In this document: positions 1 to 64,000 of the stretch, piece by piece
Layout of the letters: each line of letters begins with the position of its first letter
Position numbering within the stretch: the first letter of the stretch is position 1
Assembly: GCF_002259415.1 (NCBI RefSeq)
Contig: NZ_NPFY01000004.1
Span: forward strand, 62,001 to 126,000
DNA: 64,000 bases
Direction of reading: 5' to 3'
Origin: Rhodococcus sp. 14-2470-1b
GTDB taxonomy: Bacteria > Actinomycetota > Actinomycetes > Mycobacteriales > Mycobacteriaceae
Translations under genes and position numbers: made by a program
The notes under the pieces: model-generated
The model's input: the letters and a program-made list of their open reading frames with translations, nothing else
Told to the model about the DNA's origin: nothing
Database searches by the model: none

Positions 1-1780
1 AGGACCACGTCCTTGCCGCCCCGGAACTCGGCCGGCGCGGAGTCCACGTCGATCACTCGGACGGCCCCGGGAGGTGTGAACAGGTCCCGACCGCGCACGA
101 GGACGCAGACCGGTTGTGCGGCACCGAGTATGTAGTCGATTCGCTCCACCGGGTGGTCGGGGTCGATGGGGACGAAGCCTGCGCCCGCACGCAGCACCGC
201 ATACATTCCGACGACCAGGTCGATCGATCGGCGCACCGCGATGGCGACCAAGGCGTCGGGCCCCGCGCCTGCGTCCACCAGCACGCGCGCGAGTTCATCC
301 ACCCTCGTGGCGAATTCGCCGTACGTCAGAGATTCGTCCTCGTAGACCACCGCGACGGCGTTCGGTGTCTCGCGCGCAGCGTCGGCGAACCGGTCGAGCA
401 GCATCGCATCGTCGACGGTTCGTCCGGTCTCGTTCCATCCGGCAACGAGCAGTTCCGCCTCGTCCGCAGCGACCAGATCGATATCGCCGACGGTCACCGT
501 CGGCTCGTCGGTGACCTGCTCGAGAACGCGGAGGAATCGCCGTTCGAGCATCTCGACGGACGCCGGATCGAAAAGATCGGTTGCATAAGTGAATTCGACG
601 GACCATCCACTGCCGTCGACGGGCTCGCTGACCGCGACCTGCAGATCGAACTTGGCGATCCCGGCGTCGAAGTCGACTGCCGACACGGACAGATTCGGCA
701 ACTCCAACGAGGATCGGCCGAGATTCTGGAAGAAGAGTGCTACCTGGAAGAGTGGGTGACGAGCCGCGGACCGAGCCGGGTCGAGTATCTCCACGAGGCG
801 TTCGAACGGTATGTCGGCGTTCGCGAATGCAGCGAGATCCGTGCGGCGCACCGTGTCGAGCAGGTCCTCGAAGGATGCCGCGGCATCCACGTCCGTCCTC
901 AGGACGAGGGTGTTGACGAACATACCGATCATGTCGTCGAGCGCTGCGTCACCGCGGCCGGCGATGGGCGCACCGATGGCGATGTCCGACGTTGCCGACA
1001 GTCGAGCGAGCAGGACGGACAACGCAGCGTGCACCACCATGAACGGAGTGGCTCGGTACTCCTGCGCGATCCGTTCCACGGACGCGCGAAGCTCGCCGGA
1101 AACCTCGAACCGGTGGGTTCGACCACGATTGCTCGCCACGGCCGGACGGCGACGGTCGAACGGCAGATCCAACTGAGCGGGGAGCCCGGTGAGAGTGCTC
1201 TGCCAGTAGTCCTTCTGCGCGGAGATGATCGAATCGGGATCGTCCTCGGAGCCGAGCACTTCCCGCTGCCAGAGCGTGTAGTCGGCGTACTGGACGGCAA
1301 GAGGTTCCCAATCGTTGTCCAGCCCTGCCGCTCGTGCGGTGTAGGCCCGGACGACGTCTCGCGTCAGCGGACCGAGCGAGTACCCGTCCGCGGCGATGTG
1401 GTGGACGACGAACACCAGAACATGCTCGGTCGACGACACCTCGAACAGGCTCGCGCGGAACGGCGCTCGCCCGGTGACGTCGAAACCAGCGAGCACGGTC
1501 TCCTCGATCGCTGCCGGAAGCTCGTCGGCGTCTATCGGGATGGGGGCGAGGTCGGGGATGACAGCGCGAGTCGGCACGACTTCCTGGCTGCCCACCCCGT
1601 CCACCTCTGGGTACACCGTCCGCAGAGATTCGTGGCGGGCCAGGACGTCGGCGACCGCGACGTGCAGTGCGTGTCTGTCCAGCAGACCGGACAACCGGAT
1701 CGCGACCGGGATGTTGTTTACCGCCGACTCCGTGTCCAGTCGGTTGAGGAACCACATGCGCTGCTGCGCCAAGGACAGTG
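1..1780 (-). other. NRPS module 11 (C11 plus start of A11, truncated by window edge)
   Basis: C11 begins with the usual SLAQQRMWFLNRLD motif near 1745-1780 and has an intact HHIAADG catalytic motif, so it is an active LCL-type condensation domain. A11 begins near 430, and only its N-terminal part is present, up to the region before the A3 loop. Its substrate therefore cannot be read. Boundaries are estimates from motif positions. Confidence 0.85.
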
Positions 1781-4700
1781 GCACACGATCGGGCCGCGGA
1801 CGCGGGGCGAGAGGTACTCGTGCCCCACCGCTTGCCTCGCTCTCGATCCGTGTCGCCAGGGCTGCGACGGTCGAGGTCTCGAACATCAGTCGAACCGGAA
1901 CCGTCGTGTTCAGCGCAGCACCCAGCCGTGACACGACTCGTGTTGCGATCAACGAGTTTCCGCCGAGCGAGAAGAAGTCGTCGTCGACTCCTACACGTTC
2001 GGCCCCCAGCACCTCACCGAACACGCTCGCGACGATCTCCTCGACGGGGGTCGACGGCGCGCGGAATTCCGCCGCTTCCACCTGCGGTTCGGGTAGTGCT
2101 CCACGGTCCAGCTTTCCGGCGGAATTGACCGGGAACTCGTCGAGTTCGACGATCGCGGCCGGCACCATGTAGGACGGCAGTTCACGTCCCAGTGTCTCGC
2201 GCAGTTCGGCCGCGTCCACGCGGTCGCTCGCCGGTGACGCGACGTAGAGCGCTATCCGGTCGTTGCGCACGACGGCAACTGCATCCGCGACGCCGGGAAC
2301 GGTACGGGCGACAGTGTCGATCTCGCCCAGTTCGATACGCAGTCCTCGCAGCTTCACCTGGAAATCGGTTCGGCCGATGTACTCGAGGTCGCCTTGGTGG
2401 TTCCAGCGCACGAGGTCGCCGGTGCGATACATCCTCCCGCCGCCGAACGGATCGGCGAGGAACCGGTCGGCCGTCAGATCGGGTCGACCGTAGTACCCGC
2501 GCGCGATCTGCCGCCCGGACAGATACAGCTCACCTGCGACACCTACCGGTACCGGATGAAGACTGCCGTCGAGTACGTACGCAGCCGTGTTCCACACCGG
2601 GGTGCCGATGGGTATGGATGCGTCAGCTGGAACCTCCGCGCCGGAGACCGAGCGGGCAGTCGCATGAACCGTGAATTCCGTTGGCCCGTAGAGGTTGTGC
2701 ACCGATGCATCGGTCACCTTCGACAGCGCGGTCACCGTCGAGGTCGGCAATGCCTCGCCGGCCAGTTGGATCAGGCGGAGAGCCGAGAGGTCGCGGCCGA
2801 CCGACTCTCCCAGGAACGCACCGACCATCGACGGCACGAAGGACAGCGCGGTGATTCCCTCCGATTCGACCACGTCCACCAGATAGGCCGGATCGCGATG
2901 ACCGTCCGGAATCGCGACGACGAGTCTCGCCCCGGATGCGAGCGGCACGAACAACTCCCACACCGAGACGTCGAAGGTGAACGGCGTCTTCTGAAGCACC
3001 GAGTCCTGACTGTCGATCCCGTATTCGGAAGCGAACCACGCTGTCTGGTTCGCTGCGGCCGAATGCGAGACGGCGACGCCCTTCGGCCTTCCGGTCGAAC
3101 CGGAGGTGAACACGACGTAGGCGACGTTGTCGCCTCGGGGCGCTCGGCGATCGACGCCGGACAGCGGGGCGCCCGACAACTCGGACAGATCCAGTTCGTC
3201 GAGGCGAACGGTCTCGGCAACTCCACCGGCCACATCGGCTTCGGAGGTCGTCAGTACGACGGAGGCGCGCGAGGTCTCGAGAATGTACCGGTTTCGTTCG
3301 ACCGGCTGGCTCGGGTCGATCGGTACGTACCCACCGCCGGCCTCGAGCGCCGCGTACACCGCGACCATCATGTCGAGCGAGCGTGGAATCGCAACCGCGA
3401 CCAGTACTTCCGGACCGACACCCCGTCGGAGCAGGTACCGCGCGAGCCGAGCGACCCGGGAGGCGAACTCGGCGTACGTCAGCGACTCGTCACCGAACTG
3501 CAGTGCCCGCGCATGCGGAGACGCCTCCACTGTCCGGTGGAACCCGTCGAGCAGGGAGACGTCGGAGACGACGTGATCGGTTGCATTCCACTCGTGCAGC
3601 ACCCGAGTCCGCTCGGACTCGTCGACGATGTCCACGGACGCCACCGGCACATCGGGCGCAGCAACGGCCGAGTCCAGCACGAGGAGGAACCGTCGCGCCA
3701 TGTCCGCGACCGTTGCTTCGTCGAAGAGATCGGTGGCGTAGGTCAGATCGAGCGACCACCCGTCCCCCCGATCGGAGACGGTCACCTGCAGGTCCGTCTT
3801 CGCGACAGCGGTGTCGAACTCCACGCCCGACACCGTGAGACCGGGGAGCCGAAGATCGGTCGAACCGACGTTCTGGAACACCAGGAGGACCTGGAAGAGC
3901 GGATGACGGGCCTGCGACCGAGCCGGGTCCAGAACCTCGACGAGTCGCTCGAACGGTACGTCCGCGTGCGCGAACGCATCGAGATCGGTGTCTCTGACGG
4001 AAGTCAGCAACTCGGTGAAGCTTCGGCGGTCCTGGACGTCGGCTCGCAACACCAACGTGTTGACGAACATGCCGACCAACTCGTCGAGTACCTGCTCCCC
4101 TCGACCCGCGACCGGGGTCCCGACCACGATGTCCGACGTGCCCGACAGCTTCGCCAGCAATACCGAGAGTGCGGCGTGCACCACCATGAACGGGGTGGCG
4201 CCTCGGGCCGAGGCCAGTGTCTCGACCCTGCGCCGCATCTCGGCGTCGATGAAGGCCGAGTAGTTCGCGCCGCGGCCCGACGCCACAGCCGGTCGACGTC
4301 GGTCCGACGGCAGATCGAGTTGGACCGGAATATCGGCGAGTGCGCCGATCCAGAATCGTTCCTGCTCGGCGATGAGCGACGTCGGATCGTCGTCCGATCC
4401 GAGTACCTCTCGCTGCCACAGCGAGTAATCGGCGTACTGCACCTCGAGTGGCGCCCATTCCGGTGCCGCCCCTGCTGTGCGTGCCACGTATGCGGACACG
4501 ATGTCCCGGGTGAGTGGAACCATCGAGAAACCGTCTGCTGCAATGTGATGCGCGACTACGACGAGTACGTGTTCGCTCGGCTCCAGTTCCAACAGTGTCA
4601 ACCGGACGGGAACCTCGGACGTCACGTCGAAGCCTGCCGACACCAGCTCGACGACTCGGTCCAGAACGGTCTGCTCACTCACGACGACGGTCTCGAGCTC

Positions 4701-7094
4701 CGGCGTGCGGTCACCGATGTCCGCGACGACCTGACGACCGACGCCGTCGGTGTCGGGGTAGAACGTTCGAAGCACCTCGTGGCGCTCGACCACGTCGTCG
4801 ACTGCCGTGGTCAGCGCATCCTTGTCCAGCTCGCCGGACAACCGGATCGCGACGGGGATGTTGTCGACGGCCGACGTCGGGTCCAGTCGATTGAGAAACC
4901 ACATGCGCTGCTGTGCCATCGACAAGGGGACGACGTCGGGACGTTCGCGTCGACTCAAGGGCACGGCCGTGGACGATGTTCCCGACGCCAGGGCGCTCTC
5001 CACCGAGGCGGCGAGTCCCGCGGCCGTGGGCGTGTCGAAGAAACCGCGGACGTCGACCTTGACCTTCGCGTCCGCGTTGACGCGAGCGACCGCGCGCGTC
5101 GCGCTCAGCGAGTTGCCGCCCAGCGCGAAGAAGTCGTCGTCGACGCCAACCCGGTCGACACCGAGAACGTCCTCGAACACGGCGACGATCGCGCGCTCGA
5201 CGTCGTTTTCGGGGGCGCGGTACTCGGTCGCCAGGTCTGCGGAGCCGGGCACGGGAAGTGCCTTGCGATCGAGCTTTCCGCTGGCGTTGAGCGGAAACTC
5301 GTCGAGCGCGACGAACACGGCCGGCACCATGTAGTCCGGCAACGTGCCACGAATTCCGGCCGCCAACTGCTCGGAGTCCGCCGTACCCGTCGAGGTGACG
5401 ACGTACGCCACCAACCTGTCGTCGACTCCGTTGTCGGACTCGTCGGAGACGACGACCACCACGGCCTGACGAACATCGTCCAGCGTGAGCAGCGCTGCCT
5501 CGATCTCGCCGAGCTCGATACGCAGACCACGAAGTTTGACCTGGAAGTCGGTGCGCCCCAGGTAATCCAACACCCCGTCGTTGTTCCACCGCACGAGGTC
5601 GCCGGTGCGGTACATCCGCTCGCCGGTCGAGGAGTTCACGTTCGCGACGAAGCGGTCGGCCGTCAGATCCGGGCGGCCAAGGTATCCACGCGCCAATTGC
5701 ACGCCCGACAGATAGAGCTCACCCGGCACCCCGGGCGGCGTAGGGTTCAAGCCTTCGTCGAGTACGTGCAGTTCGGTGCGCGGCACCGCCGAACCGATCG
5801 GAACGGACACCGCGTCGGCACTGCCGGTCCGGTGGAAGGTCACGTCCACAGCGGCCTCGGTCGGGCCGTAGAGGTTGTGCAGTTCCGCGTCGAACAGCTC
5901 GTGGAACCGGCGAGCGGAGCTGGCCGGAAGTGCCTCACCGGACGCGAACACCTGCTTCAGTGCCGGCAGGCTGTTCCGCTCGTCCGAACCGTCGAACTGG
6001 CCGAGAAAGACCGTCAACATCGAGGGCACGAAGTGAGTGGTGGTCACCCCGTGCGCACGCATCGTATCGGCGATGTAGGCGGGGTCGCGATGACCGTCCG
6101 GCGCCGCGATCACCAACCTTGCCCCTGCTTGCAGCGGCCAGAAGAACTCCCACACCGATACGTCGAACGTGAACGGTGTCTTCTGCAGAACGACGTCGGC
6201 GTCCGACAACGGGTAGGCCGCCTGTCGCCAATCGAGGTTCGCCACGATTGCGTCGTGCGAGACGGCGACACCTTTGGGTCGTCCCGTGGAGCCGGAGGTG
6301 AAGATGACGTAGGCGGTGTTGCTCGGACGTGCCGGACCGGACGGCCGCTCGTCGTCGGTCAACGGATCGGACGAGTAGTCGTCGAGCGGCTCAGTGTCCA
6401 CCGACAGAACCGGGACACCGTCCGGCAGCGCCACGTGCTCCCCCCACGTGGTGAGCACGAGCAGCGGTTCGGCGATGCCGACGACGTAGGCGATTCTCTC
6501 CGCAGGGTGACCCGGATCGATGGGGACGTAGGCGCCGCCCGCCTCGACGATCGCGTACATCGCCACCAGAAGGTCCACGGAGCGGGAGATGGACAGGCCG
6601 ACTCGGACATCGGGGCCGACCCCCAGTTCGACGAGTCGACGAGCCAAGCGATCGACATGAGAAGAGAACTCGCCGTACGTCAGTGTCCGGCCGTCGAACT
6701 CGAGGGCAACGGCGTCCGGAGTGCGGTCTGCTCGCTCGCGGAAACGAGTGGCCAGGGTGACGTGTTCCCCTGGACCCGTCTCCGAGGCGTCCGCGCCGAG
6801 AACCGAACGCACGTCGCCCACGATCGCGGCGACGACGGACTCCAGACCACCTTCGGCCGACTCGACGGCTCCCGGAGCGAGCGTCGACAGCGCCAGCGGA
6901 ACGAGGGCGTCGGCGCCGAGAACCCCGCCCATGGCAGCGTCCAGGTTCGTCAGCTCGAGTTGGACGGCACCGTAGGACACGACATTGCCGCCGATGTCGA
7001 CGGTCCGCTCAGGCTCGGCCGCGACGACACGGTCGACGAGCCCAGGTAGATCTTCGATCGCCGTCGAGTGCGAACCGGATCCACCAGACACCAT
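1..7094 (-). CDS. Non-ribosomal peptide synthetase, second subunit (partial, 3' end beyond window)
   Basis: This is the second assembly-line protein, read from an ATG at 7094 and still open at base 1, so its C-terminus is missing. A strong ribosome site (AGGAG at 7101-7105, 6 nt before the ATG) supports the start. Visible order: a degenerate A-domain-like N-terminal segment (residues ~10-100), A9 (~110-600), T9 (GGNSL, serine ~662), C10 (HHIAADG), A10, T10 (serine ~1714), C11 (HHIAADG) and the first ~140 residues of A11. A9 has pocket DVWHFSLVDK, the EntF-type serine code. A10 reads DVWSQALVHK, which I cannot assign. The protein starts with A, not C, so it must accept the chain through the C domain at the end of the upstream 10,050-residue protein. 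The gap between the two genes is 128 bp. No E or TE domain is seen before the edge. Confidence 0.95.
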   Translation of the reverse strand, partial: MVSGGSGSHSTAIEDLPGLVDRVVAAEPERTVDIGGNVVSYGAVQLELTNLDAAMGGVLGADALVPLALSTLAPGAVESAEGGLESVVAAIVGDVRSVLGADASETGPGEHVTLATRFRERADRTPDAVALEFDGRTLTYGEFSSHVDRLARRLVELGVGPDVRVGLSISRSVDLLVAMYAIVEAGGAYVPIDPGHPAERIAYVVGIAEPLLVLTTWGEHVALPDGVPVLSVDTEPLDDYSSDPLTDDERPSGPARPSNTAYVIFTSGSTGRPKGVAVSHDAIVANLDWRQAAYPLSDADVVLQKTPFTFDVSVWEFFWPLQAGARLVIAAPDGHRDPAYIADTMRAHGVTTTHFVPSMLTVFLGQFDGSDERNSLPALKQVFASGEALPASSARRFHELFDAELHNLYGPTEAAVDVTFHRTGSADAVSVPIGSAVPRTELHVLDEGLNPTPPGVPGELYLSGVQLARGYLGRPDLTADRFVANVNSSTGERMYRTGDLVRWNNDGVLDYLGRTDFQVKLRGLRIELGEIEAALLTLDDVRQAVVVVVSDESDNGVDDRLVAYVVTSTGTADSEQLAAGIRGTLPDYMVPAVFVALDEFPLNASGKLDRKALPVPGSADLATEYRAPENDVERAIVAVFEDVLGVDRVGVDDDFFALGGNSLSATRAVARVNADAKVKVDVRGFFDTPTAAGLAASVESALASGTSSTAVPLSRRERPDVVPLSMAQQRMWFLNRLDPTSAVDNIPVAIRLSGELDKDALTTAVDDVVERHEVLRTFYPDTDGVGRQVVADIGDRTPELETVVVSEQTVLDRVVELVSAGFDVTSEVPVRLTLLELEPSEHVLVVVAHHIAADGFSMVPLTRDIVSAYVARTAGAAPEWAPLEVQYADYSLWQREVLGSDDDPTSLIAEQERFWIGALADIPVQLDLPSDRRRPAVASGRGANYSAFIDAEMRRRVETLASARGATPFMVVHAALSVLLAKLSGTSDIVVGTPVAGRGEQVLDELVGMFVNTLVLRADVQDRRSFTELLTSVRDTDLDAFAHADVPFERLVEVLDPARSQARHPLFQVLLVFQNVGSTDLRLPGLTVSGVEFDTAVAKTDLQVTVSDRGDGWSLDLTYATDLFDEATVADMARRFLLVLDSAVAAPDVPVASVDIVDESERTRVLHEWNATDHVVSDVSLLDGFHRTVEASPHARALQFGDESLTYAEFASRVARLARYLLRRGVGPEVLVAVAIPRSLDMMVAVYAALEAGGGYVPIDPSQPVERNRYILETSRASVVLTTSEADVAGGVAETVRLDELDLSELSGAPLSGVDRRAPRGDNVAYVVFTSGSTGRPKGVAVSHSAAANQTAWFASEYGIDSQDSVLQKTPFTFDVSVWELFVPLASGARLVVAIPDGHRDPAYLVDVVESEGITALSFVPSMVGAFLGESVGRDLSALRLIQLAGEALPTSTVTALSKVTDASVHNLYGPTEFTVHATARSVSGAEVPADASIPIGTPVWNTAAYVLDGSLHPVPVGVAGELYLSGRQIARGYYGRPDLTADRFLADPFGGGRMYRTGDLVRWNHQGDLEYIGRTDFQVKLRGLRIELGEIDTVARTVPGVADAVAVVRNDRIALYVASPASDRVDAAELRETLGRELPSYMVPAAIVELDEFPVNSAGKLDRGALPEPQVEAAEFRAPSTPVEEIVASVFGEVLGAERVGVDDDFFSLGGNSLIATRVVSRLGAALNTTVPVRLMFETSTVAALATRIESEASGGARVPLAPRPRPDRVPLSLAQQRMWFLNRLDTESAVNNIPVAIRLSGLLDRHALHVAVADVLARHESLRTVYPEVDGVGSQEVVPTRAVIPDLAPIPIDADELPAAIEETVLAGFDVTGRAPFRASLFEVSSTEHVLVFVVHHIAADGYSLGPLTRDVVRAYTARAAGLDNDWEPLAVQYADYTLWQREVLGSEDDPDSIISAQKDYWQSTLTGLPAQLDLPFDRRRPAVASNRGRTHRFEVSGELRASVERIAQEYRATPFMVVHAALSVLLARLSATSDIAIGAPIAGRGDAALDDMIGMFVNTLVLRTDVDAAASFEDLLDTVRRTDLAAFANADIPFERLVEILDPARSAARHPLFQVALFFQNLGRSSLELPNLSVSAVDFDAGIAKFDLQVAVSEPVDGSGWSVEFTYATDLFDPASVEMLERRFLRVLEQVTDEPTVTVGDIDLVAADEAELLVAGWNETGRTVDDAMLLDRFADAARETPNAVAVVYEDESLTYGEFATRVDELARVLVDAGAGPDALVAIAVRRSIDLVVGMYAVLRAGAGFVPIDPDHPVERIDYILGAAQPVCVLVRGRDLFTPPGAVRVIDVDSAPAEFRGGKDVV
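1781..4940 (-). other. NRPS module 10 (C-A-T), substrate unassigned
   Basis: C10 carries HHIAADG (active, LCL type). A10 has FDVSVW, FVPS, QLAGEA, NLYGPTE and TVHAT core segments, giving the pocket D-V-W-S-Q-A-L-V-H plus the usual Lys. This differs from A3 of the first subunit (DVWSLALVH) at one position, so the two modules probably load the same or a similar residue. T10 has GGNSL with the pantetheine serine near residue 1714. No epimerase follows. Confidence 0.85.
4941..7094 (-). other. NRPS N-terminal docking-like segment + A9-T9 (serine)
   Basis: Residues ~10-100 look like a shortened, degenerate A-domain N-terminus and match the tail of the upstream protein (EDLPGLV here, DDLPSLV there). 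A complete A domain follows. Its pocket reads D-V-W-H-F-S-L-V-D, identical to the EntF serine code, so serine is the expected substrate. T9 carries GGNSL (serine ~662). The matching condensation domain is C9 at the end of the first subunit. Confidence 0.85.
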
Positions 7095-7149
7095 CTACTT
7101 CTCCTCTTGATCACGACACGCGTCGAATACCCGGTCGATTATCCCTACT

Positions 7150-7222
7150 CCCACGACAGCAGCCGACGTCCCCCTCTCCCGCCGAGGAATTCCTCGGCGA
7201 GGACGTCAGCTGTCGTCGTGGG
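7150..7222. repeat. Nested inverted repeat between the two NRPS genes
   Basis: An outer pair of 22-nt arms (7150-7171 and 7201-7222) matches at 19 of 22 positions. Inside lies a perfect 20-bp palindrome (7180-7199) centred on an EcoRI-like GAATTC. The structure starts directly after the TGA of the first NRPS gene and ends 55 nt before the ATG of the second. There is no T-run after it on the minus strand, so it is not a classical intrinsic terminator. It could be a termination/attenuation point, an mRNA processing or stabilising hairpin, or a protein-binding site. A GATAAT sequence on the minus strand just downstream could be a weak -10 for the second gene. Confidence 0.8.
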
Positions 7223-8885
7223 TCAGCTGTCGACCACGTCCTCGGCCGCGGAGATCATCGTCGCTACCGCTTGCGCGTACCCCTGAGCACCGAGCGCAGG
7301 GAGGATTCCAGGCACCAACTGCGACAGTGCAACGGTGACCAACGCCTCGGGCTTGAGGGTGGCACCCATAGCCTTGGACACCGACGCGAGCTTGTCCGAC
7401 AACTCCTCGAACGAGATCTCACGCCCCTCGTGCGTCAGAACCGTCGCCGCGGGGCTCGCCGACGCAGCCTCCGACACCAGCGACGGAAGGTCGTCCACTG
7501 TCCGCGGGGCCCGTTTCGGTGTCAGCGCCGCACGCTCCGACTCCGTCAGGATGTCGATCGATCGAAGCGTCACGGACGGATCCTGGGTGACCGTGTCGAG
7601 GATGCGCCTGAACCTGTCCGCGATCTTCTCGACGGTCGATCTCGTGAAGATCGAGGTCGCGTAGTTCAGGAGCGCCCGAATGTCGGTGAGCGCACCGAAC
7701 TCGTCGAACTGCTCGATTGCGGTCAACTGCAGGTCGAACTTGGCCTGATCCTCGTCTGCAGCCAGGGTCGACACCTCGAGCCCTGGCAGCTCGAACGTGC
7801 CGCTGACAGCGTTCTGGAACGTCAGCATCACCTGGAACAGCGGGGAATACGCACTGGATCGCGTTCTACCCATCTGCTCGACGAGCCGCTCGAACGGCAC
7901 GTCGGCGTTGCCGAAGGCCGCCAGGTCGCGGTCACGCGTGTCCGCCAACAACTCGGAGAACGTCGACCCGCCCTGCACGGACGAACGCAACACCAAGGTG
8001 TTGACGAACATGCCGACCAGATCGTCGAGGGCTTCCTCGCCTCGGCCCGCCGTCGGCGTTCCGACAGCGATGTCGTCGGTACCGCTGAGCCTGGACAGCA
8101 GCACAGCCAATGCACTGTGGACAACCATGAAGACGGTCGCGTTGTGCTCGCGAGCTGTCTTCTCGATACGTCCTGCGATATCGGCACCGAGGGTGAACTC
8201 GTACGCCTCACCGATCGTCGACTGCCGTGCCGGTCGCGGATGATCGGTCGGCAAGGGCAACAGGTCCGGAAGCCCCGCCAACTCACGAGTCCAGAACGCG
8301 AGCTGGCCGCCGAGTGCACTGTCCGGGTCGTCCTCACTACCGAGCACCTCGCGCTGCCACAGGCTGAAGTCCGCGTACTGCACCGGCAACGGTGCCCACT
8401 GCGGAGCATCCCCCGCGGCACGAGAGGTGTACGCCAGCATCACGTCGCGGATGAGCGGGCGCATCGAGAACCCGTCTGCCGTGATGTGATGCGCAACGAG
8501 CGCGAACACGTGATCGGTGTCGGACAGGGCGAACAGAGCCGCACGAACCGGCACCTCGCTCGTCACGTCGAAGCCTTCACCGAGGATCGCGCCGACGCGG
8601 CCGAAGACGTCGCTCTCCGTGACGGGGATCGGCGTCAGATCCGGCAGAGCGTCCGACACCGAACCGATCAGCTGGATCGGTCCGTCCTCACTGTCCGGGT
8701 ACCGCGTCCGGAGCACTTCGTGACGTTCGATCACATCGGCCATGGCGGCTGCGAACGCTGCCGTGTTCAGCGCACCGGTGAACCGTATGGCTGCCGGGAT
8801 GTTGTACGCAGCCGACGAGGTGTCCACCTGATTGATGGTCCACATGCGTTGCTGCGCAAGCGACAGCGGAACCGCGTCCGGCCGG
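7223..8885 (-). other. Terminal condensation domain C9 and degenerate A-like docking tail
   Basis: C9 begins with SLAQQRMW near 8840-8885 and contains HHITADG, so it should be catalytically active, joining the chain on T8 to Ser on A9-T9 of the second protein. After the C domain, residues ~9960-10050 (7223-7497) form a short tail that looks like the start of an A domain (for example REISFEEL) but stops before any A-domain core motif. The tail aligns with the N-terminus of the second subunit. Confidence 0.85.
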
Positions 8886-11800
8886 GTGCGCGGAGCGAGC
8901 GGAACCCGCGCCCCGCCACCGACGAGTGGCTGAACCCGTGCGGCGAGCGCCTCCACCGACGACGCTTCGAAGATCGTCCGCACCGGAATGCGGGTATCGA
9001 GGGCTGCGCCCAGTCTGGACACCACCTGCGTCGCGATCAGGGAGTTTCCGCCCAGTGCGAAGAAGTCGTCGTCCAACCCGACACGACCGAGACCGAGCAC
9101 GTCGGACAGCGTTCGTGCGACGACTTCCTCGATGGGATTGGTCGGGGCCCTGAACTCCCCGACGGTCGTCTCCGGCTCCGGCAGTGCTGCGCGATCGAGC
9201 TTGCCGTTGGCGTTCAGCGGCAACGCATCCAGCATCACGTACACCGACGGAACCATGTACGACGGGAGGGTTCGGGTCAGCTCCATCCGAATCGTCTCGG
9301 CATCTGTGCCGTCTTCGCCCCCGGCGAGGTTCGGCACGACGTACGCCACCAGCTGGTCACCGGTGCGTCCGTCGTTGTAGACGGTCACGGCGGTGTCGCG
9401 AACGGAATCCATTCCGCGCAAGGCAGATTCGATTTCACCGAGTTCGATGCGGTATCCGCGAACCTTGACCTGGAAGTCCGCACGCTCGATGTACTCCAGC
9501 TCACCCGAGCGCGTCCACCGCACGATGTCGCCCGTTCGGTACATACGTTCCGAGCTCGCATACGGATTCGCGACGAATCGATCGGCTGTCAGATCGACCC
9601 GACCGTGGTAGCCACGCGCCAGCTGAGATCCCGCCAGGTAGAGCTCACCGCTGACGCCGACGGGAACGGGCTGCAGACGCGCATCGAGAACGTGAACCCG
9701 ACTGTTCCACTCCGGTTTTCCGATCGGAACCGTCGTGGTGTCACCGTCGACGACGCGGTGCGAGGTGATCGACACCGCCGCCTCGGTGGGCCCGTACAGG
9801 TTGTACAGCTCCGCGGAACTCGCCTTCTTCAGCGCCGACGCGGTAGCCGCGGGCAGTGCTTCACCGATCGCCAGGACTCGCCGCAGCGTCGGTGGCAGTG
9901 CACCGTCGGACACCGTGGTCAGCATCGACAACATCGACGGCACCACGTGCAGTGTCGTCACCTCGGAGTCACGAAGCAGACCCAGCAGGTAGTCCGGATC
10001 ACGGTGACCGTCGGCCGAGGCGATCACCACGGATGCACCGACGGTGAGAGCGGACCAGAACTCCCACACCGAGAGATCGAACGTCGCGACGGTCTTGAGC
10101 AGCACCGAATCCGACGAGTTCATCCCGAATTCCGCGTGCTTCCACACCAACTGGTTGACGATGGCGCCGTGAGAAACCGCGACGCCCTTCGGCTTACCGG
10201 TCGACCCGGAGGTGAAGATCACGTACGCCGTGTTGTCAGCGCGAAGCGCGCGGTTGTCACTGCGAAGCGCGCGGTTGTCACTGCGAAGCGCGCGCGCGTC
10301 CGTCGTCCGGCCTGCATCCGCGTCCTTCTCGAGATCCGCCAGATCGACGGAGCCGTCGATGTCGACGTTCTCGCGTGCCGTGGTGATCACGCAGACCGGT
10401 GCCGCCACGGACAGGATGTACTCGGTCCGTTCGATCGGCTGATCTGGATCGAGAGGAACGTACGCACCCCCGGCCTTGACGATCGCGTACATCGCGACCA
10501 CGAGATCGGTGGACCGTCGAATGGCTAGTCCTACCAGGCTTTCGGGTCCGACGCCGCGCTCGACGAGCGACCGCGCGACGCGCTCGACGCGAGCGTCGAA
10601 CTCGGCGTAGGTGATCGAGACACCGTCGAACACGATCGCGGTCGCGTCCGGGGTGCGCCGTACCTGCTCGTCGTACAGATCGACGAGAGTTCGGTCCGCC
10701 CCGATGTCCCGAGCGGTGTCGTTCCATGTCGACACCAGCTCGACGCGTTCGCCGGGCGAGGTGATGTCGATGTCTCCGACCGGAACGTCCGGCCGCGCCA
10801 CGACCTCGTCCAGGACGCGAACGAAGCGTGCGACGACGGCGTCGACCGTCTCTGGCTCGAAGAGATCGGTCGCGTAGGTCATCAGCGCCTCGAAGCCCGC
10901 AGGCGCACCCGAGTCGTCGTACTTGTCCGCCAGGATCAGGTGCAGATCGAACTGCGAGTTACCCGAGTCCGCATCCACCGCCGACACCGTCAGATCACCG
11001 AGCTCGAGGGCCGTCTGCGCCACGTTCTGGAACGAGAAACCGACCTGGAACAGCGGGTGCCGTGCCGTCGACCGCGTGGGGTTGAGGACCTCCACGAGGC
11101 GTTCGAACGGAACATCCGCGTTGGCGAACGCCCGTAGATCCGTCTCGCGTGCCTGCGCCAGCAGGTCCACGAAGTCCCGGCCGCCGTCCACATCGAGTCG
11201 GAACACCAGAGTGTTGACGAACATGCCGACGAGATTGTCCAGCGCCGCTTCTCCGCGTCCTGCGATAGGTGTGCCGACGGCGATGTCGGTCATGCCCGAC
11301 AAACGCGCGAGGAGTACCGAGAACGCCGCGTGCACGGCCATGAACACGGTCGCATTGTGTGCGCGAGCGAGCTCCTGCAACGCGGCGTGCGTGCCGGCCG
11401 GAACCGTGAATTCGACGCGGCCGCCCCGGAAACTCTGGTCCGCAGGACGCGGCTTGTCGATCGGCAGGGTCAGCTGGTCCGGCAGGTCTGCGAGTGCAGT
11501 CTTCCAGTAGTCCAACTGTTGCGCGCCGACCGACGTCGGATCGTCTTCTCGACCGAGAACCTCGCGTTGCCACAGTGCGTAATCGGCGTACTGGACCGGC
11601 AGTGGGGTCCACTGCGGTTCGGTGCCCGTAGTCCTCGCCGCGTACGCGGTCATCAGGTCGGTCGTCATCGGAACCATCGACGAACCGTCGGCGGAGATGT
11701 GGTGAACGACCATCGCCACGACGTACTCGTCGGCACCGACTCGGAACAGGGTGACGCGTACCGGAACCTCGGTCGTGACGTCGAATCGGGTGGCGGCCAG

Positions 11801-14800
11801 CGCCATCACCTTCTCCGTCACCGACGCCGGATCGGCATCCTCGATGTGCAACGAGATACCGGCACGCTCGGACGAGAGCACCCGCTGTACGGCACCACCG
11901 TCCGTTTCCGGGTAGACCGTCCGGAGCGTCTCGTGGCGTGCCACGAGGTCACCGATGGCCGCGGAGAACGCGTCCTCGTCGAGGCGGCCCGACAGGCGAA
12001 GTGCCATCGGGATGTTGTACGCCGTCGACGCACTGTCGAAGCGGTTGAGGAACCACATACGCTGCTGCGCCAAGGACAACGGCACGTTCGCCGGCCGTTC
12101 GCGGGCGACCAGTTCGGTGCGCCCACCTCCGACGGCGGACTCGACGCGTGCAGCCAGGTCGCCGACAGACGAGGCTTCGAACAACAGCCGCACCGGAACC
12201 GTCGCGTCCAAGGCACTACCGAGCCGAGACACCACCTGCGTTGCGATCAGGGAGTTTCCGCCGAGCGAGAAGAAGTCGTCGTCGATACCCACGCGCGCGA
12301 CACCGAGCACGTCCGCGAACACTCCCGCGACGATTTCCTCGATCGGTGTCGACGGCGCGCGGAACGCCGTGGCCACCACCGCGGGCTCCGGCAGAGCACG
12401 CCGATCGAGCTTGCCGTTGACGGTCAACGGAATCTCGTCCATCTGCACGAAGGCGGAGGGAACCATGTACTCGGGAACGGACGTCGCCGTTCCCGCTCGC
12501 ACCGCGTCGAGGTCCACAGAGCCCACCACGTAGGCAACGAGACGCACCGCGCCCGGAGAGTCCTCACGCACCACGACCGCAGCCGCAGTAACCCCGTTCT
12601 GAGCAGACACCGCGGCCTCGATCTCACCGAGCTCGATGCGGAATCCACGCACCTTGACCTGATCGTCCGCACGGCCGAGGTACACCAGCTCGCCGCTGCC
12701 GTCCTCACGCTGCGTCCACCGCGCAACGTCGCCTGTGCGGTAGAGCCGCCCCTCGCCGAACGGATTGGCCACGAACCGCACCGAGGACAGCTCCGCACGT
12801 CCGAGGTAGCCACGAGCCAGCTGCCCACCGGAGACGTACAGCTCGCCCGCCACTCCCACGGGCACCGGGTTCAACCGAGTGTCGAGCACATAGACACCCA
12901 AGCCCGTGATGGGTGCACCGATCACCGACGCCGAGCCGATCGACTCCGCAGTCAACGGGCGGTACGACACGTGGACCGTCGTCTCGGTGATGCCGTACAT
13001 GTTCACCAGTCGCGGCCCCGCAGTGCTGCCGTCGCCGTGGCGATCGAACCATCCAGCGAGACGACGAGGCTCGAGAGCCTCACCACCGAAGATCACGTAC
13101 CGAAGAGACAGCTCACCTGCGTCCGCAGCCTGCACCCGATCGAGTTCGGCAAGTTGGTAGAACGCCGACGGCGTCTGATTCAACACCGTGACACGTTCCG
13201 CGGCGAGAAGCTCGCGGAACGCCTCCGGTGACCGCGAGGTGAAGTAGTCCACCATCACCAACGTGCCGCCGAAAGCCAACGGACCCCACAGCTCCCACAC
13301 CGAGAAGTCGAACGCGTAGGAGTGGAACATCGTCCACACGTCGTCCGGCCCGAAACCGTACGACGCGTCCGTGTTGTCGAGAAGTCGGACGACCGTACGG
13401 TGCGGAATCAGCACACCCTTGGGACGACCGGTCGAACCCGACGTGTAGATGACGTACGCCAAGTGCTCGGGGCGCAGCGGAGCGCGTCGATCGGCGTCGG
13501 ACACCGTGCCCGCACTGTCGCCGCGGTCATGGGTGTGCCCCTCGCCGTCGAGTCGAGTCAAGTCCACCACCGGCAGGGAACCGGCGCGCACATGCGCCAT
13601 CGACTCGCCCTCCAGCACGGCCGAATCGGTGAGGACCGCAACCGGAGTCGCATCGTCGACCATGAACGCGATCCGCTCGGACGGGTACGACGGGTCGATC
13701 GGCAGGTAGCCTGAGCCGGCCTTCAGCACGGCCAACAAGCCCACGATCAGCTCGACCGACCGCGGGAGCGCCACCGCAACGAGCGCGTCCGGACGTGCTC
13801 CGGCCTCGATCAGTGCTCGCGCGACACGATCGGCCCGGCCGTCGAGTTCCGCGTACGTCACCGACTCGTCGCCGAAACGGACGGCAACACCACCCGGATT
13901 AGCGGACGCAGCTGCCTCGAACCGATCGATCAGCGTCGCCTCGCTCACGGACACGTCCGAACCCGACGAACTCCACTGAGTGAGAACACGATCACGCGTC
14001 AGCGAATCGACGATCTCGATGTCACCGACCGCCCGAGACGAATCGGTCACGACACCACCGAGAACCGCGAGGAACTGCTCCCCCATCGACACGACCGTCG
14101 ACTCGTCGAACAGATCGGTCGAGTACGAGACGTAACAGGTGTAACCGCCGCCGGTCACCTCCTCGAAGGTGAACTGCAGATCGAATTTCGCGATCTCCGC
14201 ATCGAACTGCAACGCCTCCGCGGACAGCTTCGGCAGTTCCAGGGCCGTACGACCGAGGTTCTGGAATGCGAGCACCACCTGCACGAGCGGATGACGAGCC
14301 TGCGACCGCTGCGGGTCGAGGATCTCCACCAGTCGCTCGAACGGAACGTCGGCGTTTCCGAACGCCTGCAGATCGACTTCACGTACCTGCGCCAACACCT
14401 CGTCGAACGCAACTGCAGGCGACACCTCGGTGCGCAGAACCAGCGTGTTCACGAACATGCCGATCAGGTCGTCCAAGCGCGCATCACCACGTCCCGCGAC
14501 AGGCGTACCGATCGCCACGTCCTCGGACGCGGACAACCGCGCCATCAGCACGGCCAACGCAGCATGCACCACCATGAACACGGTCGAATCGTGCGCCCGC
14601 GCAAGCTCTTCGAGACTGCGATGCAGAGTCGGCGAGACGGAGAACTGCGCGGTTCGCCCGCGGTAACTCGCCACGTCGGGTCGAGCGTGATCGAACGGTA
14701 GGTCGATCTGATCCGGCAACCCGGACAGCTGCGACGTCCAGTAGTCGATCTGCGCCGACACGAGCGACGACGCGTCGTCCTCGCTGCCCAGAACACTGCG

Positions 14801-17800
14801 TTGCCACAGCGTGTAATCCGCGTACTGCACGTCCAGCGGTTGCCACTGAGGTCGATCACCGGCCGTGCGTGCCGCGTAGGCCGTCATCACGTCGCGCGTC
14901 AGAGGGCCCATCGAGAACCCGTCGGCAGCGATGTGATGCACGACGAACACCAGAACGTGCGACTCGGGGCTCACTTCCAGCAACCGAGTTCGCACGGGGA
15001 CGTCTCGAGTGACGTCGAACCCGACCGAGACGATCGACACGACCTCGTCCACTACCTCCGATTCGGACACAGCGTGCGGCGCCATGTCGAAGGAGACCTG
15101 GGACGGCTCGAGGATCACCTGATGCCCGACACCGTCGACCTCGGGGTAGACCGTCCGCATCGTCTCGTGGCGGGTGAGGACGTCGGTCACCGCGTCGCGC
15201 AGCGCCTCGGTATCCAACTCGCCGGTCAGTCGTATCGCGACGGGGATGTTGTTCACCGCGGAGGCAGAGTCGAAACGATTCAGGAACCACATTCGCTGCT
15301 GAGCGAGCGACAGCGGAATCCGTTCCGGGCGGTCCTGGGCAGCCAGTGCGACACGGCGCTGCGAGCCCGTTCCCTCGGACCCGACGTGTGCTTCCACTGC
15401 ACGTGCGAGAGCGCCGACCGTGGTGGCGTCGAAGAGAACCCGGATCGGGACCGTCGTATCCAAGGCTGCGCCGAGCCTGGCGACGACCTGCGTTGCCACC
15501 AGGGAGTTGCCGCCCAGGGAGAAGAAGTCGTCGTCCAGACCGACGGACTGCACGCCGAGCACGTCGGAGAACACCGTCGCAACGGCCTGTTCGATCGGAG
15601 TCGTCGGTGCACGGAAGTCCGCGGCAGACACCTCCGGATCGGGAAGAGCCTTGCGATCCAGCTTGCCGGAGCTCGTCAGCGGGAGACCGTCCAGGAGCAC
15701 GACAGCCGACGGAACCATGAACGCAGGCAGTCGAGTCTCGGCTTCCGACGAGATGTCCGCGACTGTCGTGCGTGCCGTCGATGGAACCACCCATGCCACC
15801 AAACGATCGCCGCGCACGGCCACTACAGCCTGCGCGACCGCAGGGTCCGCGACGAGGGCGGCCTCGATCTCACCGAGCTCGATTCGTTGTCCGCGCAGCT
15901 TGACCTGGAAATCGGAGCGGCCGACGTACTCGAGTTCGCCGGCTGTGTTCCACCGCACGACATCACCCGTGCGGTACAGCCGCCCGAGTCCGAAGGGGTT
16001 CGCGACGAATCGGTCCGCGGTCAGATCAGGTCGTGAGCTGTAGCCGCGTGCCAGTTGAACGCCACCGAGATACAGCTCTCCCTCGGAGCCGTCGGGAGCC
16101 GGCCGTAGAGCGTTGTCGAGTACGTACACCTGTGTGTTCCACACCGGTCGACCGATCGGGACACCGCGGGTGTCCGCAGCGACGAACTCGTGATACGTCA
16201 CATCGACGGCTGCTTCGGTCGGCCCGTAGAGGTTGACCAGCCGCGCCGACGGAAGCAGCGACACGATCCGTGCTGCAGTCGACTCCGGCAATGCCTCACC
16301 GGACGCGAACACCCACCGAAGGTCGCGAGCGTCGGCGGCACCTGGTTCTGCCGAGAACACGCCGAGCATCGACGGCACGAAGTGCGCCACCGAGACCGAC
16401 TCCTGCGCGAACAGCTGCGCGAGATATGCGGGATCGCGGTGACCGTCCGGCCGAGCGACGACGGTTCTCGCCCCGACACGCATGGGCCAGAACAGCTCCC
16501 ACACCGACACGTCGAACGTCACCGGTGTCTTCTGTACGACGGTGTCGGCGTCGTGCAGGCCGTACTCGGCCTGCATCCACTCGAGCCGGTTGACGATGGC
16601 GCGATGAGTGATCGTGACGCCCTTGGGCCGCCCCGTCGAACCCGAGGTGAACAGCACGTATGCACTGTTGTCCGGCCCGACCGTACGGTCCGACGGCCCG
16701 AGTGCGAGCGCCGGGTACTCGGACAGCGGCAGCGTGTCGATGTGCACCACCGGGGGTGAGCCTGCACCCAGATCCACCGCGTCGCGCTCGGTCGAGAGCA
16801 CGAGCACCGCGTTCGCCACGTCCACGATGTACTCGAGACGATCGACGGGCTGTTCCGGGTCGAGTGGAACGTACGCTCCGCCTGCCTCCACGACGGCGTA
16901 GATGCCGACCATCAGATCGATCGACCGGCGCATGCCGACTGCCACCGCGATCTCCGGCCCGACACCGCGGCCCACCAGGTAGCGCGCCAACCGGTGAACG
17001 CGTTCGGCGAACTCGCGGTAGCTGATGGTGTCGCCCTCGAACGTCAACGCAGGTGCGTCGGGAGTCGATTCTGCGCGGGAGAAGAAGGCGTCCAGCAGCA
17101 GCGCCTCGTCGACGGCATGATCGGTCTCGTTGCGATCGACGACCAGGGCATGACGTTCGTCGTCGCCGAGTAGGTCGAGGTCGCCGACCCTGACACTCGG
17201 ATCGGCTGCCACCGCGGTGAGAATTCGCTCCATCCGACCGATCAGTGCTGCCACGTGACCTTCGTCGAACAGGTCCTCGAAGTACTTCAGTGTCAACCGA
17301 ATTCGGTCGTTCGCGACGATGAGCAACGTCAGCGGGTAGTGCGTGCTGTCGTTCGACTCCACACCGGACACGGCCATGCCGTCGATGTTCGACGCCTGGG
17401 CCGCGAGGCCTTCCTCGTCGACGGGGTAGGACTCGAACACGGTCAGTGTGTCGAAGAGGGCACCGACACCGGCTGCGCGCTGGATGTCCGTAAGCCCGAG
17501 GTAGTGGTGATCGAGCAGATCGGCCTGCTCGGCCTGGAGCCTCGTGAGCGCCGACTCGACGGACTCGGCTGCGTTCAGGCGAACACGGATCGGGAGTGTG
17601 TTGATGAACAGACCGACCATCGACTCGACACCGGGAAGTCCTGCAGGCCTACCGGATACCGTCGCACCGAACACGACGTCGTCCCGGCCGGTCGATGCCG
17701 ACAGCAGGATTCCCCACGCGGCCTGAACCAGCGTGTTCACGGTGACTCCGAGGCGCGCGCCCAAGTGCGTCAGCGACGAGGACAACTCTGCCGACAGGAC

Positions 17801-20800
17801 TGTCTCCACAGCACCCGACCGCGACGTGATCTCACGTCCCGCGGCACCGGGAGCGAGAATCGTCGGCTCCGGAGCGTCCTCGAACGCTCGGGCCCACACA
17901 CCTTCCGACCGTGCTCGATCCTGACGTGCGATCCAGGACAGGAACGTTCGGTAGGACGACACACGCGGCAGACCGGACGCGTCTCCGTGTGCGGCGTACA
18001 GAACCAACAGGTCCCGCATCAGCAACGGCATGGACCATCCGTCGAGCAGGACGTGGTGGTTCGCGAACAGCAGCCGACTGTCGTCCTCGGCGATCTTCAC
18101 CAGGGTGAAGCGCACGAGAGGTGCCGTGGCGGTGTCGAATCGAGCTTCCTGCTCCCCCGTACGCAGCTCCTCGTACGCACGCTCACGATCGCCCGACGGG
18201 AGTCCGGACAAGTCGTGCTCGAACCACGGAAGTTCGACGTCGTCCTGAACCACCTGAACGGTGGAGCCGTCGGCGACCGTCACGAACGCGGAACGCAGGT
18301 TGTCGTACCGGTCGACGAGCGACGCCGCGGCGGTACGAAGACGACCGGCATCGACGTCGCCGGTCAGGCGCAGAACCATCTGCATCGTGTACACGTCGAC
18401 GGACGACTCCGCGAGCAATGCGTGGAACAACAGACCCGATTGCAGCGGTGCAAGCGACCAGATGTCACGCGTCGACGGGTAGCGCTGTTCGACGACGTCG
18501 ATGTCGCGCTGACCGATACGGACCAGCGGGACGTCCGACGGTGTCAGACCGCCGGCGGTACCGTCCGCGACGTGAGCGGCCAGAGCGGTCAGCGCGCCCA
18601 CCCAGAGGTCGGCCAGTTCCCGAACGTCGTCTGCATCGATGGCACCGATGGGGAATGCGAACGTCGCGGCGAGCGCCGAATCGTCGCCGGCTCCGCGGAC
18701 GATCGCATTGATGTCGACGGTCTTGTTCGCCGCCATGTCGGCGTCACCGATGATAGCCAGATCGTCGAAATCGGTTGCGGGCAACCACCCTTCGATTCCT
18801 TCCGGAACCTCACCGGTGCTACCACGACCGAGGTAGTTGAAACTGATCTGACCGGTCGACAGCGAGCCGAGCTCGTTCGCGGTGTCCTCGTTGAGGTGCC
18901 GCAACAACCCGTATCCCATGCCCTTGTCCGGAATGCCGAGCAGTTGCTCCTTGATCAGCTTGACCGCGGCACCGATGGAGGAGCCACCGCCGAGCGCGTC
19001 GGAGATGTCGACTCCGGTGAGATCGAGACGGACCGGGTACATGCTCGTGAACCATCCGACGGTGCGCGAGAGATCGGCACCTGGAATCAGTTCTTCTTCG
19101 CGGCCATGCCCTTCGAGTTGAACCAACGTCGCAGGCGCATCGACTCCGCGACGCGCACGGAACTCTTGCACGGCAAGAGCAAGACCGGCCAGCAGACCGT
19201 CCGACACTCCACCGTGGAAGGCATCGGGCACGGTAGTCAGCAGGGCGCGAGTCACGCTCGGCGACAACTCGATCGCGCAACGTTCCACCGTCGACGTCAC
19301 GTCACGGGCGGGGTCGAACGGGCGCGTACCGAGGACCGGGTCCGGAGTTTCCGCGACGCTCCGCCACAGGTCCATCTCCGCGAGACGGCGAGGCGAACGC
19401 GCGTCGTCCGCGAGGGCGTGCGCCCAGCGACGCTCCGACGTGCCGACCTCGGGCAGAGCGGGGACTGCACCCGCCGCTGTCTGCGCCCAGGCGGAGACGA
19501 AGTCCGGCACCAGGATTCGCCAGGACACGCCGTCCACGACGAGGTGGTGTGCCACGACGACGAGACGGCCGCTCCTCGACGAACCGAAATCGACCCACAC
19601 GAAACGGAGCATGTCACCTGCGAACGGATCGAGGTGCGACATGGAATCGTCTACGGCCGCTGCGGTACGAGCAAGAACCTCGTCGATATCGAGCTCGGCG
19701 CCCATGTCGATGCGGTCGACGAGTCGATCGACCGAGACCGAACCAGGTGCGGAAGTCTCGAGACCCCACCCCTGAGACCCGTTCACCAGGCGCGCTCGGA
19801 GTCCGTCGTGTCGGTCCACCACGGCGAGGATGGTCGCCACGATTCCCTGACGGTCTATACCGACGGGCAACTCGAGGGTCACCGACTGCACGAACCGATC
19901 GAACGATCCACCCCGATCGGTCATCGAACGAGCGAACGGAAGCAGTGGTGCCCAGCCGATTCCGCCGCCGTCGAGCTCACCGAGAACGACTTCGTCGACG
20001 AGGTTCTCGGCAGCGGCGGCCACCGACGCGAGACCGGCGACGGTCTTCTGCTCGAACACGTCACGCGGGGTGATCACGACACCCCTGGCTCGAGAGCGTG
20101 CAACGAGCTGGATCGACACGATGCTGTCACCGCCGAGCGCGAAGAACGAGTCGTCGACGCCGACGGTGTCGAGACCGAGGACGTCCGCGAAGACTTCGCT
20201 GAGTACTCGCTCGACATCGGTTTCGGCACCGCGGAACTCGGCCGAACTCTCGAACGTGTGCTCCGGCAGCGCTCTACGGTCGAGCTTGCCCGACGGTCCG
20301 ACCGGCAGTTCGTCGAGAACGAGAACCGACACCGGAACCATGTACTCAGGCAGCGTGGTCGCCGCCGACGCGAGTACCGCGTCGACGTCCACCGACGCGC
20401 CTGCTGTGGGCACTACGTAGGCGACAAGCTGATCGCGCACGACCAGTACGACGGCCTGAGCCACCGAATCGGCACTCAGAAGGGCGGACTCGATTTCTCC
20501 CAGCTCGATACGCAGGCCACGAAGCTTGACCTGGAAGTCCGAGCGCCCGATGTATTCGAGCTCGCCGTTCGACGTCCAGCGAACCAGGTCGCCGGTGCGG
20601 TAGAGGCGGCCACCCTGCCCGTCTGCCGGATCGGCGACGAACCGGTCGGCCGTCAGGTCCGGACGCGAATGGTATCCACGAGCGAGCTGCACACCGGCCA
20701 GGTAGAGCTCGCCCACCATCCCGAGCGGGACCCGGCGCAGACGATCGTCGAGCACATGGACGCGGGTGTTGTACACCGGACGTCCGATGGGCACCGAGGC

Positions 20801-23800
20801 GACGTCCGTACCGACGAATTCGTGGTAGGTCACGTCGACGGCCGCCTCGGTGGGGCCGTACAGGTTGACCAACCGAGCGGCCGGCAGAACCGACCCGATC
20901 GCCCGCGCAGTGGCCGGCGGCAGCGCCTCACCGGACGCGAAGATCCAGCGCAGCGCGTCGGCCCCGTTCGCCGACGGTTCCGCTGCGAAGACGGCAAGCA
21001 TCGACGGCACGAAGTGTGCGACCGACACCTGCTCGCCGCGCATCAGCTCCGCCAGATAGACCGGGTCACGATGCCCGTCCGGCTTCGCGATCACCAGACG
21101 CGCGCCGATCTGCAGCGGCCAGAACAGTTCCCACACCGACACGTCGAACGTCACCGGTGTCTTCTGCACCACCACGTCGTCGCCCCGGAGGCCGTACTGT
21201 TCCTGCATCCAGACGAGGCGGTTGACGATGGCGGCGTGAGTGATCGTCACGCCCTTCGGCCGACCCGTCGAGCCCGAGGTGAACAGCACGTACGCGGCAT
21301 TCGACGGACGAAGAACACCGATGCGATCCGCGTCGGTGAGCAGCGCATCCGAGTACTCGCCGAGCCCCAGACGATCGATCTCGAGCACCACCGCGTCGTC
21401 CGCGCGGAAACCCTCCCGCGACGTGGTCAGGACCGTGGCCGCCCCGGAAGTGTCCAGGATGTACTCGACACGATCGGCCGGCTGATCCGGATCGACCGGC
21501 ACGTAGCCCGCACCCGTTTCCAGAACGGCGTAGATGCCGACCATCAGATCGAGCGACCGCTTGAAGGCAACCGCGACAAGCGATTCCGCGCCGACACCAC
21601 GTTCGACGAGGGCGCGGGCGAGTCGATTGACCCGGCGATGGAACTCGGCGTACGTGAGCGATTCGTCCTCGAACGTCAGCGCCACCGCATCGGGCGTCCT
21701 CGCCACCTGGGCGTCGAACATCGAAACGAGCGTCGCCGACTCGTCGACAGCGTGAGCGGTGTCGTTCGCCGCCGCGATCAGTGCGCGTTCGCTCGGGTCG
21801 GACAGGTCGACATCGCCGATAGCGGCCGTTCGATCCGCGGCGAAAGCCTCGAAAATGCGTTCCAACCGGCCCATCATGGTGGCCACGGCCGCGCCGTCCA
21901 GAACATCGGTCAGATACTTCAGCTTCAGATGCACCTGCGAGTCCACCGCGATGAGCAGCGTGAGCGGGTAATGGGTCGCGTCCTCCAGCTCCACCCCGGA
22001 CACCGACATACCGTCGATGTTCTTCGCTTGTTCGGCGAGACCCGCTTCGTCGACGGGGTACGACTCGAAGACCGTCAGGGTGTCGAACAACGCTCCCAGA
22101 TTCGCGGCTCGCTGAATCTCGTTGAGCCCCAAATAATGATGATCGAGCAGATCGGCTTGTTCACCCTGCAGACGCACCAGTACGGATTCGACGGATTCGT
22201 GGCCGTCGAACCGAACACGGACGGGGAGGGTGTTGATGAACAGACCAACCATGGATTCGACGCCCGCCAGGCCCGCCGGGCGTCCGGACACCGTGGCGCC
22301 GAACAGCACGTCGTTGCTTCCGACGGACCGGCCGAGGAGCAGACCCCACGCTGCCTGGACCATCGTGTTCAGCGTGACACCGAGCTGCGCTCCGACCGAG
22401 TGAAGCGCCGACGACAACGCCGGGCTGAGATCCAGAATCACCTCACCGATATCGGTGGACGCCTGTCCTGCGCGCTCGGCCGACGTGAGCATCGTCGGTT
22501 CCTCGACACCCGCCAAGGCCTCGATCCACTTGTCGATCGACACGCGTGCGTCCTGCTCCGCGACCCAGCCGAGGAACGACCGGTAGGACCGCACACGAGG
22601 CAGCAACGACACGTCACCTTCAAGCGCGTACAGAGCCAGAAGATCTCGCATCAGCAGCGGCGTCGACCAACCGTCGAGAAGAAGGTGGTGACTGGAGACG
22701 AGGAACCGTACGTCGGTGGCCGACACGGTGACGAACGTGAACCGCATGAGCGGAGCCGACGTCAGGTCGAACGGTTCGATCTTGTCGGCTGCTCGAAGCT
22801 CGTCGAAGGCCGCCTCGCGCTCCGATTCCGGCAGCGACGTCAGATCGACGTCCTTCCACGGCACGTCGACTCGGTCCAGCACCAACTGGACCGACGTACC
22901 GTCGACGTTCTGGACGAATGCCGTTCGCAAGTTCTCGTATCGGTCGAGCAGTGCCTGTGCGGCGCCGTGTAGACGTTCGCGCTCGACGTTTCCGCTCAGC
23001 CGCAGTACGACCCGCATCGTGTAGACGTCGACCGACCCAGCCTGGGCGTCGGTCGACTGGGCGATCAGTGCATGGAACAGCAAGCCCGACTGCAGCGGTG
23101 CGAGCGACCAGATATCTGCCGCCGCGGGATACGACGCTTCCCAACGATCGATGTCGGCCTGCGACACGGACACCAGAGGAACATCCGACGGAGTCAGTCC
23201 CCCTGCGTTGTCTCCTGCCACATGTTCGGTCAGCGCGGTCAGCGCACGATCCCACAGCTCGACCAATTCGGTGACCTGGGTGCGTGTGAGCATCCCTGTC
23301 GCGAACGTGAAACTTGCTGTCAGACGTGGTCCGTCGACGGTGTCGACGACGGCAGAGTTGATGTCCACCGCGGCATTGGCCGGCATGTCCGGGTCACCCG
23401 GTGCGCCGACGTCTGCCAGCACCGCGGACGGGAGCCAAGCACCGCCGGTCAGTTCCGCCGAAATGCCCTCGGTGGACACGCGTCCCAGGTAGTTGAAGCT
23501 GACCTGCGGAGTGTTCGCGCTGGACTGCAGAACCTTGGCGGTCTCACCGTTCAAGTAGCGGAGCAGACCGTAGCCCATTCCCTTGTCCGGCACAGCGAGG
23601 AGTTGTTCCTTCACGGCCTTGACCGCATCGCCGACCGCTGTGCCACCGGACAGAGCGTCGTCGACGTCGATCCCGTTCAAATCGAGTCGGACCGGGAACG
23701 CACTGGTGAACCATCCGACGGTTCGAGAGAGGTCCGCACCCGGAACGATGTCCTCCTCGCGACCGTGGCCCTCGAGCTTGACCAGGCTTTCGGAGGTCAC

Positions 23801-26800
23801 AGCGCCGGTTCGGGATCGCCATTCGCCGAGAGCCAACGCCAGGGTGGCCAGAAGTCCGTCGTTGACGCCACCGTTGAACGCGCTCGGTACTCGGGTGAGC
23901 ACGGCGTCTGTGACCGCCGCGGACAGTTCGATGTCGACACGGTCGGTCGACGACAGCGTGTCGATTCGCGCGTCGAACGCGCGAGAACCGATCCGCGGAT
24001 CAGCACCTGCCAGAACGCTTGTCCACCAGCCAATTTCAGCTTCGCGCTCGCTGTCGTGAGCGGCATCGACCAAACCGTGGGCCCACCGACGCATCGACGT
24101 ACCGACGGCAGGAAGAGTGATCGGCTGCTCGGCCGCTCCCTGCCCCCATGCCACGGCGAGGTCGGGCAGCAGGATTCGCCACGACACGCCGTCGACCACG
24201 AAGTGGTGTGCGACCAGGAGGAGGATGCCGGCCCGCGCAGGCCCGTCACCGACGAAGTCGAACCAGACGACCTCCAACATCCGACCACGCTCGGGATCGA
24301 GGCGGTCCTTGGCCTCGTCGAGCGCGGACTCGGCACGCACGCGGACCGCTGCGTCGTCGAGCCCGGAGTCGAGCTCGACGCGAACCAGCAGATCGTCGAC
24401 GTCGACGGTGCCGTGATCACGGACGTAGAAGGTCCACTCGCCGCCTTCGGCACGCTCGACGACGGACCGAAGCACGTCGTGGTGATCGACGACCGCGCCG
24501 ATGGTCCTGCTCAGCAGCCCGTGGTCGATGCCGGTGGGCAGCGTGACCGCCACCGACTGCGCGAACCTGGCGAATCCACCCGGACCTTCGAGGATGGATT
24601 TCATGATCGGCGTCAGTGCGAGCGGACCCAGTCCGCCGCCGGGCAGCTCTTCCACCACCGGGACGTCCGTGGTCTCGCTCACCACGGTGGCGACCTCGGC
24701 AAGCGCGGCAACGGACTTGCGCTCGAACACGTCCCGAGGGGTGAAGGAGATACCCCGTGCACGCGCCCGAGAGACCAGTTGAATAGACACGATGCTGTCG
24801 CCGCCGAGAGCGAAGAACGACTCGTCGACGCTCACACGCTCCATGTTCAGAACATCGGCGAAGACTTCGGCGATGATCGTCTCTATTTCTCCGGTCGCAC
24901 CGCGGAATTCCTGTTCGGTGAACACCGGTTCCGGTAGCGCCGCACGGTCCAGCTTGCCCACCGGGGTCAACGGAACACTGTCGAGAACGATGATCGACGC
25001 CGGGACCATGTGCGCAGGAAGAGTTTTCGCCACGAACTCGGTGAGATCCTCGACGTCGACTGTCGCCCCTCGCGCCGGGAGCACGTAGGCAACCAGACCG
25101 GTTGCACCGCTGGGAAGCTCACGTCCGAGAGTGGCCGCGAAGGACACACTGTCGTGTTCGGTCAGTGCTGCGTCGACCTCACCGAGTTCGACACGGAATC
25201 CGCGGACCTTGATCTGGAAGTCCGATCGCCCGACGAATTCGATGGTCACCGCGTTCGGGTCGACGATCACGGCATCCGATCCGAAGGTCCATCGGACGAC
25301 GTCGCCCGTGCGGTACATCCGAGCACCGGGAGCGCCGTACGGATTGGCGACGAAGCGCGACGACGTCAGATCCTCGCGCTCGTGGTAGCCCCGCGCGAGA
25401 GCGCCGCCCGCAAGATAGAGCTCACCTGCGGCCCCGACGGGAACCGGGTGAAGACGCGCGTCGAGAACGAGCGCCGACATACCGTGAATCGGTCGGCCCA
25501 CGGTAATGGGCATGCCCGGACGAAGCTCGGCGAACGTGGAGATGATCGTGGTCTCGGTCGGACCGTACCCGTTGAAGTACGTGCGGCCCGGCGCCCACCG
25601 AGCGAGGAGATCGGGAGTGGTGACGTCGCCGCCGACGGAGACGACCCGGAGACTGTCGATCCCCGCCGCGTCCACTGTTCCGAGCACGGCGGGCGTGATG
25701 ATCGTATGGGTCACCTGCTCGGTGACGAGCAACTCGGCGAGGTCCTCACCGCCGATGATGGTCGACGGCACGACGACGAGGGTCGCGCCTTCGGAGAACG
25801 CGGCCATCCATTCGAGAACCGACGGATCGAAGCTCGGCGAACAGATGTGCAGGAACTTGGATGTTCGGTCCAGGTGATACAGGTCGGTCGCCGCGTCGAG
25901 CACGCCGCCCAGACCACTGTGCGTGACGACGACGCCCTTGGGGAGTCCCGTCGAGCCGGACGTGTAGATCACGTACGCGGCGTGATCGATGGACAGCGGC
26001 GACGTGCGATCCGCGTCGGTGATCGGAGCGTCGGACTGCCGAGAGACCGCCGCTGCGAAATCCGCGCCGTCGGTCACGAGCCACTCGATCGCCGAAGGCA
26101 GTTCCTCGACGTGGTCGCCCGACGTCAGGCCGAACAGAGCGCCCGAGTCGCCGACCATGTGCTCGATGCGTCCGGACGGGTAGTTGGGATCGACCGGCAG
26201 GTGCGCAGCTCCTGACTTGGCCACCGCCCAGACCGCGGCGACCATGTCGTAGGAGCGCGGAAAGGCGAGCGCAACGATGCGATCAGGTCCGGCACCACGT
26301 TCGATCAACGCACGCGCGACACGCGTGGACGTCTCGTCGAGTTCTCGATAGGTGATGGAGCGGCCGTCCGCGCGCACCGCCACACCGTCGGGATCGATGT
26401 CGACACCGCGCTGGAAGATCTCCGGCAAAGTACCGCCGTGAGTCACCTCGTCGCCGTGGACGTGAGTCAGCCACTGGTACTCGTCGTTCTCGAGAATGGT
26501 GAGGTCACCGACCGGACGATCGGGTCGTGCGACGACACCTTCGAGAATTCGAACGAACCGGCGAGCGAACACCTCGACCGTCGAGCGGTCGAACAGAGCT
26601 GTCGCATAAGTGAATTCAGCGGAGATTCCGGTCTGCGCACCCGATTGATCGGTGTGCTCGGACAACAGCAACGACAGATCGAACTTGGCGACGTCGATGT
26701 CGAAATCGACCGCACTGACCTTGAGCCCCGGCAGTTCGAAGCTGGTCTGCGGCAGGTTCTGGAACGACAACGCGACCTGGAAAAGCGGGTGGCGCGCCGT

Positions 26801-29800
26801 GGAACGTTCCGGGTTCAGGATCTCCACGAGCCGCTCGAACGGCACGTCGGCATTACCGAATGCCTTGAGGTCGACCTCGCGAGTCGTCTCGAGCAGGTTC
26901 TCGAACGACCGACTCGGTTCGACGTCGGACCGGAGGACGAGCGTGTTGACGAACATGCCGATCACGTCGTCGAGTTCCGCTTCACCACGCCCGGCGATCG
27001 GCGTGCCGATTGCAATGTCCGACGTTCCGGACAAGCGGGCCAACAGAACTGCAAGCGCCGAGTGAACGACCATGAACAGCGTCGTGCCGGTACGGCGAGC
27101 CAATTCGACGAGGTCTCGGTGCAGTTCCGGTTCGATGCGGAAACTGCTCGTACCACCGAGGAAGGACTGCACGGCCGGGCGCGGCCGGTCGAACGGCAGA
27201 ACGAGTTCCTCCGGCAGACCTGCGAGCGTCGACTTCCAGAAATCTGCCTGCGTCGAGATCAGCGACCGGGGGTCGGATTCGTTTCCGAGTGCCTCACGCT
27301 GCCACAGCGTGAAATCCGCGTATTGGACTGCGAGCGGGGACCAACCCGGCTCCTCGCCGACAGTCCGTGCTGCGTACGCGATCATGACATCGCGCGTCAG
27401 CGGGCCCATCGACCAGCCGTCGGCGCTGATGTGGTGCGCGACGAACACGAGCACGTGCTCGGTCTCGGTGACGGCGAACAGCTCGGCGTGAAGCGGCACT
27501 TCACGCGTCACGTCGAACCCTGTCGAGACCACGGACGCGATTCGTCCCGGAAGGTCGTCCTCGGCAACGGCGACCGGCACCAACACAGGAACAGCCGACG
27601 ACGTCGGCAGAATCACCTGCGAGGCGACCCCATCGGTCTCCGGATAGACGGTGCGCAGCGCTTCGTGACGCTCGAGCACGTCGGCGATGGCGGCCTGCAG
27701 CGCAGACACGTCGAGGCTTCCCGAGAGCCGGATGGCCACCGGGAGGTTGTTCACAGCCGACTCGGTGTCGAAGCGGTTGAGGAACCACATCCTCTGCTGA
27801 GCGAGCGACAGCGGAATGTGATCCGGACGCGGGCCTGCAACGAGCGCGACTCGACCACCACCGATGTGGGATTCCGCACGGGCAGCGAGGCTTTCGACGG
27901 TCGAAGCTTCGAACAGCGTCCGCACGGGCACGCGGGCTCCGAGGGCAGCACCGACTCTCGACACGACCTGCGTCGCGACGAGCGAGTTTCCGCCCAGCTC
28001 GAAGAAGTCGTCGTCGAGACCTACTCGCGGCGCACCCAGGACCTCGGCGAACACACCCGCCACGATTTCCTCGACCGGTGTGCGCGGCGCACGGAACACT
28101 CGCGCTTCGAACACCGGATCCGGCAGAGCCCGGCGATCGAGCTTGCCGGATGCGTTCAGTGGAAGAGCATCGAGCACGACGAAGGTGGACGGCACCATGT
28201 AGGTCGGCAGCACCGTGGAAACGGCGGATTGCAACGCCCCGGTGTCCACCGTTGCACCCGGGACGGCAACGACGTACGCGACGAGCTGATCGGAACGAAC
28301 CAGAACGACGGTCTGCGCCACGAGCTCGTGTCCGAGCAGCGCGGACTCGATCTCGCCGAGCTCGATACGCAGGCCGCGCAGCTTGACCTGGAAGTCCGTG
28401 CGTCCGAGGTAGTCGAGTTCCCCGGCAGCAGACCACCGAACGAGGTCACCGGTGCGATACATCCGAGTGCCGTCGCCGAACGTCGAGGCAACGAAGCGAT
28501 CTGCCGACAGGTCGGGACGGCCGAAGTAACCGCGTGCGACCTGTGCGCCCGTCAGATACAGCTCTCCCGCGACACCGATCGGAACCGGACGCAACCGAGA
28601 ATCGAGCACGAGCACCCGTGCGTTCCAGACCGGCGATCCCATCGGCGCCGAGGCACCGGGGATGGACACGCCCGGAAGTCCGGCCACTGCACGCGCGGTT
28701 GCGTGAACCGCGAACTCGGTCGGACCGTAGAGGTTGTGGATCCGTGCAGACGGAAGCGCCGACGCAGCGGACCGAACCACCGATGTCGGCAGAGCTTCAC
28801 CTGCGACCAACACCGTCCGCAGCGACGAACATCCGTCGGGACCGACAGCCGAGACGAATGCGGACAGGACGGACGGCACGAACGACGTCGCGGTGACGCC
28901 CTCCGACTCTATGACGGACACCAGATATGCCGGGTCGCGATGACCATCCGGCTCGGCAACGACGAGGCGACCACCGGCAGCGAGCGACGCGAACAGTTCC
29001 CACACCGACACGTCGAACGTGAACGGAGTTTTCTGCAGGACGACGTCGTCGGTGCTCAGGCCGTATTCGGCGACCAGCCACGAGATCTGGTTCACCACGG
29101 CGGAGTGTGAAACGGCGACACCCTTCGGCTTGCCCGTCGATCCGGACGTGAAGATCACGTAGGCGACGTTGTCCGCGCGGAGCGGCGCGAGGCGATCCGC
29201 ATCGGTGACCTTCGCCGCCGAGTGACTGCTCGTGTCGAGCGAGTCGACCTCGACGATCGGTACGTCGGCTCGAAGGTCGAGGTCGTCGTGGGACGTCGTC
29301 AGCGCAGCGATCGGCAACGCGACATCGAGGATGTACCCATTACGCTCGGCCGGCTGGTCCGGGTCGACCGGGACGTAGCCTGCTCCCGACCGGAGAACTG
29401 CGTACAGCGCGACGATCATCGACAACGACCGCCGCATCGCCACGGCGACCAACCTGTCCGGTCGCGCACCACGGGCAACGAGTTCGCGAGCAAGACGGTT
29501 GATACGTGCGTCGAGTTCCGCGTACGTGACACCCTGTCCGTCGAACACGACGGCAATCGCGTCGGGGCGCGCGTCGACCTGGGCGTCGAATGCGTCGAGA
29601 ATTGTTGCGTCGGCGTTGATTCCGTGCTCGGTGTTGTTCCAGGACTTCAGGATCAACCCACGCTCGACGGCGTCGTACAATTCGATGTCGCCGACCGAAA
29701 CGGAGCTGTCGGAGATGACCGCGCCGAGCACGTGCAGAAAGCGGTCCGCGAACGCCTGGACAGTGGCTTCGTCGAACAGATCGGTCGCGTAGGTGAATTC

Positions 29801-32800
29801 GGCCGCAAGACCGTCCGCGTCGCCGCCCGACGTCAGTCGCTCGGTGAGCGTCAGTTGCAAATCGAACTTCGCGACTGCGACATCCAGATCGAGGCTGTCG
29901 ATACTCAGCGCAGGTAGATCGAGATGCGTGGGCCCGAGGTTCTCGAACGAGAGCATCACCTGGAACAGCGGATGCCGTGCCGTCGACCTGGACGGGTTCA
30001 ACACCTCGACGAGGCGCTCGAACGGAATGTCCGAGTGCGCGAATGCGCCGAGCGCGGCCTCGCGGGCGTGCGCCAGCAGGTCGTTGAAGCTCTCGTGTCC
30101 GTCGACATCGGTGCGCAACACCAGCGTGTTCACGAACATGCCCACGACGTCGTCGAGTGCCTGCTCGCCGCGCCCCGCCACCGGGGTTCCGACGACGATG
30201 TCCTCGGTTCCCGACAGGCGTGCCAGAAGCACAGCCAACGCTGCGTGGACCACCATGAACAGCGATGCATTGCGCTCTCGTCCGAGCTCGAGCAGCCCGG
30301 CGTGGATCCGAGGCTCGATCTCGAACTCCACTGTCCCCCCGCCGAAGGACTGACGCGCCGGGCGCGGACGGTCCGTCGGGAGATCGAGTTGATCAGGAAG
30401 CGCGTCGAGCGTCGACTTCCAGTACGCAACCTGCTGAGAGATCAACGAGGACGCGTCGTCCTCGGAACCGAGAACCGCGCGCTGCCACAGGGTGTAATCG
30501 GCGTACTGGACCGGAAGCGGAACCCAGGCAGGAGCGTCCCACTCCGTCCGCGCGGCGTACGCGATCATCACGTCGCGCGCGAGGGGGCCCAGTGACCAAC
30601 CATCTGCCGAGATGTGGTGAACGACGATCGTCAGAACGTGCTCGGTCGGCGTGATCTCGAACAATTGCGCGCGCACGGGAACGTCCGCAGTGACGTCGAA
30701 TCCGGTCGCAGCCAGGTGGGCGATGGATCCCTGCAGGTCCGTCGCGGTGGTCGACACCGGCATCAGATTCGGAACGATCTGTGCTGCGTCCTGCACCACC
30801 TGGTGGGGACCGTCGGCCGAGTTGGGGAACACCGTCCGCAGCGATTCGTGGCGGTCGATCACGTCCATGATCGCGACCTGAAGTGCAGGCACGTCGAGCG
30901 CTCCGGACAGACGAAGCGCGATGGGCAGGTTGTACGTGGCCGACTCGGTGTCGAAACGGTTGAGGAACCACATCCGCTGCTGCGCCAGGGAGAGCGGAAT
31001 ACGTTCCGGCCGAACACCTCTGGAGAGCTCGATACGAGCTCCACGTCCGGCCTCCTGCTCGACCCTGATGGCCAACTGCGCCACGGTCGGTGACTCGAAG
31101 ATCGCCCGCACCGGCACCTGCGCGTCGAGCGCGGCACCGAGTCTGGCGACGACCTGAGTCGCGACCAGCGAGTTTCCACCGAGTTCGAAGAAGTCGTCGT
31201 CCAGACCGACTACGGGCGCTCCCAGAACGTCGCTGAACACCGTCGCCACGGTCTCTTCGATCGGTGTCGTGGGAGCACGGAACTTGCGAAAGCTGATTCC
31301 CAACTCCGGCTCGGGAAGTGCCCGACGGTCGAGCTTGCCGATCGGTGTCAGCGGGACCTCGTCGAGCACGACGATCGCCGACGGCACCATGTAGTTCGGG
31401 AGCAGCCGCGATACGTACCGGGCCAACTCGTCGCTGTCGATACCGGCCGAACCGTGCACGTACGAGACCAGCGCCGTCTGTCCCGACGCCGTTTCCCGGC
31501 CGAGAGTGGCAGCGAAGGTCACCGCGGGGAAGCTTTCGAGTGCCGCGTCGATCTCGCCGAGTTCGATGCGGAACCCTCTGACCTTCACCTGGAAATCGGA
31601 CCGTCCGACGTATTCGATGTCGAACTCGTTGGTCCACCGGACGACGTCGCCCGTCCGGTACATACGCGTGCCCGGCACGCCGAAGGGATCGGCGACGAAT
31701 CGTTCCGAGGACAATCCGGGACGACGGTAGTACCCCCGCGCTACGGCTTCGCCCGACAGGTAGAGCTCACCTGCGACACCCACCGGAACGGGGTTCAGCC
31801 GGGTGTCGAGGATCAGTGCCCCAACTCCGGGCACGGGGCCACCGACGGTGATCCGCTCACCGGCGAAGAGCTCGCCGCGCGTCGAAACTATTGTCGTTTC
31901 GGTGGGACCGTATGCGTTGAAGTAGCGACGCCCTCGGGCCCACCGGCCGACCAGATCTGCCGCCGACGCCTCGCCGCCGACGGAAAGCAACTCGAGATCG
32001 TCGAGACCGGCGGAATCCATCGAACCGAGCACGGCAGGTGTGATGACGGCGTGCGTCACGGATTCGTCCGCGAAAAGCGTGTGAAGCTCAGGTCCGCCGA
32101 TGATCGACGGCGGGACCACAACCAGTGTCGCGCCGGCGGAAGCAGCCAGCGCCCATTCCAGGACAGACGGGTCGAACGACGGTGAGATCACGTGCAGGAA
32201 GCGTGATTCGGGCGTGACTCGGTACAGCTCGCGTGAAGAATCGATCAGTCCGGACAGGCCACGGTGGGTGACGCTCACGCCCTTGGGCAGGCCGGTCGAA
32301 CCGGAGGTGTAGATGACGTAGGCGACGCTGTCGAGGGTCACCGAGGACAGCCTGTCGGTATCGACCAACGCTGCGCCGGAACGACGTTCGACCGACTTCT
32401 CGAATTCCTCGGAGTCGATCGGCCACCATTCGCACGTCGCGGGTAGGGCGTCGACTCGCGCCGAGGTGGTGATGCCGACAACCGCCCCGGAGTCCGAGAG
32501 CATGTGACGCACCCGATCCACGGGGTACTCGGGGTCCACCGGCACCCATGCTGCGCCGGTTTTCGCGACTGCCCAGATGGACAGGACCATCTCGAGCGAT
32601 CGCGGAAACGCGAGAGCCACCACGGTCTCCGGGCCGATTCCACGTTCGATCAAGTACCGCGCGTAGCGGTTGGTGAGCACGTCGAGTTCGCTGTACGTCA
32701 GTTCCGCTCCGGATGCGCGTACAGCCGCGCCGTCGGGGTTGGCTGCGACACCGGCGTCCAAGAACTCGTGCAGCAATCGCTGCGATTCGTTCGCACCGCC

Positions 32801-35800
32801 GTGCACCGATGTCAGCGTCGTTGCTTCGTCGGCCGCCAGAATGTCGATCGCGCCGACCGGAACCGAGGGATCGGTCACGATCGCGTCCAGGATCCGCACG
32901 AACCGTTTCGAGAAGCTCTGGATCGTGGCCTCGTCGAACAGATCGGTGGCGTACTCGAAGACCGCTTCGATCCGGCCAGGTCGTCCGTTCTCGTCCTGAT
33001 GCTCGGTCAACCACAACTGCAGGTCGAACTTCGCGATGGGAACGTCGAGTTCCTCCGCGGCCACCTCGAGGCCCGCGAAGCTGAGCTCACGCTGGCGGGC
33101 GGACTCGAGCGACAGAGCGACCTGGAACAGTGGGTGCCGTGCCGTGGACCGCGCAGGATTCAGTACCTCGACGAGCCGTTCGAACGGGATGTCGGCGTGC
33201 GCGAACGCGGACAGGTTGGTATTCCTGACCTGATCCAGCAGCACGTCGAATGACGAGTGTGGATCCACCCGCGCGCGGAGCACGAGAGTGTTGACGAACA
33301 TGCCGATGATGTCGTCGAGTTTCTCGTCCGCTCGACCGGCGATCGGCGCACCGATGGAGATGTCGGTCGTTCCGCTCAAGCGCGACAGCAGAACTGCGTA
33401 CGCAGCTTGAACCACCATGAACAGCGACGCCTGGTGCGATCGAGCCACGGTGCTCAATCCACGATGCACATCGGGTTCGATCACGAAGCGACTCTTGGCG
33501 CCCCCGTTGGTCGCAACCGCCGGGCGCGGTCGGTCCGACGGGAGGTCGAGTTGATCGGGGAGTTCGTCGAGCGTGCGCAACCAGAACGCGATTTGCCGTG
33601 CCGAGAGCGAATTCTCGTCCGATTCGGCGCCCAGTACTCGGCGCTGCCACAGTGCGTAATCCGCATACTGGACCTCGAGTGGAGTCCAGCTCGGCGACCG
33701 CCCGTCGATGCGAGCTTCGTAGGCGACCATGATGTCACGCGCGAGAGGTCCGAACGACGACCCGTCGGCTGCGATGTGGTGCAGCACCATCGCCAACACG
33801 TAGTCGGTGTCGGACAGCTTGAACAGCTCGATTCGGAACGGCGCCCGAACGGAGACGTCGAACCCACCCCGCGCGAGTTCGACGAGACTGTCGACGAGTT
33901 GGGCCTCGTCGACATCCGTCACGTTCAGTCCGTCGAACACGTCCTGTGCACGCAGAACGACCTGCTGTGGGGCGTCGTCGATCTGGGGGTAGACCGTCCG
34001 CAATGTCTCGTGGCGCTCGACGACGTCCGCGAAGGCGCGCTCCACGGCCGATCGGTCGACGTTTCCACGAAGTCGAACCATGAAGGGAAGGTTGTACGCA
34101 GCGGTATCCGGGTCGAACCTGTTCAGGAACCACATTCGCTGCTGAGCGAGTGACAGAGGCACGACATCCGGCCTGGGCCCTGCCACGAGCTCGGGTCCGA
34201 CGGAGCCCTGCGCCAGAGCGCTCGTTGCGCGCGCTGCCAGGGCACCGACGGAGGGGGCCTCGAACAGTTCACGTACACCGAGGCGTACTCCGAGCGCCGA
34301 TCCGACGCGCGTCACGAGTTGCGTTGCGACCAAGGAGTTTCCGCCGAGTTCGAAGAAGTCCTCGTCGAGCCCGACACGGGTGGCGCCGAGCACGTCCTCG
34401 AATACGGTCGCGACGACCTGCTCCGCGTGAGTCTGTGGCGCGCGATACTCGCGGTCGCTACTGAAAACAGGCTCCGGCAATGCTTTTCGGTCGAGCTTGC
34501 CGCTGGTGTTCAGTGGGAATGCGTCCAACGCCATGATGGACGCAGGCACCATGTACGACGGCAGCGATCGGCCCGCTCGCTCCACCACCGCCGCGACGTC
34601 TATCGACTCGCCGCTCCCCGGAACGACATACGCGACGATCTGCTCACCCGTCGCCGTCTCCACCACGAGAACGACTGCCTGCGAGATAGTCTCGTCGGCC
34701 AGTAGCACAGTCTCGATTTCGCCGAGCTCGATTCTCTGACCACGGAACTTGACCTGGAAATCAGTTCGGCCGATGTAGTCCAGATTGCCGTCAGCGCGCC
34801 ACTTCACGAGGTCGCCTGTGCGATACATGCGGTCCCCGCCCGCACCGAAGGGGTTCGCGACGAAACGATCCGAGCTCAGATCGGGTCGACCGACATAGCC
34901 GCGTGCCAGCTGGACACCTGCGAGGTAGAGCTCGCCCGCTTCCCCGATCGGCGACGGCCTGAGCCTGCCGTCGAGCACGAACGCACGAGTGTTCCATTCC
35001 GGGACGCCGATGGGGACAGTTCTGACGTCCTGGATCCCGCTCTCGTAGTAGGTCACCGACACTGCAGCCTCGGTCGGGCCGTACAGATTGTGCAGACCTG
35101 CCCCACAGAGTTCGCGGAACGCCGCCGCGGTCTCGGCAGGGAGCGCTTCACCGATGACGAACACGTGACGGAGCGAATCACACGTTCCCACAGGGGCATT
35201 GGCGACGAACACAGTCAGCATGGACGGCACGAAGTCCGTGACCGTCACGCCGTGTTCGGCGATCCTGTCTGCGACGTAGATCGAATCTCGATGCCCATCG
35301 GGGGTCGCCAGCACCATGGTGGCACCCACCTGCAACGGCAGGAAGAACCCCCACAACGACACGTCGAACGTCGTCGCAGTTTTCTGCAGGTAGACGTCGG
35401 AGGCGTCGAGGCGATACTCCTCACGCATCCATTGCAGCTGGTTGTCGATAGCCGCATGCGACACCGCGACACCCTTGGGGCGTCCCGTCGAACCCGACGT
35501 GTAGATGACGTATGCCGTGTTGTCCAGGCGCAACGGAGCGATGCGCTCCCCGTCCTCGATGCGCGTACGGTTCATCGATTCGAAATCGAGGAGGTCGATC
35601 TCCACGGCCTCGACACCGTCGGGCAGATCGACGTCGTCGCGGGCGACGGTGAGGACGCACAGCGGATCGGCGGACTCCAGGATGTACCTGGTGCGCTCGG
35701 CGGGATGGTCGGGATCGATGGGAACCCATCCGCCACCGGCTTCGACGATGGCGTACATTCCGACGATCAGGTCCAGTGATCGTCGGATGGACAGACCGAC

Positions 35801-37375
35801 AAGTGTTTCCGGCCCGACCCCCTTGCTCACCAGAAGTCGCGCGAGACCACTGACCCGGGAGGCCAATTCGCCGTAGCTGAGAGTCGTTCCCTCGTAGACC
35901 AAGGCCGTTGCCGACGGATCGATATCCACGCGGGCGTGGAAATCGGACAGCAACGTTCGCTGGGAAACCTCGTGGTCGGTCTCGTTGAACCTACCGACGA
36001 CGAGTTCCTGCTCCGTCGTGGTGAGCAAATCGAGATCCCACACACGGTCGGTGGGTGCCGCCGCAACGAATCGGTCGAGGAACTCCACGAAACGCGTGTG
36101 GTTGCGCTCGGATTCCGTTGCCGAGTAGACGTTGGGGTTCGACTCGAAGTCGATGTGAGTCTGCTGTCCACCCATGCTCTGGTACAGGTTCAGCCCGAAA
36201 TCCTCGATGAGACCCGTCGACAGAACGTTCAGGGTTCCGACCATGGAGCCGAGCCGCACCTCGCTGAAGAACAGCATGATGTTGACCCAAGGTCCGAAGA
36301 ACGACGCCTGCCCGGTGGTACTGCCTGCGTCGCGACGGATGTCCTCGTGGCGATAACGCTGATGTCTGAGTGCGCCGGACACCTCGGTGGTGACCTTCGC
36401 CAACAGATCCTCGACGGACATGTCCGCCGTCACCGTCAGACGCAACGGCACCACGTTGGACACCATGCCACCGGACCTACGCAGCACTGCCGTCGTACGA
36501 GCGGTCACCGGCAAACTGAGGACGACATCCTGAGTGCCGGTCATCTGAGCCAGGTAGCTCGCGAACGCAGCGATGACCACCGTCGCAGTCGTGGTGTCAG
36601 CCGAGTCGACCAGTGCAGCGAGGTCCGCCGTCGTCCCCGCGGACAGCGATCGACTGTCGATCTGACTGACGGGCGCGGGGGCGGCAGTACGGCCACCGAG
36701 ACTCGTGGGGGCCTCGATACCCGCGACGCGATCGGCCCAGTAATTCTTGTCGTTCTCGAACCGGCTCGACTCACGGTACGCGACCTCGGCCTCGTACACC
36801 TTGCTGAGATCGGAGGCCTTGCTCGGCGGTGGCTCGTGGCCCTCCACGGATGCCGTGTACAACTCCGCGGCGCGGTTCATGAACGTGACGGCGCCGAAGC
36901 CGTCGAGCACGACGTGGTGGACTCGATTGAACCAGAAGTACCTGTCGTCCTCGAGATGCAGAACGGTGGCCGCGATCAGTCGATCCCGAAGAATGTCGAT
37001 GGGCGCGCTGTAATCCGCGCGCATCCAATCCTGAGCTGCACTGACCGGGTCCGGTTCACCCCGCAGATCGATGTAACCGAGTGGATCTTCGAGGGTGGAG
37101 TCGACGAACTGGCGTGGCTCGGAATCGACCTCCACGATGCGGACGAAACCGGACTGCAGCTCCAACGCGGCGCGGGACTGCGCTGTGCGCAGTGCGTCCA
37201 GATCGAGATCCCCGCGCAGCTCGACGTACTGAGCGATGTTGGCGGGCACCGACGGATCCACGTGCTGGGCGAACCACATGCCCAGCTGTGCGGGAGAAAG
37301 CGGGAAAGACGAGTCCGGCACTTCCTGATGCGCCTGTGCTCCTCCGACTGATTCGTCCCAACCTAGCGGGTCCAA
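7223..37375 (-). CDS. Giant non-ribosomal peptide synthetase, first subunit (10,050 aa, eight modules + terminal C domain)
   Basis: A single 30-kb frame encodes C1-A1-T1, C2-A2-T2, C3-A3-T3, C4-A4-T4-E4, C5-A5-T5-E5, C6-A6-T6, C7-A7-T7, C8-A8-T8 and C9. Pantetheine serines lie near residues 1014, 2069, 3131, 4194, 5751, 7291, 8375 and 9445. T4 and T5 have the LGGDS form typical before epimerases; the others have GGNSL. All C and E domains keep HHxxxDG. The start is a TTG placed 5 nt after AGAGGA (37381-37386); no in-frame ATG or GTG precedes it. C1 resembles the N-terminal C domain of EntF/DhbF-type synthetases and has no upstream A-T, so the chain is probably started with an acyl or aryl group from elsewhere. 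The last ~90 residues are a degenerate A-like tail that pairs with the start of the next subunit. Readable substrates: D-Ser (5), Ser (6), Thr (7). The product is probably a long, hydroxyl-rich peptide or lipopeptide. Its identity is unknown to me. Confidence 0.97.
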   Translation of the reverse strand: MDPLGWDESVGGAQAHQEVPDSSFPLSPAQLGMWFAQHVDPSVPANIAQYVELRGDLDLDALRTAQSRAALELQSGFVRIVEVDSEPRQFVDSTLEDPLGYIDLRGEPDPVSAAQDWMRADYSAPIDILRDRLIAATVLHLEDDRYFWFNRVHHVVLDGFGAVTFMNRAAELYTASVEGHEPPPSKASDLSKVYEAEVAYRESSRFENDKNYWADRVAGIEAPTSLGGRTAAPAPVSQIDSRSLSAGTTADLAALVDSADTTTATVVIAAFASYLAQMTGTQDVVLSLPVTARTTAVLRRSGGMVSNVVPLRLTVTADMSVEDLLAKVTTEVSGALRHQRYRHEDIRRDAGSTTGQASFFGPWVNIMLFFSEVRLGSMVGTLNVLSTGLIEDFGLNLYQSMGGQQTHIDFESNPNVYSATESERNHTRFVEFLDRFVAAAPTDRVWDLDLLTTTEQELVVGRFNETDHEVSQRTLLSDFHARVDIDPSATALVYEGTTLSYGELASRVSGLARLLVSKGVGPETLVGLSIRRSLDLIVGMYAIVEAGGGWVPIDPDHPAERTRYILESADPLCVLTVARDDVDLPDGVEAVEIDLLDFESMNRTRIEDGERIAPLRLDNTAYVIYTSGSTGRPKGVAVSHAAIDNQLQWMREEYRLDASDVYLQKTATTFDVSLWGFFLPLQVGATMVLATPDGHRDSIYVADRIAEHGVTVTDFVPSMLTVFVANAPVGTCDSLRHVFVIGEALPAETAAAFRELCGAGLHNLYGPTEAAVSVTYYESGIQDVRTVPIGVPEWNTRAFVLDGRLRPSPIGEAGELYLAGVQLARGYVGRPDLSSDRFVANPFGAGGDRMYRTGDLVKWRADGNLDYIGRTDFQVKFRGQRIELGEIETVLLADETISQAVVLVVETATGEQIVAYVVPGSGESIDVAAVVERAGRSLPSYMVPASIMALDAFPLNTSGKLDRKALPEPVFSSDREYRAPQTHAEQVVATVFEDVLGATRVGLDEDFFELGGNSLVATQLVTRVGSALGVRLGVRELFEAPSVGALAARATSALAQGSVGPELVAGPRPDVVPLSLAQQRMWFLNRFDPDTAAYNLPFMVRLRGNVDRSAVERAFADVVERHETLRTVYPQIDDAPQQVVLRAQDVFDGLNVTDVDEAQLVDSLVELARGGFDVSVRAPFRIELFKLSDTDYVLAMVLHHIAADGSSFGPLARDIMVAYEARIDGRSPSWTPLEVQYADYALWQRRVLGAESDENSLSARQIAFWLRTLDELPDQLDLPSDRPRPAVATNGGAKSRFVIEPDVHRGLSTVARSHQASLFMVVQAAYAVLLSRLSGTTDISIGAPIAGRADEKLDDIIGMFVNTLVLRARVDPHSSFDVLLDQVRNTNLSAFAHADIPFERLVEVLNPARSTARHPLFQVALSLESARQRELSFAGLEVAAEELDVPIAKFDLQLWLTEHQDENGRPGRIEAVFEYATDLFDEATIQSFSKRFVRILDAIVTDPSVPVGAIDILAADEATTLTSVHGGANESQRLLHEFLDAGVAANPDGAAVRASGAELTYSELDVLTNRYARYLIERGIGPETVVALAFPRSLEMVLSIWAVAKTGAAWVPVDPEYPVDRVRHMLSDSGAVVGITTSARVDALPATCEWWPIDSEEFEKSVERRSGAALVDTDRLSSVTLDSVAYVIYTSGSTGLPKGVSVTHRGLSGLIDSSRELYRVTPESRFLHVISPSFDPSVLEWALAASAGATLVVVPPSIIGGPELHTLFADESVTHAVITPAVLGSMDSAGLDDLELLSVGGEASAADLVGRWARGRRYFNAYGPTETTIVSTRGELFAGERITVGGPVPGVGALILDTRLNPVPVGVAGELYLSGEAVARGYYRRPGLSSERFVADPFGVPGTRMYRTGDVVRWTNEFDIEYVGRSDFQVKVRGFRIELGEIDAALESFPAVTFAATLGRETASGQTALVSYVHGSAGIDSDELARYVSRLLPNYMVPSAIVVLDEVPLTPIGKLDRRALPEPELGISFRKFRAPTTPIEETVATVFSDVLGAPVVGLDDDFFELGGNSLVATQVVARLGAALDAQVPVRAIFESPTVAQLAIRVEQEAGRGARIELSRGVRPERIPLSLAQQRMWFLNRFDTESATYNLPIALRLSGALDVPALQVAIMDVIDRHESLRTVFPNSADGPHQVVQDAAQIVPNLMPVSTTATDLQGSIAHLAATGFDVTADVPVRAQLFEITPTEHVLTIVVHHISADGWSLGPLARDVMIAYAARTEWDAPAWVPLPVQYADYTLWQRAVLGSEDDASSLISQQVAYWKSTLDALPDQLDLPTDRPRPARQSFGGGTVEFEIEPRIHAGLLELGRERNASLFMVVHAALAVLLARLSGTEDIVVGTPVAGRGEQALDDVVGMFVNTLVLRTDVDGHESFNDLLAHAREAALGAFAHSDIPFERLVEVLNPSRSTARHPLFQVMLSFENLGPTHLDLPALSIDSLDLDVAVAKFDLQLTLTERLTSGGDADGLAAEFTYATDLFDEATVQAFADRFLHVLGAVISDSSVSVGDIELYDAVERGLILKSWNNTEHGINADATILDAFDAQVDARPDAIAVVFDGQGVTYAELDARINRLARELVARGARPDRLVAVAMRRSLSMIVALYAVLRSGAGYVPVDPDQPAERNGYILDVALPIAALTTSHDDLDLRADVPIVEVDSLDTSSHSAAKVTDADRLAPLRADNVAYVIFTSGSTGKPKGVAVSHSAVVNQISWLVAEYGLSTDDVVLQKTPFTFDVSVWELFASLAAGGRLVVAEPDGHRDPAYLVSVIESEGVTATSFVPSVLSAFVSAVGPDGCSSLRTVLVAGEALPTSVVRSAASALPSARIHNLYGPTEFAVHATARAVAGLPGVSIPGASAPMGSPVWNARVLVLDSRLRPVPIGVAGELYLTGAQVARGYFGRPDLSADRFVASTFGDGTRMYRTGDLVRWSAAGELDYLGRTDFQVKLRGLRIELGEIESALLGHELVAQTVVLVRSDQLVAYVVAVPGATVDTGALQSAVSTVLPTYMVPSTFVVLDALPLNASGKLDRRALPDPVFEARVFRAPRTPVEEIVAGVFAEVLGAPRVGLDDDFFELGGNSLVATQVVSRVGAALGARVPVRTLFEASTVESLAARAESHIGGGRVALVAGPRPDHIPLSLAQQRMWFLNRFDTESAVNNLPVAIRLSGSLDVSALQAAIADVLERHEALRTVYPETDGVASQVILPTSSAVPVLVPVAVAEDDLPGRIASVVSTGFDVTREVPLHAELFAVTETEHVLVFVAHHISADGWSMGPLTRDVMIAYAARTVGEEPGWSPLAVQYADFTLWQREALGNESDPRSLISTQADFWKSTLAGLPEELVLPFDRPRPAVQSFLGGTSSFRIEPELHRDLVELARRTGTTLFMVVHSALAVLLARLSGTSDIAIGTPIAGRGEAELDDVIGMFVNTLVLRSDVEPSRSFENLLETTREVDLKAFGNADVPFERLVEILNPERSTARHPLFQVALSFQNLPQTSFELPGLKVSAVDFDIDVAKFDLSLLLSEHTDQSGAQTGISAEFTYATALFDRSTVEVFARRFVRILEGVVARPDRPVGDLTILENDEYQWLTHVHGDEVTHGGTLPEIFQRGVDIDPDGVAVRADGRSITYRELDETSTRVARALIERGAGPDRIVALAFPRSYDMVAAVWAVAKSGAAHLPVDPNYPSGRIEHMVGDSGALFGLTSGDHVEELPSAIEWLVTDGADFAAAVSRQSDAPITDADRTSPLSIDHAAYVIYTSGSTGLPKGVVVTHSGLGGVLDAATDLYHLDRTSKFLHICSPSFDPSVLEWMAAFSEGATLVVVPSTIIGGEDLAELLVTEQVTHTIITPAVLGTVDAAGIDSLRVVSVGGDVTTPDLLARWAPGRTYFNGYGPTETTIISTFAELRPGMPITVGRPIHGMSALVLDARLHPVPVGAAGELYLAGGALARGYHEREDLTSSRFVANPYGAPGARMYRTGDVVRWTFGSDAVIVDPNAVTIEFVGRSDFQIKVRGFRVELGEVDAALTEHDSVSFAATLGRELPSGATGLVAYVLPARGATVDVEDLTEFVAKTLPAHMVPASIIVLDSVPLTPVGKLDRAALPEPVFTEQEFRGATGEIETIIAEVFADVLNMERVSVDESFFALGGDSIVSIQLVSRARARGISFTPRDVFERKSVAALAEVATVVSETTDVPVVEELPGGGLGPLALTPIMKSILEGPGGFARFAQSVAVTLPTGIDHGLLSRTIGAVVDHHDVLRSVVERAEGGEWTFYVRDHGTVDVDDLLVRVELDSGLDDAAVRVRAESALDEAKDRLDPERGRMLEVVWFDFVGDGPARAGILLLVAHHFVVDGVSWRILLPDLAVAWGQGAAEQPITLPAVGTSMRRWAHGLVDAAHDSEREAEIGWWTSVLAGADPRIGSRAFDARIDTLSSTDRVDIELSAAVTDAVLTRVPSAFNGGVNDGLLATLALALGEWRSRTGAVTSESLVKLEGHGREEDIVPGADLSRTVGWFTSAFPVRLDLNGIDVDDALSGGTAVGDAVKAVKEQLLAVPDKGMGYGLLRYLNGETAKVLQSSANTPQVSFNYLGRVSTEGISAELTGGAWLPSAVLADVGAPGDPDMPANAAVDINSAVVDTVDGPRLTASFTFATGMLTRTQVTELVELWDRALTALTEHVAGDNAGGLTPSDVPLVSVSQADIDRWEASYPAAADIWSLAPLQSGLLFHALIAQSTDAQAGSVDVYTMRVVLRLSGNVERERLHGAAQALLDRYENLRTAFVQNVDGTSVQLVLDRVDVPWKDVDLTSLPESEREAAFDELRAADKIEPFDLTSAPLMRFTFVTVSATDVRFLVSSHHLLLDGWSTPLLMRDLLALYALEGDVSLLPRVRSYRSFLGWVAEQDARVSIDKWIEALAGVEEPTMLTSAERAGQASTDIGEVILDLSPALSSALHSVGAQLGVTLNTMVQAAWGLLLGRSVGSNDVLFGATVSGRPAGLAGVESMVGLFINTLPVRVRFDGHESVESVLVRLQGEQADLLDHHYLGLNEIQRAANLGALFDTLTVFESYPVDEAGLAEQAKNIDGMSVSGVELEDATHYPLTLLIAVDSQVHLKLKYLTDVLDGAAVATMMGRLERIFEAFAADRTAAIGDVDLSDPSERALIAAANDTAHAVDESATLVSMFDAQVARTPDAVALTFEDESLTYAEFHRRVNRLARALVERGVGAESLVAVAFKRSLDLMVGIYAVLETGAGYVPVDPDQPADRVEYILDTSGAATVLTTSREGFRADDAVVLEIDRLGLGEYSDALLTDADRIGVLRPSNAAYVLFTSGSTGRPKGVTITHAAIVNRLVWMQEQYGLRGDDVVVQKTPVTFDVSVWELFWPLQIGARLVIAKPDGHRDPVYLAELMRGEQVSVAHFVPSMLAVFAAEPSANGADALRWIFASGEALPPATARAIGSVLPAARLVNLYGPTEAAVDVTYHEFVGTDVASVPIGRPVYNTRVHVLDDRLRRVPLGMVGELYLAGVQLARGYHSRPDLTADRFVADPADGQGGRLYRTGDLVRWTSNGELEYIGRSDFQVKLRGLRIELGEIESALLSADSVAQAVVLVVRDQLVAYVVPTAGASVDVDAVLASAATTLPEYMVPVSVLVLDELPVGPSGKLDRRALPEHTFESSAEFRGAETDVERVLSEVFADVLGLDTVGVDDSFFALGGDSIVSIQLVARSRARGVVITPRDVFEQKTVAGLASVAAAAENLVDEVVLGELDGGGIGWAPLLPFARSMTDRGGSFDRFVQSVTLELPVGIDRQGIVATILAVVDRHDGLRARLVNGSQGWGLETSAPGSVSVDRLVDRIDMGAELDIDEVLARTAAAVDDSMSHLDPFAGDMLRFVWVDFGSSRSGRLVVVAHHLVVDGVSWRILVPDFVSAWAQTAAGAVPALPEVGTSERRWAHALADDARSPRRLAEMDLWRSVAETPDPVLGTRPFDPARDVTSTVERCAIELSPSVTRALLTTVPDAFHGGVSDGLLAGLALAVQEFRARRGVDAPATLVQLEGHGREEELIPGADLSRTVGWFTSMYPVRLDLTGVDISDALGGGSSIGAAVKLIKEQLLGIPDKGMGYGLLRHLNEDTANELGSLSTGQISFNYLGRGSTGEVPEGIEGWLPATDFDDLAIIGDADMAANKTVDINAIVRGAGDDSALAATFAFPIGAIDADDVRELADLWVGALTALAAHVADGTAGGLTPSDVPLVRIGQRDIDVVEQRYPSTRDIWSLAPLQSGLLFHALLAESSVDVYTMQMVLRLTGDVDAGRLRTAAASLVDRYDNLRSAFVTVADGSTVQVVQDDVELPWFEHDLSGLPSGDRERAYEELRTGEQEARFDTATAPLVRFTLVKIAEDDSRLLFANHHVLLDGWSMPLLMRDLLVLYAAHGDASGLPRVSSYRTFLSWIARQDRARSEGVWARAFEDAPEPTILAPGAAGREITSRSGAVETVLSAELSSSLTHLGARLGVTVNTLVQAAWGILLSASTGRDDVVFGATVSGRPAGLPGVESMVGLFINTLPIRVRLNAAESVESALTRLQAEQADLLDHHYLGLTDIQRAAGVGALFDTLTVFESYPVDEEGLAAQASNIDGMAVSGVESNDSTHYPLTLLIVANDRIRLTLKYFEDLFDEGHVAALIGRMERILTAVAADPSVRVGDLDLLGDDERHALVVDRNETDHAVDEALLLDAFFSRAESTPDAPALTFEGDTISYREFAERVHRLARYLVGRGVGPEIAVAVGMRRSIDLMVGIYAVVEAGGAYVPLDPEQPVDRLEYIVDVANAVLVLSTERDAVDLGAGSPPVVHIDTLPLSEYPALALGPSDRTVGPDNSAYVLFTSGSTGRPKGVTITHRAIVNRLEWMQAEYGLHDADTVVQKTPVTFDVSVWELFWPMRVGARTVVARPDGHRDPAYLAQLFAQESVSVAHFVPSMLGVFSAEPGAADARDLRWVFASGEALPESTAARIVSLLPSARLVNLYGPTEAAVDVTYHEFVAADTRGVPIGRPVWNTQVYVLDNALRPAPDGSEGELYLGGVQLARGYSSRPDLTADRFVANPFGLGRLYRTGDVVRWNTAGELEYVGRSDFQVKLRGQRIELGEIEAALVADPAVAQAVVAVRGDRLVAWVVPSTARTTVADISSEAETRLPAFMVPSAVVLLDGLPLTSSGKLDRKALPDPEVSAADFRAPTTPIEQAVATVFSDVLGVQSVGLDDDFFSLGGNSLVATQVVARLGAALDTTVPIRVLFDATTVGALARAVEAHVGSEGTGSQRRVALAAQDRPERIPLSLAQQRMWFLNRFDSASAVNNIPVAIRLTGELDTEALRDAVTDVLTRHETMRTVYPEVDGVGHQVILEPSQVSFDMAPHAVSESEVVDEVVSIVSVGFDVTRDVPVRTRLLEVSPESHVLVFVVHHIAADGFSMGPLTRDVMTAYAARTAGDRPQWQPLDVQYADYTLWQRSVLGSEDDASSLVSAQIDYWTSQLSGLPDQIDLPFDHARPDVASYRGRTAQFSVSPTLHRSLEELARAHDSTVFMVVHAALAVLMARLSASEDVAIGTPVAGRGDARLDDLIGMFVNTLVLRTEVSPAVAFDEVLAQVREVDLQAFGNADVPFERLVEILDPQRSQARHPLVQVVLAFQNLGRTALELPKLSAEALQFDAEIAKFDLQFTFEEVTGGGYTCYVSYSTDLFDESTVVSMGEQFLAVLGGVVTDSSRAVGDIEIVDSLTRDRVLTQWSSSGSDVSVSEATLIDRFEAAASANPGGVAVRFGDESVTYAELDGRADRVARALIEAGARPDALVAVALPRSVELIVGLLAVLKAGSGYLPIDPSYPSERIAFMVDDATPVAVLTDSAVLEGESMAHVRAGSLPVVDLTRLDGEGHTHDRGDSAGTVSDADRRAPLRPEHLAYVIYTSGSTGRPKGVLIPHRTVVRLLDNTDASYGFGPDDVWTMFHSYAFDFSVWELWGPLAFGGTLVMVDYFTSRSPEAFRELLAAERVTVLNQTPSAFYQLAELDRVQAADAGELSLRYVIFGGEALEPRRLAGWFDRHGDGSTAGPRLVNMYGITETTVHVSYRPLTAESIGSASVIGAPITGLGVYVLDTRLNPVPVGVAGELYVSGGQLARGYLGRAELSSVRFVANPFGEGRLYRTGDVARWTQREDGSGELVYLGRADDQVKVRGFRIELGEIEAAVSAQNGVTAAAVVVREDSPGAVRLVAYVVGSVDLDAVRAGTATSVPEYMVPSAFVQMDEIPLTVNGKLDRRALPEPAVVATAFRAPSTPIEEIVAGVFADVLGVARVGIDDDFFSLGGNSLIATQVVSRLGSALDATVPVRLLFEASSVGDLAARVESAVGGGRTELVARERPANVPLSLAQQRMWFLNRFDSASTAYNIPMALRLSGRLDEDAFSAAIGDLVARHETLRTVYPETDGGAVQRVLSSERAGISLHIEDADPASVTEKVMALAATRFDVTTEVPVRVTLFRVGADEYVVAMVVHHISADGSSMVPMTTDLMTAYAARTTGTEPQWTPLPVQYADYALWQREVLGREDDPTSVGAQQLDYWKTALADLPDQLTLPIDKPRPADQSFRGGRVEFTVPAGTHAALQELARAHNATVFMAVHAAFSVLLARLSGMTDIAVGTPIAGRGEAALDNLVGMFVNTLVFRLDVDGGRDFVDLLAQARETDLRAFANADVPFERLVEVLNPTRSTARHPLFQVGFSFQNVAQTALELGDLTVSAVDADSGNSQFDLHLILADKYDDSGAPAGFEALMTYATDLFEPETVDAVVARFVRVLDEVVARPDVPVGDIDITSPGERVELVSTWNDTARDIGADRTLVDLYDEQVRRTPDATAIVFDGVSITYAEFDARVERVARSLVERGVGPESLVGLAIRRSTDLVVAMYAIVKAGGAYVPLDPDQPIERTEYILSVAAPVCVITTARENVDIDGSVDLADLEKDADAGRTTDARALRSDNRALRSDNRALRADNTAYVIFTSGSTGKPKGVAVSHGAIVNQLVWKHAEFGMNSSDSVLLKTVATFDLSVWEFWSALTVGASVVIASADGHRDPDYLLGLLRDSEVTTLHVVPSMLSMLTTVSDGALPPTLRRVLAIGEALPAATASALKKASSAELYNLYGPTEAAVSITSHRVVDGDTTTVPIGKPEWNSRVHVLDARLQPVPVGVSGELYLAGSQLARGYHGRVDLTADRFVANPYASSERMYRTGDIVRWTRSGELEYIERADFQVKVRGYRIELGEIESALRGMDSVRDTAVTVYNDGRTGDQLVAYVVPNLAGGEDGTDAETIRMELTRTLPSYMVPSVYVMLDALPLNANGKLDRAALPEPETTVGEFRAPTNPIEEVVARTLSDVLGLGRVGLDDDFFALGGNSLIATQVVSRLGAALDTRIPVRTIFEASSVEALAARVQPLVGGGARVPLAPRTRPDAVPLSLAQQRMWTINQVDTSSAAYNIPAAIRFTGALNTAAFAAAMADVIERHEVLRTRYPDSEDGPIQLIGSVSDALPDLTPIPVTESDVFGRVGAILGEGFDVTSEVPVRAALFALSDTDHVFALVAHHITADGFSMRPLIRDVMLAYTSRAAGDAPQWAPLPVQYADFSLWQREVLGSEDDPDSALGGQLAFWTRELAGLPDLLPLPTDHPRPARQSTIGEAYEFTLGADIAGRIEKTAREHNATVFMVVHSALAVLLSRLSGTDDIAVGTPTAGRGEEALDDLVGMFVNTLVLRSSVQGGSTFSELLADTRDRDLAAFGNADVPFERLVEQMGRTRSSAYSPLFQVMLTFQNAVSGTFELPGLEVSTLAADEDQAKFDLQLTAIEQFDEFGALTDIRALLNYATSIFTRSTVEKIADRFRRILDTVTQDPSVTLRSIDILTESERAALTPKRAPRTVDDLPSLVSEAASASPAATVLTHEGREISFEELSDKLASVSKAMGATLKPEALVTVALSQLVPGILPALGAQGYAQAVATMISAAEDVVDS
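8886..12100 (-). other. NRPS module 8 (C-A-T), substrate unassigned
   Basis: C8 has HHISADG. The A8 pocket reads D-L-W-H-L-I-L-V-S, close to A1 (DVWDFILVS), so modules 1 and 8 probably load related residues that I cannot name. A 21-bp tandem repeat (10232-10294) sits just before the A3 loop and adds copies of the heptad RALRSDN. T8 carries GGNSL (serine ~9445). No epimerase is present. Confidence 0.85.
10232..10294. repeat. 21-bp tandem repeat, three copies, inside the A8 coding sequence
   Basis: Three consecutive 21-nt units lie at 10232-10252, 10253-10273 and 10274-10294. The last two are identical and the first differs at two bases. The unit length keeps the reading frame and inserts heptads of the form RALRSDN immediately upstream of the AYVIFTSGSTG loop of A8. 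No other A domain in the locus has it, which suggests recent slippage expansion. Confidence 0.95.
12101..15335 (-). other. NRPS module 7 (C-A-T), threonine
   Basis: C7 carries HHIAADG. A7 differs from its neighbours in style (FDFSVWEL, NQTPSAF, MYGITETT) and gives the pocket D-F-W-N-I-G-M-V-H plus Lys, the standard threonine code. T7 serine is near residue 8375. There is no epimerase, so L-Thr (or L-allo-Thr if supplied) is expected. Confidence 0.9.
15336..18550 (-). other. NRPS module 6 (C-A-T), serine
   Basis: C6 begins with LAPLQSGLLFH and has HHVLLDG; this is the DCL type expected after the epimerase of module 5. The A6 pocket is D-V-W-H-F-S-L-V-D (serine). T6 has GGNSL (serine ~7291). 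A6 is very similar to A5 over long stretches, which fits module duplication or gene conversion. Confidence 0.9.
18551..23200 (-). other. NRPS module 5 (C-A-T-E), D-serine
   Basis: C5 is DCL type (LAPLQSGLLFH, HHLLLDG), matching the upstream epimerase. The A5 pocket is D-V-W-H-F-S-L-V-D (serine). T5 has the LGGDS form (serine ~5751). E5 follows with HHLVVDG and the EGHGREE epimerase motif. D-Ser is therefore predicted. Confidence 0.9.
23201..27830 (-). other. NRPS module 4 (C-A-T-E), D-configured residue, substrate unassigned
   Basis: C4 carries HHISADG. A4 has an unusual FDPSVLEW segment (Leu in place of the common Trp) and a pocket reading D-P-L-I-S-G-G-I-I, close to A2. T4 has LGGDS (serine ~4194). 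E4 has HHFVVDG and EGHGREE motifs, so the residue should be epimerised. I cannot assign the amino acid; the pocket suggests a hydrophobic one. Confidence 0.85.
27831..31010 (-). other. NRPS module 3 (C-A-T), substrate unassigned
   Basis: C3 carries HHISADG. The A3 pocket reads D-V-W-S-L-A-L-V-H, nearly identical to A10 of the second subunit. By eye it resembles Ser/Thr-type pockets but matches no code I know. T3 has GGNSL (serine ~3131). No epimerase is present. Confidence 0.85.
31011..34180 (-). other. NRPS module 2 (C-A-T), substrate unassigned
   Basis: C2 carries HHIAADG. A2 has FDPSVLEW and the pocket D-P-L-V-S-G-A-I-V, which pairs it with A4. T2 has GGNSL (serine ~2069). No epimerase follows, so if A2 and A4 use the same amino acid, the product holds it in both L and D form. 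Confidence 0.85.
34181..37375 (-). other. NRPS module 1 (starter C-A-T)
   Basis: C1 starts within 30 residues of the N-terminus and has HHVVLDG. Its PAQLGMWFAQ opening and overall wording resemble EntF/DhbF first C domains rather than the SLAQQRMWFLNRFD type of the other modules. With no A or T before it, C1 must take a starter acyl or aryl group from another protein. The A1 pocket reads D-V-W-D-F-I-L-V-S, unassigned. T1 has GGNSL (serine ~1014). Confidence 0.85.
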
Positions 37376-37743
37376 TCGAATCCTCTCTTTCCCACAATCA
37401 CACGCCTTCGGTCCGCGTCGACAGTTCCGACACTTCCGAACACCGAACTCACAAATCTAATTGGTATCTGCAACGAGAACTAATCGACGCCCCAGCAGTC
37501 GCTGATGTTACTCATGGGTACATCTGCGCACATGGGATCAATCGTTACACGGCCATCGGCCTCGGTCCCATCAGGTGAGATATCGATTCGGACAGCGCTC
37601 CGTGAGACCCGAAACGACAAGGACCGGATCGACGTCTGCCGGCGACGTTCGCGCCTGTGCACATCACTTGTCCAATCTACAGGGCATCAAGGAGAGCGGA
37701 CCGAGCCCGGCACACCGACGAATCCCCTCCACTCTCGGTCCAC
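37376..37743. other. Intergenic region upstream of the NRPS operon
   Basis: These 368 bp hold no convincing gene on either strand and are less GC-rich than the flanks. They should contain the NRPS promoter. Visible features are the AGAGGA ribosome site (37381-37386), a possible minus-strand -10 (TAGATT, 37454-37459) without a convincing -35, and a direct repeat CATGGG(TA/AT)CA at 37513-37522 and 37531-37540 that could bind a regulator. All of these except the ribosome site are weak. Confidence 0.6.
37381..37386 (-). promoter_or_regulatory. Ribosome binding site deciding the TTG start of the giant NRPS
   Basis: On the minus strand AGAGGA lies 5 nt before TTG at 37375. The codons upstream in this frame contain no ATG or GTG, and the C-domain homology begins about 25 residues after the TTG. 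This makes the rare start codon the best choice. Confidence 0.75.
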
Positions 37744-38169
37744 TCACGCAGTCGCGTTCATGGACGCAATCACTTTCGTCGGCTTGATCCTCACGACCAG
37801 TTCTCCGGGCACGCCGTTGCGTCGACCGAATTCCTCGGCTCGGTCCGCGCCCATGTACCGACCACCGATGGCCGTCGCCGTCCGAAGCAAGTCATCGGGG
37901 TCTTCCGATGTCTCCGCCACACCCTGAATCTGCACGAAACCGTACGGCGGCTCCTCCAGATCGACCGACAACACCAGCCGCGGATCCCTGGCGATCGCCT
38001 TACCTTTGGCCGTGTCCGCGCCCGTGTTGAACACGACGGCGTCGTCCTCGAGCACGAACCACACCGGCGCCACCAACGGCCGACCGTCCGACGCCACGAA
38101 TCCGAGCTTTCCGGTTCGTGTCCCCGTCAGCAGAAAATTCCTGACCTCGAGATCCGCAAGAGATGCCAT
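37744..38169 (-). CDS. PPOX-class (split beta-barrel, flavin/F420-binding type) protein
   Basis: This 141-residue protein has the pattern of small actinobacterial pyridoxamine-phosphate-oxidase-fold proteins: TGTRTGKLGFVASDGRP near the start, VAPVWFVL, and a late GRYMG segment. Members bind flavin or F420 and act as reductases or oxidases; the substrate cannot be told. I chose the ATG at 38169 rather than a longer frame starting at 38199 because family homology begins there. A TAGCGT box 7 nt upstream also fits a leaderless mRNA. It is the last gene before the NRPS promoter region, reading the same way, but the 368-bp gap argues against co-transcription. Confidence 0.85.
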   Translation of the reverse strand: MASLADLEVRNFLLTGTRTGKLGFVASDGRPLVAPVWFVLEDDAVVFNTGADTAKGKAIARDPRLVLSVDLEEPPYGFVQIQGVAETSEDPDDLLRTATAIGGRYMGADRAEEFGRRNGVPGELVVRIKPTKVIASMNATA

Positions 38170-38176
38170 GCGCACA

Positions 38177-38182
38177 ACGCTA
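38177..38182 (-). promoter_or_regulatory. Leaderless-type -10 box for the PPOX gene
   Basis: TAGCGT lies on the minus strand, followed by 7 nt and then ATG. This TANNNT-N6/7-RTG arrangement is typical of leaderless actinobacterial genes. No ribosome site is visible. Confidence 0.5.
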
Positions 38183-38209
38183 CCGCTAGGTTCCGACACA
38201 TCTCGTTCC

Positions 38210-38270
38210 GCTCATTCCGCAGGCTCCACTCGCGCCCTATCTGCTCATTCCGCAGGCTCCACTCGCGCCC
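38210..38270. repeat. 28-bp direct repeat, two copies at the 3' end of the tetR gene
   Basis: Identical 28-nt copies lie at 38210-38237 and 38243-38270 (33-bp period). The right copy encodes the last residues of the TetR protein, and the left copy is mostly intergenic. It may be a dispersed genomic repeat unit. The Gly/Ala/Cys-rich C-terminal tail it encodes is not part of the TetR fold. Confidence 0.9.
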
Positions 38271-38866
38271 CCCCCAACGATTCGCCGCGCGATGGCGAGG
38301 TAGGTCTCGACCAGATCAGCCGGCGAGAGGGGCCCGTCCGGCCGATACCAGCCGGCGACGCCGACGCACATCGTCGTGACTGCACGCGACGCGTCCTCGG
38401 CGTGATCGAGGTCGAAGTCCCCGGTCGCGATACCGTCGGCGACGATGGAGTCGAGCATGCGTTGCTGCTCGTCGCGCCTGCCGACGTAGTCGATCCGGTT
38501 CACGTCGTCGAGGCTTCGAATTTCCGTCGACCCGAGAAATGCCTGCTCACGGCGATGCATATGAAACAGCAGCAACGACTCGACGACGGCGTCGAATCGT
38601 TTCCGCGGCGACGGCCCGGCCTCGGTCTCTGCCGATCGCGACCTCTCCAGCAGCTCGTCCATCGCTGCTGTCATCAGTCCGACGAGCAGCGCCTGCTTGG
38701 ACGGGTAGTGATGGTAGAGGCCAGGGACGGACAGCCCTGCTCGTCCGGCGATTTCACGTACGGACGTGCCGTGGTACCCCTGGTCGACGAAGGCCGACAG
38801 AGCTGCGGCCAACGGCGTGGGTAGCGTCGACGCCTCGTATCGGCGCCAGGACCCCGTGTCGTTCAT
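38237..38866 (-). CDS. TetR/AcrR-family transcriptional regulator
   Basis: This 209-residue regulator has a standard N-terminal TetR helix-turn-helix (GTSVREIAGRAGLS, then YHHYPSKQALL at residues ~35-60) and a C-terminal ligand-binding part of the TetR_C type. The ATG at 38866 overlaps the TGA of the upstream amidohydrolase as ATGA, so the two are translationally coupled. It probably controls its own operon, responding to a compound related to the amidohydrolase substrate. A longer frame with start at 39220 is only a shadow of the amidohydrolase. The C-terminus (GGGASGACGMSR) is encoded by a 28-bp repeat and may be a recent addition. Confidence 0.92.
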   Translation of the reverse strand: MNDTGSWRRYEASTLPTPLAAALSAFVDQGYHGTSVREIAGRAGLSVPGLYHHYPSKQALLVGLMTAAMDELLERSRSAETEAGPSPRKRFDAVVESLLLFHMHRREQAFLGSTEIRSLDDVNRIDYVGRRDEQQRMLDSIVADGIATGDFDLDHAEDASRAVTTMCVGVAGWYRPDGPLSPADLVETYLAIARRIVGGGASGACGMSR

Positions 38867-40326
38867 GCGAAGGAACCGTCGAATGTCAGGCGGCCGCCGA
38901 GCACGGTGGCGAGAATCGGGACGGCTCGTAGATCGCGGTTGCCGAGCCGTGCAGGATGCTCGGCGAGCAGCACCAGGTTCGCCTTCGATCCGAGTTCGAC
39001 GGAGTGTCGCCCACCGGTCGCAGCGGCGAGTGCTGCGTCCAGAGGCAGTGCTTCCGACGGCTGCCACGGCGGACGCTCGTCGTCGGTTCGCCAGACGGCG
39101 TCGGCGACGGCGTCGAGCGGGCTGGGAGGACTGACAGGGGCATCGGAACCGAACAACAGCCGTGCTCCAGCTCGGTACAGAGAGTGGTAGGGGTACGCGA
39201 TGGAACTGCGGCCCGCCCACAGCTCGTCGGCTACATCCCGGTCGCTCATTGCATGTTGAGGTTGGACGGACGCCGCAACGCCCGCGGCAGCAAATCGCGC
39301 GATGTCGCCGGGGCGGATCTGCTGAGCGTGCTCGATGCGGCCTCCTCCGCCCACCGTCTCGAATGCATCGAGCGCGAGCGAGTTGGCACGATCACCGATG
39401 GCGTGGATGGCCGGTGTGATGCCGCCCGCCCTGGCCCGCCTCATGACGGCCACGAGGTCCTCGGGCGTCTCGAGAAGCACCCCGCTCGACGTGCCGCCGG
39501 GATACGGGTCGTGGCAGCACGCGGTCCTCGTGTTCAGCGAACCGTCGAACATGACCTTCAGCGGACCGAGCGCGACACCGTCGGCGACGGTGACGCCCGT
39601 GGATGCGCCGCTCTCCAACTCGTGATCGAGCCATTCGGGCCAGATCGTGAAATCGACGTCGACATCCGCGCGCCCCAAAGCCGACCGTCGGGTCCACACG
39701 GCTCGGTTGTCCGCGTACTCGAAGTCCGTGACAGCGGTGATTCCTCGTCGTGCAAGTTCCTGAGTCGCGGCGAGGGCACCGCGGTCACTGTCCACGGGGT
39801 CCGCCAGCCGATCGAGAGCGCCGAGGCCCTCCATGCAGTCGTGATCTCGAAGCACCCCCGTCGGATGATCGATCCCGAGGTCGTCCAGAAGCGCAGGGCT
39901 GAGCCACAGAGTGTGCAGATCCATGCTCGTGATCGCCGCACGGCGGCCGGGCAACGCGTTCTGCAGGATGTCCTTGTGCGGGGCGTCCGGCCACAGGGCG
40001 TCGCGAAATCCTTGCGCTCGGAGAATCCCCGAACCGTGCCGCTCGTTCGAGCGGGCCAGTATGTCCGCGAGATCCGCGGCGGAATCGGCACCGGAGACGT
40101 CGATGCGAGTCAACGACGTCGCCCACTGCGTCAGGTGAACGTGATTGTCGACGAAGGACGGCAGCAGAGCCGCGCCGCGCCCGTCGAGAGTGTCGCCCTC
40201 GATCGCGTCGCGCTCGATCGCGCTGCCCGACGCCGTGGTTGCGCTGATGTCGGCGATCCGGCCGTCGACCGTATGTACGTCCACCGCGGCGCCGCCTGGA
40301 GTAAGGACCACGTTCTTGATCAACAC
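38863..40326 (-). CDS. YtcJ-like metal-dependent amidohydrolase
   Basis: The 487-residue protein belongs to the amidohydrolase_3/YtcJ group (relatives include N-substituted formamide deformylase). Metal-site motifs are present: DNHVHL (~60), the PLKVMFDG strand (~255), HAIGDRA (~315), RIEHAQ (~335) and FGSDAPV (~395). It hydrolyses an amide-like bond in the cytoplasm; the substrate is unknown. The start is GTG at 40326, with TAGAGT 6 nt upstream fitting a leaderless transcript. It is the first gene of a two-gene operon with the TetR regulator (ATGA overlap). The thioesterase gene diverges from it 42 bp away. Confidence 0.88.
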   Translation of the reverse strand: MLIKNVVLTPGGAAVDVHTVDGRIADISATTASGSAIERDAIEGDTLDGRGAALLPSFVDNHVHLTQWATSLTRIDVSGADSAADLADILARSNERHGSGILRAQGFRDALWPDAPHKDILQNALPGRRAAITSMDLHTLWLSPALLDDLGIDHPTGVLRDHDCMEGLGALDRLADPVDSDRGALAATQELARRGITAVTDFEYADNRAVWTRRSALGRADVDVDFTIWPEWLDHELESGASTGVTVADGVALGPLKVMFDGSLNTRTACCHDPYPGGTSSGVLLETPEDLVAVMRRARAGGITPAIHAIGDRANSLALDAFETVGGGGRIEHAQQIRPGDIARFAAAGVAASVQPQHAMSDRDVADELWAGRSSIAYPYHSLYRAGARLLFGSDAPVSPPSPLDAVADAVWRTDDERPPWQPSEALPLDAALAAATGGRHSVELGSKANLVLLAEHPARLGNRDLRAVPILATVLGGRLTFDGSFA

Positions 40327-40332
40327 ACCCGG

Positions 40333-40338
40333 ACTCTA
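40333..40338 (-). promoter_or_regulatory. Leaderless-type -10 box for the amidohydrolase gene
   Basis: On the minus strand TAGAGT is followed by 6 nt and the GTG start codon. No ribosome site is seen between them. It lies in the 42-bp divergent gap shared with the thioesterase gene. Confidence 0.5.
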
Positions 40339-40368
40339 GAACACCGCGGGGCGTGAGACCGTGATGCG

Positions 40369-40836
40369 GTGACGAACTCGAAGCCCGGCTACCACGCCAC
40401 GATCACCGTCCGCTGGTCGGACATGGACGCTTTCGCGCACATCAATCATGCGCGGATGGTCACCTTGCTGGAGGAAGCCAGAATCGAATGGCTGCTCAGC
40501 ACGGGAACCGAGCCAGGCGAACGTCCGGAAGATCAGGCCGCGCAGGCGAACGAGTCCCTGATCAAGAGTGCGTTGATCGTGAACGTGAACATCGCGTACA
40601 AGAAGCCCCTGCGCCACTCGGACAGTCCGCTCGATGTAACGCTCTGGTTCGAGCAGGTGCGCTCGGTCGATTTCACTATCGGTTACGAAGTGCGCGCAGC
40701 GGGCGCACCGGCAGACTCCGCTCCGGCCGTGCTGGCTACCACGCGCATGGCGATGGTCGACGTCGGCTCGGAGCGCCTGCGGCGGATCAGTCCGACGGAG
40801 AAGGAGTACCTGGCGAAGTGGACTCGTCAGCCCTGA
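40369..40836 (+). CDS. Hotdog-fold acyl-CoA thioesterase (4HBT type)
   Basis: The 155-residue protein has the 4-hydroxybenzoyl-CoA thioesterase pattern: RWSDMDAFAHINH at residues 15-27 (active-site Asp region) and a later VNIAYKKPLR strand. It probably hydrolyses a cytoplasmic acyl-CoA; the chain is unknown. The start is GTG at 40369. It is the only plus-strand gene in this stretch. It diverges from the amidohydrolase, and its 3' end overlaps the 3' end of the convergent acetoacetyl-CoA synthetase by 10 bp. Confidence 0.88.
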   Translation: MTNSKPGYHATITVRWSDMDAFAHINHARMVTLLEEARIEWLLSTGTEPGERPEDQAAQANESLIKSALIVNVNIAYKKPLRHSDSPLDVTLWFEQVRSVDFTIGYEVRAAGAPADSAPAVLATTRMAMVDVGSERLRRISPTEKEYLAKWTRQP

Positions 40837-42767
40837 CGAGTCCGCCCGACATCCGTGTACCAGTCGATGAGGTCCGGGGCGTCGACGGCTGATCGGTCGA
40901 GAGAACGCGCGGCATCTCGCCCCTGGAAGATCTTCTTCAGCGGCACTTCGAGCTTCTTGCCGGTCCGGGTGTGCGGAATGCCAGGCGCAGCGATGATCAC
41001 GTCCGGTACGTGCCGAGGCGATGCGTGTCGACGAATCGAGTCCTTGATCTTGCCCTGCAGTGCGTCGCTCAACTCCTCACCGTCCGCCAGCACGACGAAC
41101 AGCGGCATCCAGTAACCACCGTCCTCGGATTCGACTCCCAGAACCAGAGCTTCGACGATTTCCGGCAGGGATTCCACAGCCTGGTAGATGTCGGCGCTGC
41201 CCATACGAATACCGTTGCGGTTCAACGTCGAATCGGACCTGCCGTGCACGACGACGCTGCCGTGGTCGGTACGCGTGATCCAGTCCCCGTGCCTCCACAC
41301 GCCGGGATAGGTGTCGAAGTACGCGTCTCGGTATCGCTCTCCGTCGGTGTCGTTCCAGAACCTCACCGGCATCGACGGCATCGGCTTCGTGACCACCAGT
41401 TCCCCGACCTCCCCGGTCACGGAGCGTCCATCCTCGTCGAACGCGTCGAGGGCAACTCCGAGAAACGGCGCCGACAACTCCCCGGGCCACACCGGAACAG
41501 TGCGAACACCGCCGGCGAACGCGGACACGACGTCGGTTCCTCCCGAGATGGAGAACACCGGAATCCGCTCACCGACGCTCCGCGCCAACCACTCCGACGA
41601 CGACGCAGGCATGCTGGACCCGGTGATTCCGATCGCGCGAAGCGCACTCAGATCGTGATCACGAGACGGAAGAGAGTCCGCTTTGATACAGGACAGAACG
41701 TAACCAGGACTGGTCCCGAGAAACGTCACCGACTCCGCCGCCGCGATCGACCACAACCCGTCGGGCGCGGGATAGGACGGGCTCCCGTCGCTGCACACGA
41801 TGGTCGCCCCGACGAGCAAGCCGGCGACCTGGAAGTTCCACATCATCCAACTCGGGCTCGTGTACCAGAAGAAGACGTCGTCGGCACCGATATCCGATTG
41901 CAGCGCAACGGCCTTCAGATGCTCGAGCAGGACTCCCCCGTGCCCGTGGACGATCCCCTTCGGCAGACCTGTCGTGCCGGACGAGAACACCACCCACAGC
42001 GGGTGGTCGAACGGAACGGGCGTCGTGACCCACTCGTGCTCACCTGCCGTGCATTCTGCCCACGACATCGATCCTTCGGCGACCTTGCTCCCGACCTGGA
42101 CGACCGTCCGAACCGTCGGGAGGCCATCCCGCAGCACGGCCGCGTCGGCACTCTTGTCGTGGAACTTGCCGTCGTAGGAGTACCCGTCCGCAACCACGAG
42201 GACCTTCGGATCCAACTGTCCGAGACGATCGATCGCCGCCGATGGTGAGTAGTCCTGCCCACAAGCCGACCACACCGCCCCGATACTTGCTGCAGCGAGG
42301 AATGCGACCACCGCCTCCGGGATGTTCGGGAGGTATCCGACGACACGGTCCCCCGGCACGACGCCCTCGCGGCGCAGAGCGTCCGCCAACGCAGCACACT
42401 GACGCGCGAGTTCGGCCCAGGAAAGCTCGGATCGGGCACCGTCCTCACCGACGTGGACGATGGCCGGACGATCGTCTCGCACGTGGCGTCTCACCTGGTC
42501 GACGTAATTGAGCTCGGCTCCTGGAAACCACTGCGCCCCCGGCATATCGGACGAGCCGAGCACCGAGATCGCGGGCTGGGAGGCGGCGACGTCGAAATAG
42601 TCCCAGACCTGACGCCAGAACTCACCCAGATTCTGCGTCGACCATTGCCACAGCGCCGTGTAGTCCGGCAGCGAGACGCCGTGCCTGCGTTCCACCTCTC
42701 GCGTGAAGTCGGTGATGCGAGCGCTCTCGACGTCCTCCGTCGACGGTGTCCACTGCGGTTCGGTCAT
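40827..42767 (-). CDS. aacS: Acetoacetyl-CoA synthetase (acetoacetate-CoA ligase)
   Basis: This 646-residue ANL-superfamily enzyme activates acetoacetate with ATP and CoA. It has the long N-terminal acetyl/acetoacetyl-CoA-synthetase domain (WQWSTQNLGEFW ~41-52), the AMP loop FSSGTTGLPKG (261-271) and the C-terminal GKKLEVPLKK lysine motif. FWYTSPSWMMWNF is typical of acetoacetate-CoA ligases. I start it at ATG 42767; a longer frame to 42800 is possible. GATACT 7 nt before the ATG suggests a leaderless transcript. It could serve ketone-body or poly-beta-hydroxybutyrate turnover. The upstream gap has two adjacent inverted repeats (42796-42840). Confidence 0.92.
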   Translation of the reverse strand: MTEPQWTPSTEDVESARITDFTREVERRHGVSLPDYTALWQWSTQNLGEFWRQVWDYFDVAASQPAISVLGSSDMPGAQWFPGAELNYVDQVRRHVRDDRPAIVHVGEDGARSELSWAELARQCAALADALRREGVVPGDRVVGYLPNIPEAVVAFLAAASIGAVWSACGQDYSPSAAIDRLGQLDPKVLVVADGYSYDGKFHDKSADAAVLRDGLPTVRTVVQVGSKVAEGSMSWAECTAGEHEWVTTPVPFDHPLWVVFSSGTTGLPKGIVHGHGGVLLEHLKAVALQSDIGADDVFFWYTSPSWMMWNFQVAGLLVGATIVCSDGSPSYPAPDGLWSIAAAESVTFLGTSPGYVLSCIKADSLPSRDHDLSALRAIGITGSSMPASSSEWLARSVGERIPVFSISGGTDVVSAFAGGVRTVPVWPGELSAPFLGVALDAFDEDGRSVTGEVGELVVTKPMPSMPVRFWNDTDGERYRDAYFDTYPGVWRHGDWITRTDHGSVVVHGRSDSTLNRNGIRMGSADIYQAVESLPEIVEALVLGVESEDGGYWMPLFVVLADGEELSDALQGKIKDSIRRHASPRHVPDVIIAAPGIPHTRTGKKLEVPLKKIFQGRDAARSLDRSAVDAPDLIDWYTDVGRTRQG

Positions 42768-42795
42768 GCGTTCCAGTATCCCCTGAGCGTCGCTT

Positions 42796-42840
42796 CGCAC
42801 AACAAAGATGTGCGTTCACAACGCTGATGCGTGTTGTGAA
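42796..42840. promoter_or_regulatory. Two adjacent inverted repeats upstream of the acetoacetyl-CoA synthetase gene
   Basis: CGCACA-N7-TGTGCG (42796-42814) is followed directly by TTCACAAC-N10-GTTGTGAA (42815-42840). Both have perfect arms. They lie 29-73 bp before the ATG at 42767 and could be operator sites for a dimeric repressor or activator. Confidence 0.55.
42808..42821 (+). repeat. 14-bp direct repeat, left copy flanking the AbiEi-like gene
   Basis: ATGTGCGTTCACAA is found here and again at 43868-43881, directly after the stop codon of the AbiEi-like gene. The copies are perfect and about 1.06 kb apart. Confidence 0.85.
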
Positions 42841-42937
42841 AACACCATCGACGTTGTAAGGACACCAGACGGAATGGTACGAGTGAACCAGAATTCATCC
42901 ACAACCCACTCGTTCGTCCACAATCGGACGCGAGGGG

Positions 42938-43867
42938 GTGGTTTCGACGCCTGATCAGCTGCACGATCACCGCATGCATCCCGACGCCGATGGCTTCCTC
43001 ACCCGTGCAGCAGCATCTGCAGCCGGATACAGCGACGACGAATTCCGTCGAATGATCGCCTCCGGTGAGATCAGAAAGGTCACCACCGGGATCTACTGTC
43101 CAGCAGATCGATTCGATGCTCTGACACCGACGGGCGTTCATCGACTCAGAGCCGTCGCCGCAGTTCGAGGAAAGCGGGGACATGCGGTGAGCCACGTCTC
43201 CGCTGCGGTGCTGCACGGCTTGACGATGTGGAACACCGACCTCGGGCGCGTGCACCTCACGGCCGATCGTGCGACAGGGGCCAGGAGGACCGCGACCCTT
43301 CACGTGCATACGGGCCGTTCGACGCCGTCCACCACTGTCGAACTCGGGTCGGTACCGGTTACCTCCCCGGCGCGCACGATCGTCGACACCGCGCGCGTGC
43401 TCGACCTGGATCATGCAGTGGTGATCGGCGACTCGGCACTGCGCAAGTTCGCGATCACGCCGGACGAGCTCACCGACGCCCTCGAGCGGAGTTCGAGGCT
43501 GCACAACATAGCCGCAGCGCGGCGGGCGGTTCACCGGATGAACGGACTCAGCGAAAGCGCAGGCGAATCCCTCAGTCGACTGCGGATGGAGGAGCACGGA
43601 ATGCCTACTCCCACTCTGCAGTACAGAGTCCCCTTGCTCGATTTCCGGGTGGACTTCTTCTGGCCGAAGTTACGAATCATCGGCGAGTTCGACGGGCTGG
43701 GCAAGTACGGCGGCGACTCCCGGAACCTAGCTCGCGAGAAGGCCCGGGAGGACGCCCTGCGTGACGAGGGCTACCAGGTCATCCGCTGGGTCTGGAGGGA
43801 CCTGTGGAATTTCGCGGAGGTGTTCATGCGATTCGAACGAGCCAGGGCTCGTGCACTCATGAGCTGA
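42938..43867 (+). CDS. AbiEi-antitoxin-like / DUF559 nuclease-fold protein (orphan)
   Basis: The 309-residue protein has an N-terminal winged-helix/AbiEi-like region (TRAAASAAGYSDDEFRRMI, then KVTTGIY) and a C-terminal part like DUF559/very-short-patch-repair nucleases. There VDFFWP, the acidic IIGEFDG strand, a conserved Glu/Lys helix and GYQVIRW resemble a PD-(D/E)XK core. Such proteins are common in actinobacteria, and their role is not established. No AbiEii-type toxin gene is next to it. The start is uncertain: GTG 42938 gives the longest frame, and ATG 42974 is also good. A 14-bp direct repeat flanks the gene. It converges on the acyl-CoA synthetase gene 57 bp away. Confidence 0.8.
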   Translation: MVSTPDQLHDHRMHPDADGFLTRAAASAAGYSDDEFRRMIASGEIRKVTTGIYCPADRFDALTPTGVHRLRAVAAVRGKRGHAVSHVSAAVLHGLTMWNTDLGRVHLTADRATGARRTATLHVHTGRSTPSTTVELGSVPVTSPARTIVDTARVLDLDHAVVIGDSALRKFAITPDELTDALERSSRLHNIAAARRAVHRMNGLSESAGESLSRLRMEEHGMPTPTLQYRVPLLDFRVDFFWPKLRIIGEFDGLGKYGGDSRNLAREKAREDALRDEGYQVIRWVWRDLWNFAEVFMRFERARARALMS

Positions 43868-43881
43868 ATGTGCGTTCACAA
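43868..43881 (+). repeat. 14-bp direct repeat, right copy flanking the AbiEi-like gene
   Basis: Second perfect copy of ATGTGCGTTCACAA. It begins right after the TGA stop of the AbiEi-like gene, in the 57-bp gap between two convergent genes. Confidence 0.85.
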
Positions 43882-43924
43882 TCGCGCTGACTGTCCTCGG
43901 AGCTCGGACACCTGCCTTCGAGAA

Positions 43925-45568
43925 CTAGATCAGATCCAGCGACCGCTCGCGCATTTCGACTTTGCGTACCTTGCCCGTGACGGTCATGGGGAACTCGTCG
44001 ACGACGTGTACGTAGCGCGGAATCTTGTAGTGCGCCAGCTTACCGTCGCAGAAGGCGCGTACCGAATCCGCATCCAGCGGAGCCGCTCCGTCCTGCATAC
44101 GAATCCAAACCATTAGCTCCTCACCGTATTTGGCGTCGGGCACCCCGATGACCTGGGCGTCGAGGATATCGGGGTGGGTGTAGAGAAATTCCTCGACCTC
44201 TCTCGGGTAGACGTTCTCGCCGCCACGGATGACCATGTCCTTGATCCGGCCGGTGATGGAGACGTAACCGTCGGAGTCCATGACACCGATGTCGCCGGTG
44301 TGCATCCATCCGTCCGTGTCGACGGCCTCGGCTGTTTTCTCCGGCTGGTCCCAGTAACCGAGCATCACCGAATACCCGCGGGTGCAGAGCTCGCCGGGCT
44401 CCCCGTGTGCGACGGGCGATCCGTCGACGGGGTCGACGATCTGCACTTCGAGGTGCGGCCCGACTGCGCCGACGGTGGAGACGCGCTGCTCGATGGTGTC
44501 GTCGCTGCGTGTCTGCAACGACACGGGGGAAGTCTCGGTCATGCCGTAGCAGATGGACACTTCCGTCATTCCCATCCTTTCGATGACCTGCTTCATGACC
44601 TCCGTCGGGCACGGCGAACCGGCCATGATTCCGGTACGGAGCGAGGACAGGTCGAACGAATCGAATTCCGGCAGAGCAAGTTCGGCGATGAACATGGTGG
44701 GAACCCCGTACAAGGACGTACAGTTTTCCTGCTGAACGGCGGTCAGCGTCGCCGACGGGTCGAACGAGAGCCCGGGAATGATCATCGCCGCACCGTGCGA
44801 TGTACAGGCCAGGTTTCCCATCACCATCCCGAAGCAGTGATAGAACGGCACCGGAATGCACACGCGATCATGTTCGGTGTAATGGCACAGTTCACCGACG
44901 AAGTACCCGTTGTTCAGGATGTTTCGGTGACTCAAGGTTGCGCCCTTGGGAAATCCTGTTGTGCCCGAGGTGTATTGAATGTTGATCGGGTCGCTCGGCA
45001 CCAAGGCGCTCTGGATGTCCGCGACCAGGGAAGGGTTCTCGGCGAGCGCCCGATGTCCGCGATCGGTCATCAGTTCCCAGCCGAAGCTCCCGATGAAGAC
45101 GACCTCCCGCACGGTCTCCTCGCGTGCGTCCTCGATCATCGCGCCGTAGTCCGAGCCCTTGAATTCCTGCGCGGACAACAGAACCGACACTCCGGCCTGA
45201 TTCAGGACGAACTTCAACTCGTGTGTGCGATACGCAGGATTGATGTTGACCAGAATTGCACCGATCTTGGCGGTCGCGTACTGCGCGAGCACCCATTCGG
45301 GACAGTTGGGTGCCCAGATTCCCACTCGGTCACCCGTCGTGACGCCTTTGACCAGAAGGCCCGCGGCGAGCAGTTCGACGTCGGCGAGGAACTCGGAGTA
45401 CGTCCACCGTCTGCCGGAGGGGACGTCGACCAGTGCGTCGTGACCGGCGTACTCGGCGACGGTTCGGTCGAGGTTCTGGCCGATGGTCTCCTCGAGCAAC
45501 GCTGTCGACGACGGCCCGGACGAATAACTACGACTTTCCATGTCGACCACAGTAGTGATTGCCGTCAC
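43925..45568 (-). CDS. Acyl-CoA synthetase (FadD-type, AMP-binding)
   Basis: The 547-residue enzyme has the AMP loop TSGTTGFPKG (~201-210), the YGMTETSP motif, GWMHTGDIG, the IKDMVIRGGENVYP hinge and a late TGKVRK lysine. It resembles the mycobacterial FadD35 group. It activates a medium or long carboxylic acid to its CoA thioester; the chain length cannot be read. GTG 45568 gives the longest frame, while ATG 45541 (MESRSYSSG) fits family alignments equally well. The gene lies 26 bp after eutC on the same strand, so it is probably the last gene of the ethanolamine operon. That is an unusual partner. Confidence 0.9.
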   Translation of the reverse strand: MTAITTVVDMESRSYSSGPSSTALLEETIGQNLDRTVAEYAGHDALVDVPSGRRWTYSEFLADVELLAAGLLVKGVTTGDRVGIWAPNCPEWVLAQYATAKIGAILVNINPAYRTHELKFVLNQAGVSVLLSAQEFKGSDYGAMIEDAREETVREVVFIGSFGWELMTDRGHRALAENPSLVADIQSALVPSDPINIQYTSGTTGFPKGATLSHRNILNNGYFVGELCHYTEHDRVCIPVPFYHCFGMVMGNLACTSHGAAMIIPGLSFDPSATLTAVQQENCTSLYGVPTMFIAELALPEFDSFDLSSLRTGIMAGSPCPTEVMKQVIERMGMTEVSICYGMTETSPVSLQTRSDDTIEQRVSTVGAVGPHLEVQIVDPVDGSPVAHGEPGELCTRGYSVMLGYWDQPEKTAEAVDTDGWMHTGDIGVMDSDGYVSITGRIKDMVIRGGENVYPREVEEFLYTHPDILDAQVIGVPDAKYGEELMVWIRMQDGAAPLDADSVRAFCDGKLAHYKIPRYVHVVDEFPMTVTGKVRKVEMRERSLDLI

Positions 45569-45594
45569 AACTCGCCTACCCCCGAAAGGGTGTA

Positions 45595-46368
45595 CTACTC
45601 GATGGTCAGCGCGTCGGAATTCTCGAGCGCGTCGGCGCGCGAGGTGTCCTTCAACGCAACACCGGACCTGCCGAGCCTGCGAGCGCCGGCGACGAGACTG
45701 GCAACGATCCTGGCGGACTGCTCGTACCCGAGCCCTTCCGGCGGATGAATGTTGGAGATGCAGTTGCGGTCGGCGTCGGACTTTCCCGGTGCGGGCAGAT
45801 GCGTCAGGTAGATCCCCAGACTGTCCGCTACCGACAGCCCGGGCCGCTCACCGATGAGTACGACGACGGTGCGAACACCCATTGCCTCCGCGATGTGGTC
45901 ACCCAACGCAACGCGGGCCTCGGTGGCGATGACGGGCGGGGCAATGCTGTACACATCGGACAGTTCCTCGACCAGCGCCGCGAGCATCGACGGTCCATGA
46001 TCCATCAGAGCCCGGGGCGACAGCCCGTCACCGAGGACGAATCCGAGGTCGAAGTCACCTGGGGTGATGGAGGACAGGTCGTCGGGGGTCCGTCCGAGAT
46101 CAGGCCGTCGCAGGTACTCGGCGCGAGAGGTCGCCTTGGACGTCACGACGGCCGGTACCCCGATGCCGATCTTGTCCACGGCCGACACAGTCTCGTCGAT
46201 GTCCAGCGGCATGTGCACGGCATCCCGCGCAGCCGCGTGTGCCGATCGGAACTCGAGCACCCGGCGGGTGGGCAGCGAGTCTCCGGTACGTCCCAGTCCG
46301 ATTCGCGCCTGCGTGCTCAGACGCAGCTCCTGCCAGAACCCGTCGTCGGCGCGTTCTACGGCGCTCAT
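45595..46368 (-). CDS. eutC: Ethanolamine ammonia-lyase, small subunit
   Basis: The 257-residue small subunit of the adenosylcobalamin-dependent lyase splits ethanolamine into acetaldehyde and ammonia. EutC signatures are present: STQARIGLGRTGDSLPT near the start, FVLGDGLSPRAL, VLIGERPGLSVADSLGIYLT, and NCISNIHPPEGLGYEQSA. The ATG at 46368 overlaps the eutB stop as ATGA. A longer frame running to 47100 is only antisense-like shadow of eutB. No microcompartment shell genes are nearby, so free acetaldehyde must be handled by cytosolic enzymes. Confidence 0.96.
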   Translation of the reverse strand: MSAVERADDGFWQELRLSTQARIGLGRTGDSLPTRRVLEFRSAHAAARDAVHMPLDIDETVSAVDKIGIGVPAVVTSKATSRAEYLRRPDLGRTPDDLSSITPGDFDLGFVLGDGLSPRALMDHGPSMLAALVEELSDVYSIAPPVIATEARVALGDHIAEAMGVRTVVVLIGERPGLSVADSLGIYLTHLPAPGKSDADRNCISNIHPPEGLGYEQSARIVASLVAGARRLGRSGVALKDTSRADALENSDALTIE

Positions 46369-47777
46369 CGTGCACTCGTCAGCGAACGCAACGGCGACCC
46401 CAGTGCGTCGACGTCGAGGATTCGACCGCTGCCGTCGACCATGCCGAGCCGGTCCAGCCATGCTGCGAATTCCGGTGCAGGCTTCAGCCCGAGCACCTGC
46501 CGCACGTACAGAACGTCGTGGAAGCTCAAACTCTGGTAGCCGAGCATCACGTCGTCGGCTCCCGGGACCGCGATGACGAAGGCAACCCCGGCTGTACCCA
46601 GCAGCGTGAGAAGGGTGTCCATGTCGTCCTGATCCGCCTCGGCGTGGTTGGTGTAGCAGACGTCGACACCCATCGGCAGGCCCAGAAGCTTGCCGCAGAA
46701 GTGATCCTCCAGCCCGGCACGGACGATCTGCTTGCCGTCGTACAGGTACTCCGGTCCGATGAATCCGACGACGGTGTTGACCAGCAACGGTTCGAGATCG
46801 CGGCACACGGCGTACGCACGCGCCTCCAAGGTCTGCTGATCGACCGGGCGTCCCCCTGTGCCGAGGTGGGCACCTGCACTGAGGGCCGAACCCTGCCCTG
46901 TTTCCAGGTACATGACGTTGTTCCCGACGGTTCCCCGGTGCAGCGACCGGCCTGCCTCGTTGGCCTCTCGTAGCACTGAGACGTCGACACCGAAACCCGA
47001 ATTCGCTCCTTCCGTCCCGGCCACGGACTGGAACACCAGATCCACCGGAACACCCTTGCCGATCAGTTCCATCGTCGTCGTGACATGCGAGAGCACACAC
47101 GACTGTGTGGGGATCTCGAACCGTTGCCGGATCTCGTCCAGCAGGTACAGCAGGTCGGAGGTCGCGTGCGGCGAGTCCGTCGCGGGGTTGATTCCGATGA
47201 CGGCGTCACCCGATCCGAGGAGCAGACCGTCGAGAGTGGCCGCAGCGATTCCACGCGGATCATCGGTCGGGTGATTGGGCTGCAACCGTGTGCTCAGAGT
47301 CCCCGGCAGTCCGACAGTCGTCCTGAACGCCGACGTCACCTCGGCCGCCCGCGCAACCGAGATCAGATCCTGATTGCGCATGATCTTGCTGACGGCCGCA
47401 ACCATTTCCGGTGTCAACCCTGCTGCGACGGATCGCAGTGTCGACGCCGAGTCCCGCGAAGCGGCGGCGTCGAGCAGCCAGTCCCGAAGTCCGCCGACCG
47501 TCAGGTGCGAGATCGCACCGAAGGCAGCGCGGTCGTGCGAGTCGATGATGAGCCGGGTGACCTCATCACTCTCGTACGGAACGAGGAGATCCTCGAGGAA
47601 CACGTCGAGCGAGACGTCGGACAGTGCCCATTGCGCAGCCGCTCGTTCGGCGTCGGACTGTGCCGCGCACCCGGCCAGTTCGTCACCCGACCGCAACGGG
47701 GTTGCCTTCGCCATCAGGTCGACGAGGCCGTCGAACGAGAAGTTGGCACCGGAGACTTGGTGTGAATACTTGCTCAT
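46365..47777 (-). CDS. eutB: Ethanolamine ammonia-lyase, large subunit
   Basis: The 470-residue catalytic subunit binds ethanolamine and adenosylcobalamin with EutC. Typical EutB segments are IMRNQDLISVARA, TRLQPNHPTDDPRGI, DAVIGINPATDS, FQSVAGTEGANSGFGV, LETGQGSALSAGAH and CYTNHAEADQDDMD. I use ATG 47777 (MSKYSHQ), which overlaps the permease stop as ATGA and fits family length. The longer frame to 47900 lies inside the permease gene. It forms a three-gene coupled unit with the permease and eutC. Confidence 0.97.
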   Translation of the reverse strand: MSKYSHQVSGANFSFDGLVDLMAKATPLRSGDELAGCAAQSDAERAAAQWALSDVSLDVFLEDLLVPYESDEVTRLIIDSHDRAAFGAISHLTVGGLRDWLLDAAASRDSASTLRSVAAGLTPEMVAAVSKIMRNQDLISVARAAEVTSAFRTTVGLPGTLSTRLQPNHPTDDPRGIAAATLDGLLLGSGDAVIGINPATDSPHATSDLLYLLDEIRQRFEIPTQSCVLSHVTTTMELIGKGVPVDLVFQSVAGTEGANSGFGVDVSVLREANEAGRSLHRGTVGNNVMYLETGQGSALSAGAHLGTGGRPVDQQTLEARAYAVCRDLEPLLVNTVVGFIGPEYLYDGKQIVRAGLEDHFCGKLLGLPMGVDVCYTNHAEADQDDMDTLLTLLGTAGVAFVIAVPGADDVMLGYQSLSFHDVLYVRQVLGLKPAPEFAAWLDRLGMVDGSGRILDVDALGSPLRSLTSAR

Positions 47778-49213
47778 TCGAGTTCGGCTTCTGCTTTCGC
47801 GAGGGCTGCGAATTCTTCGTCCGGCGAGTTGGCCACGAGGTGGTGACGGCTGTAGAGCCCGAAGTACAGCATGAACGCGGCGAACACCCCGAGGCACCAC
47901 AATGCCGCTGTGCTGTCGACGAGGAACGTGGCCACCACGGCCAGAGCTGCCACGACGAGCGCGAACCCCGTGGTGACGATGCCGCCCGGGGTCCGGTACG
48001 GCCGCGGCATGGTCGGCTCCTTACGTCGCAGGACGATGTGACTGACCATCATCAGAACGTAACTGAGCGCGGCACCGAAAACGGCCATGTTGAGCAACAT
48101 CGCTCCCTGGCCCGTGAGCGAGAGGAGGAAACCGATGATGCCGGGGACGATCAGCGCGAGTGTCGGAGCCTTCCGAGAGTTGGTCACCGACAGGGTCTTC
48201 GGCAGGTACCCGGCCCGCGACAGTGCGAAGAGCTGACGCGAGTAGGCGTACATGATCGAGAAGAAGCTGGCGACGAGACCGGCGAGCCCGATGTAATTGA
48301 CCACCTTGGCGGCAGTCCCGTCACCGAGAGCCTCGACCAGCGGGTTGCCCGACGCCTGCATGGCGTCGGCGCCGCCCGCGCCGGTCACCAGGAACAAGAC
48401 CCCGGCTCCGGTCAGCAACAGGACTCCCATGGCCGCGATGATGCCGCGTGGCACGTTCTTGGTGGGGTCCTTCGCTTCTTCCGCGGCGAGCGGAACCCCT
48501 TCGATGGCAAGGAAGAACCAGATCGCGAACGGAACCGCCGCCCAGATTCCGAGATAACCGAACGGTAGAAAGCTCGAGGCGCCCGCGGCGTCCGTCGGCG
48601 CGATGTCGGTCAGGTTGGCCGAGTCGAACTGTCCCAGTGCCGATACCGCGAAGATCACCAGACCGACCAGGGCGATGGCGGTGATGACGAACATGATCTT
48701 GAGTGCCTCGCCGGCGCCCGCGAGGTGGATACCGATGAAGATGGCGTACACCGCGAGGTACACCCACCATCCGTCGGTGATGCCGAACAGTCCGAGCGAC
48801 TCGACGTAGGCACCGATGAAGGTCGCGATGGCTGCCGGAGCGATGGCGTACTCGATGAGAATGGCGGTACCGGTGGCGAATCCACCCCACGGTCCGAGAG
48901 CGCGACGAGCGAACGTGTACCCGCCGCCTGCCGCGGGCAACGCCGAGGACATCTCGGCCATGCCGAGGACCATGGCCAGATACATGCCTGCGATGAGGAT
49001 GCCGGCGATCAGCAATCCACCGAAGCCACCCTGTTCCAGACCGAAGTTCCAGCCCGAGTAGTCACCGGAGATGACATAACTGACGCCGAGTCCCGCGAGG
49101 AGGACCCACCCTGCGGTTCCCTTTTTCAACTGGCGTCTGGCCAGATAGTCGCTTCCCTCGACGTGCGACTCGGTCCCGTCGTGATGGGTGGGTGTTGGTT
49201 CTGTGACGGACAT
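47774..49213 (-). CDS. eat: Ethanolamine permease (APC superfamily)
   Basis: The 479-residue membrane protein has about 12 hydrophobic segments and begins with a polar ~45-residue head. VSYVISGDYSGWNFGL, SALPAAGGGYTFARRALGPWGG and YSRQLFALSRAGYLP are typical of actinobacterial ethanolamine permeases. It imports ethanolamine across the cell membrane for EutBC. The ATG at 49213 is preceded by GAGAGG at 6 nt. The C-terminal stop overlaps eutB (ATGA), which strongly supports the substrate. A longer frame to 49300 has no homology in its added part. Confidence 0.93.
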   Translation of the reverse strand: MSVTEPTPTHHDGTESHVEGSDYLARRQLKKGTAGWVLLAGLGVSYVISGDYSGWNFGLEQGGFGGLLIAGILIAGMYLAMVLGMAEMSSALPAAGGGYTFARRALGPWGGFATGTAILIEYAIAPAAIATFIGAYVESLGLFGITDGWWVYLAVYAIFIGIHLAGAGEALKIMFVITAIALVGLVIFAVSALGQFDSANLTDIAPTDAAGASSFLPFGYLGIWAAVPFAIWFFLAIEGVPLAAEEAKDPTKNVPRGIIAAMGVLLLTGAGVLFLVTGAGGADAMQASGNPLVEALGDGTAAKVVNYIGLAGLVASFFSIMYAYSRQLFALSRAGYLPKTLSVTNSRKAPTLALIVPGIIGFLLSLTGQGAMLLNMAVFGAALSYVLMMVSHIVLRRKEPTMPRPYRTPGGIVTTGFALVVAALAVVATFLVDSTAALWCLGVFAAFMLYFGLYSRHHLVANSPDEEFAALAKAEAELE

Positions 49214-49323
49214 GGCCGGCCTCTCTCGAAGCGATGAGACTTCTTTCGCGGGTGAGCGAATCCGAATCAAGATATGCCCGCGGTGTAAGCACCGAGTCAT
49301 CGCAATATGACGAGGGAATTACG

Positions 49324-50295
49324 TCAGTGGCTCGGTGTCGGACCGACATCTCCCTCGTCGGGTTCTGCGACTGTCAGTACTGCGTCCACCACAGCCTTGT
49401 TGGTCTCGAGCTCACGCTCCAGCCGCCGGAGTGTGTGCGCGATCGAAGATTCGACCGAGTCGCCGACGAGGTCGACGCTCGCGACCAGAAGGATCTGCTT
49501 CGGACCGACGAATTCGATGCGAACGAACCGAACGGACGCCACTTCCGGAAGCTGTTCGATTCGCTCCACCACTGCATTCCATAATGCGCGTGACCCCGGT
49601 TCGCCGGTGAGGAAACGTCGATTTCGGTCGATGAGCACGAAGGCGACGACGGCGAGCAGGACACCGACGAGAATCGATCCGACGGCGTCGTAGGCACTCG
49701 ATCCGGTGAGTTGATGCAGGCCGATACCCGCACCGGCGATGACGATGCCGATGAGGGCCGCGCTGTCCTCGGCGAACACGGCACGCAGTGTCGGGTCGGA
49801 CGTCTCGAGCGCGTAGTCGAAGAAGTCCTTCTCGTATTCGGCTGCTTCACCGCGGATCTGCCGAACCGACTGCAGGAAAGAGATACCTTCCAGGACGAAC
49901 GCCAACGCGAGCACGACGTACGCGACGGTGTAGTTCTCGCTGCTGGACTCTCCCGCCAGAAGTGAGGTGATGCCGTGCCAGATCGACACCGCTGCGCCCG
50001 CGACGAACAGCCCGACCGCGGCGAGGGTCGACCAGAAGTACGCCTCCCTGCCGTATCCCAACGGTCTCTGCTCGTCCGGCCCACGCGAACCCCGCTTGTT
50101 CGCAACGAGCAAAAAGATCTCGTTGCCGGTGTCCGCCCACGAGTGCGACGCCTCGGCGACCATCGACGCCGATCCGGTGATGACCGCCGCGACCGTCTTG
50201 GCTATCGCGACACCCAGATTGGCGGCGAAGGCAATGACGACGGTTCGAAGGCTCTCGGTCTCCGCACCGGCAGACGTCGTGCTGGAAGATTTCAC
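49324..50295 (-). CDS. Cation diffusion facilitator family transporter
   Basis: The 323-residue CDF protein has an N-terminal transmembrane domain with the metal-site motif HSWADTGNE (~50-58) and a second DSAAL segment near residue 175. A cytoplasmic C-terminal domain follows (ALWNAVVERIEQLPEVASV). It probably exports Zn, Co, Fe or Mn in exchange for protons; the metal cannot be told. The start is GTG at 50295, with TACAGT 7 nt upstream suggesting its own leaderless transcript. It sits between the aldehyde dehydrogenase pair and the ethanolamine operon. A link to cobalt supply for cobalamin is only a guess. Confidence 0.93.
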   Translation of the reverse strand: MKSSSTTSAGAETESLRTVVIAFAANLGVAIAKTVAAVITGSASMVAEASHSWADTGNEIFLLVANKRGSRGPDEQRPLGYGREAYFWSTLAAVGLFVAGAAVSIWHGITSLLAGESSSENYTVAYVVLALAFVLEGISFLQSVRQIRGEAAEYEKDFFDYALETSDPTLRAVFAEDSAALIGIVIAGAGIGLHQLTGSSAYDAVGSILVGVLLAVVAFVLIDRNRRFLTGEPGSRALWNAVVERIEQLPEVASVRFVRIEFVGPKQILLVASVDLVGDSVESSIAHTLRRLERELETNKAVVDAVLTVAEPDEGDVGPTPSH

Positions 50296-50302
50296 GCGCT
50301 CG

Positions 50303-50308
50303 ACTGTA
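50303..50308 (-). promoter_or_regulatory. Leaderless-type -10 box for the CDF transporter gene
   Basis: TACAGT on the minus strand is followed by 7 nt and the GTG start codon. No ribosome site lies between them. It falls in the 36-bp gap after the DUF779 gene. Confidence 0.5.
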
Positions 50309-50331
50309 GGCGTCCACCCCCTTGTGAGTGG

Positions 50332-50873
50332 TCAGCCCTGCAGCATGCCCGGCACCGGGCAGGCGTCGACGGCTTCGGCGACGACGATGACATCGTCGGG
50401 AACCGGAGGCCGTCGCCCTTCTTCCCAGTCGACCCCGACGAACGGAGCCTGTTCTTTCAAGACGTCGAACTCCTCTGGGGTGAAGGCGCGTCCGCGGCTC
50501 AGGAATCGCAGCCCCTCGGGTGTCTCGAGCGAAAATCCGGAGCCGCGCCCGGGGACCACGTCGAGCACCATCTGGGTGTGCTTCCAGGCCTCGAACTGCG
50601 AACCCGAAATCCACACCGGCACAGCATCGTTTCCCTCGGGAAGATCCGTCGGGATGTCACCGACTCCGAGCCTCAGGTCCAACAGTCCGAGGAGCACGTC
50701 TCGGTCACCGACGATGAACTCCCCTGCCGGGTAGCACATCGGCGACGAACCGTCGCAGCACCCACCGGACTGATGCATCATCAACGCGCCGTGGATACCG
50801 CCGAGGCGACGGAGAAGCTCCATCGCCCCGGCGGTGGTTCTGAGTCGGGCCGGAGGCCTGACCACGGGCGACA

Positions 50874-50874
<1 letters not shown>
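50332..50874 (-). CDS. DUF779 protein, partner of the aldehyde dehydrogenase
   Basis: The 180-residue protein has the DUF779 hallmark QSGGCCDGSSPMCY (Cys39, Cys40, Cys47) and the later ETPEGLRFLSRGRAF segment. DUF779 genes commonly follow acetaldehyde-type aldehyde dehydrogenase genes in actinobacteria and pseudomonads. The biochemical role is unknown, and the cysteines suggest metal or redox function. The start overlaps the dehydrogenase stop by one base (TGATG), so translation is coupled. About 50 C-terminal residues extend past where many family members end. Confidence 0.9.
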
Positions 50875-52397
<1,523 letters not shown>

Positions 52398-52449
52398 CTG
52401 GTGACTCCTTCGTCGTTCATCAACTGATGTGATTCAAGACACTAGAGCC

Positions 52450-52461
52450 TGCAACGTTGCA
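52450..52461. promoter_or_regulatory. Palindromic candidate operator upstream of the aldehyde dehydrogenase
   Basis: TGCAACGTTGCA is a perfect 12-bp palindrome, and a partial second copy (ACGTTGCTGCA) follows within 15 bp. It lies 53 bp before the dehydrogenase start and just after the stop of the GAF-type regulator. That is a good position for activator or repressor binding. Confidence 0.5.
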
Positions 52462-52514
52462 ACTACGTTGCTGCACTGCGTGCACCTTTTGTGGTGTGCA
52501 CGAAGCGCGACAGG

Positions 52515-53810
52515 TCAGACGCCGAGTTGGCGGTCGAGATGCTCGATCCTGGCGCTGACCTGGCCGTACAGTGCAGAGTCGCGGCTGAGCGTCGCCCGGT
52601 AGGCCTCCCACGCGTACACATCGGTACGACCATGGATCGACGAGGTCCACTGCGCGAGCAGTACCGGGTCTCCCGCGCGCAGCAGGGCTGCCTGGACCCG
52701 GGAGCGCAGTTCCTCTCGGATGTCCTCGATACCCGGGGCAGTCGATCCGGGAAGGACAGGACCGGTGTAGATGCGCAACGCTCCCTCGACATCGCCCCGA
52801 TCGAGGGCTCGCCGGATATCGGAGACGTCGGTGGTCAGTTCACCCACCAGGCGATACGGCCTCGACGCCAGGCCTGCGCTTCCGAATGCCTTACGCAACC
52901 GCGACATTTCGGCACGTATGGTCACCGAGTCCAGTTCCTGCTCGTCGAGCAGTACGGCGAGATGATCGGAACTGAGGCCTTCCGGGTGATCGGCCAAGAG
53001 CAACAGGATCTCCGCATGCCGCTGCGACAGCGCGCTACGTCCACTCCCCTTCGTCAGACCAGGTCGCCCAGAACCCAGCACTTCCAGACGAGGGGCACTG
53101 TCGCCCAGCGACTTCGGCGAGTTCATCAGATGAACACGCAATTCCGACTCGGCGGCGGCAACAGTGGCGCGGATCAGGGACAACACCTCGGGAACCGCAA
53201 CCCGAGGCCCGCCGGTGATATCGATCGCGCCGAGAATCTGTCCGCTCGTCGGGTGATGGACGGGCGCCGCGGAACAACTCCACTCGTGCACGGTCCTGCT
53301 GAAATGCTCGGCGGCGAAGATCTGGACGCAGTGATCGACCGCGAGCGCGGTGCCGGGAGCGTTGGTCCCCTTGCTCTCCTCGCTCCAGTCGACGCCCTCG
53401 GCGAAGTTCATCGACATCGCGCGATCTTTCGCAGCCGAATCTCCTTCGACCCACAGCAACCGACCCTCGGCGTCGGAGATCGCGACGAGCAAGCCGGTAT
53501 CCGCGGCATCCTCGACCAGCAACTTGCGGATGACCGGCCTGATGATGGACATGGGGTGCTCGGAGCGATAGCGCTCCAGTTCCTCGCCGGACAACACGAC
53601 CGAGTCGTTTCCACCGTCAGGGTCGACACCTTTGGTGCGGCTGCGCATCCAGGAATCGAGCACCACGGAACGAACACTCGCGGTGGACGACGAGTCCTCG
53701 ACGAAGGAGCGGTGCGCTGTGGTCACCCGACGTGCGAGCACGTCGATGTCCTCACCAGGGCGAAGGGCAACCCAGGGGTTCCCCTGTCCTGGCGTTCTTC
53801 CAGTCATCAC
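52515..53810 (-). CDS. GAF-domain transcriptional regulator (AcoR-like sensor without AAA+ domain)
   Basis: The 431-residue protein starts like AcoR/sigma-54 activators (VVLDSWMRS, then a GAF domain with VSDAEGRLLW-like wording and the NAPGTALAVDHCVQIFAAEHF signature, ~85-230). It lacks the AAA+ ATPase and Fis helices. Instead the C-terminal half has a winged-helix-like segment (LSQRHAEILLLLADHPEGLS, then TIRAEMSRLRKAFG) and a helical BTAD-like end. It probably senses a small molecule such as an aldehyde or alcohol and controls the adjacent aldehyde dehydrogenase. The start is GTG 53810 (ATG at 53807 is the next codon), with AGAGG upstream. Confidence 0.85.
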   Translation of the reverse strand: MMTGRTPGQGNPWVALRPGEDIDVLARRVTTAHRSFVEDSSSTASVRSVVLDSWMRSRTKGVDPDGGNDSVVLSGEELERYRSEHPMSIIRPVIRKLLVEDAADTGLLVAISDAEGRLLWVEGDSAAKDRAMSMNFAEGVDWSEESKGTNAPGTALAVDHCVQIFAAEHFSRTVHEWSCSAAPVHHPTSGQILGAIDITGGPRVAVPEVLSLIRATVAAAESELRVHLMNSPKSLGDSAPRLEVLGSGRPGLTKGSGRSALSQRHAEILLLLADHPEGLSSDHLAVLLDEQELDSVTIRAEMSRLRKAFGSAGLASRPYRLVGELTTDVSDIRRALDRGDVEGALRIYTGPVLPGSTAPGIEDIREELRSRVQAALLRAGDPVLLAQWTSSIHGRTDVYAWEAYRATLSRDSALYGQVSARIEHLDRQLGV

Positions 53811-53986
53811 ACAAGTACCTCTTCTGGCGCGGTCACACTACTGTAACGCAGCTCACACACGCAGAATACAGGCCCACCGAGCCCGGCGGGGATCGCCGAG
53901 GCCGGAGGGCCCGTGCATTCTCGACCTGCGTCGCGGTGTTCCAGAACAGAGCGGTGTTCCCGGACCGAGCTGGGTGCCCGGCGCGG

Positions 53987-54121
53987 TCAGCGCTTCTTGA
54001 CGGTCGCCGAGATGTCGATGCCGGTGTCGCCCGAGGCCTTCATTTTCTTGTCCGCGCGCTTCTCCTTCAACGACTTTCCTTGCTTCTTGGACATCGAACT
54101 GCGAGGAGATTTGTCAGACAT
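53987..54121 (-). CDS. Small lysine-rich conserved protein (44 aa)
   Basis: The 44-residue basic protein begins MSDKSPRSSMSKKQGKSL and ends in a TVKKR tail. Short proteins of this kind are recurrent in actinobacterial genomes and have no known function. I start it at ATG 54121; the frame extends to 54190, but the added part has no similar character. It lies 52 bp after mftG on the same strand, so it may be co-transcribed. Confidence 0.7.
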   Translation of the reverse strand: MSDKSPRSSMSKKQGKSLKEKRADKKMKASGDTGIDISATVKKR

Positions 54122-54173
54122 GGCGGAGTGCCCCATTCTCTGCGGAACCGAGAATGGTCCACAGACCACGAAC

Positions 54174-55622
54174 TTACGCCACCGAACCACGAATGAGGTC
54201 GCAGGCGCGTTCGGCGAGCATGATCGCCGTCGCGTGGGGCCCTCGCGAAGGAACGACGGGGAAGGCAGACGTGTCGACCACGTACAACCCGTCGACCCCG
54301 CGCACCGCGCACGTGTCGTCCAGGACGGCGTCCGGCCCGCCCATCGCGCAGCTCCCCGAGAGGTGAAGCGATGTCCCCAGCCTGGCGCGCACGAACCGGT
54401 CGAGGTCGCCCTCGACCGGTTCGGTGTTCTCGACGAGCTCGGCGACGAGTTCGAGTCCGGACGCCAACGCCCGCCGGTCGGAGACGGACTCCAGGTACCG
54501 GTAACGAACCCGAGGCGCGATCGCCGGATCGGAGGACACCAGTTCGATGTCCCCTCTCGATTCGGGTCGCATCAGGCCGACGCCGATCAACGGATCCCCG
54601 GCCGGGAGGCCTGCGATCATGCGGTCGAACGGAACCGAGTAGGGACGGATCTCGAGGTCCCCGACGTGCAGCACAGCCTCCATGGGCGACGACGCACTGT
54701 CGGTCGACGAAACACCGTACGGCAGAGTAACTTCCGGATGATCGCTGAAACCGCGTCCCACGTTGGGTTGATCCACGATCGTCCTGATTTCCAGCGCACC
54801 AAGACGGTCTGCCGGCCCGATACCGGAGAGCATCAGCAACTGCGGGGTACGAACAGCCCCTGCGCACAGCACAATTCGCTCCGCCCGGAGCATCTGCCTC
54901 GCACCGCCGTGGTCGACGGCAACCCCGACCGCGTGCAACCGATCGACCATGATCTCGAGAACGGTCGCATCGCTGCGCACCTGAAGGTTGGGACGATCCA
55001 ATGCCGGAAACAGATACGCCAGAGCAGCATTCGTTCGCACTCCTCCGAAGATGTTGCGCGGCACCGGTCCTACGCCGTCCTCCGAGTACGGCGAGTTCTT
55101 GTCCTCGTCGAACGCGAAACCGGCGCGTTGGGCTGCAGCAACGAACGTCTCCGACATGGGACTTCCCGCACCGGGCAGCACCCGCGACACGGGCATCGGC
55201 CCCTTGCTGCCGTGATAGGGCGCACTGAAATCGAGGTCTCGTTCCAGCGCAGAGAAGTACGGAAGTACGTCTGCGAAGGACCACGATGCGGGCCACGCGT
55301 CGAAGTCGTCCGGCCGGGCGCGCACGAAATACCCACCGTTGACCGCGCCCGACCCACCGAGCACTCTCCCCCGCGAGACCCGAGCCGCGATACCGTCGGC
55401 CAGATCGGCGAAGTACGTGTCGAGCCACGGACTGTCGGCCCCCAGGGGAAGTACACGTGCGTCGAGCACATCCGGCGGAACCTCGTCGACGGTCCGGAAT
55501 CCGGGCCCTGCTTCGAGGAGCAGGACCGAGCACGAAGGATCCTCGCTGAGCCTCGACGCGACGACGGCGCCGCACGATCCGCCGCCGACGACGATCACGT
55601 CGACCGTGCGGCTAGGGCTCAT
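54174..55622 (-). CDS. mftG: Mycofactocin-system GMC oxidoreductase
   Basis: The 482-residue flavoprotein belongs to the GMC family. It has the FAD site [17 protein letters not shown] at the N-terminus, the [12 protein letters not shown] signature (~90), the [16 protein letters not shown] signature (~265) and the C-terminal HLSGSCAMG and [13 protein letters not shown] active-site region. MftG of mycobacteria links mycofactocinol re-oxidation to the respiratory chain. ATG 55622 overlaps the mftF stop as ATGA, which supports the assignment. A longer frame to 56285 is a shadow of mftF. Confidence 0.93.
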
Positions 55623-57016
55623 GTGTCCATTCGGGGTGTCAGGGCTTTCAGGCTGCGAGACCGGACCGCCCCGGTCCACAATCCGGCTCCGTACGCGACG
55701 TCGTCGACGCGCTTGAAGAACGCATACCGAACGGGGTCGAGCCCACCGAGCTCGCGATGCTTGTACCAGTCCGTCATCGCGTCTGCGACAGCGATTCCAA
55801 GCGCGATCCTTCGTATTCGACTCGACAGCACGACCGCCAGAAGTGTGATGGGCCAATAATGTCGACACATCGCCGACGCAAGTTGCCAGAGCCCGCCGAC
55901 GAACCCTTCCGTCGCAAGGATCGCCGCGATGCGAGTCGGTTGGTCGAGTCCGAGGAACATCCTGCGGAGCCTGCCTATCGTCACCCCGAGTGTCAGCAAC
56001 GCGCCCAGAAGACCGAACTTGGTGAAACTGATCGCGAACAGGCAGGAGATCAGAGTCCACGGTGACATCGAGAGCGGAGGCACCATGCCCGGATGCCGGT
56101 CCGCGAGTGGACTCGCTCCGGTGCCGTAGAACAGCTTGCGGCCGAACCACCGACCGAACGTGACGCGATGATCGTGCGCGACGTTGGCCACGGGCTCGTA
56201 GCGCAGCCGCCACCCTGCCTCCTGCAACCGCCAGCAAAGATCGACGTCCTCGGCGACATGCATTGATTCGTCGAACCCGTTGCACTCCTCGGCGACGTGG
56301 CGACGGATGAGCATTGCGGCGCTCGGGACGTAGGAGACCGAGCTGCCCGCTCGAACCGCGGCCTCCTTGCGTCCGAGATCCAGCGACGACCGGGCGTGCT
56401 CGTACCGGGCCAGAGCGTTGCCTTCGGGTTCGAGGGCCACGATCCTCGGCGCGACCAGTGCGACCGCAGGGTCGGAGAAATGCCCGAGCATGACCTCGAG
56501 CCAGCCCTTGCGCGGCACCACGTCCGAATCCAGGAACGCCACGAAATCAGTTGTCGCGGAACGAAGTCCGGTGTTACGTGCTGCAGCGGGGCCTCGAGAA
56601 CTCTCGTGCCGCAGCGTCGTCACCCCACCGATGCTCCACGCAACCGGCGGTACCGTGACCGGCTCGTCGGATCCGTCGTCGACGACGATGACCTTCAGTC
56701 CGTGCAACGCAGGAAGGAGCCGGGACAGCCCTGCCGCGTTGTTCCTCAGCGGGATTACCACGGTGACGTCCTGCGGAGACGGGATGGACATCGGTCGCGG
56801 ATTCGCGACACCGGAATCCAGCAGTTTCCGCGCCACGAGCGCGGACTGCGAATCGGTCACCTCGAGAAATCCGTCGCCGATCATCGCCGCAGCGGTGGGT
56901 GCCAATTTCAGCATCCGAGTCGGGGAACCCCCGATCAGAACGCGCCCCTCCGAGTATGTGCGTACACGAGGATCGACGCGCACCCCGAATCCATCAGGCA
57001 ATCGTCCTTGACCCAT
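55619..57016 (-). CDS. mftF: Mycofactocin glycosyltransferase
   Basis: The 465-residue protein has the MftF N-terminus ([27 protein letters not shown]), a family-2 glycosyltransferase domain ([47 protein letters not shown]) and several C-terminal membrane segments. It attaches glucose units to the mycofactocin core. The start is uncertain: ATG 57016 fits family alignments, while ATGs at 57037 and 57079 are in frame. It lies between mftE and mftG. Confidence 0.92.
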
Positions 57017-57119
57017 CAGGTGATCGTAAGCGGACATCGCCGCGAAGTGGTATCCGTGGACGCAGAAATTCGGAAACATACCCAGAGCCTGTTCGAGACC
57101 GGTTTTTCGGACCGCAGGT

Positions 57120-57830
57120 TCACGTCAACATACCCCGCTCCGAGGGTTCCCACCGCTTCAGCGCATTCACCGCGAACACGCACATCTGCCCCAGAACGGC
57201 CTCGCCTTCGGCCGCCGACGACCCGCGCGGGTCACCCAGCACTCCGTTCGGCGCGACCGCTCGGACACCACCGGAACGCAGCACGGGTAGAAGGTCCGCG
57301 AGCGAATTCGTGTTCCCGACCTCGATACGCGACTCGTCCACCACCTCCGGAGAAAGATGCAGCAGCAGTGAAGTTTCGGTACGGCCGGCGTGTGCGTCGG
57401 CGCCCGGAACGACGCAGGGCAACCAGGCCACGTCACGCCCCTCGTACCGCAGCAGCCGAACCGCTGCGACCAGCGCACCGACATTGCCGCCATGTCCGTT
57501 GACGAACACCACACGGTCCGCCCACCGGCACGCCGACCTGCCGTACTCGACGAGAATCGCCTCCAGTGCGTCCGCACCGATCGAGATGGTGCCGGGGAAG
57601 CCCTCGTGCTCGCCGCTCGCGCCGTACGGGATCGACGGCGCAACGGCAACGCCGGGCAATCGCTCCGCCACTGCCTGGGCGACCCGGGTGTCGGTGTCGA
57701 GAGGCAGATGAGGGCCGTGCTGCTCGACTGCACCGACCGGCACCGCCACAGTGCGACGTCCGTCGACCATCGGCCACCGGTCGTCGCCCAATCGTCGGTG
57801 CTCGGGCGACGGAATCTCGGTCTCTGCCAC
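57120..57830 (-). CDS. mftE: Mycofactocin precursor peptidase (creatininase family)
   Basis: The 236-residue protein has the creatininase-fold metal motifs of Mft[27 protein letters not shown] and [11 protein letters not shown]. MftE cuts the modified MftA peptide to release the Val-Tyr-derived core. I choose GTG 57830 because TACCAT lies exactly 6 nt upstream (leaderless pattern) and homology starts soon after; the frame extends to 57869. It heads an mftE-mftF-mftG run. The usual mftA, B, C and D genes are not upstream; instead a divergent GntR gene begins 103 bp away. Confidence 0.93.
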
Positions 57831-57836
57831 CGCTCG

Positions 57837-57842
57837 ATGGTA
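57837..57842 (-). promoter_or_regulatory. Leaderless-type -10 box for mftE
   Basis: TACCAT on the minus strand, 6 nt, then the GTG start. This suggests the mftEFG run is transcribed from its own promoter here rather than from an upstream mftABCD operon. Confidence 0.55.
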
Positions 57843-57933
57843 TCCGCTTCGAAAGTTCCGTCGACACACCGAACGTCACACACAGGAAACATTCCGCCAC
57901 TAGCGTGCGCACCAGCGGCACGAAAGGAGCATC

Positions 57934-58650
57934 ATGCCCCCACGTCGGCGATCGGTACTGCTGGCGCAGTTGAGCATTGCCGAACCGGGCGGTGCACAAC
58001 CCGCTATTCTCGACGAGCTCCGACGGGTGATCCTGTCCGGGGACGCGCCGCCCAACACTGCCATTCCTCTGGGTGACGTTGCCGAACTGTTCGGTGTGAG
58101 CCGAATCCCCGTACGTGAATCGCTGAAGACACTGATCGGCGAAGGTCTGGTGGACCACCGCCCCAATCTCGGATACACCGTCGCACAATTGACCTCGGCC
58201 GAGCTCCGGGAGATGTACATCGTCCGAGAAGTACTGGAGTCGGCGGCACTCGCCACCGCCGTCGCGTTGGCCGACGAGCAGGATCGGGAGCGAGCGATCG
58301 AGGCCGATCGGCTTCTCGAAGAAGCTATTTCCGACGATGATCCCCGCGAATACCACCGTCGCAGTCGCGAGTTCCACATGGCATTGACCAGGCCGTCTCG
58401 AATGAAGCGATTGCTGCACATGCTGGAATCGGCATGGAACATCACCGAGCCGGTACAGCCGATGGTGCAGGTCGCGGGGTCGGACCGCGCGTCCCTGCAT
58501 GCGGATCACCGGTCGATGCTCGACGCGTTCCTCGACCGCGACGCAGCAACCCTGCTGGCCATCTCGCAGTCGCACTCCGCCCGCCTCAACACCGTCATCT
58601 CCTCCATCACGAGCGATACCGGGTTGCTGGCGGATTCACCCGGGGACTGA
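57934..58650 (+). CDS. GntR/FadR-subfamily transcriptional regulator
   Basis: The 238-residue regulator has an N-terminal winged helix (LGDVAELFGVSRIPVRESLKTLIGEGLV, quoted here only by its SRIPVRESL core, ~48-56) and a C-terminal FCD ligand domain with metal-site histidines (REFHMALT and HADHRSML). ATG 57934 follows AAAGGAG at 4-5 nt. It precedes the NCS1 permease and racemase genes on the same strand and probably controls them. It diverges from mftE, so the 103-bp gap may hold sites affecting both. Confidence 0.93.
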   Translation: MPPRRRSVLLAQLSIAEPGGAQPAILDELRRVILSGDAPPNTAIPLGDVAELFGVSRIPVRESLKTLIGEGLVDHRPNLGYTVAQLTSAELREMYIVREVLESAALATAVALADEQDRERAIEADRLLEEAISDDDPREYHRRSREFHMALTRPSRMKRLLHMLESAWNITEPVQPMVQVAGSDRASLHADHRSMLDAFLDRDAATLLAISQSHSARLNTVISSITSDTGLLADSPGD

Positions 58651-58668
58651 CGTCGCGAAAAGATATAT

Positions 58669-58686
58669 CCCTGCCGTCACGCAGGG
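58669..58686. promoter_or_regulatory. Small inverted repeat between the GntR and permease genes
   Basis: CCCTGC-N6-GCAGGG is perfect and lies 19 nt after the GntR stop, followed about 20 nt later by a T-run (58705-58709). It may be a weak terminator or an operator for the GntR protein. Confidence 0.4.
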
Positions 58687-58788
58687 GCAACACTTCGTCG
58701 CTACTTTTTCTTCACCGGACTCGGCCACCGAAGGCAGAGACCCGATCACACCCGAAGCGCTCTTTCGCACGACGTACCAGGAGCATCG

Positions 58789-60348
58789 ATGACAGACACA
58801 GCGAACAGCTCGATATCGCCTGTCGGCGACATGATCGAGGCGGCAGGCCATCCCGTCGGTGGTGGACTGATCAAGGACAGCTACGACCCGAGACTCACCA
58901 ACGAAGACCTCGCGCCGTTGAAGAAGCAATCATGGACGTCGTACAACCTGTTCGCGTTCTGGATGTCCGACGTGCATTCCGTCGGTGGATATGTCACCGC
59001 AGGTAGTCTTTTCGCGCTCGGGTTGGCCAGTTGGCAGGTCCTGGTGTCCCTGCTCGTCGGCATCACCATCGTCTACTTCTTCTGCAATCTGGTCGCCAAG
59101 CCCAGCCAGGTGGCAGGCGTTCCGTACCCGGTGATGTGCCGGGCGTCGTTCGGTGTCCTGGGTGCAAACATCCCGGCCATCATCCGCGGTTTGATCGCGG
59201 TGGCCTGGTACGGAATTCAGACATTTCTGGCGTCGGCGGCGCTCGACATCGTCCTGATCAAACTGTTCCCGTCGCTTGCTCCGTACGCCGTCACCGCCGA
59301 CTACGGTTTCGCCGGCCTCTCCGCACTCGGATGGGCGAGCTTCCTGTTCCTGTGGGTACTGCAGGCTGCTGTCTTCTGGCGTGGCATGGAATCGATTCGG
59401 AAGTTCATCGACTTCTGTGGGCCTGCCGTCTACGTGGTCATGTTCGCGCTGTGCGGCTACCTCATCTGGAAGGCCGGCTGGGGTGCAATCGATCTGAACC
59501 TGGGCGAGGTCGAGTACACGGGATTCAGTTCCGTTCCGGTCATGCTCGGCGCCATTGCGCTCGTCGTCTCCTACTTCTCCGGCCCCATGCTCAACTTCGG
59601 CGACTTCTCCCGTTACGGAAAGTCCTACGCCGCAGTGAAGAAGGGAAACTTCCTCGGACTGCCGGTCAACTTCCTGGTCTTCTCCATCCTTGTCGTCGTC
59701 ACCGCGTCCCTGACGCTGCCCGTGTTCGGCGAACTCATCACCGACCCGGTGGAGACGGTCGCCCGGATCGACAGCACCTTCGCCATCGTCCTCGGTGCCT
59801 TGACGTTCACCATCGCGACGATCGGCATCAACATCGTCGCGAACTTCATCTCCCCCGCCTTCGACTTCTCCAACGTCAGCCCGCAGAAGATCAGCTGGCG
59901 GGCAGGCGGCATGATCGCCGCCGTCGGCTCGGTCCTGATCACCCCGTGGAACCTCTACAACAACCCCGAGGTCATCCACCTCACGCTCGAGACGCTCGGC
60001 GCATTCATCGGCCCACTGTTCGGCGTCCTGATCGCGGACTACTACCTGGTGCGCAAGCAGAAGGTCGTCGTGGACGAACTGTTCACCATGTCTCCTGCCG
60101 GAAAGTACTGGTACTCCAAGGGTTACAACCCCGCCGCCGTGTACGCCACGATCGTCGGCGCACTGATCGCCATGTTCCCGGTGCTGTTCAACGGCGCCAT
60201 CGAGGGAATGGAGATCGCAGGGATGGCGACCGCGTCCAAGTACAGCTGGTTCATCGGATGCGGAATCGGGTTCGGGCTGTACTACGTTCTCGCCACCAGG
60301 ACCAAGCTCGCCGTGACGAACCATCTCGACGATTCCGTGAGCGCATAG
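58789..60348 (+). CDS. NCS1-family permease (hydantoin/purine/cytosine type)
   Basis: The 519-residue membrane protein has about 12 hydrophobic segments and NCS1 features: SYNLFAFWMSDVHSVGGYV (TM1 region), VPYPVMCRASFGVLGANIP, and MLNFGDFSRYGKS. It imports a nucleobase-like ring compound such as a hydantoin, allantoin or purine with a cation. ATG 58789 follows AGGAG at 5 nt. Ten bases separate its stop from the racemase start, so the two form an operon. The racemase neighbour favours a hydantoin or allantoin-like substrate. Confidence 0.92.
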   Translation: MTDTANSSISPVGDMIEAAGHPVGGGLIKDSYDPRLTNEDLAPLKKQSWTSYNLFAFWMSDVHSVGGYVTAGSLFALGLASWQVLVSLLVGITIVYFFCNLVAKPSQVAGVPYPVMCRASFGVLGANIPAIIRGLIAVAWYGIQTFLASAALDIVLIKLFPSLAPYAVTADYGFAGLSALGWASFLFLWVLQAAVFWRGMESIRKFIDFCGPAVYVVMFALCGYLIWKAGWGAIDLNLGEVEYTGFSSVPVMLGAIALVVSYFSGPMLNFGDFSRYGKSYAAVKKGNFLGLPVNFLVFSILVVVTASLTLPVFGELITDPVETVARIDSTFAIVLGALTFTIATIGINIVANFISPAFDFSNVSPQKISWRAGGMIAAVGSVLITPWNLYNNPEVIHLTLETLGAFIGPLFGVLIADYYLVRKQKVVVDELFTMSPAGKYWYSKGYNPAAVYATIVGALIAMFPVLFNGAIEGMEIAGMATASKYSWFIGCGIGFGLYYVLATRTKLAVTNHLDDSVSA

Positions 60349-60358
60349 GATTCTGCAG

Positions 60359-61090
60359 GTGCTCATCAAGGTCATCAATCCCAACACCACATCGTCGATG
60401 ACCGACACGATCGGGAGGTGTGCCCGGGCCGTAGCCGGTCCGGGCACGCTCGTCGACGCGGTCAATCCGACGATGGGGCCCGCCTCGATCGAATCGCACG
60501 TCGACGAAGCACTCAGCGTGCCCGGCATTCTCGAACAAATCGCGATCGGCGAACAGCAGGGCGCCGACGGTTACGTCATCGCCTGCTTCGGCGATCCGGG
60601 CATCGAGGCCGCCCGTGAAGCTGCCGTAGGCCCCGTCGTCGGCATCGCCGAAGCCGCGATGCACGCTGCGAGCTTCCTCGGCCGAGGGTTCTCCGTGGTC
60701 ACCACCCTGGAACGCACCACGGGCAGAGCGCAGGACCTCGCCGACCACTACGGTTTCACTCGCACATGCCTCGCGGTCCACGCATGCGACATTCCTGTCC
60801 TCGACCTCGAGACCGACCCGGACGCCCGCAAGATCGTCACCGAGGCATGTCGTGACGCTCTGGAATCCGACGGAAGCGACGCCATCGTGCTCGGCTGCGC
60901 CGGCATGGCCGACCTGTGCGAGCACATCTCGTCGGAGATCGGGGTGCCGGTCGTCGACGGTGTCGCCGCGGCAGTGCTCGCCGTTCAGTCTCTCGTCACC
61001 ATGGGTCTGCGCACTGGAAAGCGGAGCGAATTCGCACCACCTCCACCCAAGGCATACGCGGGTTTGCTGTCCGGCTTCGGCCGTCCGTGA
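60359..61090 (+). CDS. Hydantoin / aspartate-glutamate family racemase
   Basis: The 243-residue protein matches the hydantoin racemase group of the Asp/Glu racemase superfamily. It opens INPNTTSSMTD and has two catalytic cysteines in IACFGDPG (Cys76) and VLGCAGM (Cys180), at the spacing seen in characterised hydantoin racemases. It interconverts D- and L-forms of a 5-substituted hydantoin or allantoin-like ring. The start is GTG 60359, 10 nt after the permease stop. No hydantoinase, carbamoylase or allantoinase gene lies in the window. Confidence 0.9.
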   Translation: MLIKVINPNTTSSMTDTIGRCARAVAGPGTLVDAVNPTMGPASIESHVDEALSVPGILEQIAIGEQQGADGYVIACFGDPGIEAAREAAVGPVVGIAEAAMHAASFLGRGFSVVTTLERTTGRAQDLADHYGFTRTCLAVHACDIPVLDLETDPDARKIVTEACRDALESDGSDAIVLGCAGMADLCEHISSEIGVPVVDGVAAAVLAVQSLVTMGLRTGKRSEFAPPPPKAYAGLLSGFGRP

Positions 61091-61147
61091 GTTTCACTGC
61101 TCGGCGGTGACCGAGGCGGCGTGAACGACAAGTGCCGCCTGTCGGCC

Positions 61148-61153
61148 TATCGT
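61148..61153 (+). promoter_or_regulatory. Leaderless-type -10 box for the P-loop kinase gene
   Basis: TATCGT is followed by 6 nt and ATG 61160. This fits the leaderless pattern and decides the start against a GTG at 61121. Confidence 0.55.
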
Positions 61154-61159
61154 CGAAAC

Positions 61160-61771
61160 ATGAACGAGTTGATCGCGTGGGCGAATGACCTCGCGGCGGG
61201 ACCTGGCCGACGAATCCTCGGGATAGCCGGGGCGCCCGGCGCGGGCAAGTCGACCCTCGGTGGGCGTCTGGTCGACGAGCTCGGATCCGACCGCGCTGTA
61301 CTGGTACCCATGGACGGGTTCCATCTCGCCGACGCCACGCTCGACGCTCTCGGGCGTCGGGCCAGGAAGGGCGCGCCCGACACGTTCGATGCCGCGGGCT
61401 ACGCGCATCTGCTGCGTCGCCTCCGACAGGAGTACGACGCCGGGATCGTCTACGCGCCGAGCTTCGACAGAACCCTCGAAGAGCCCATCGCCGGGAGCAT
61501 TGCGGTCGCCCCGGACGTGGGGTTGGTGATCACCGAGGGAAATTACCTTCTGCTCGACGAGGGAGACTGGCCACTGGCACGTGCCGAGATCGACGAAGTC
61601 TGGTTCATCGACATCGACGACGAACTGCGCCGCAACCGACTCGTGGAGCGGCACAGCATGTTCGGCAAGACGGACTTCGAAGCACGGGCCTGGACGCACG
61701 GGAGCGACGAGGACAACGCTGTCCTCGTCGCATCCACCGCATCTCGTGCGGACCGCCGCGTTCGTCTGTGA
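61160..61771 (+). CDS. P-loop nucleoside/nucleotide kinase-like protein
   Basis: The 203-residue protein has a Walker A site GAPGAGKST (residues 24-32), then VPMDGFHLADATL, YAPSFDRTLEEP and VITEGNYLLL. This pattern is shared by actinobacterial uridine kinase/pantothenate kinase-like (PRK09270-type) proteins. It should phosphorylate a small hydroxyl compound such as a nucleoside or sugar; the substrate is unknown. I chose ATG 61160 because TATCGT lies 6 nt upstream. It is 69 bp after the racemase and may not be part of that operon. Its stop is 3 bp from the convergent RidA gene. Confidence 0.88.
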   Translation: MNELIAWANDLAAGPGRRILGIAGAPGAGKSTLGGRLVDELGSDRAVLVPMDGFHLADATLDALGRRARKGAPDTFDAAGYAHLLRRLRQEYDAGIVYAPSFDRTLEEPIAGSIAVAPDVGLVITEGNYLLLDEGDWPLARAEIDEVWFIDIDDELRRNRLVERHSMFGKTDFEARAWTHGSDEDNAVLVASTASRADRRVRL

Positions 61772-61774
61772 GGG

Positions 61775-62425
61775 TTACTTGACCGCGTCGACCTCCACCT
61801 CCACGAGCCAGCCGGGAACGGGCAGGGTGGCGACTTCGAGGGCGAAGCGGGTCGGCCGTGCCGAGTTGCGCTCCATCGGTGCCGCAGGCTCCGCGGTACC
61901 CATCGGCACCAGTTCCGTCTCGTCCGAGTCCAGGTTGGTGTTGGCGAAGAACTGCCGGTACGCCCGGTTCCAGCCGGCGAAGTCCGCGACCGCGGCGCCG
62001 GGTGCGTTGTCGAGGAACACACGCATGGTCACCACGTCATCGAGCGAATAGCCTTCGGCTTCGAGGTTGTCCCTGATCTTCTTCAGGACGTTGATGCCTT
62101 GCGCTTCGGTGACGGTGACGCCGACGGGGAGCGTGCCGCCGGAGAACTCGTCGGTGTCGACGAAGGACTCGGGAGTGCCGGTGGCAGCGTCCTCGTTCAT
62201 CGCGGTCGGGCCGATACCGCTCGTCTTGTACACCGTTGCGTCCCCGGCGATCTCGACTCCCTGGGCGATCATCGGATTCGACTCCCCCACTTCGAGGACC
62301 GACCTGGCGCCCGGCGCCATGTCGGTCGAGGTCTCAGCGGCCGAGGAGTCCGACGAGCACGCCGCCGTGAACACGACGGCACCGGCAGCGAGCGCAGCGA
62401 AGAAGGAACGTGTGACCTTGGACAA
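61775..62425 (-). CDS. RidA/YjgF-family protein with lipoprotein signal peptide
   Basis: The 216-residue protein begins with a lipoprotein signal (hydrophobic AALAAGAVVF, lipobox TAAC, Cys23), then a RidA fold (VLKKIRDNLEAEGYSLDDVV, VFLDN, TRFALEVATLP). The Arg before FALEV aligns with the RidA catalytic arginine. RidA proteins hydrolyse reactive imines/enamines made by amino-acid enzymes and normally work in the cytoplasm. This one should be anchored outside the membrane. The start is TTG, preceded by AAAGGA. It lies 27 bp after the amine oxidase gene, so it probably deals with the imine that the oxidase releases. Confidence 0.9.
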   Translation of the reverse strand: MSKVTRSFFAALAAGAVVFTAACSSDSSAAETSTDMAPGARSVLEVGESNPMIAQGVEIAGDATVYKTSGIGPTAMNEDAATGTPESFVDTDEFSGGTLPVGVTVTEAQGINVLKKIRDNLEAEGYSLDDVVTMRVFLDNAPGAAVADFAGWNRAYRQFFANTNLDSDETELVPMGTAEPAAPMERNSARPTRFALEVATLPVPGWLVEVEVDAVK

Positions 62426-62452
62426 GAGATTTCCTTTCGTGGAAGTGAGATG

Positions 62453-64000
<1,548 letters not shown>

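What the first reader, a model, noticed from the sequence alone, without database searches (positions are those of the whole stretch)
6790..7497. Matched degenerate A-domain fragments at the junction of the two NRPS proteins
The last ~90 residues of the first protein (from 7497) and residues ~10-100 of the second (to ~6790) resemble each other: DDLPSLV/EDLPGLV, and ALVTVALSQLVPG/ALVPLALSTLAPG (9 of 13 identical). Both look like the start of an A domain that stops before any core motif, and in the second protein a full A domain follows. This is far longer than classical ~25-residue COM helices. It may be a distinct NRPS docking pair that arose when a single gene was split by duplication of an A-domain N-terminus.
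Basis: partly seen in the sequence, partly recalled or inferred. Interest (0 to 1): 0.72.

Follow-up and report, generated by a model that had tools for sequence, protein, structure and literature searches.

The report
Paired docking-like domains splitting peptide synthetase
Two giant enzymes that hand a growing peptide from one to the other carry matching 90-residue pieces, worn-down copies of the enzymes' own amino-acid-activating domain, at the ends that must meet; these pieces are probably a new kind of connector that holds a split assembly line together.

Summary
The N1 C-terminus (7226-7501) and N2 N-terminus (6780-7061) carry homologous ~92-residue domains ("X"; z = 13.6, 0 of 1000 shuffles). 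X descends from the first half of an adenylation (A) domain but forms its own clade. The break lies inside a module: N1 ends C-X, N2 begins X-A-T.

The pair occurs in 30 of 37 genomes of the window's genus and at 47 of 51 named Rhodococcus/Rhodococcoides/Prescottella loci. In a second genus 65 of 98 genomes have X: by coordinates 52 adjacent pairs, 9 with tail and head in separated loci, 4 single matches. Both stay under purifying selection, also where unlinked. Three genomes carry X inside one unsplit chain (C-X-A).

Best reading (0.68): X-tail and X-head are a docking pair that rejoins a condensation/adenylation split, formed by duplication of an A-domain N-terminal piece. Binding is not shown: AlphaFold gave no confident interface (pTM 0.42), co-divergence shows no excess, and some heads (N5 type) have no adjacent tail. 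Eight library searches found no matching docking class. New variant of a known kind.

The parts
7223..37375 (-). N1: 10050-aa NRPS (from the first TTG; stop-to-stop frame 10077 aa, true start uncertain); 8 A domains by motif; ends C-X(tail)
7523..8875 (-). last condensation domain of N1 (PF00668, E 5.1e-97)
7226..7501 (-). X-tail: 92-residue domain ending at the N1 stop codon
7150..7222 (-). intergenic hairpin (the 136-nt stretch 7095-7230 folds at -68.6 kcal/mol, z -6.8)
7101..7106 (-). GAGGAG ribosome-binding-like site before the N2 ATG
   Evidence: sequence; similar sites before the head start codon in 45 of 48 loci
6780..7061 (-). X-head: residues 12-105 of N2, directly before a full A domain
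5679..6743 (-). first A domain of N2 (PF00501 residues 118-472)
3..7094 (-). N2: 4651-aa NRPS; the window holds its first 2364 residues, it ends at contig C33:55139, outside the window

Best explanation
X-tail and X-head are a cognate docking pair. N1 ends after a condensation domain and N2 begins with an adenylation domain, so the module at the junction is cut between C and A and neither protein completes it alone (shown). Each side of the cut carries an X domain made from about the first 60 residues of an A domain plus a new end (shown by sequence; that the end is helical is predicted). The inferred step is that the two related X domains bind each other, probably as a pseudo-symmetric heterodimer, and so bring the C domain of N1 next to the A-T of N2. 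Evolution (inferred): an A-domain N-terminal piece was duplicated into the C-A linker of an unsplit synthetase (C-X-A, still seen in three genomes), X was duplicated, and the chain was cut between the copies.
For: Break inside a module: N1 ends C-X, N2 begins X-A-T. Tail-head homology z 13.6. All 30 J1 loci of the genus carry both, the tail ending 1-11 residues before the stop. Of 51 named loci 47 carry both (one, L143, with the head frame broken just after X); the other 4 are extra heads in genomes that also have a pair. Second genus: 65 of 98 genomes have X; my tally of the listed coordinates is 52 adjacent pairs, 9 unlinked pairs, 4 single matches. Of the 52 adjacent pairs 22 were read as sequence and all 22 hold a tail and a head. 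In all 9 unlinked genomes the tail is C-terminal and the head is N-terminal before an A domain; in the three examined around no ORF with A or C motifs was seen upstream of the head gene, and the moved gene's first A domain is nearer to linked N2's first A (62-66%) than to the window's second A of N2 (51%). dN/dS of tail and head: 0.38/0.33 against 0.32/0.27 for the flanking C/A (241 of 1081 pairs); in the unlinked clade 0.17/0.16 against 0.21/0.19 (34-35 of 36 pairs). Tails form one group (28 of 29 rows, 97/84) and heads another (36 of 38 rows, 99/99), apart from A domains (100/97). Three unsplit genomes have one X, not two, in each of two C-A linkers.
Against: No interaction was shown. AlphaFold2 of tail+head read as one chain: pLDDT 75 but pTM 0.42; C-tail-head-A: pLDDT 62, pTM 0.38, both with only 10 rows. 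Tail-head identity correlation (0.70) is below tail-C (0.79) and head-A (0.85), so no excess co-divergence. A second head type (N5) has no adjacent tail in nine genomes: the upstream gene ends in a bare C domain in six and in a T domain in two, with a stretch of about 1.3 kb between the genes in four that I did not examine; one was not resolved. X sits in cis in unsplit chains, so it is not only a trans device. The 9 unlinked cases look like one relocation event (relocated A domains 84-94% identical), and in the two read a small ORF of degenerate A domains stands in the old N2 place.
Confidence: 0.68

Rival explanations
1. X is a structural spacer or cap, not a mutual docking pair: tail X covers the surface of the terminal C domain where an A domain would sit, head X shields the start of the A domain, and partners meet through C-A contacts or co-translation.
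For: X occurs singly in cis between C and A in three unsplit synthetases; heads occur without an adjacent tail at the N4/N5 junction; no confident tail-head interface; in 4 loci head ATG directly follows the tail stop in frame, favouring co-translation there.
Against: Tail and head both persist when the genes are more than a megabase apart (2 genomes) or on different contigs (7 genomes), where co-translation cannot help; all 30 genomes of the window's genus that have a head also have a tail.
Confidence: 0.2
2. The segments are relics of the event that broke the gene (a duplicated A-domain start) with no present role.
For: Both derive from an A-domain N-terminus and sit at the break.
Against: Purifying selection close to that on the flanking catalytic domains; tail/head split older than the divergence of two genera; tail ends 1-11 residues before the stop in 30 of 30 J1 loci.
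Confidence: 0.05
3. One tail serves several heads: the N1 tail docks alternatively to N2 and to N5, so that one upstream synthetase feeds two downstream ones.
For: Nine genomes of the genus hold one tail and two heads; N5 and N2 heads are homologous (z 16.1) and the tail matches both (z 13.6 and 11.8); within the cluster N5's first A domain has N2's first A as best match.
Against: Later modules of N5 do not match N2 module by module; N4 ends in a bare C domain right beside N5 and may be its partner.
Confidence: 0.07

Closest known systems
Beta-hairpin docking (betahD / TubC-type) domains with C-terminal SLiMs
   Same: Subunit ends of multi-protein NRPSs; the N-terminal partner is a small domain with a central beta-hairpin (alpha-beta-beta-alpha-alpha, PMC9113145 section 15, read); X is predicted alpha-beta-beta-alpha-alpha-alpha.
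   Different: The structurally known betahD pairs are at PCP/C or PCP/Cy junctions and bind a SLiM of under 15 residues (that section also lists other borders; no A domain is in its list). Here both partners are ~90-residue homologous domains and the junction is C|A. X is related to A domains; relation to betahD was not tested. The name TubC-type is recalled.
COM domains (helix-hand)
   Same: Order subunits of NRPSs.
   Different: COM domains lie at E/C junctions, with a short donor helix and a hand partly inside the C domain (PMC9113145 section 11, read); X is ~92 residues on both sides at a C|A junction.
PAX three-helix-bundle docking domains
   Same: Both termini contribute; subunit docking in NRPSs.
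   Different: Characterised at a PCP/C junction (others predicted), helices only; X is predicted to contain a beta-hairpin and derives from an A domain.
Four-helix-bundle docking domains of trans-AT polyketide synthases
   Same: Docking also at intramodular, split-module breaks (PMC9113145 passages).
   Different: PKS domains; regions of ~25 residues at each end.
A-domain (AMP-binding, PF00501) N-terminal subdomain
   Same: Homologous over about the first 57-60 positions (LgrA E 1.6e-09; PF00501 hit in 4 of 27 members, best 7e-06).
   Different: No catalytic motif after the first; the A domain's third strand is predicted as helix in X; own clade.

Membership tests
A domain (AMP-binding enzyme) | Sequence homology to the A-domain N-terminus | tested here: met
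A domain (AMP-binding enzyme) | Complete core with ATP-binding (TSGSTG) and later motifs (motif recalled) | tested here: not met
   X stops at about residue 90; no such motif in the 27 aligned heads, tails and in-cis copies
COM domain | Located at an E/C junction, short donor helix | tested here: not met
   Junction is C|A and segments are ~92 residues
betahD/SLiM pair | C-terminal partner is a SLiM of under 15 residues | tested here: not met
   The C-terminal partner is a ~92-residue domain after a C domain
[quoted passage not shown]
   Predicted order of elements is similar; no direct comparison made
PAX docking domain | Three-helix bundle, characterised at a PCP/C junction | tested here: not met
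   C|A junction; predicted beta-hairpin
Docking domain (functional class) | Specific physical binding of the two termini | not testable with these tools
   Only monomer AlphaFold2 available; pTM 0.42
Docking domain (functional class) | Occurs in complementary pairs at subunit ends that must meet | tested here: met
   30 of 30 J1 loci of the genus; 47 of 51 named loci, the 4 others being extra heads in genomes that have a pair; 9 unlinked pairs. Exception: N5-type heads without adjacent tail

The most novel reading that the evidence does not exclude
A new principle of assembly-line docking: the enzyme's own adenylation-domain N-terminus, duplicated and worn down, became a pair of homologous pseudo-adenylation domains that recognise each other and rejoin a module cut between condensation and adenylation. 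It keeps partners matched even after the genes have moved apart, and it arose more than once: a second tail/head pair in genome G247 groups outside the main tail and head clades (90/73).
Probability: 0.45. Interest if true: 0.82.

Novelty: new variant of a known kind. Interest (0 to 1): 0.68.

Why it matters
Docking domains set the order of multi-protein peptide assembly lines and are prime tools for rewiring them. The NRPS docking classes in the review sections read here are mostly at junctions into condensation or cyclisation domains; none is given at a C|A border. A natural pair there would supply connectors at the site where engineers already recombine NRPSs (the C-A linker; passages of PMC10212144). 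It would also show how a docking pair can be built from a duplicated piece of the enzyme itself, and it can be tested with ~90-residue domains.

Tried and rejected
Weak head matches in 132-aa frames (G024, G026, G035): in the two loci fetched (L083, L084) the match lies opposite a longer ORF, so I take them as chance; the third was not fetched. G272 (order search, E 8.5e-10) shows an ordinary A domain with its core motif and gave no X call. One search's own parse of tails was too strict and was replaced. Mirror-tree co-divergence: no excess. Orthology of the in-cis sites to the J1 junction: unresolved. N5 as a module-by-module copy of N2: not supported. Deeper unpaired alignments for folding (A3, A5) were dropped because MAFFT laid tails on heads; only in-frame paired rows were folded (A4, A6). 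The second fold was too poor to judge C-A geometry. L143 (head frame broken after X) was left out of the dN/dS and correlation set. betahD chains did not appear among the rows shown; their absence proves nothing. Literature: eight paper runs; seen were listings, sections 11 and 15 and passages of PMC9113145, and passages of PMC5550956 and PMC10212144. None showed a docking class made of A-domain pieces; preprint servers and most subscription papers are not held.
Full report
SETTING. The window is contig C33:62001-126000 of a 5.9 Mb genome. Its head and tail are 95% and 97% identical to those of G004; the nearest named record is Rhodococcoides fascians A44A (head 95%). Five NRPS genes lie in a row on the minus strand of C33: N1 (10050 aa), N2 (4651), N3 (1939, thioesterase motif), N4 (5306), N5 (4642). 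The finding sits at the N1/N2 junction, here called J1.

OBSERVATION. N1 ends T-C and then the tail; N2 begins with 11 residues, a 94-residue head segment, then A-T. The two segments align with score 110, z 13.6, 0 of 1000 shuffles. The tail also matches A-domain N-termini (best of 23: score 73, z 9.6); the head does not by itself (best z 1.3). The head of N5 matches both (z 16.1 to the N2 head, 11.8 to the tail). I call the family X.

DISTRIBUTION. Of 61 genomes searched (own included), 33 hold X, all among the 37 genomes of the window's genus: 30 have the J1 pair, 3 (G005, G015, G034) have X in cis, and 4 of the 37 have none. All 30 J1 loci carry both domains next to each other. A scan of named genomes gave 51 loci, all Rhodococcus, Rhodococcoides or Prescottella; 47 have tail and head (in one, L143, the head frame breaks just after X), and the 4 lone heads (L138, L147, L149, L151) are second heads in genomes that also have a pair. 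These named genomes overlap with the unnamed ones, so the counts are not independent. In a sample of 248 genomes of the order 8 matched; one of these, G272, is an ordinary A domain. In a sample of 396 genomes of the phylum 3 matched, all known already. The first look scored only 20 and 13 candidates per genome in those two samples, so absences are soft.

UNLINKED PARTNERS. In genus g24 (5-10 Mb genomes, unnamed; possibly Nocardia, which I did not test) 65 of 98 genomes have X. Reading the rows, 52 have two matches within about 0.6 kb, 9 have them on different contigs (7) or more than a megabase apart (2), and 4 have one match. Of the 52 I read 22 as sequence, and all 22 hold a C-terminal tail and an N-terminal head. 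I fetched all 9 unlinked ones: in every one the tail is C-terminal, ending 11-12 residues before the stop, and the head is N-terminal before an A domain. Three were examined around: no ORF with A or C motifs was seen upstream of the head gene. The first A domain of the moved gene is 62-66% identical to that of linked N2 in g24, 58-60% to the window's first A of N2 and about 51% to its second, so it is probably N2 itself; other A domains of g24 were not compared. Tail and head of these nine remain under purifying selection (dN/dS 0.17 and 0.16; C 0.21, A 0.19; 34-35 of 36 pairs). The relocated A domains are 84-94% identical, so this is probably one event. In the old N2 place, in the two genomes read, stands an intact ORF made of two A domains that lack the core motif (1031 aa in L213, 847 aa in L215); whether it is decaying or an adaptor is open.

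SELECTION AND CO-DIVERGENCE. Over 241 of 1081 locus pairs (window plus 46 named loci, L143 left out; synonymous divergence in range) median dN/dS is 0.38 for tail, 0.33 for head, 0.32 for the C domain and 0.27 for the A domain. Tail-head identity correlates at 0.70, less than tail-C (0.79) and head-A (0.85); there is no sign of extra co-divergence.

HISTORY. In a tree of 76 rows (92 columns, so weakly resolved; 7 A-domain rows) X is separate from A domains (100/97); 28 of 29 tails form one group (97/84) and 36 of 38 heads another (99/99), each holding Rhodococcus and g24 rows. One in-cis X (Ib) branches first; the other (Ia) groups with a second tail/head pair and a lone head of genome G247 (90/73). 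This fits an in-cis X that was duplicated and then cut, possibly twice, but rooting and column number limit it. In four loci the tail stop TAG is followed at once, in frame, by the head ATG. From tail stop to head X there are 36 bases in those four and 89-206 in the other 44 of 48 loci; a ribosome-binding-like site precedes the head start codon in 45 of 48.

MECHANISM. Shown: the module is cut between C and A; both cut ends carry homologous, selected X domains; the pairing survives loss of linkage. Inferred: the two X domains bind each other and bring C and A-T together. Not shown: binding, specificity, product. AlphaFold2 on tail+head as one chain gave well-formed domains but pTM 0.42, and the whole module only pTM 0.38; ten rows is shallow, so this neither supports nor excludes an interface.

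AGAINST. N5-type heads (nine genomes of the genus) have no adjacent tail. The upstream gene ends in a bare C domain in six (own, L073-L076, L079) and in a T domain in two (L077, L080); L078 was not resolved, and in L073, L074, L075 and L077 about 1.3 kb between the genes was not examined. X in cis shows a role or a tolerated presence without trans docking. Other breaks in the same cluster use something else: N2 and N5 end in degenerate A domains of about 275-305 residues and N3 and N4 begin with Arg-rich extensions.

COMPARISON. COM, PAX and betahD docking classes (PMC9113145, sections 11 and 15 read) differ in junction, size and partner type; none is given at a C|A border there. The overall order of elements resembles betahD (alpha-beta-beta-alpha-alpha); no direct comparison was made. 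The Rhodococcus genome survey PMC5550956 has no occurrence of 'docking' or 'split' in its main text (passages only).

VERDICT. A real, conserved and selected pair, probably a new class of NRPS docking domain at the C|A junction. Interest 0.68.

Noticed in passing
window 7150-7222 (minus strand): Long intergenic hairpin between N1 and N2; the 136-nt stretch 7095-7230 folds at -68.6 kcal/mol, z -6.8, 0 of 200 shuffles as stable.
   Followed up: partly
G000:C33:55142-55963 (L006, end of N2) and the end of N5 (C33:18819 on, L004): N2 and N5 end in a degenerate A domain of about 275-305 residues after the last C domain; 23 of 41 genomes searched (own included) match the N2 one at E <= 1e-15 (A-like sequence, so some matches may be ordinary A domains). 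The best ordinary match of the N2 end is the first A of N3: perhaps a second kind of C|A connector.
   Followed up: partly
N3 and N4 N-termini (L005): Arg-rich extensions of about 30 residues before the first A domain, with no X head; possible partners of the degenerate A tails.
   Followed up: no
L213:10986-14078 and L215:847-3387: In two g24 genomes with unlinked N1/N2 an intact 847-1031 aa ORF of two A domains lacking the core motif follows the tail gene.
   Followed up: partly
L073-L080, L002 (N4/N5-type junctions): Heads without an adjacent tail in nine genomes of the genus; one tail and two heads per genome suggests alternative partners.
   Followed up: partly
L070, L071, L072: Unsplit frames of 11.4 thousand residues (6633 residues of each read) with X in cis twice, between C and A.
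   Followed up: partly
L125, L129, L130, L137: Tail stop TAG directly followed in frame by head ATG, which would allow translational coupling or read-through.
   Followed up: partly
L161-L210 (g24 tails): Many tails end in a short conserved peptide such as DDSEGQL, DSEGNS or SEGNH after X.
   Followed up: no
G000:C33:6711-9061 (L007): ORFs that look like ribosomal proteins S3 and L2 (recognised by eye) lie about 10 kb beyond the N5 end of the NRPS cluster.
   Followed up: no
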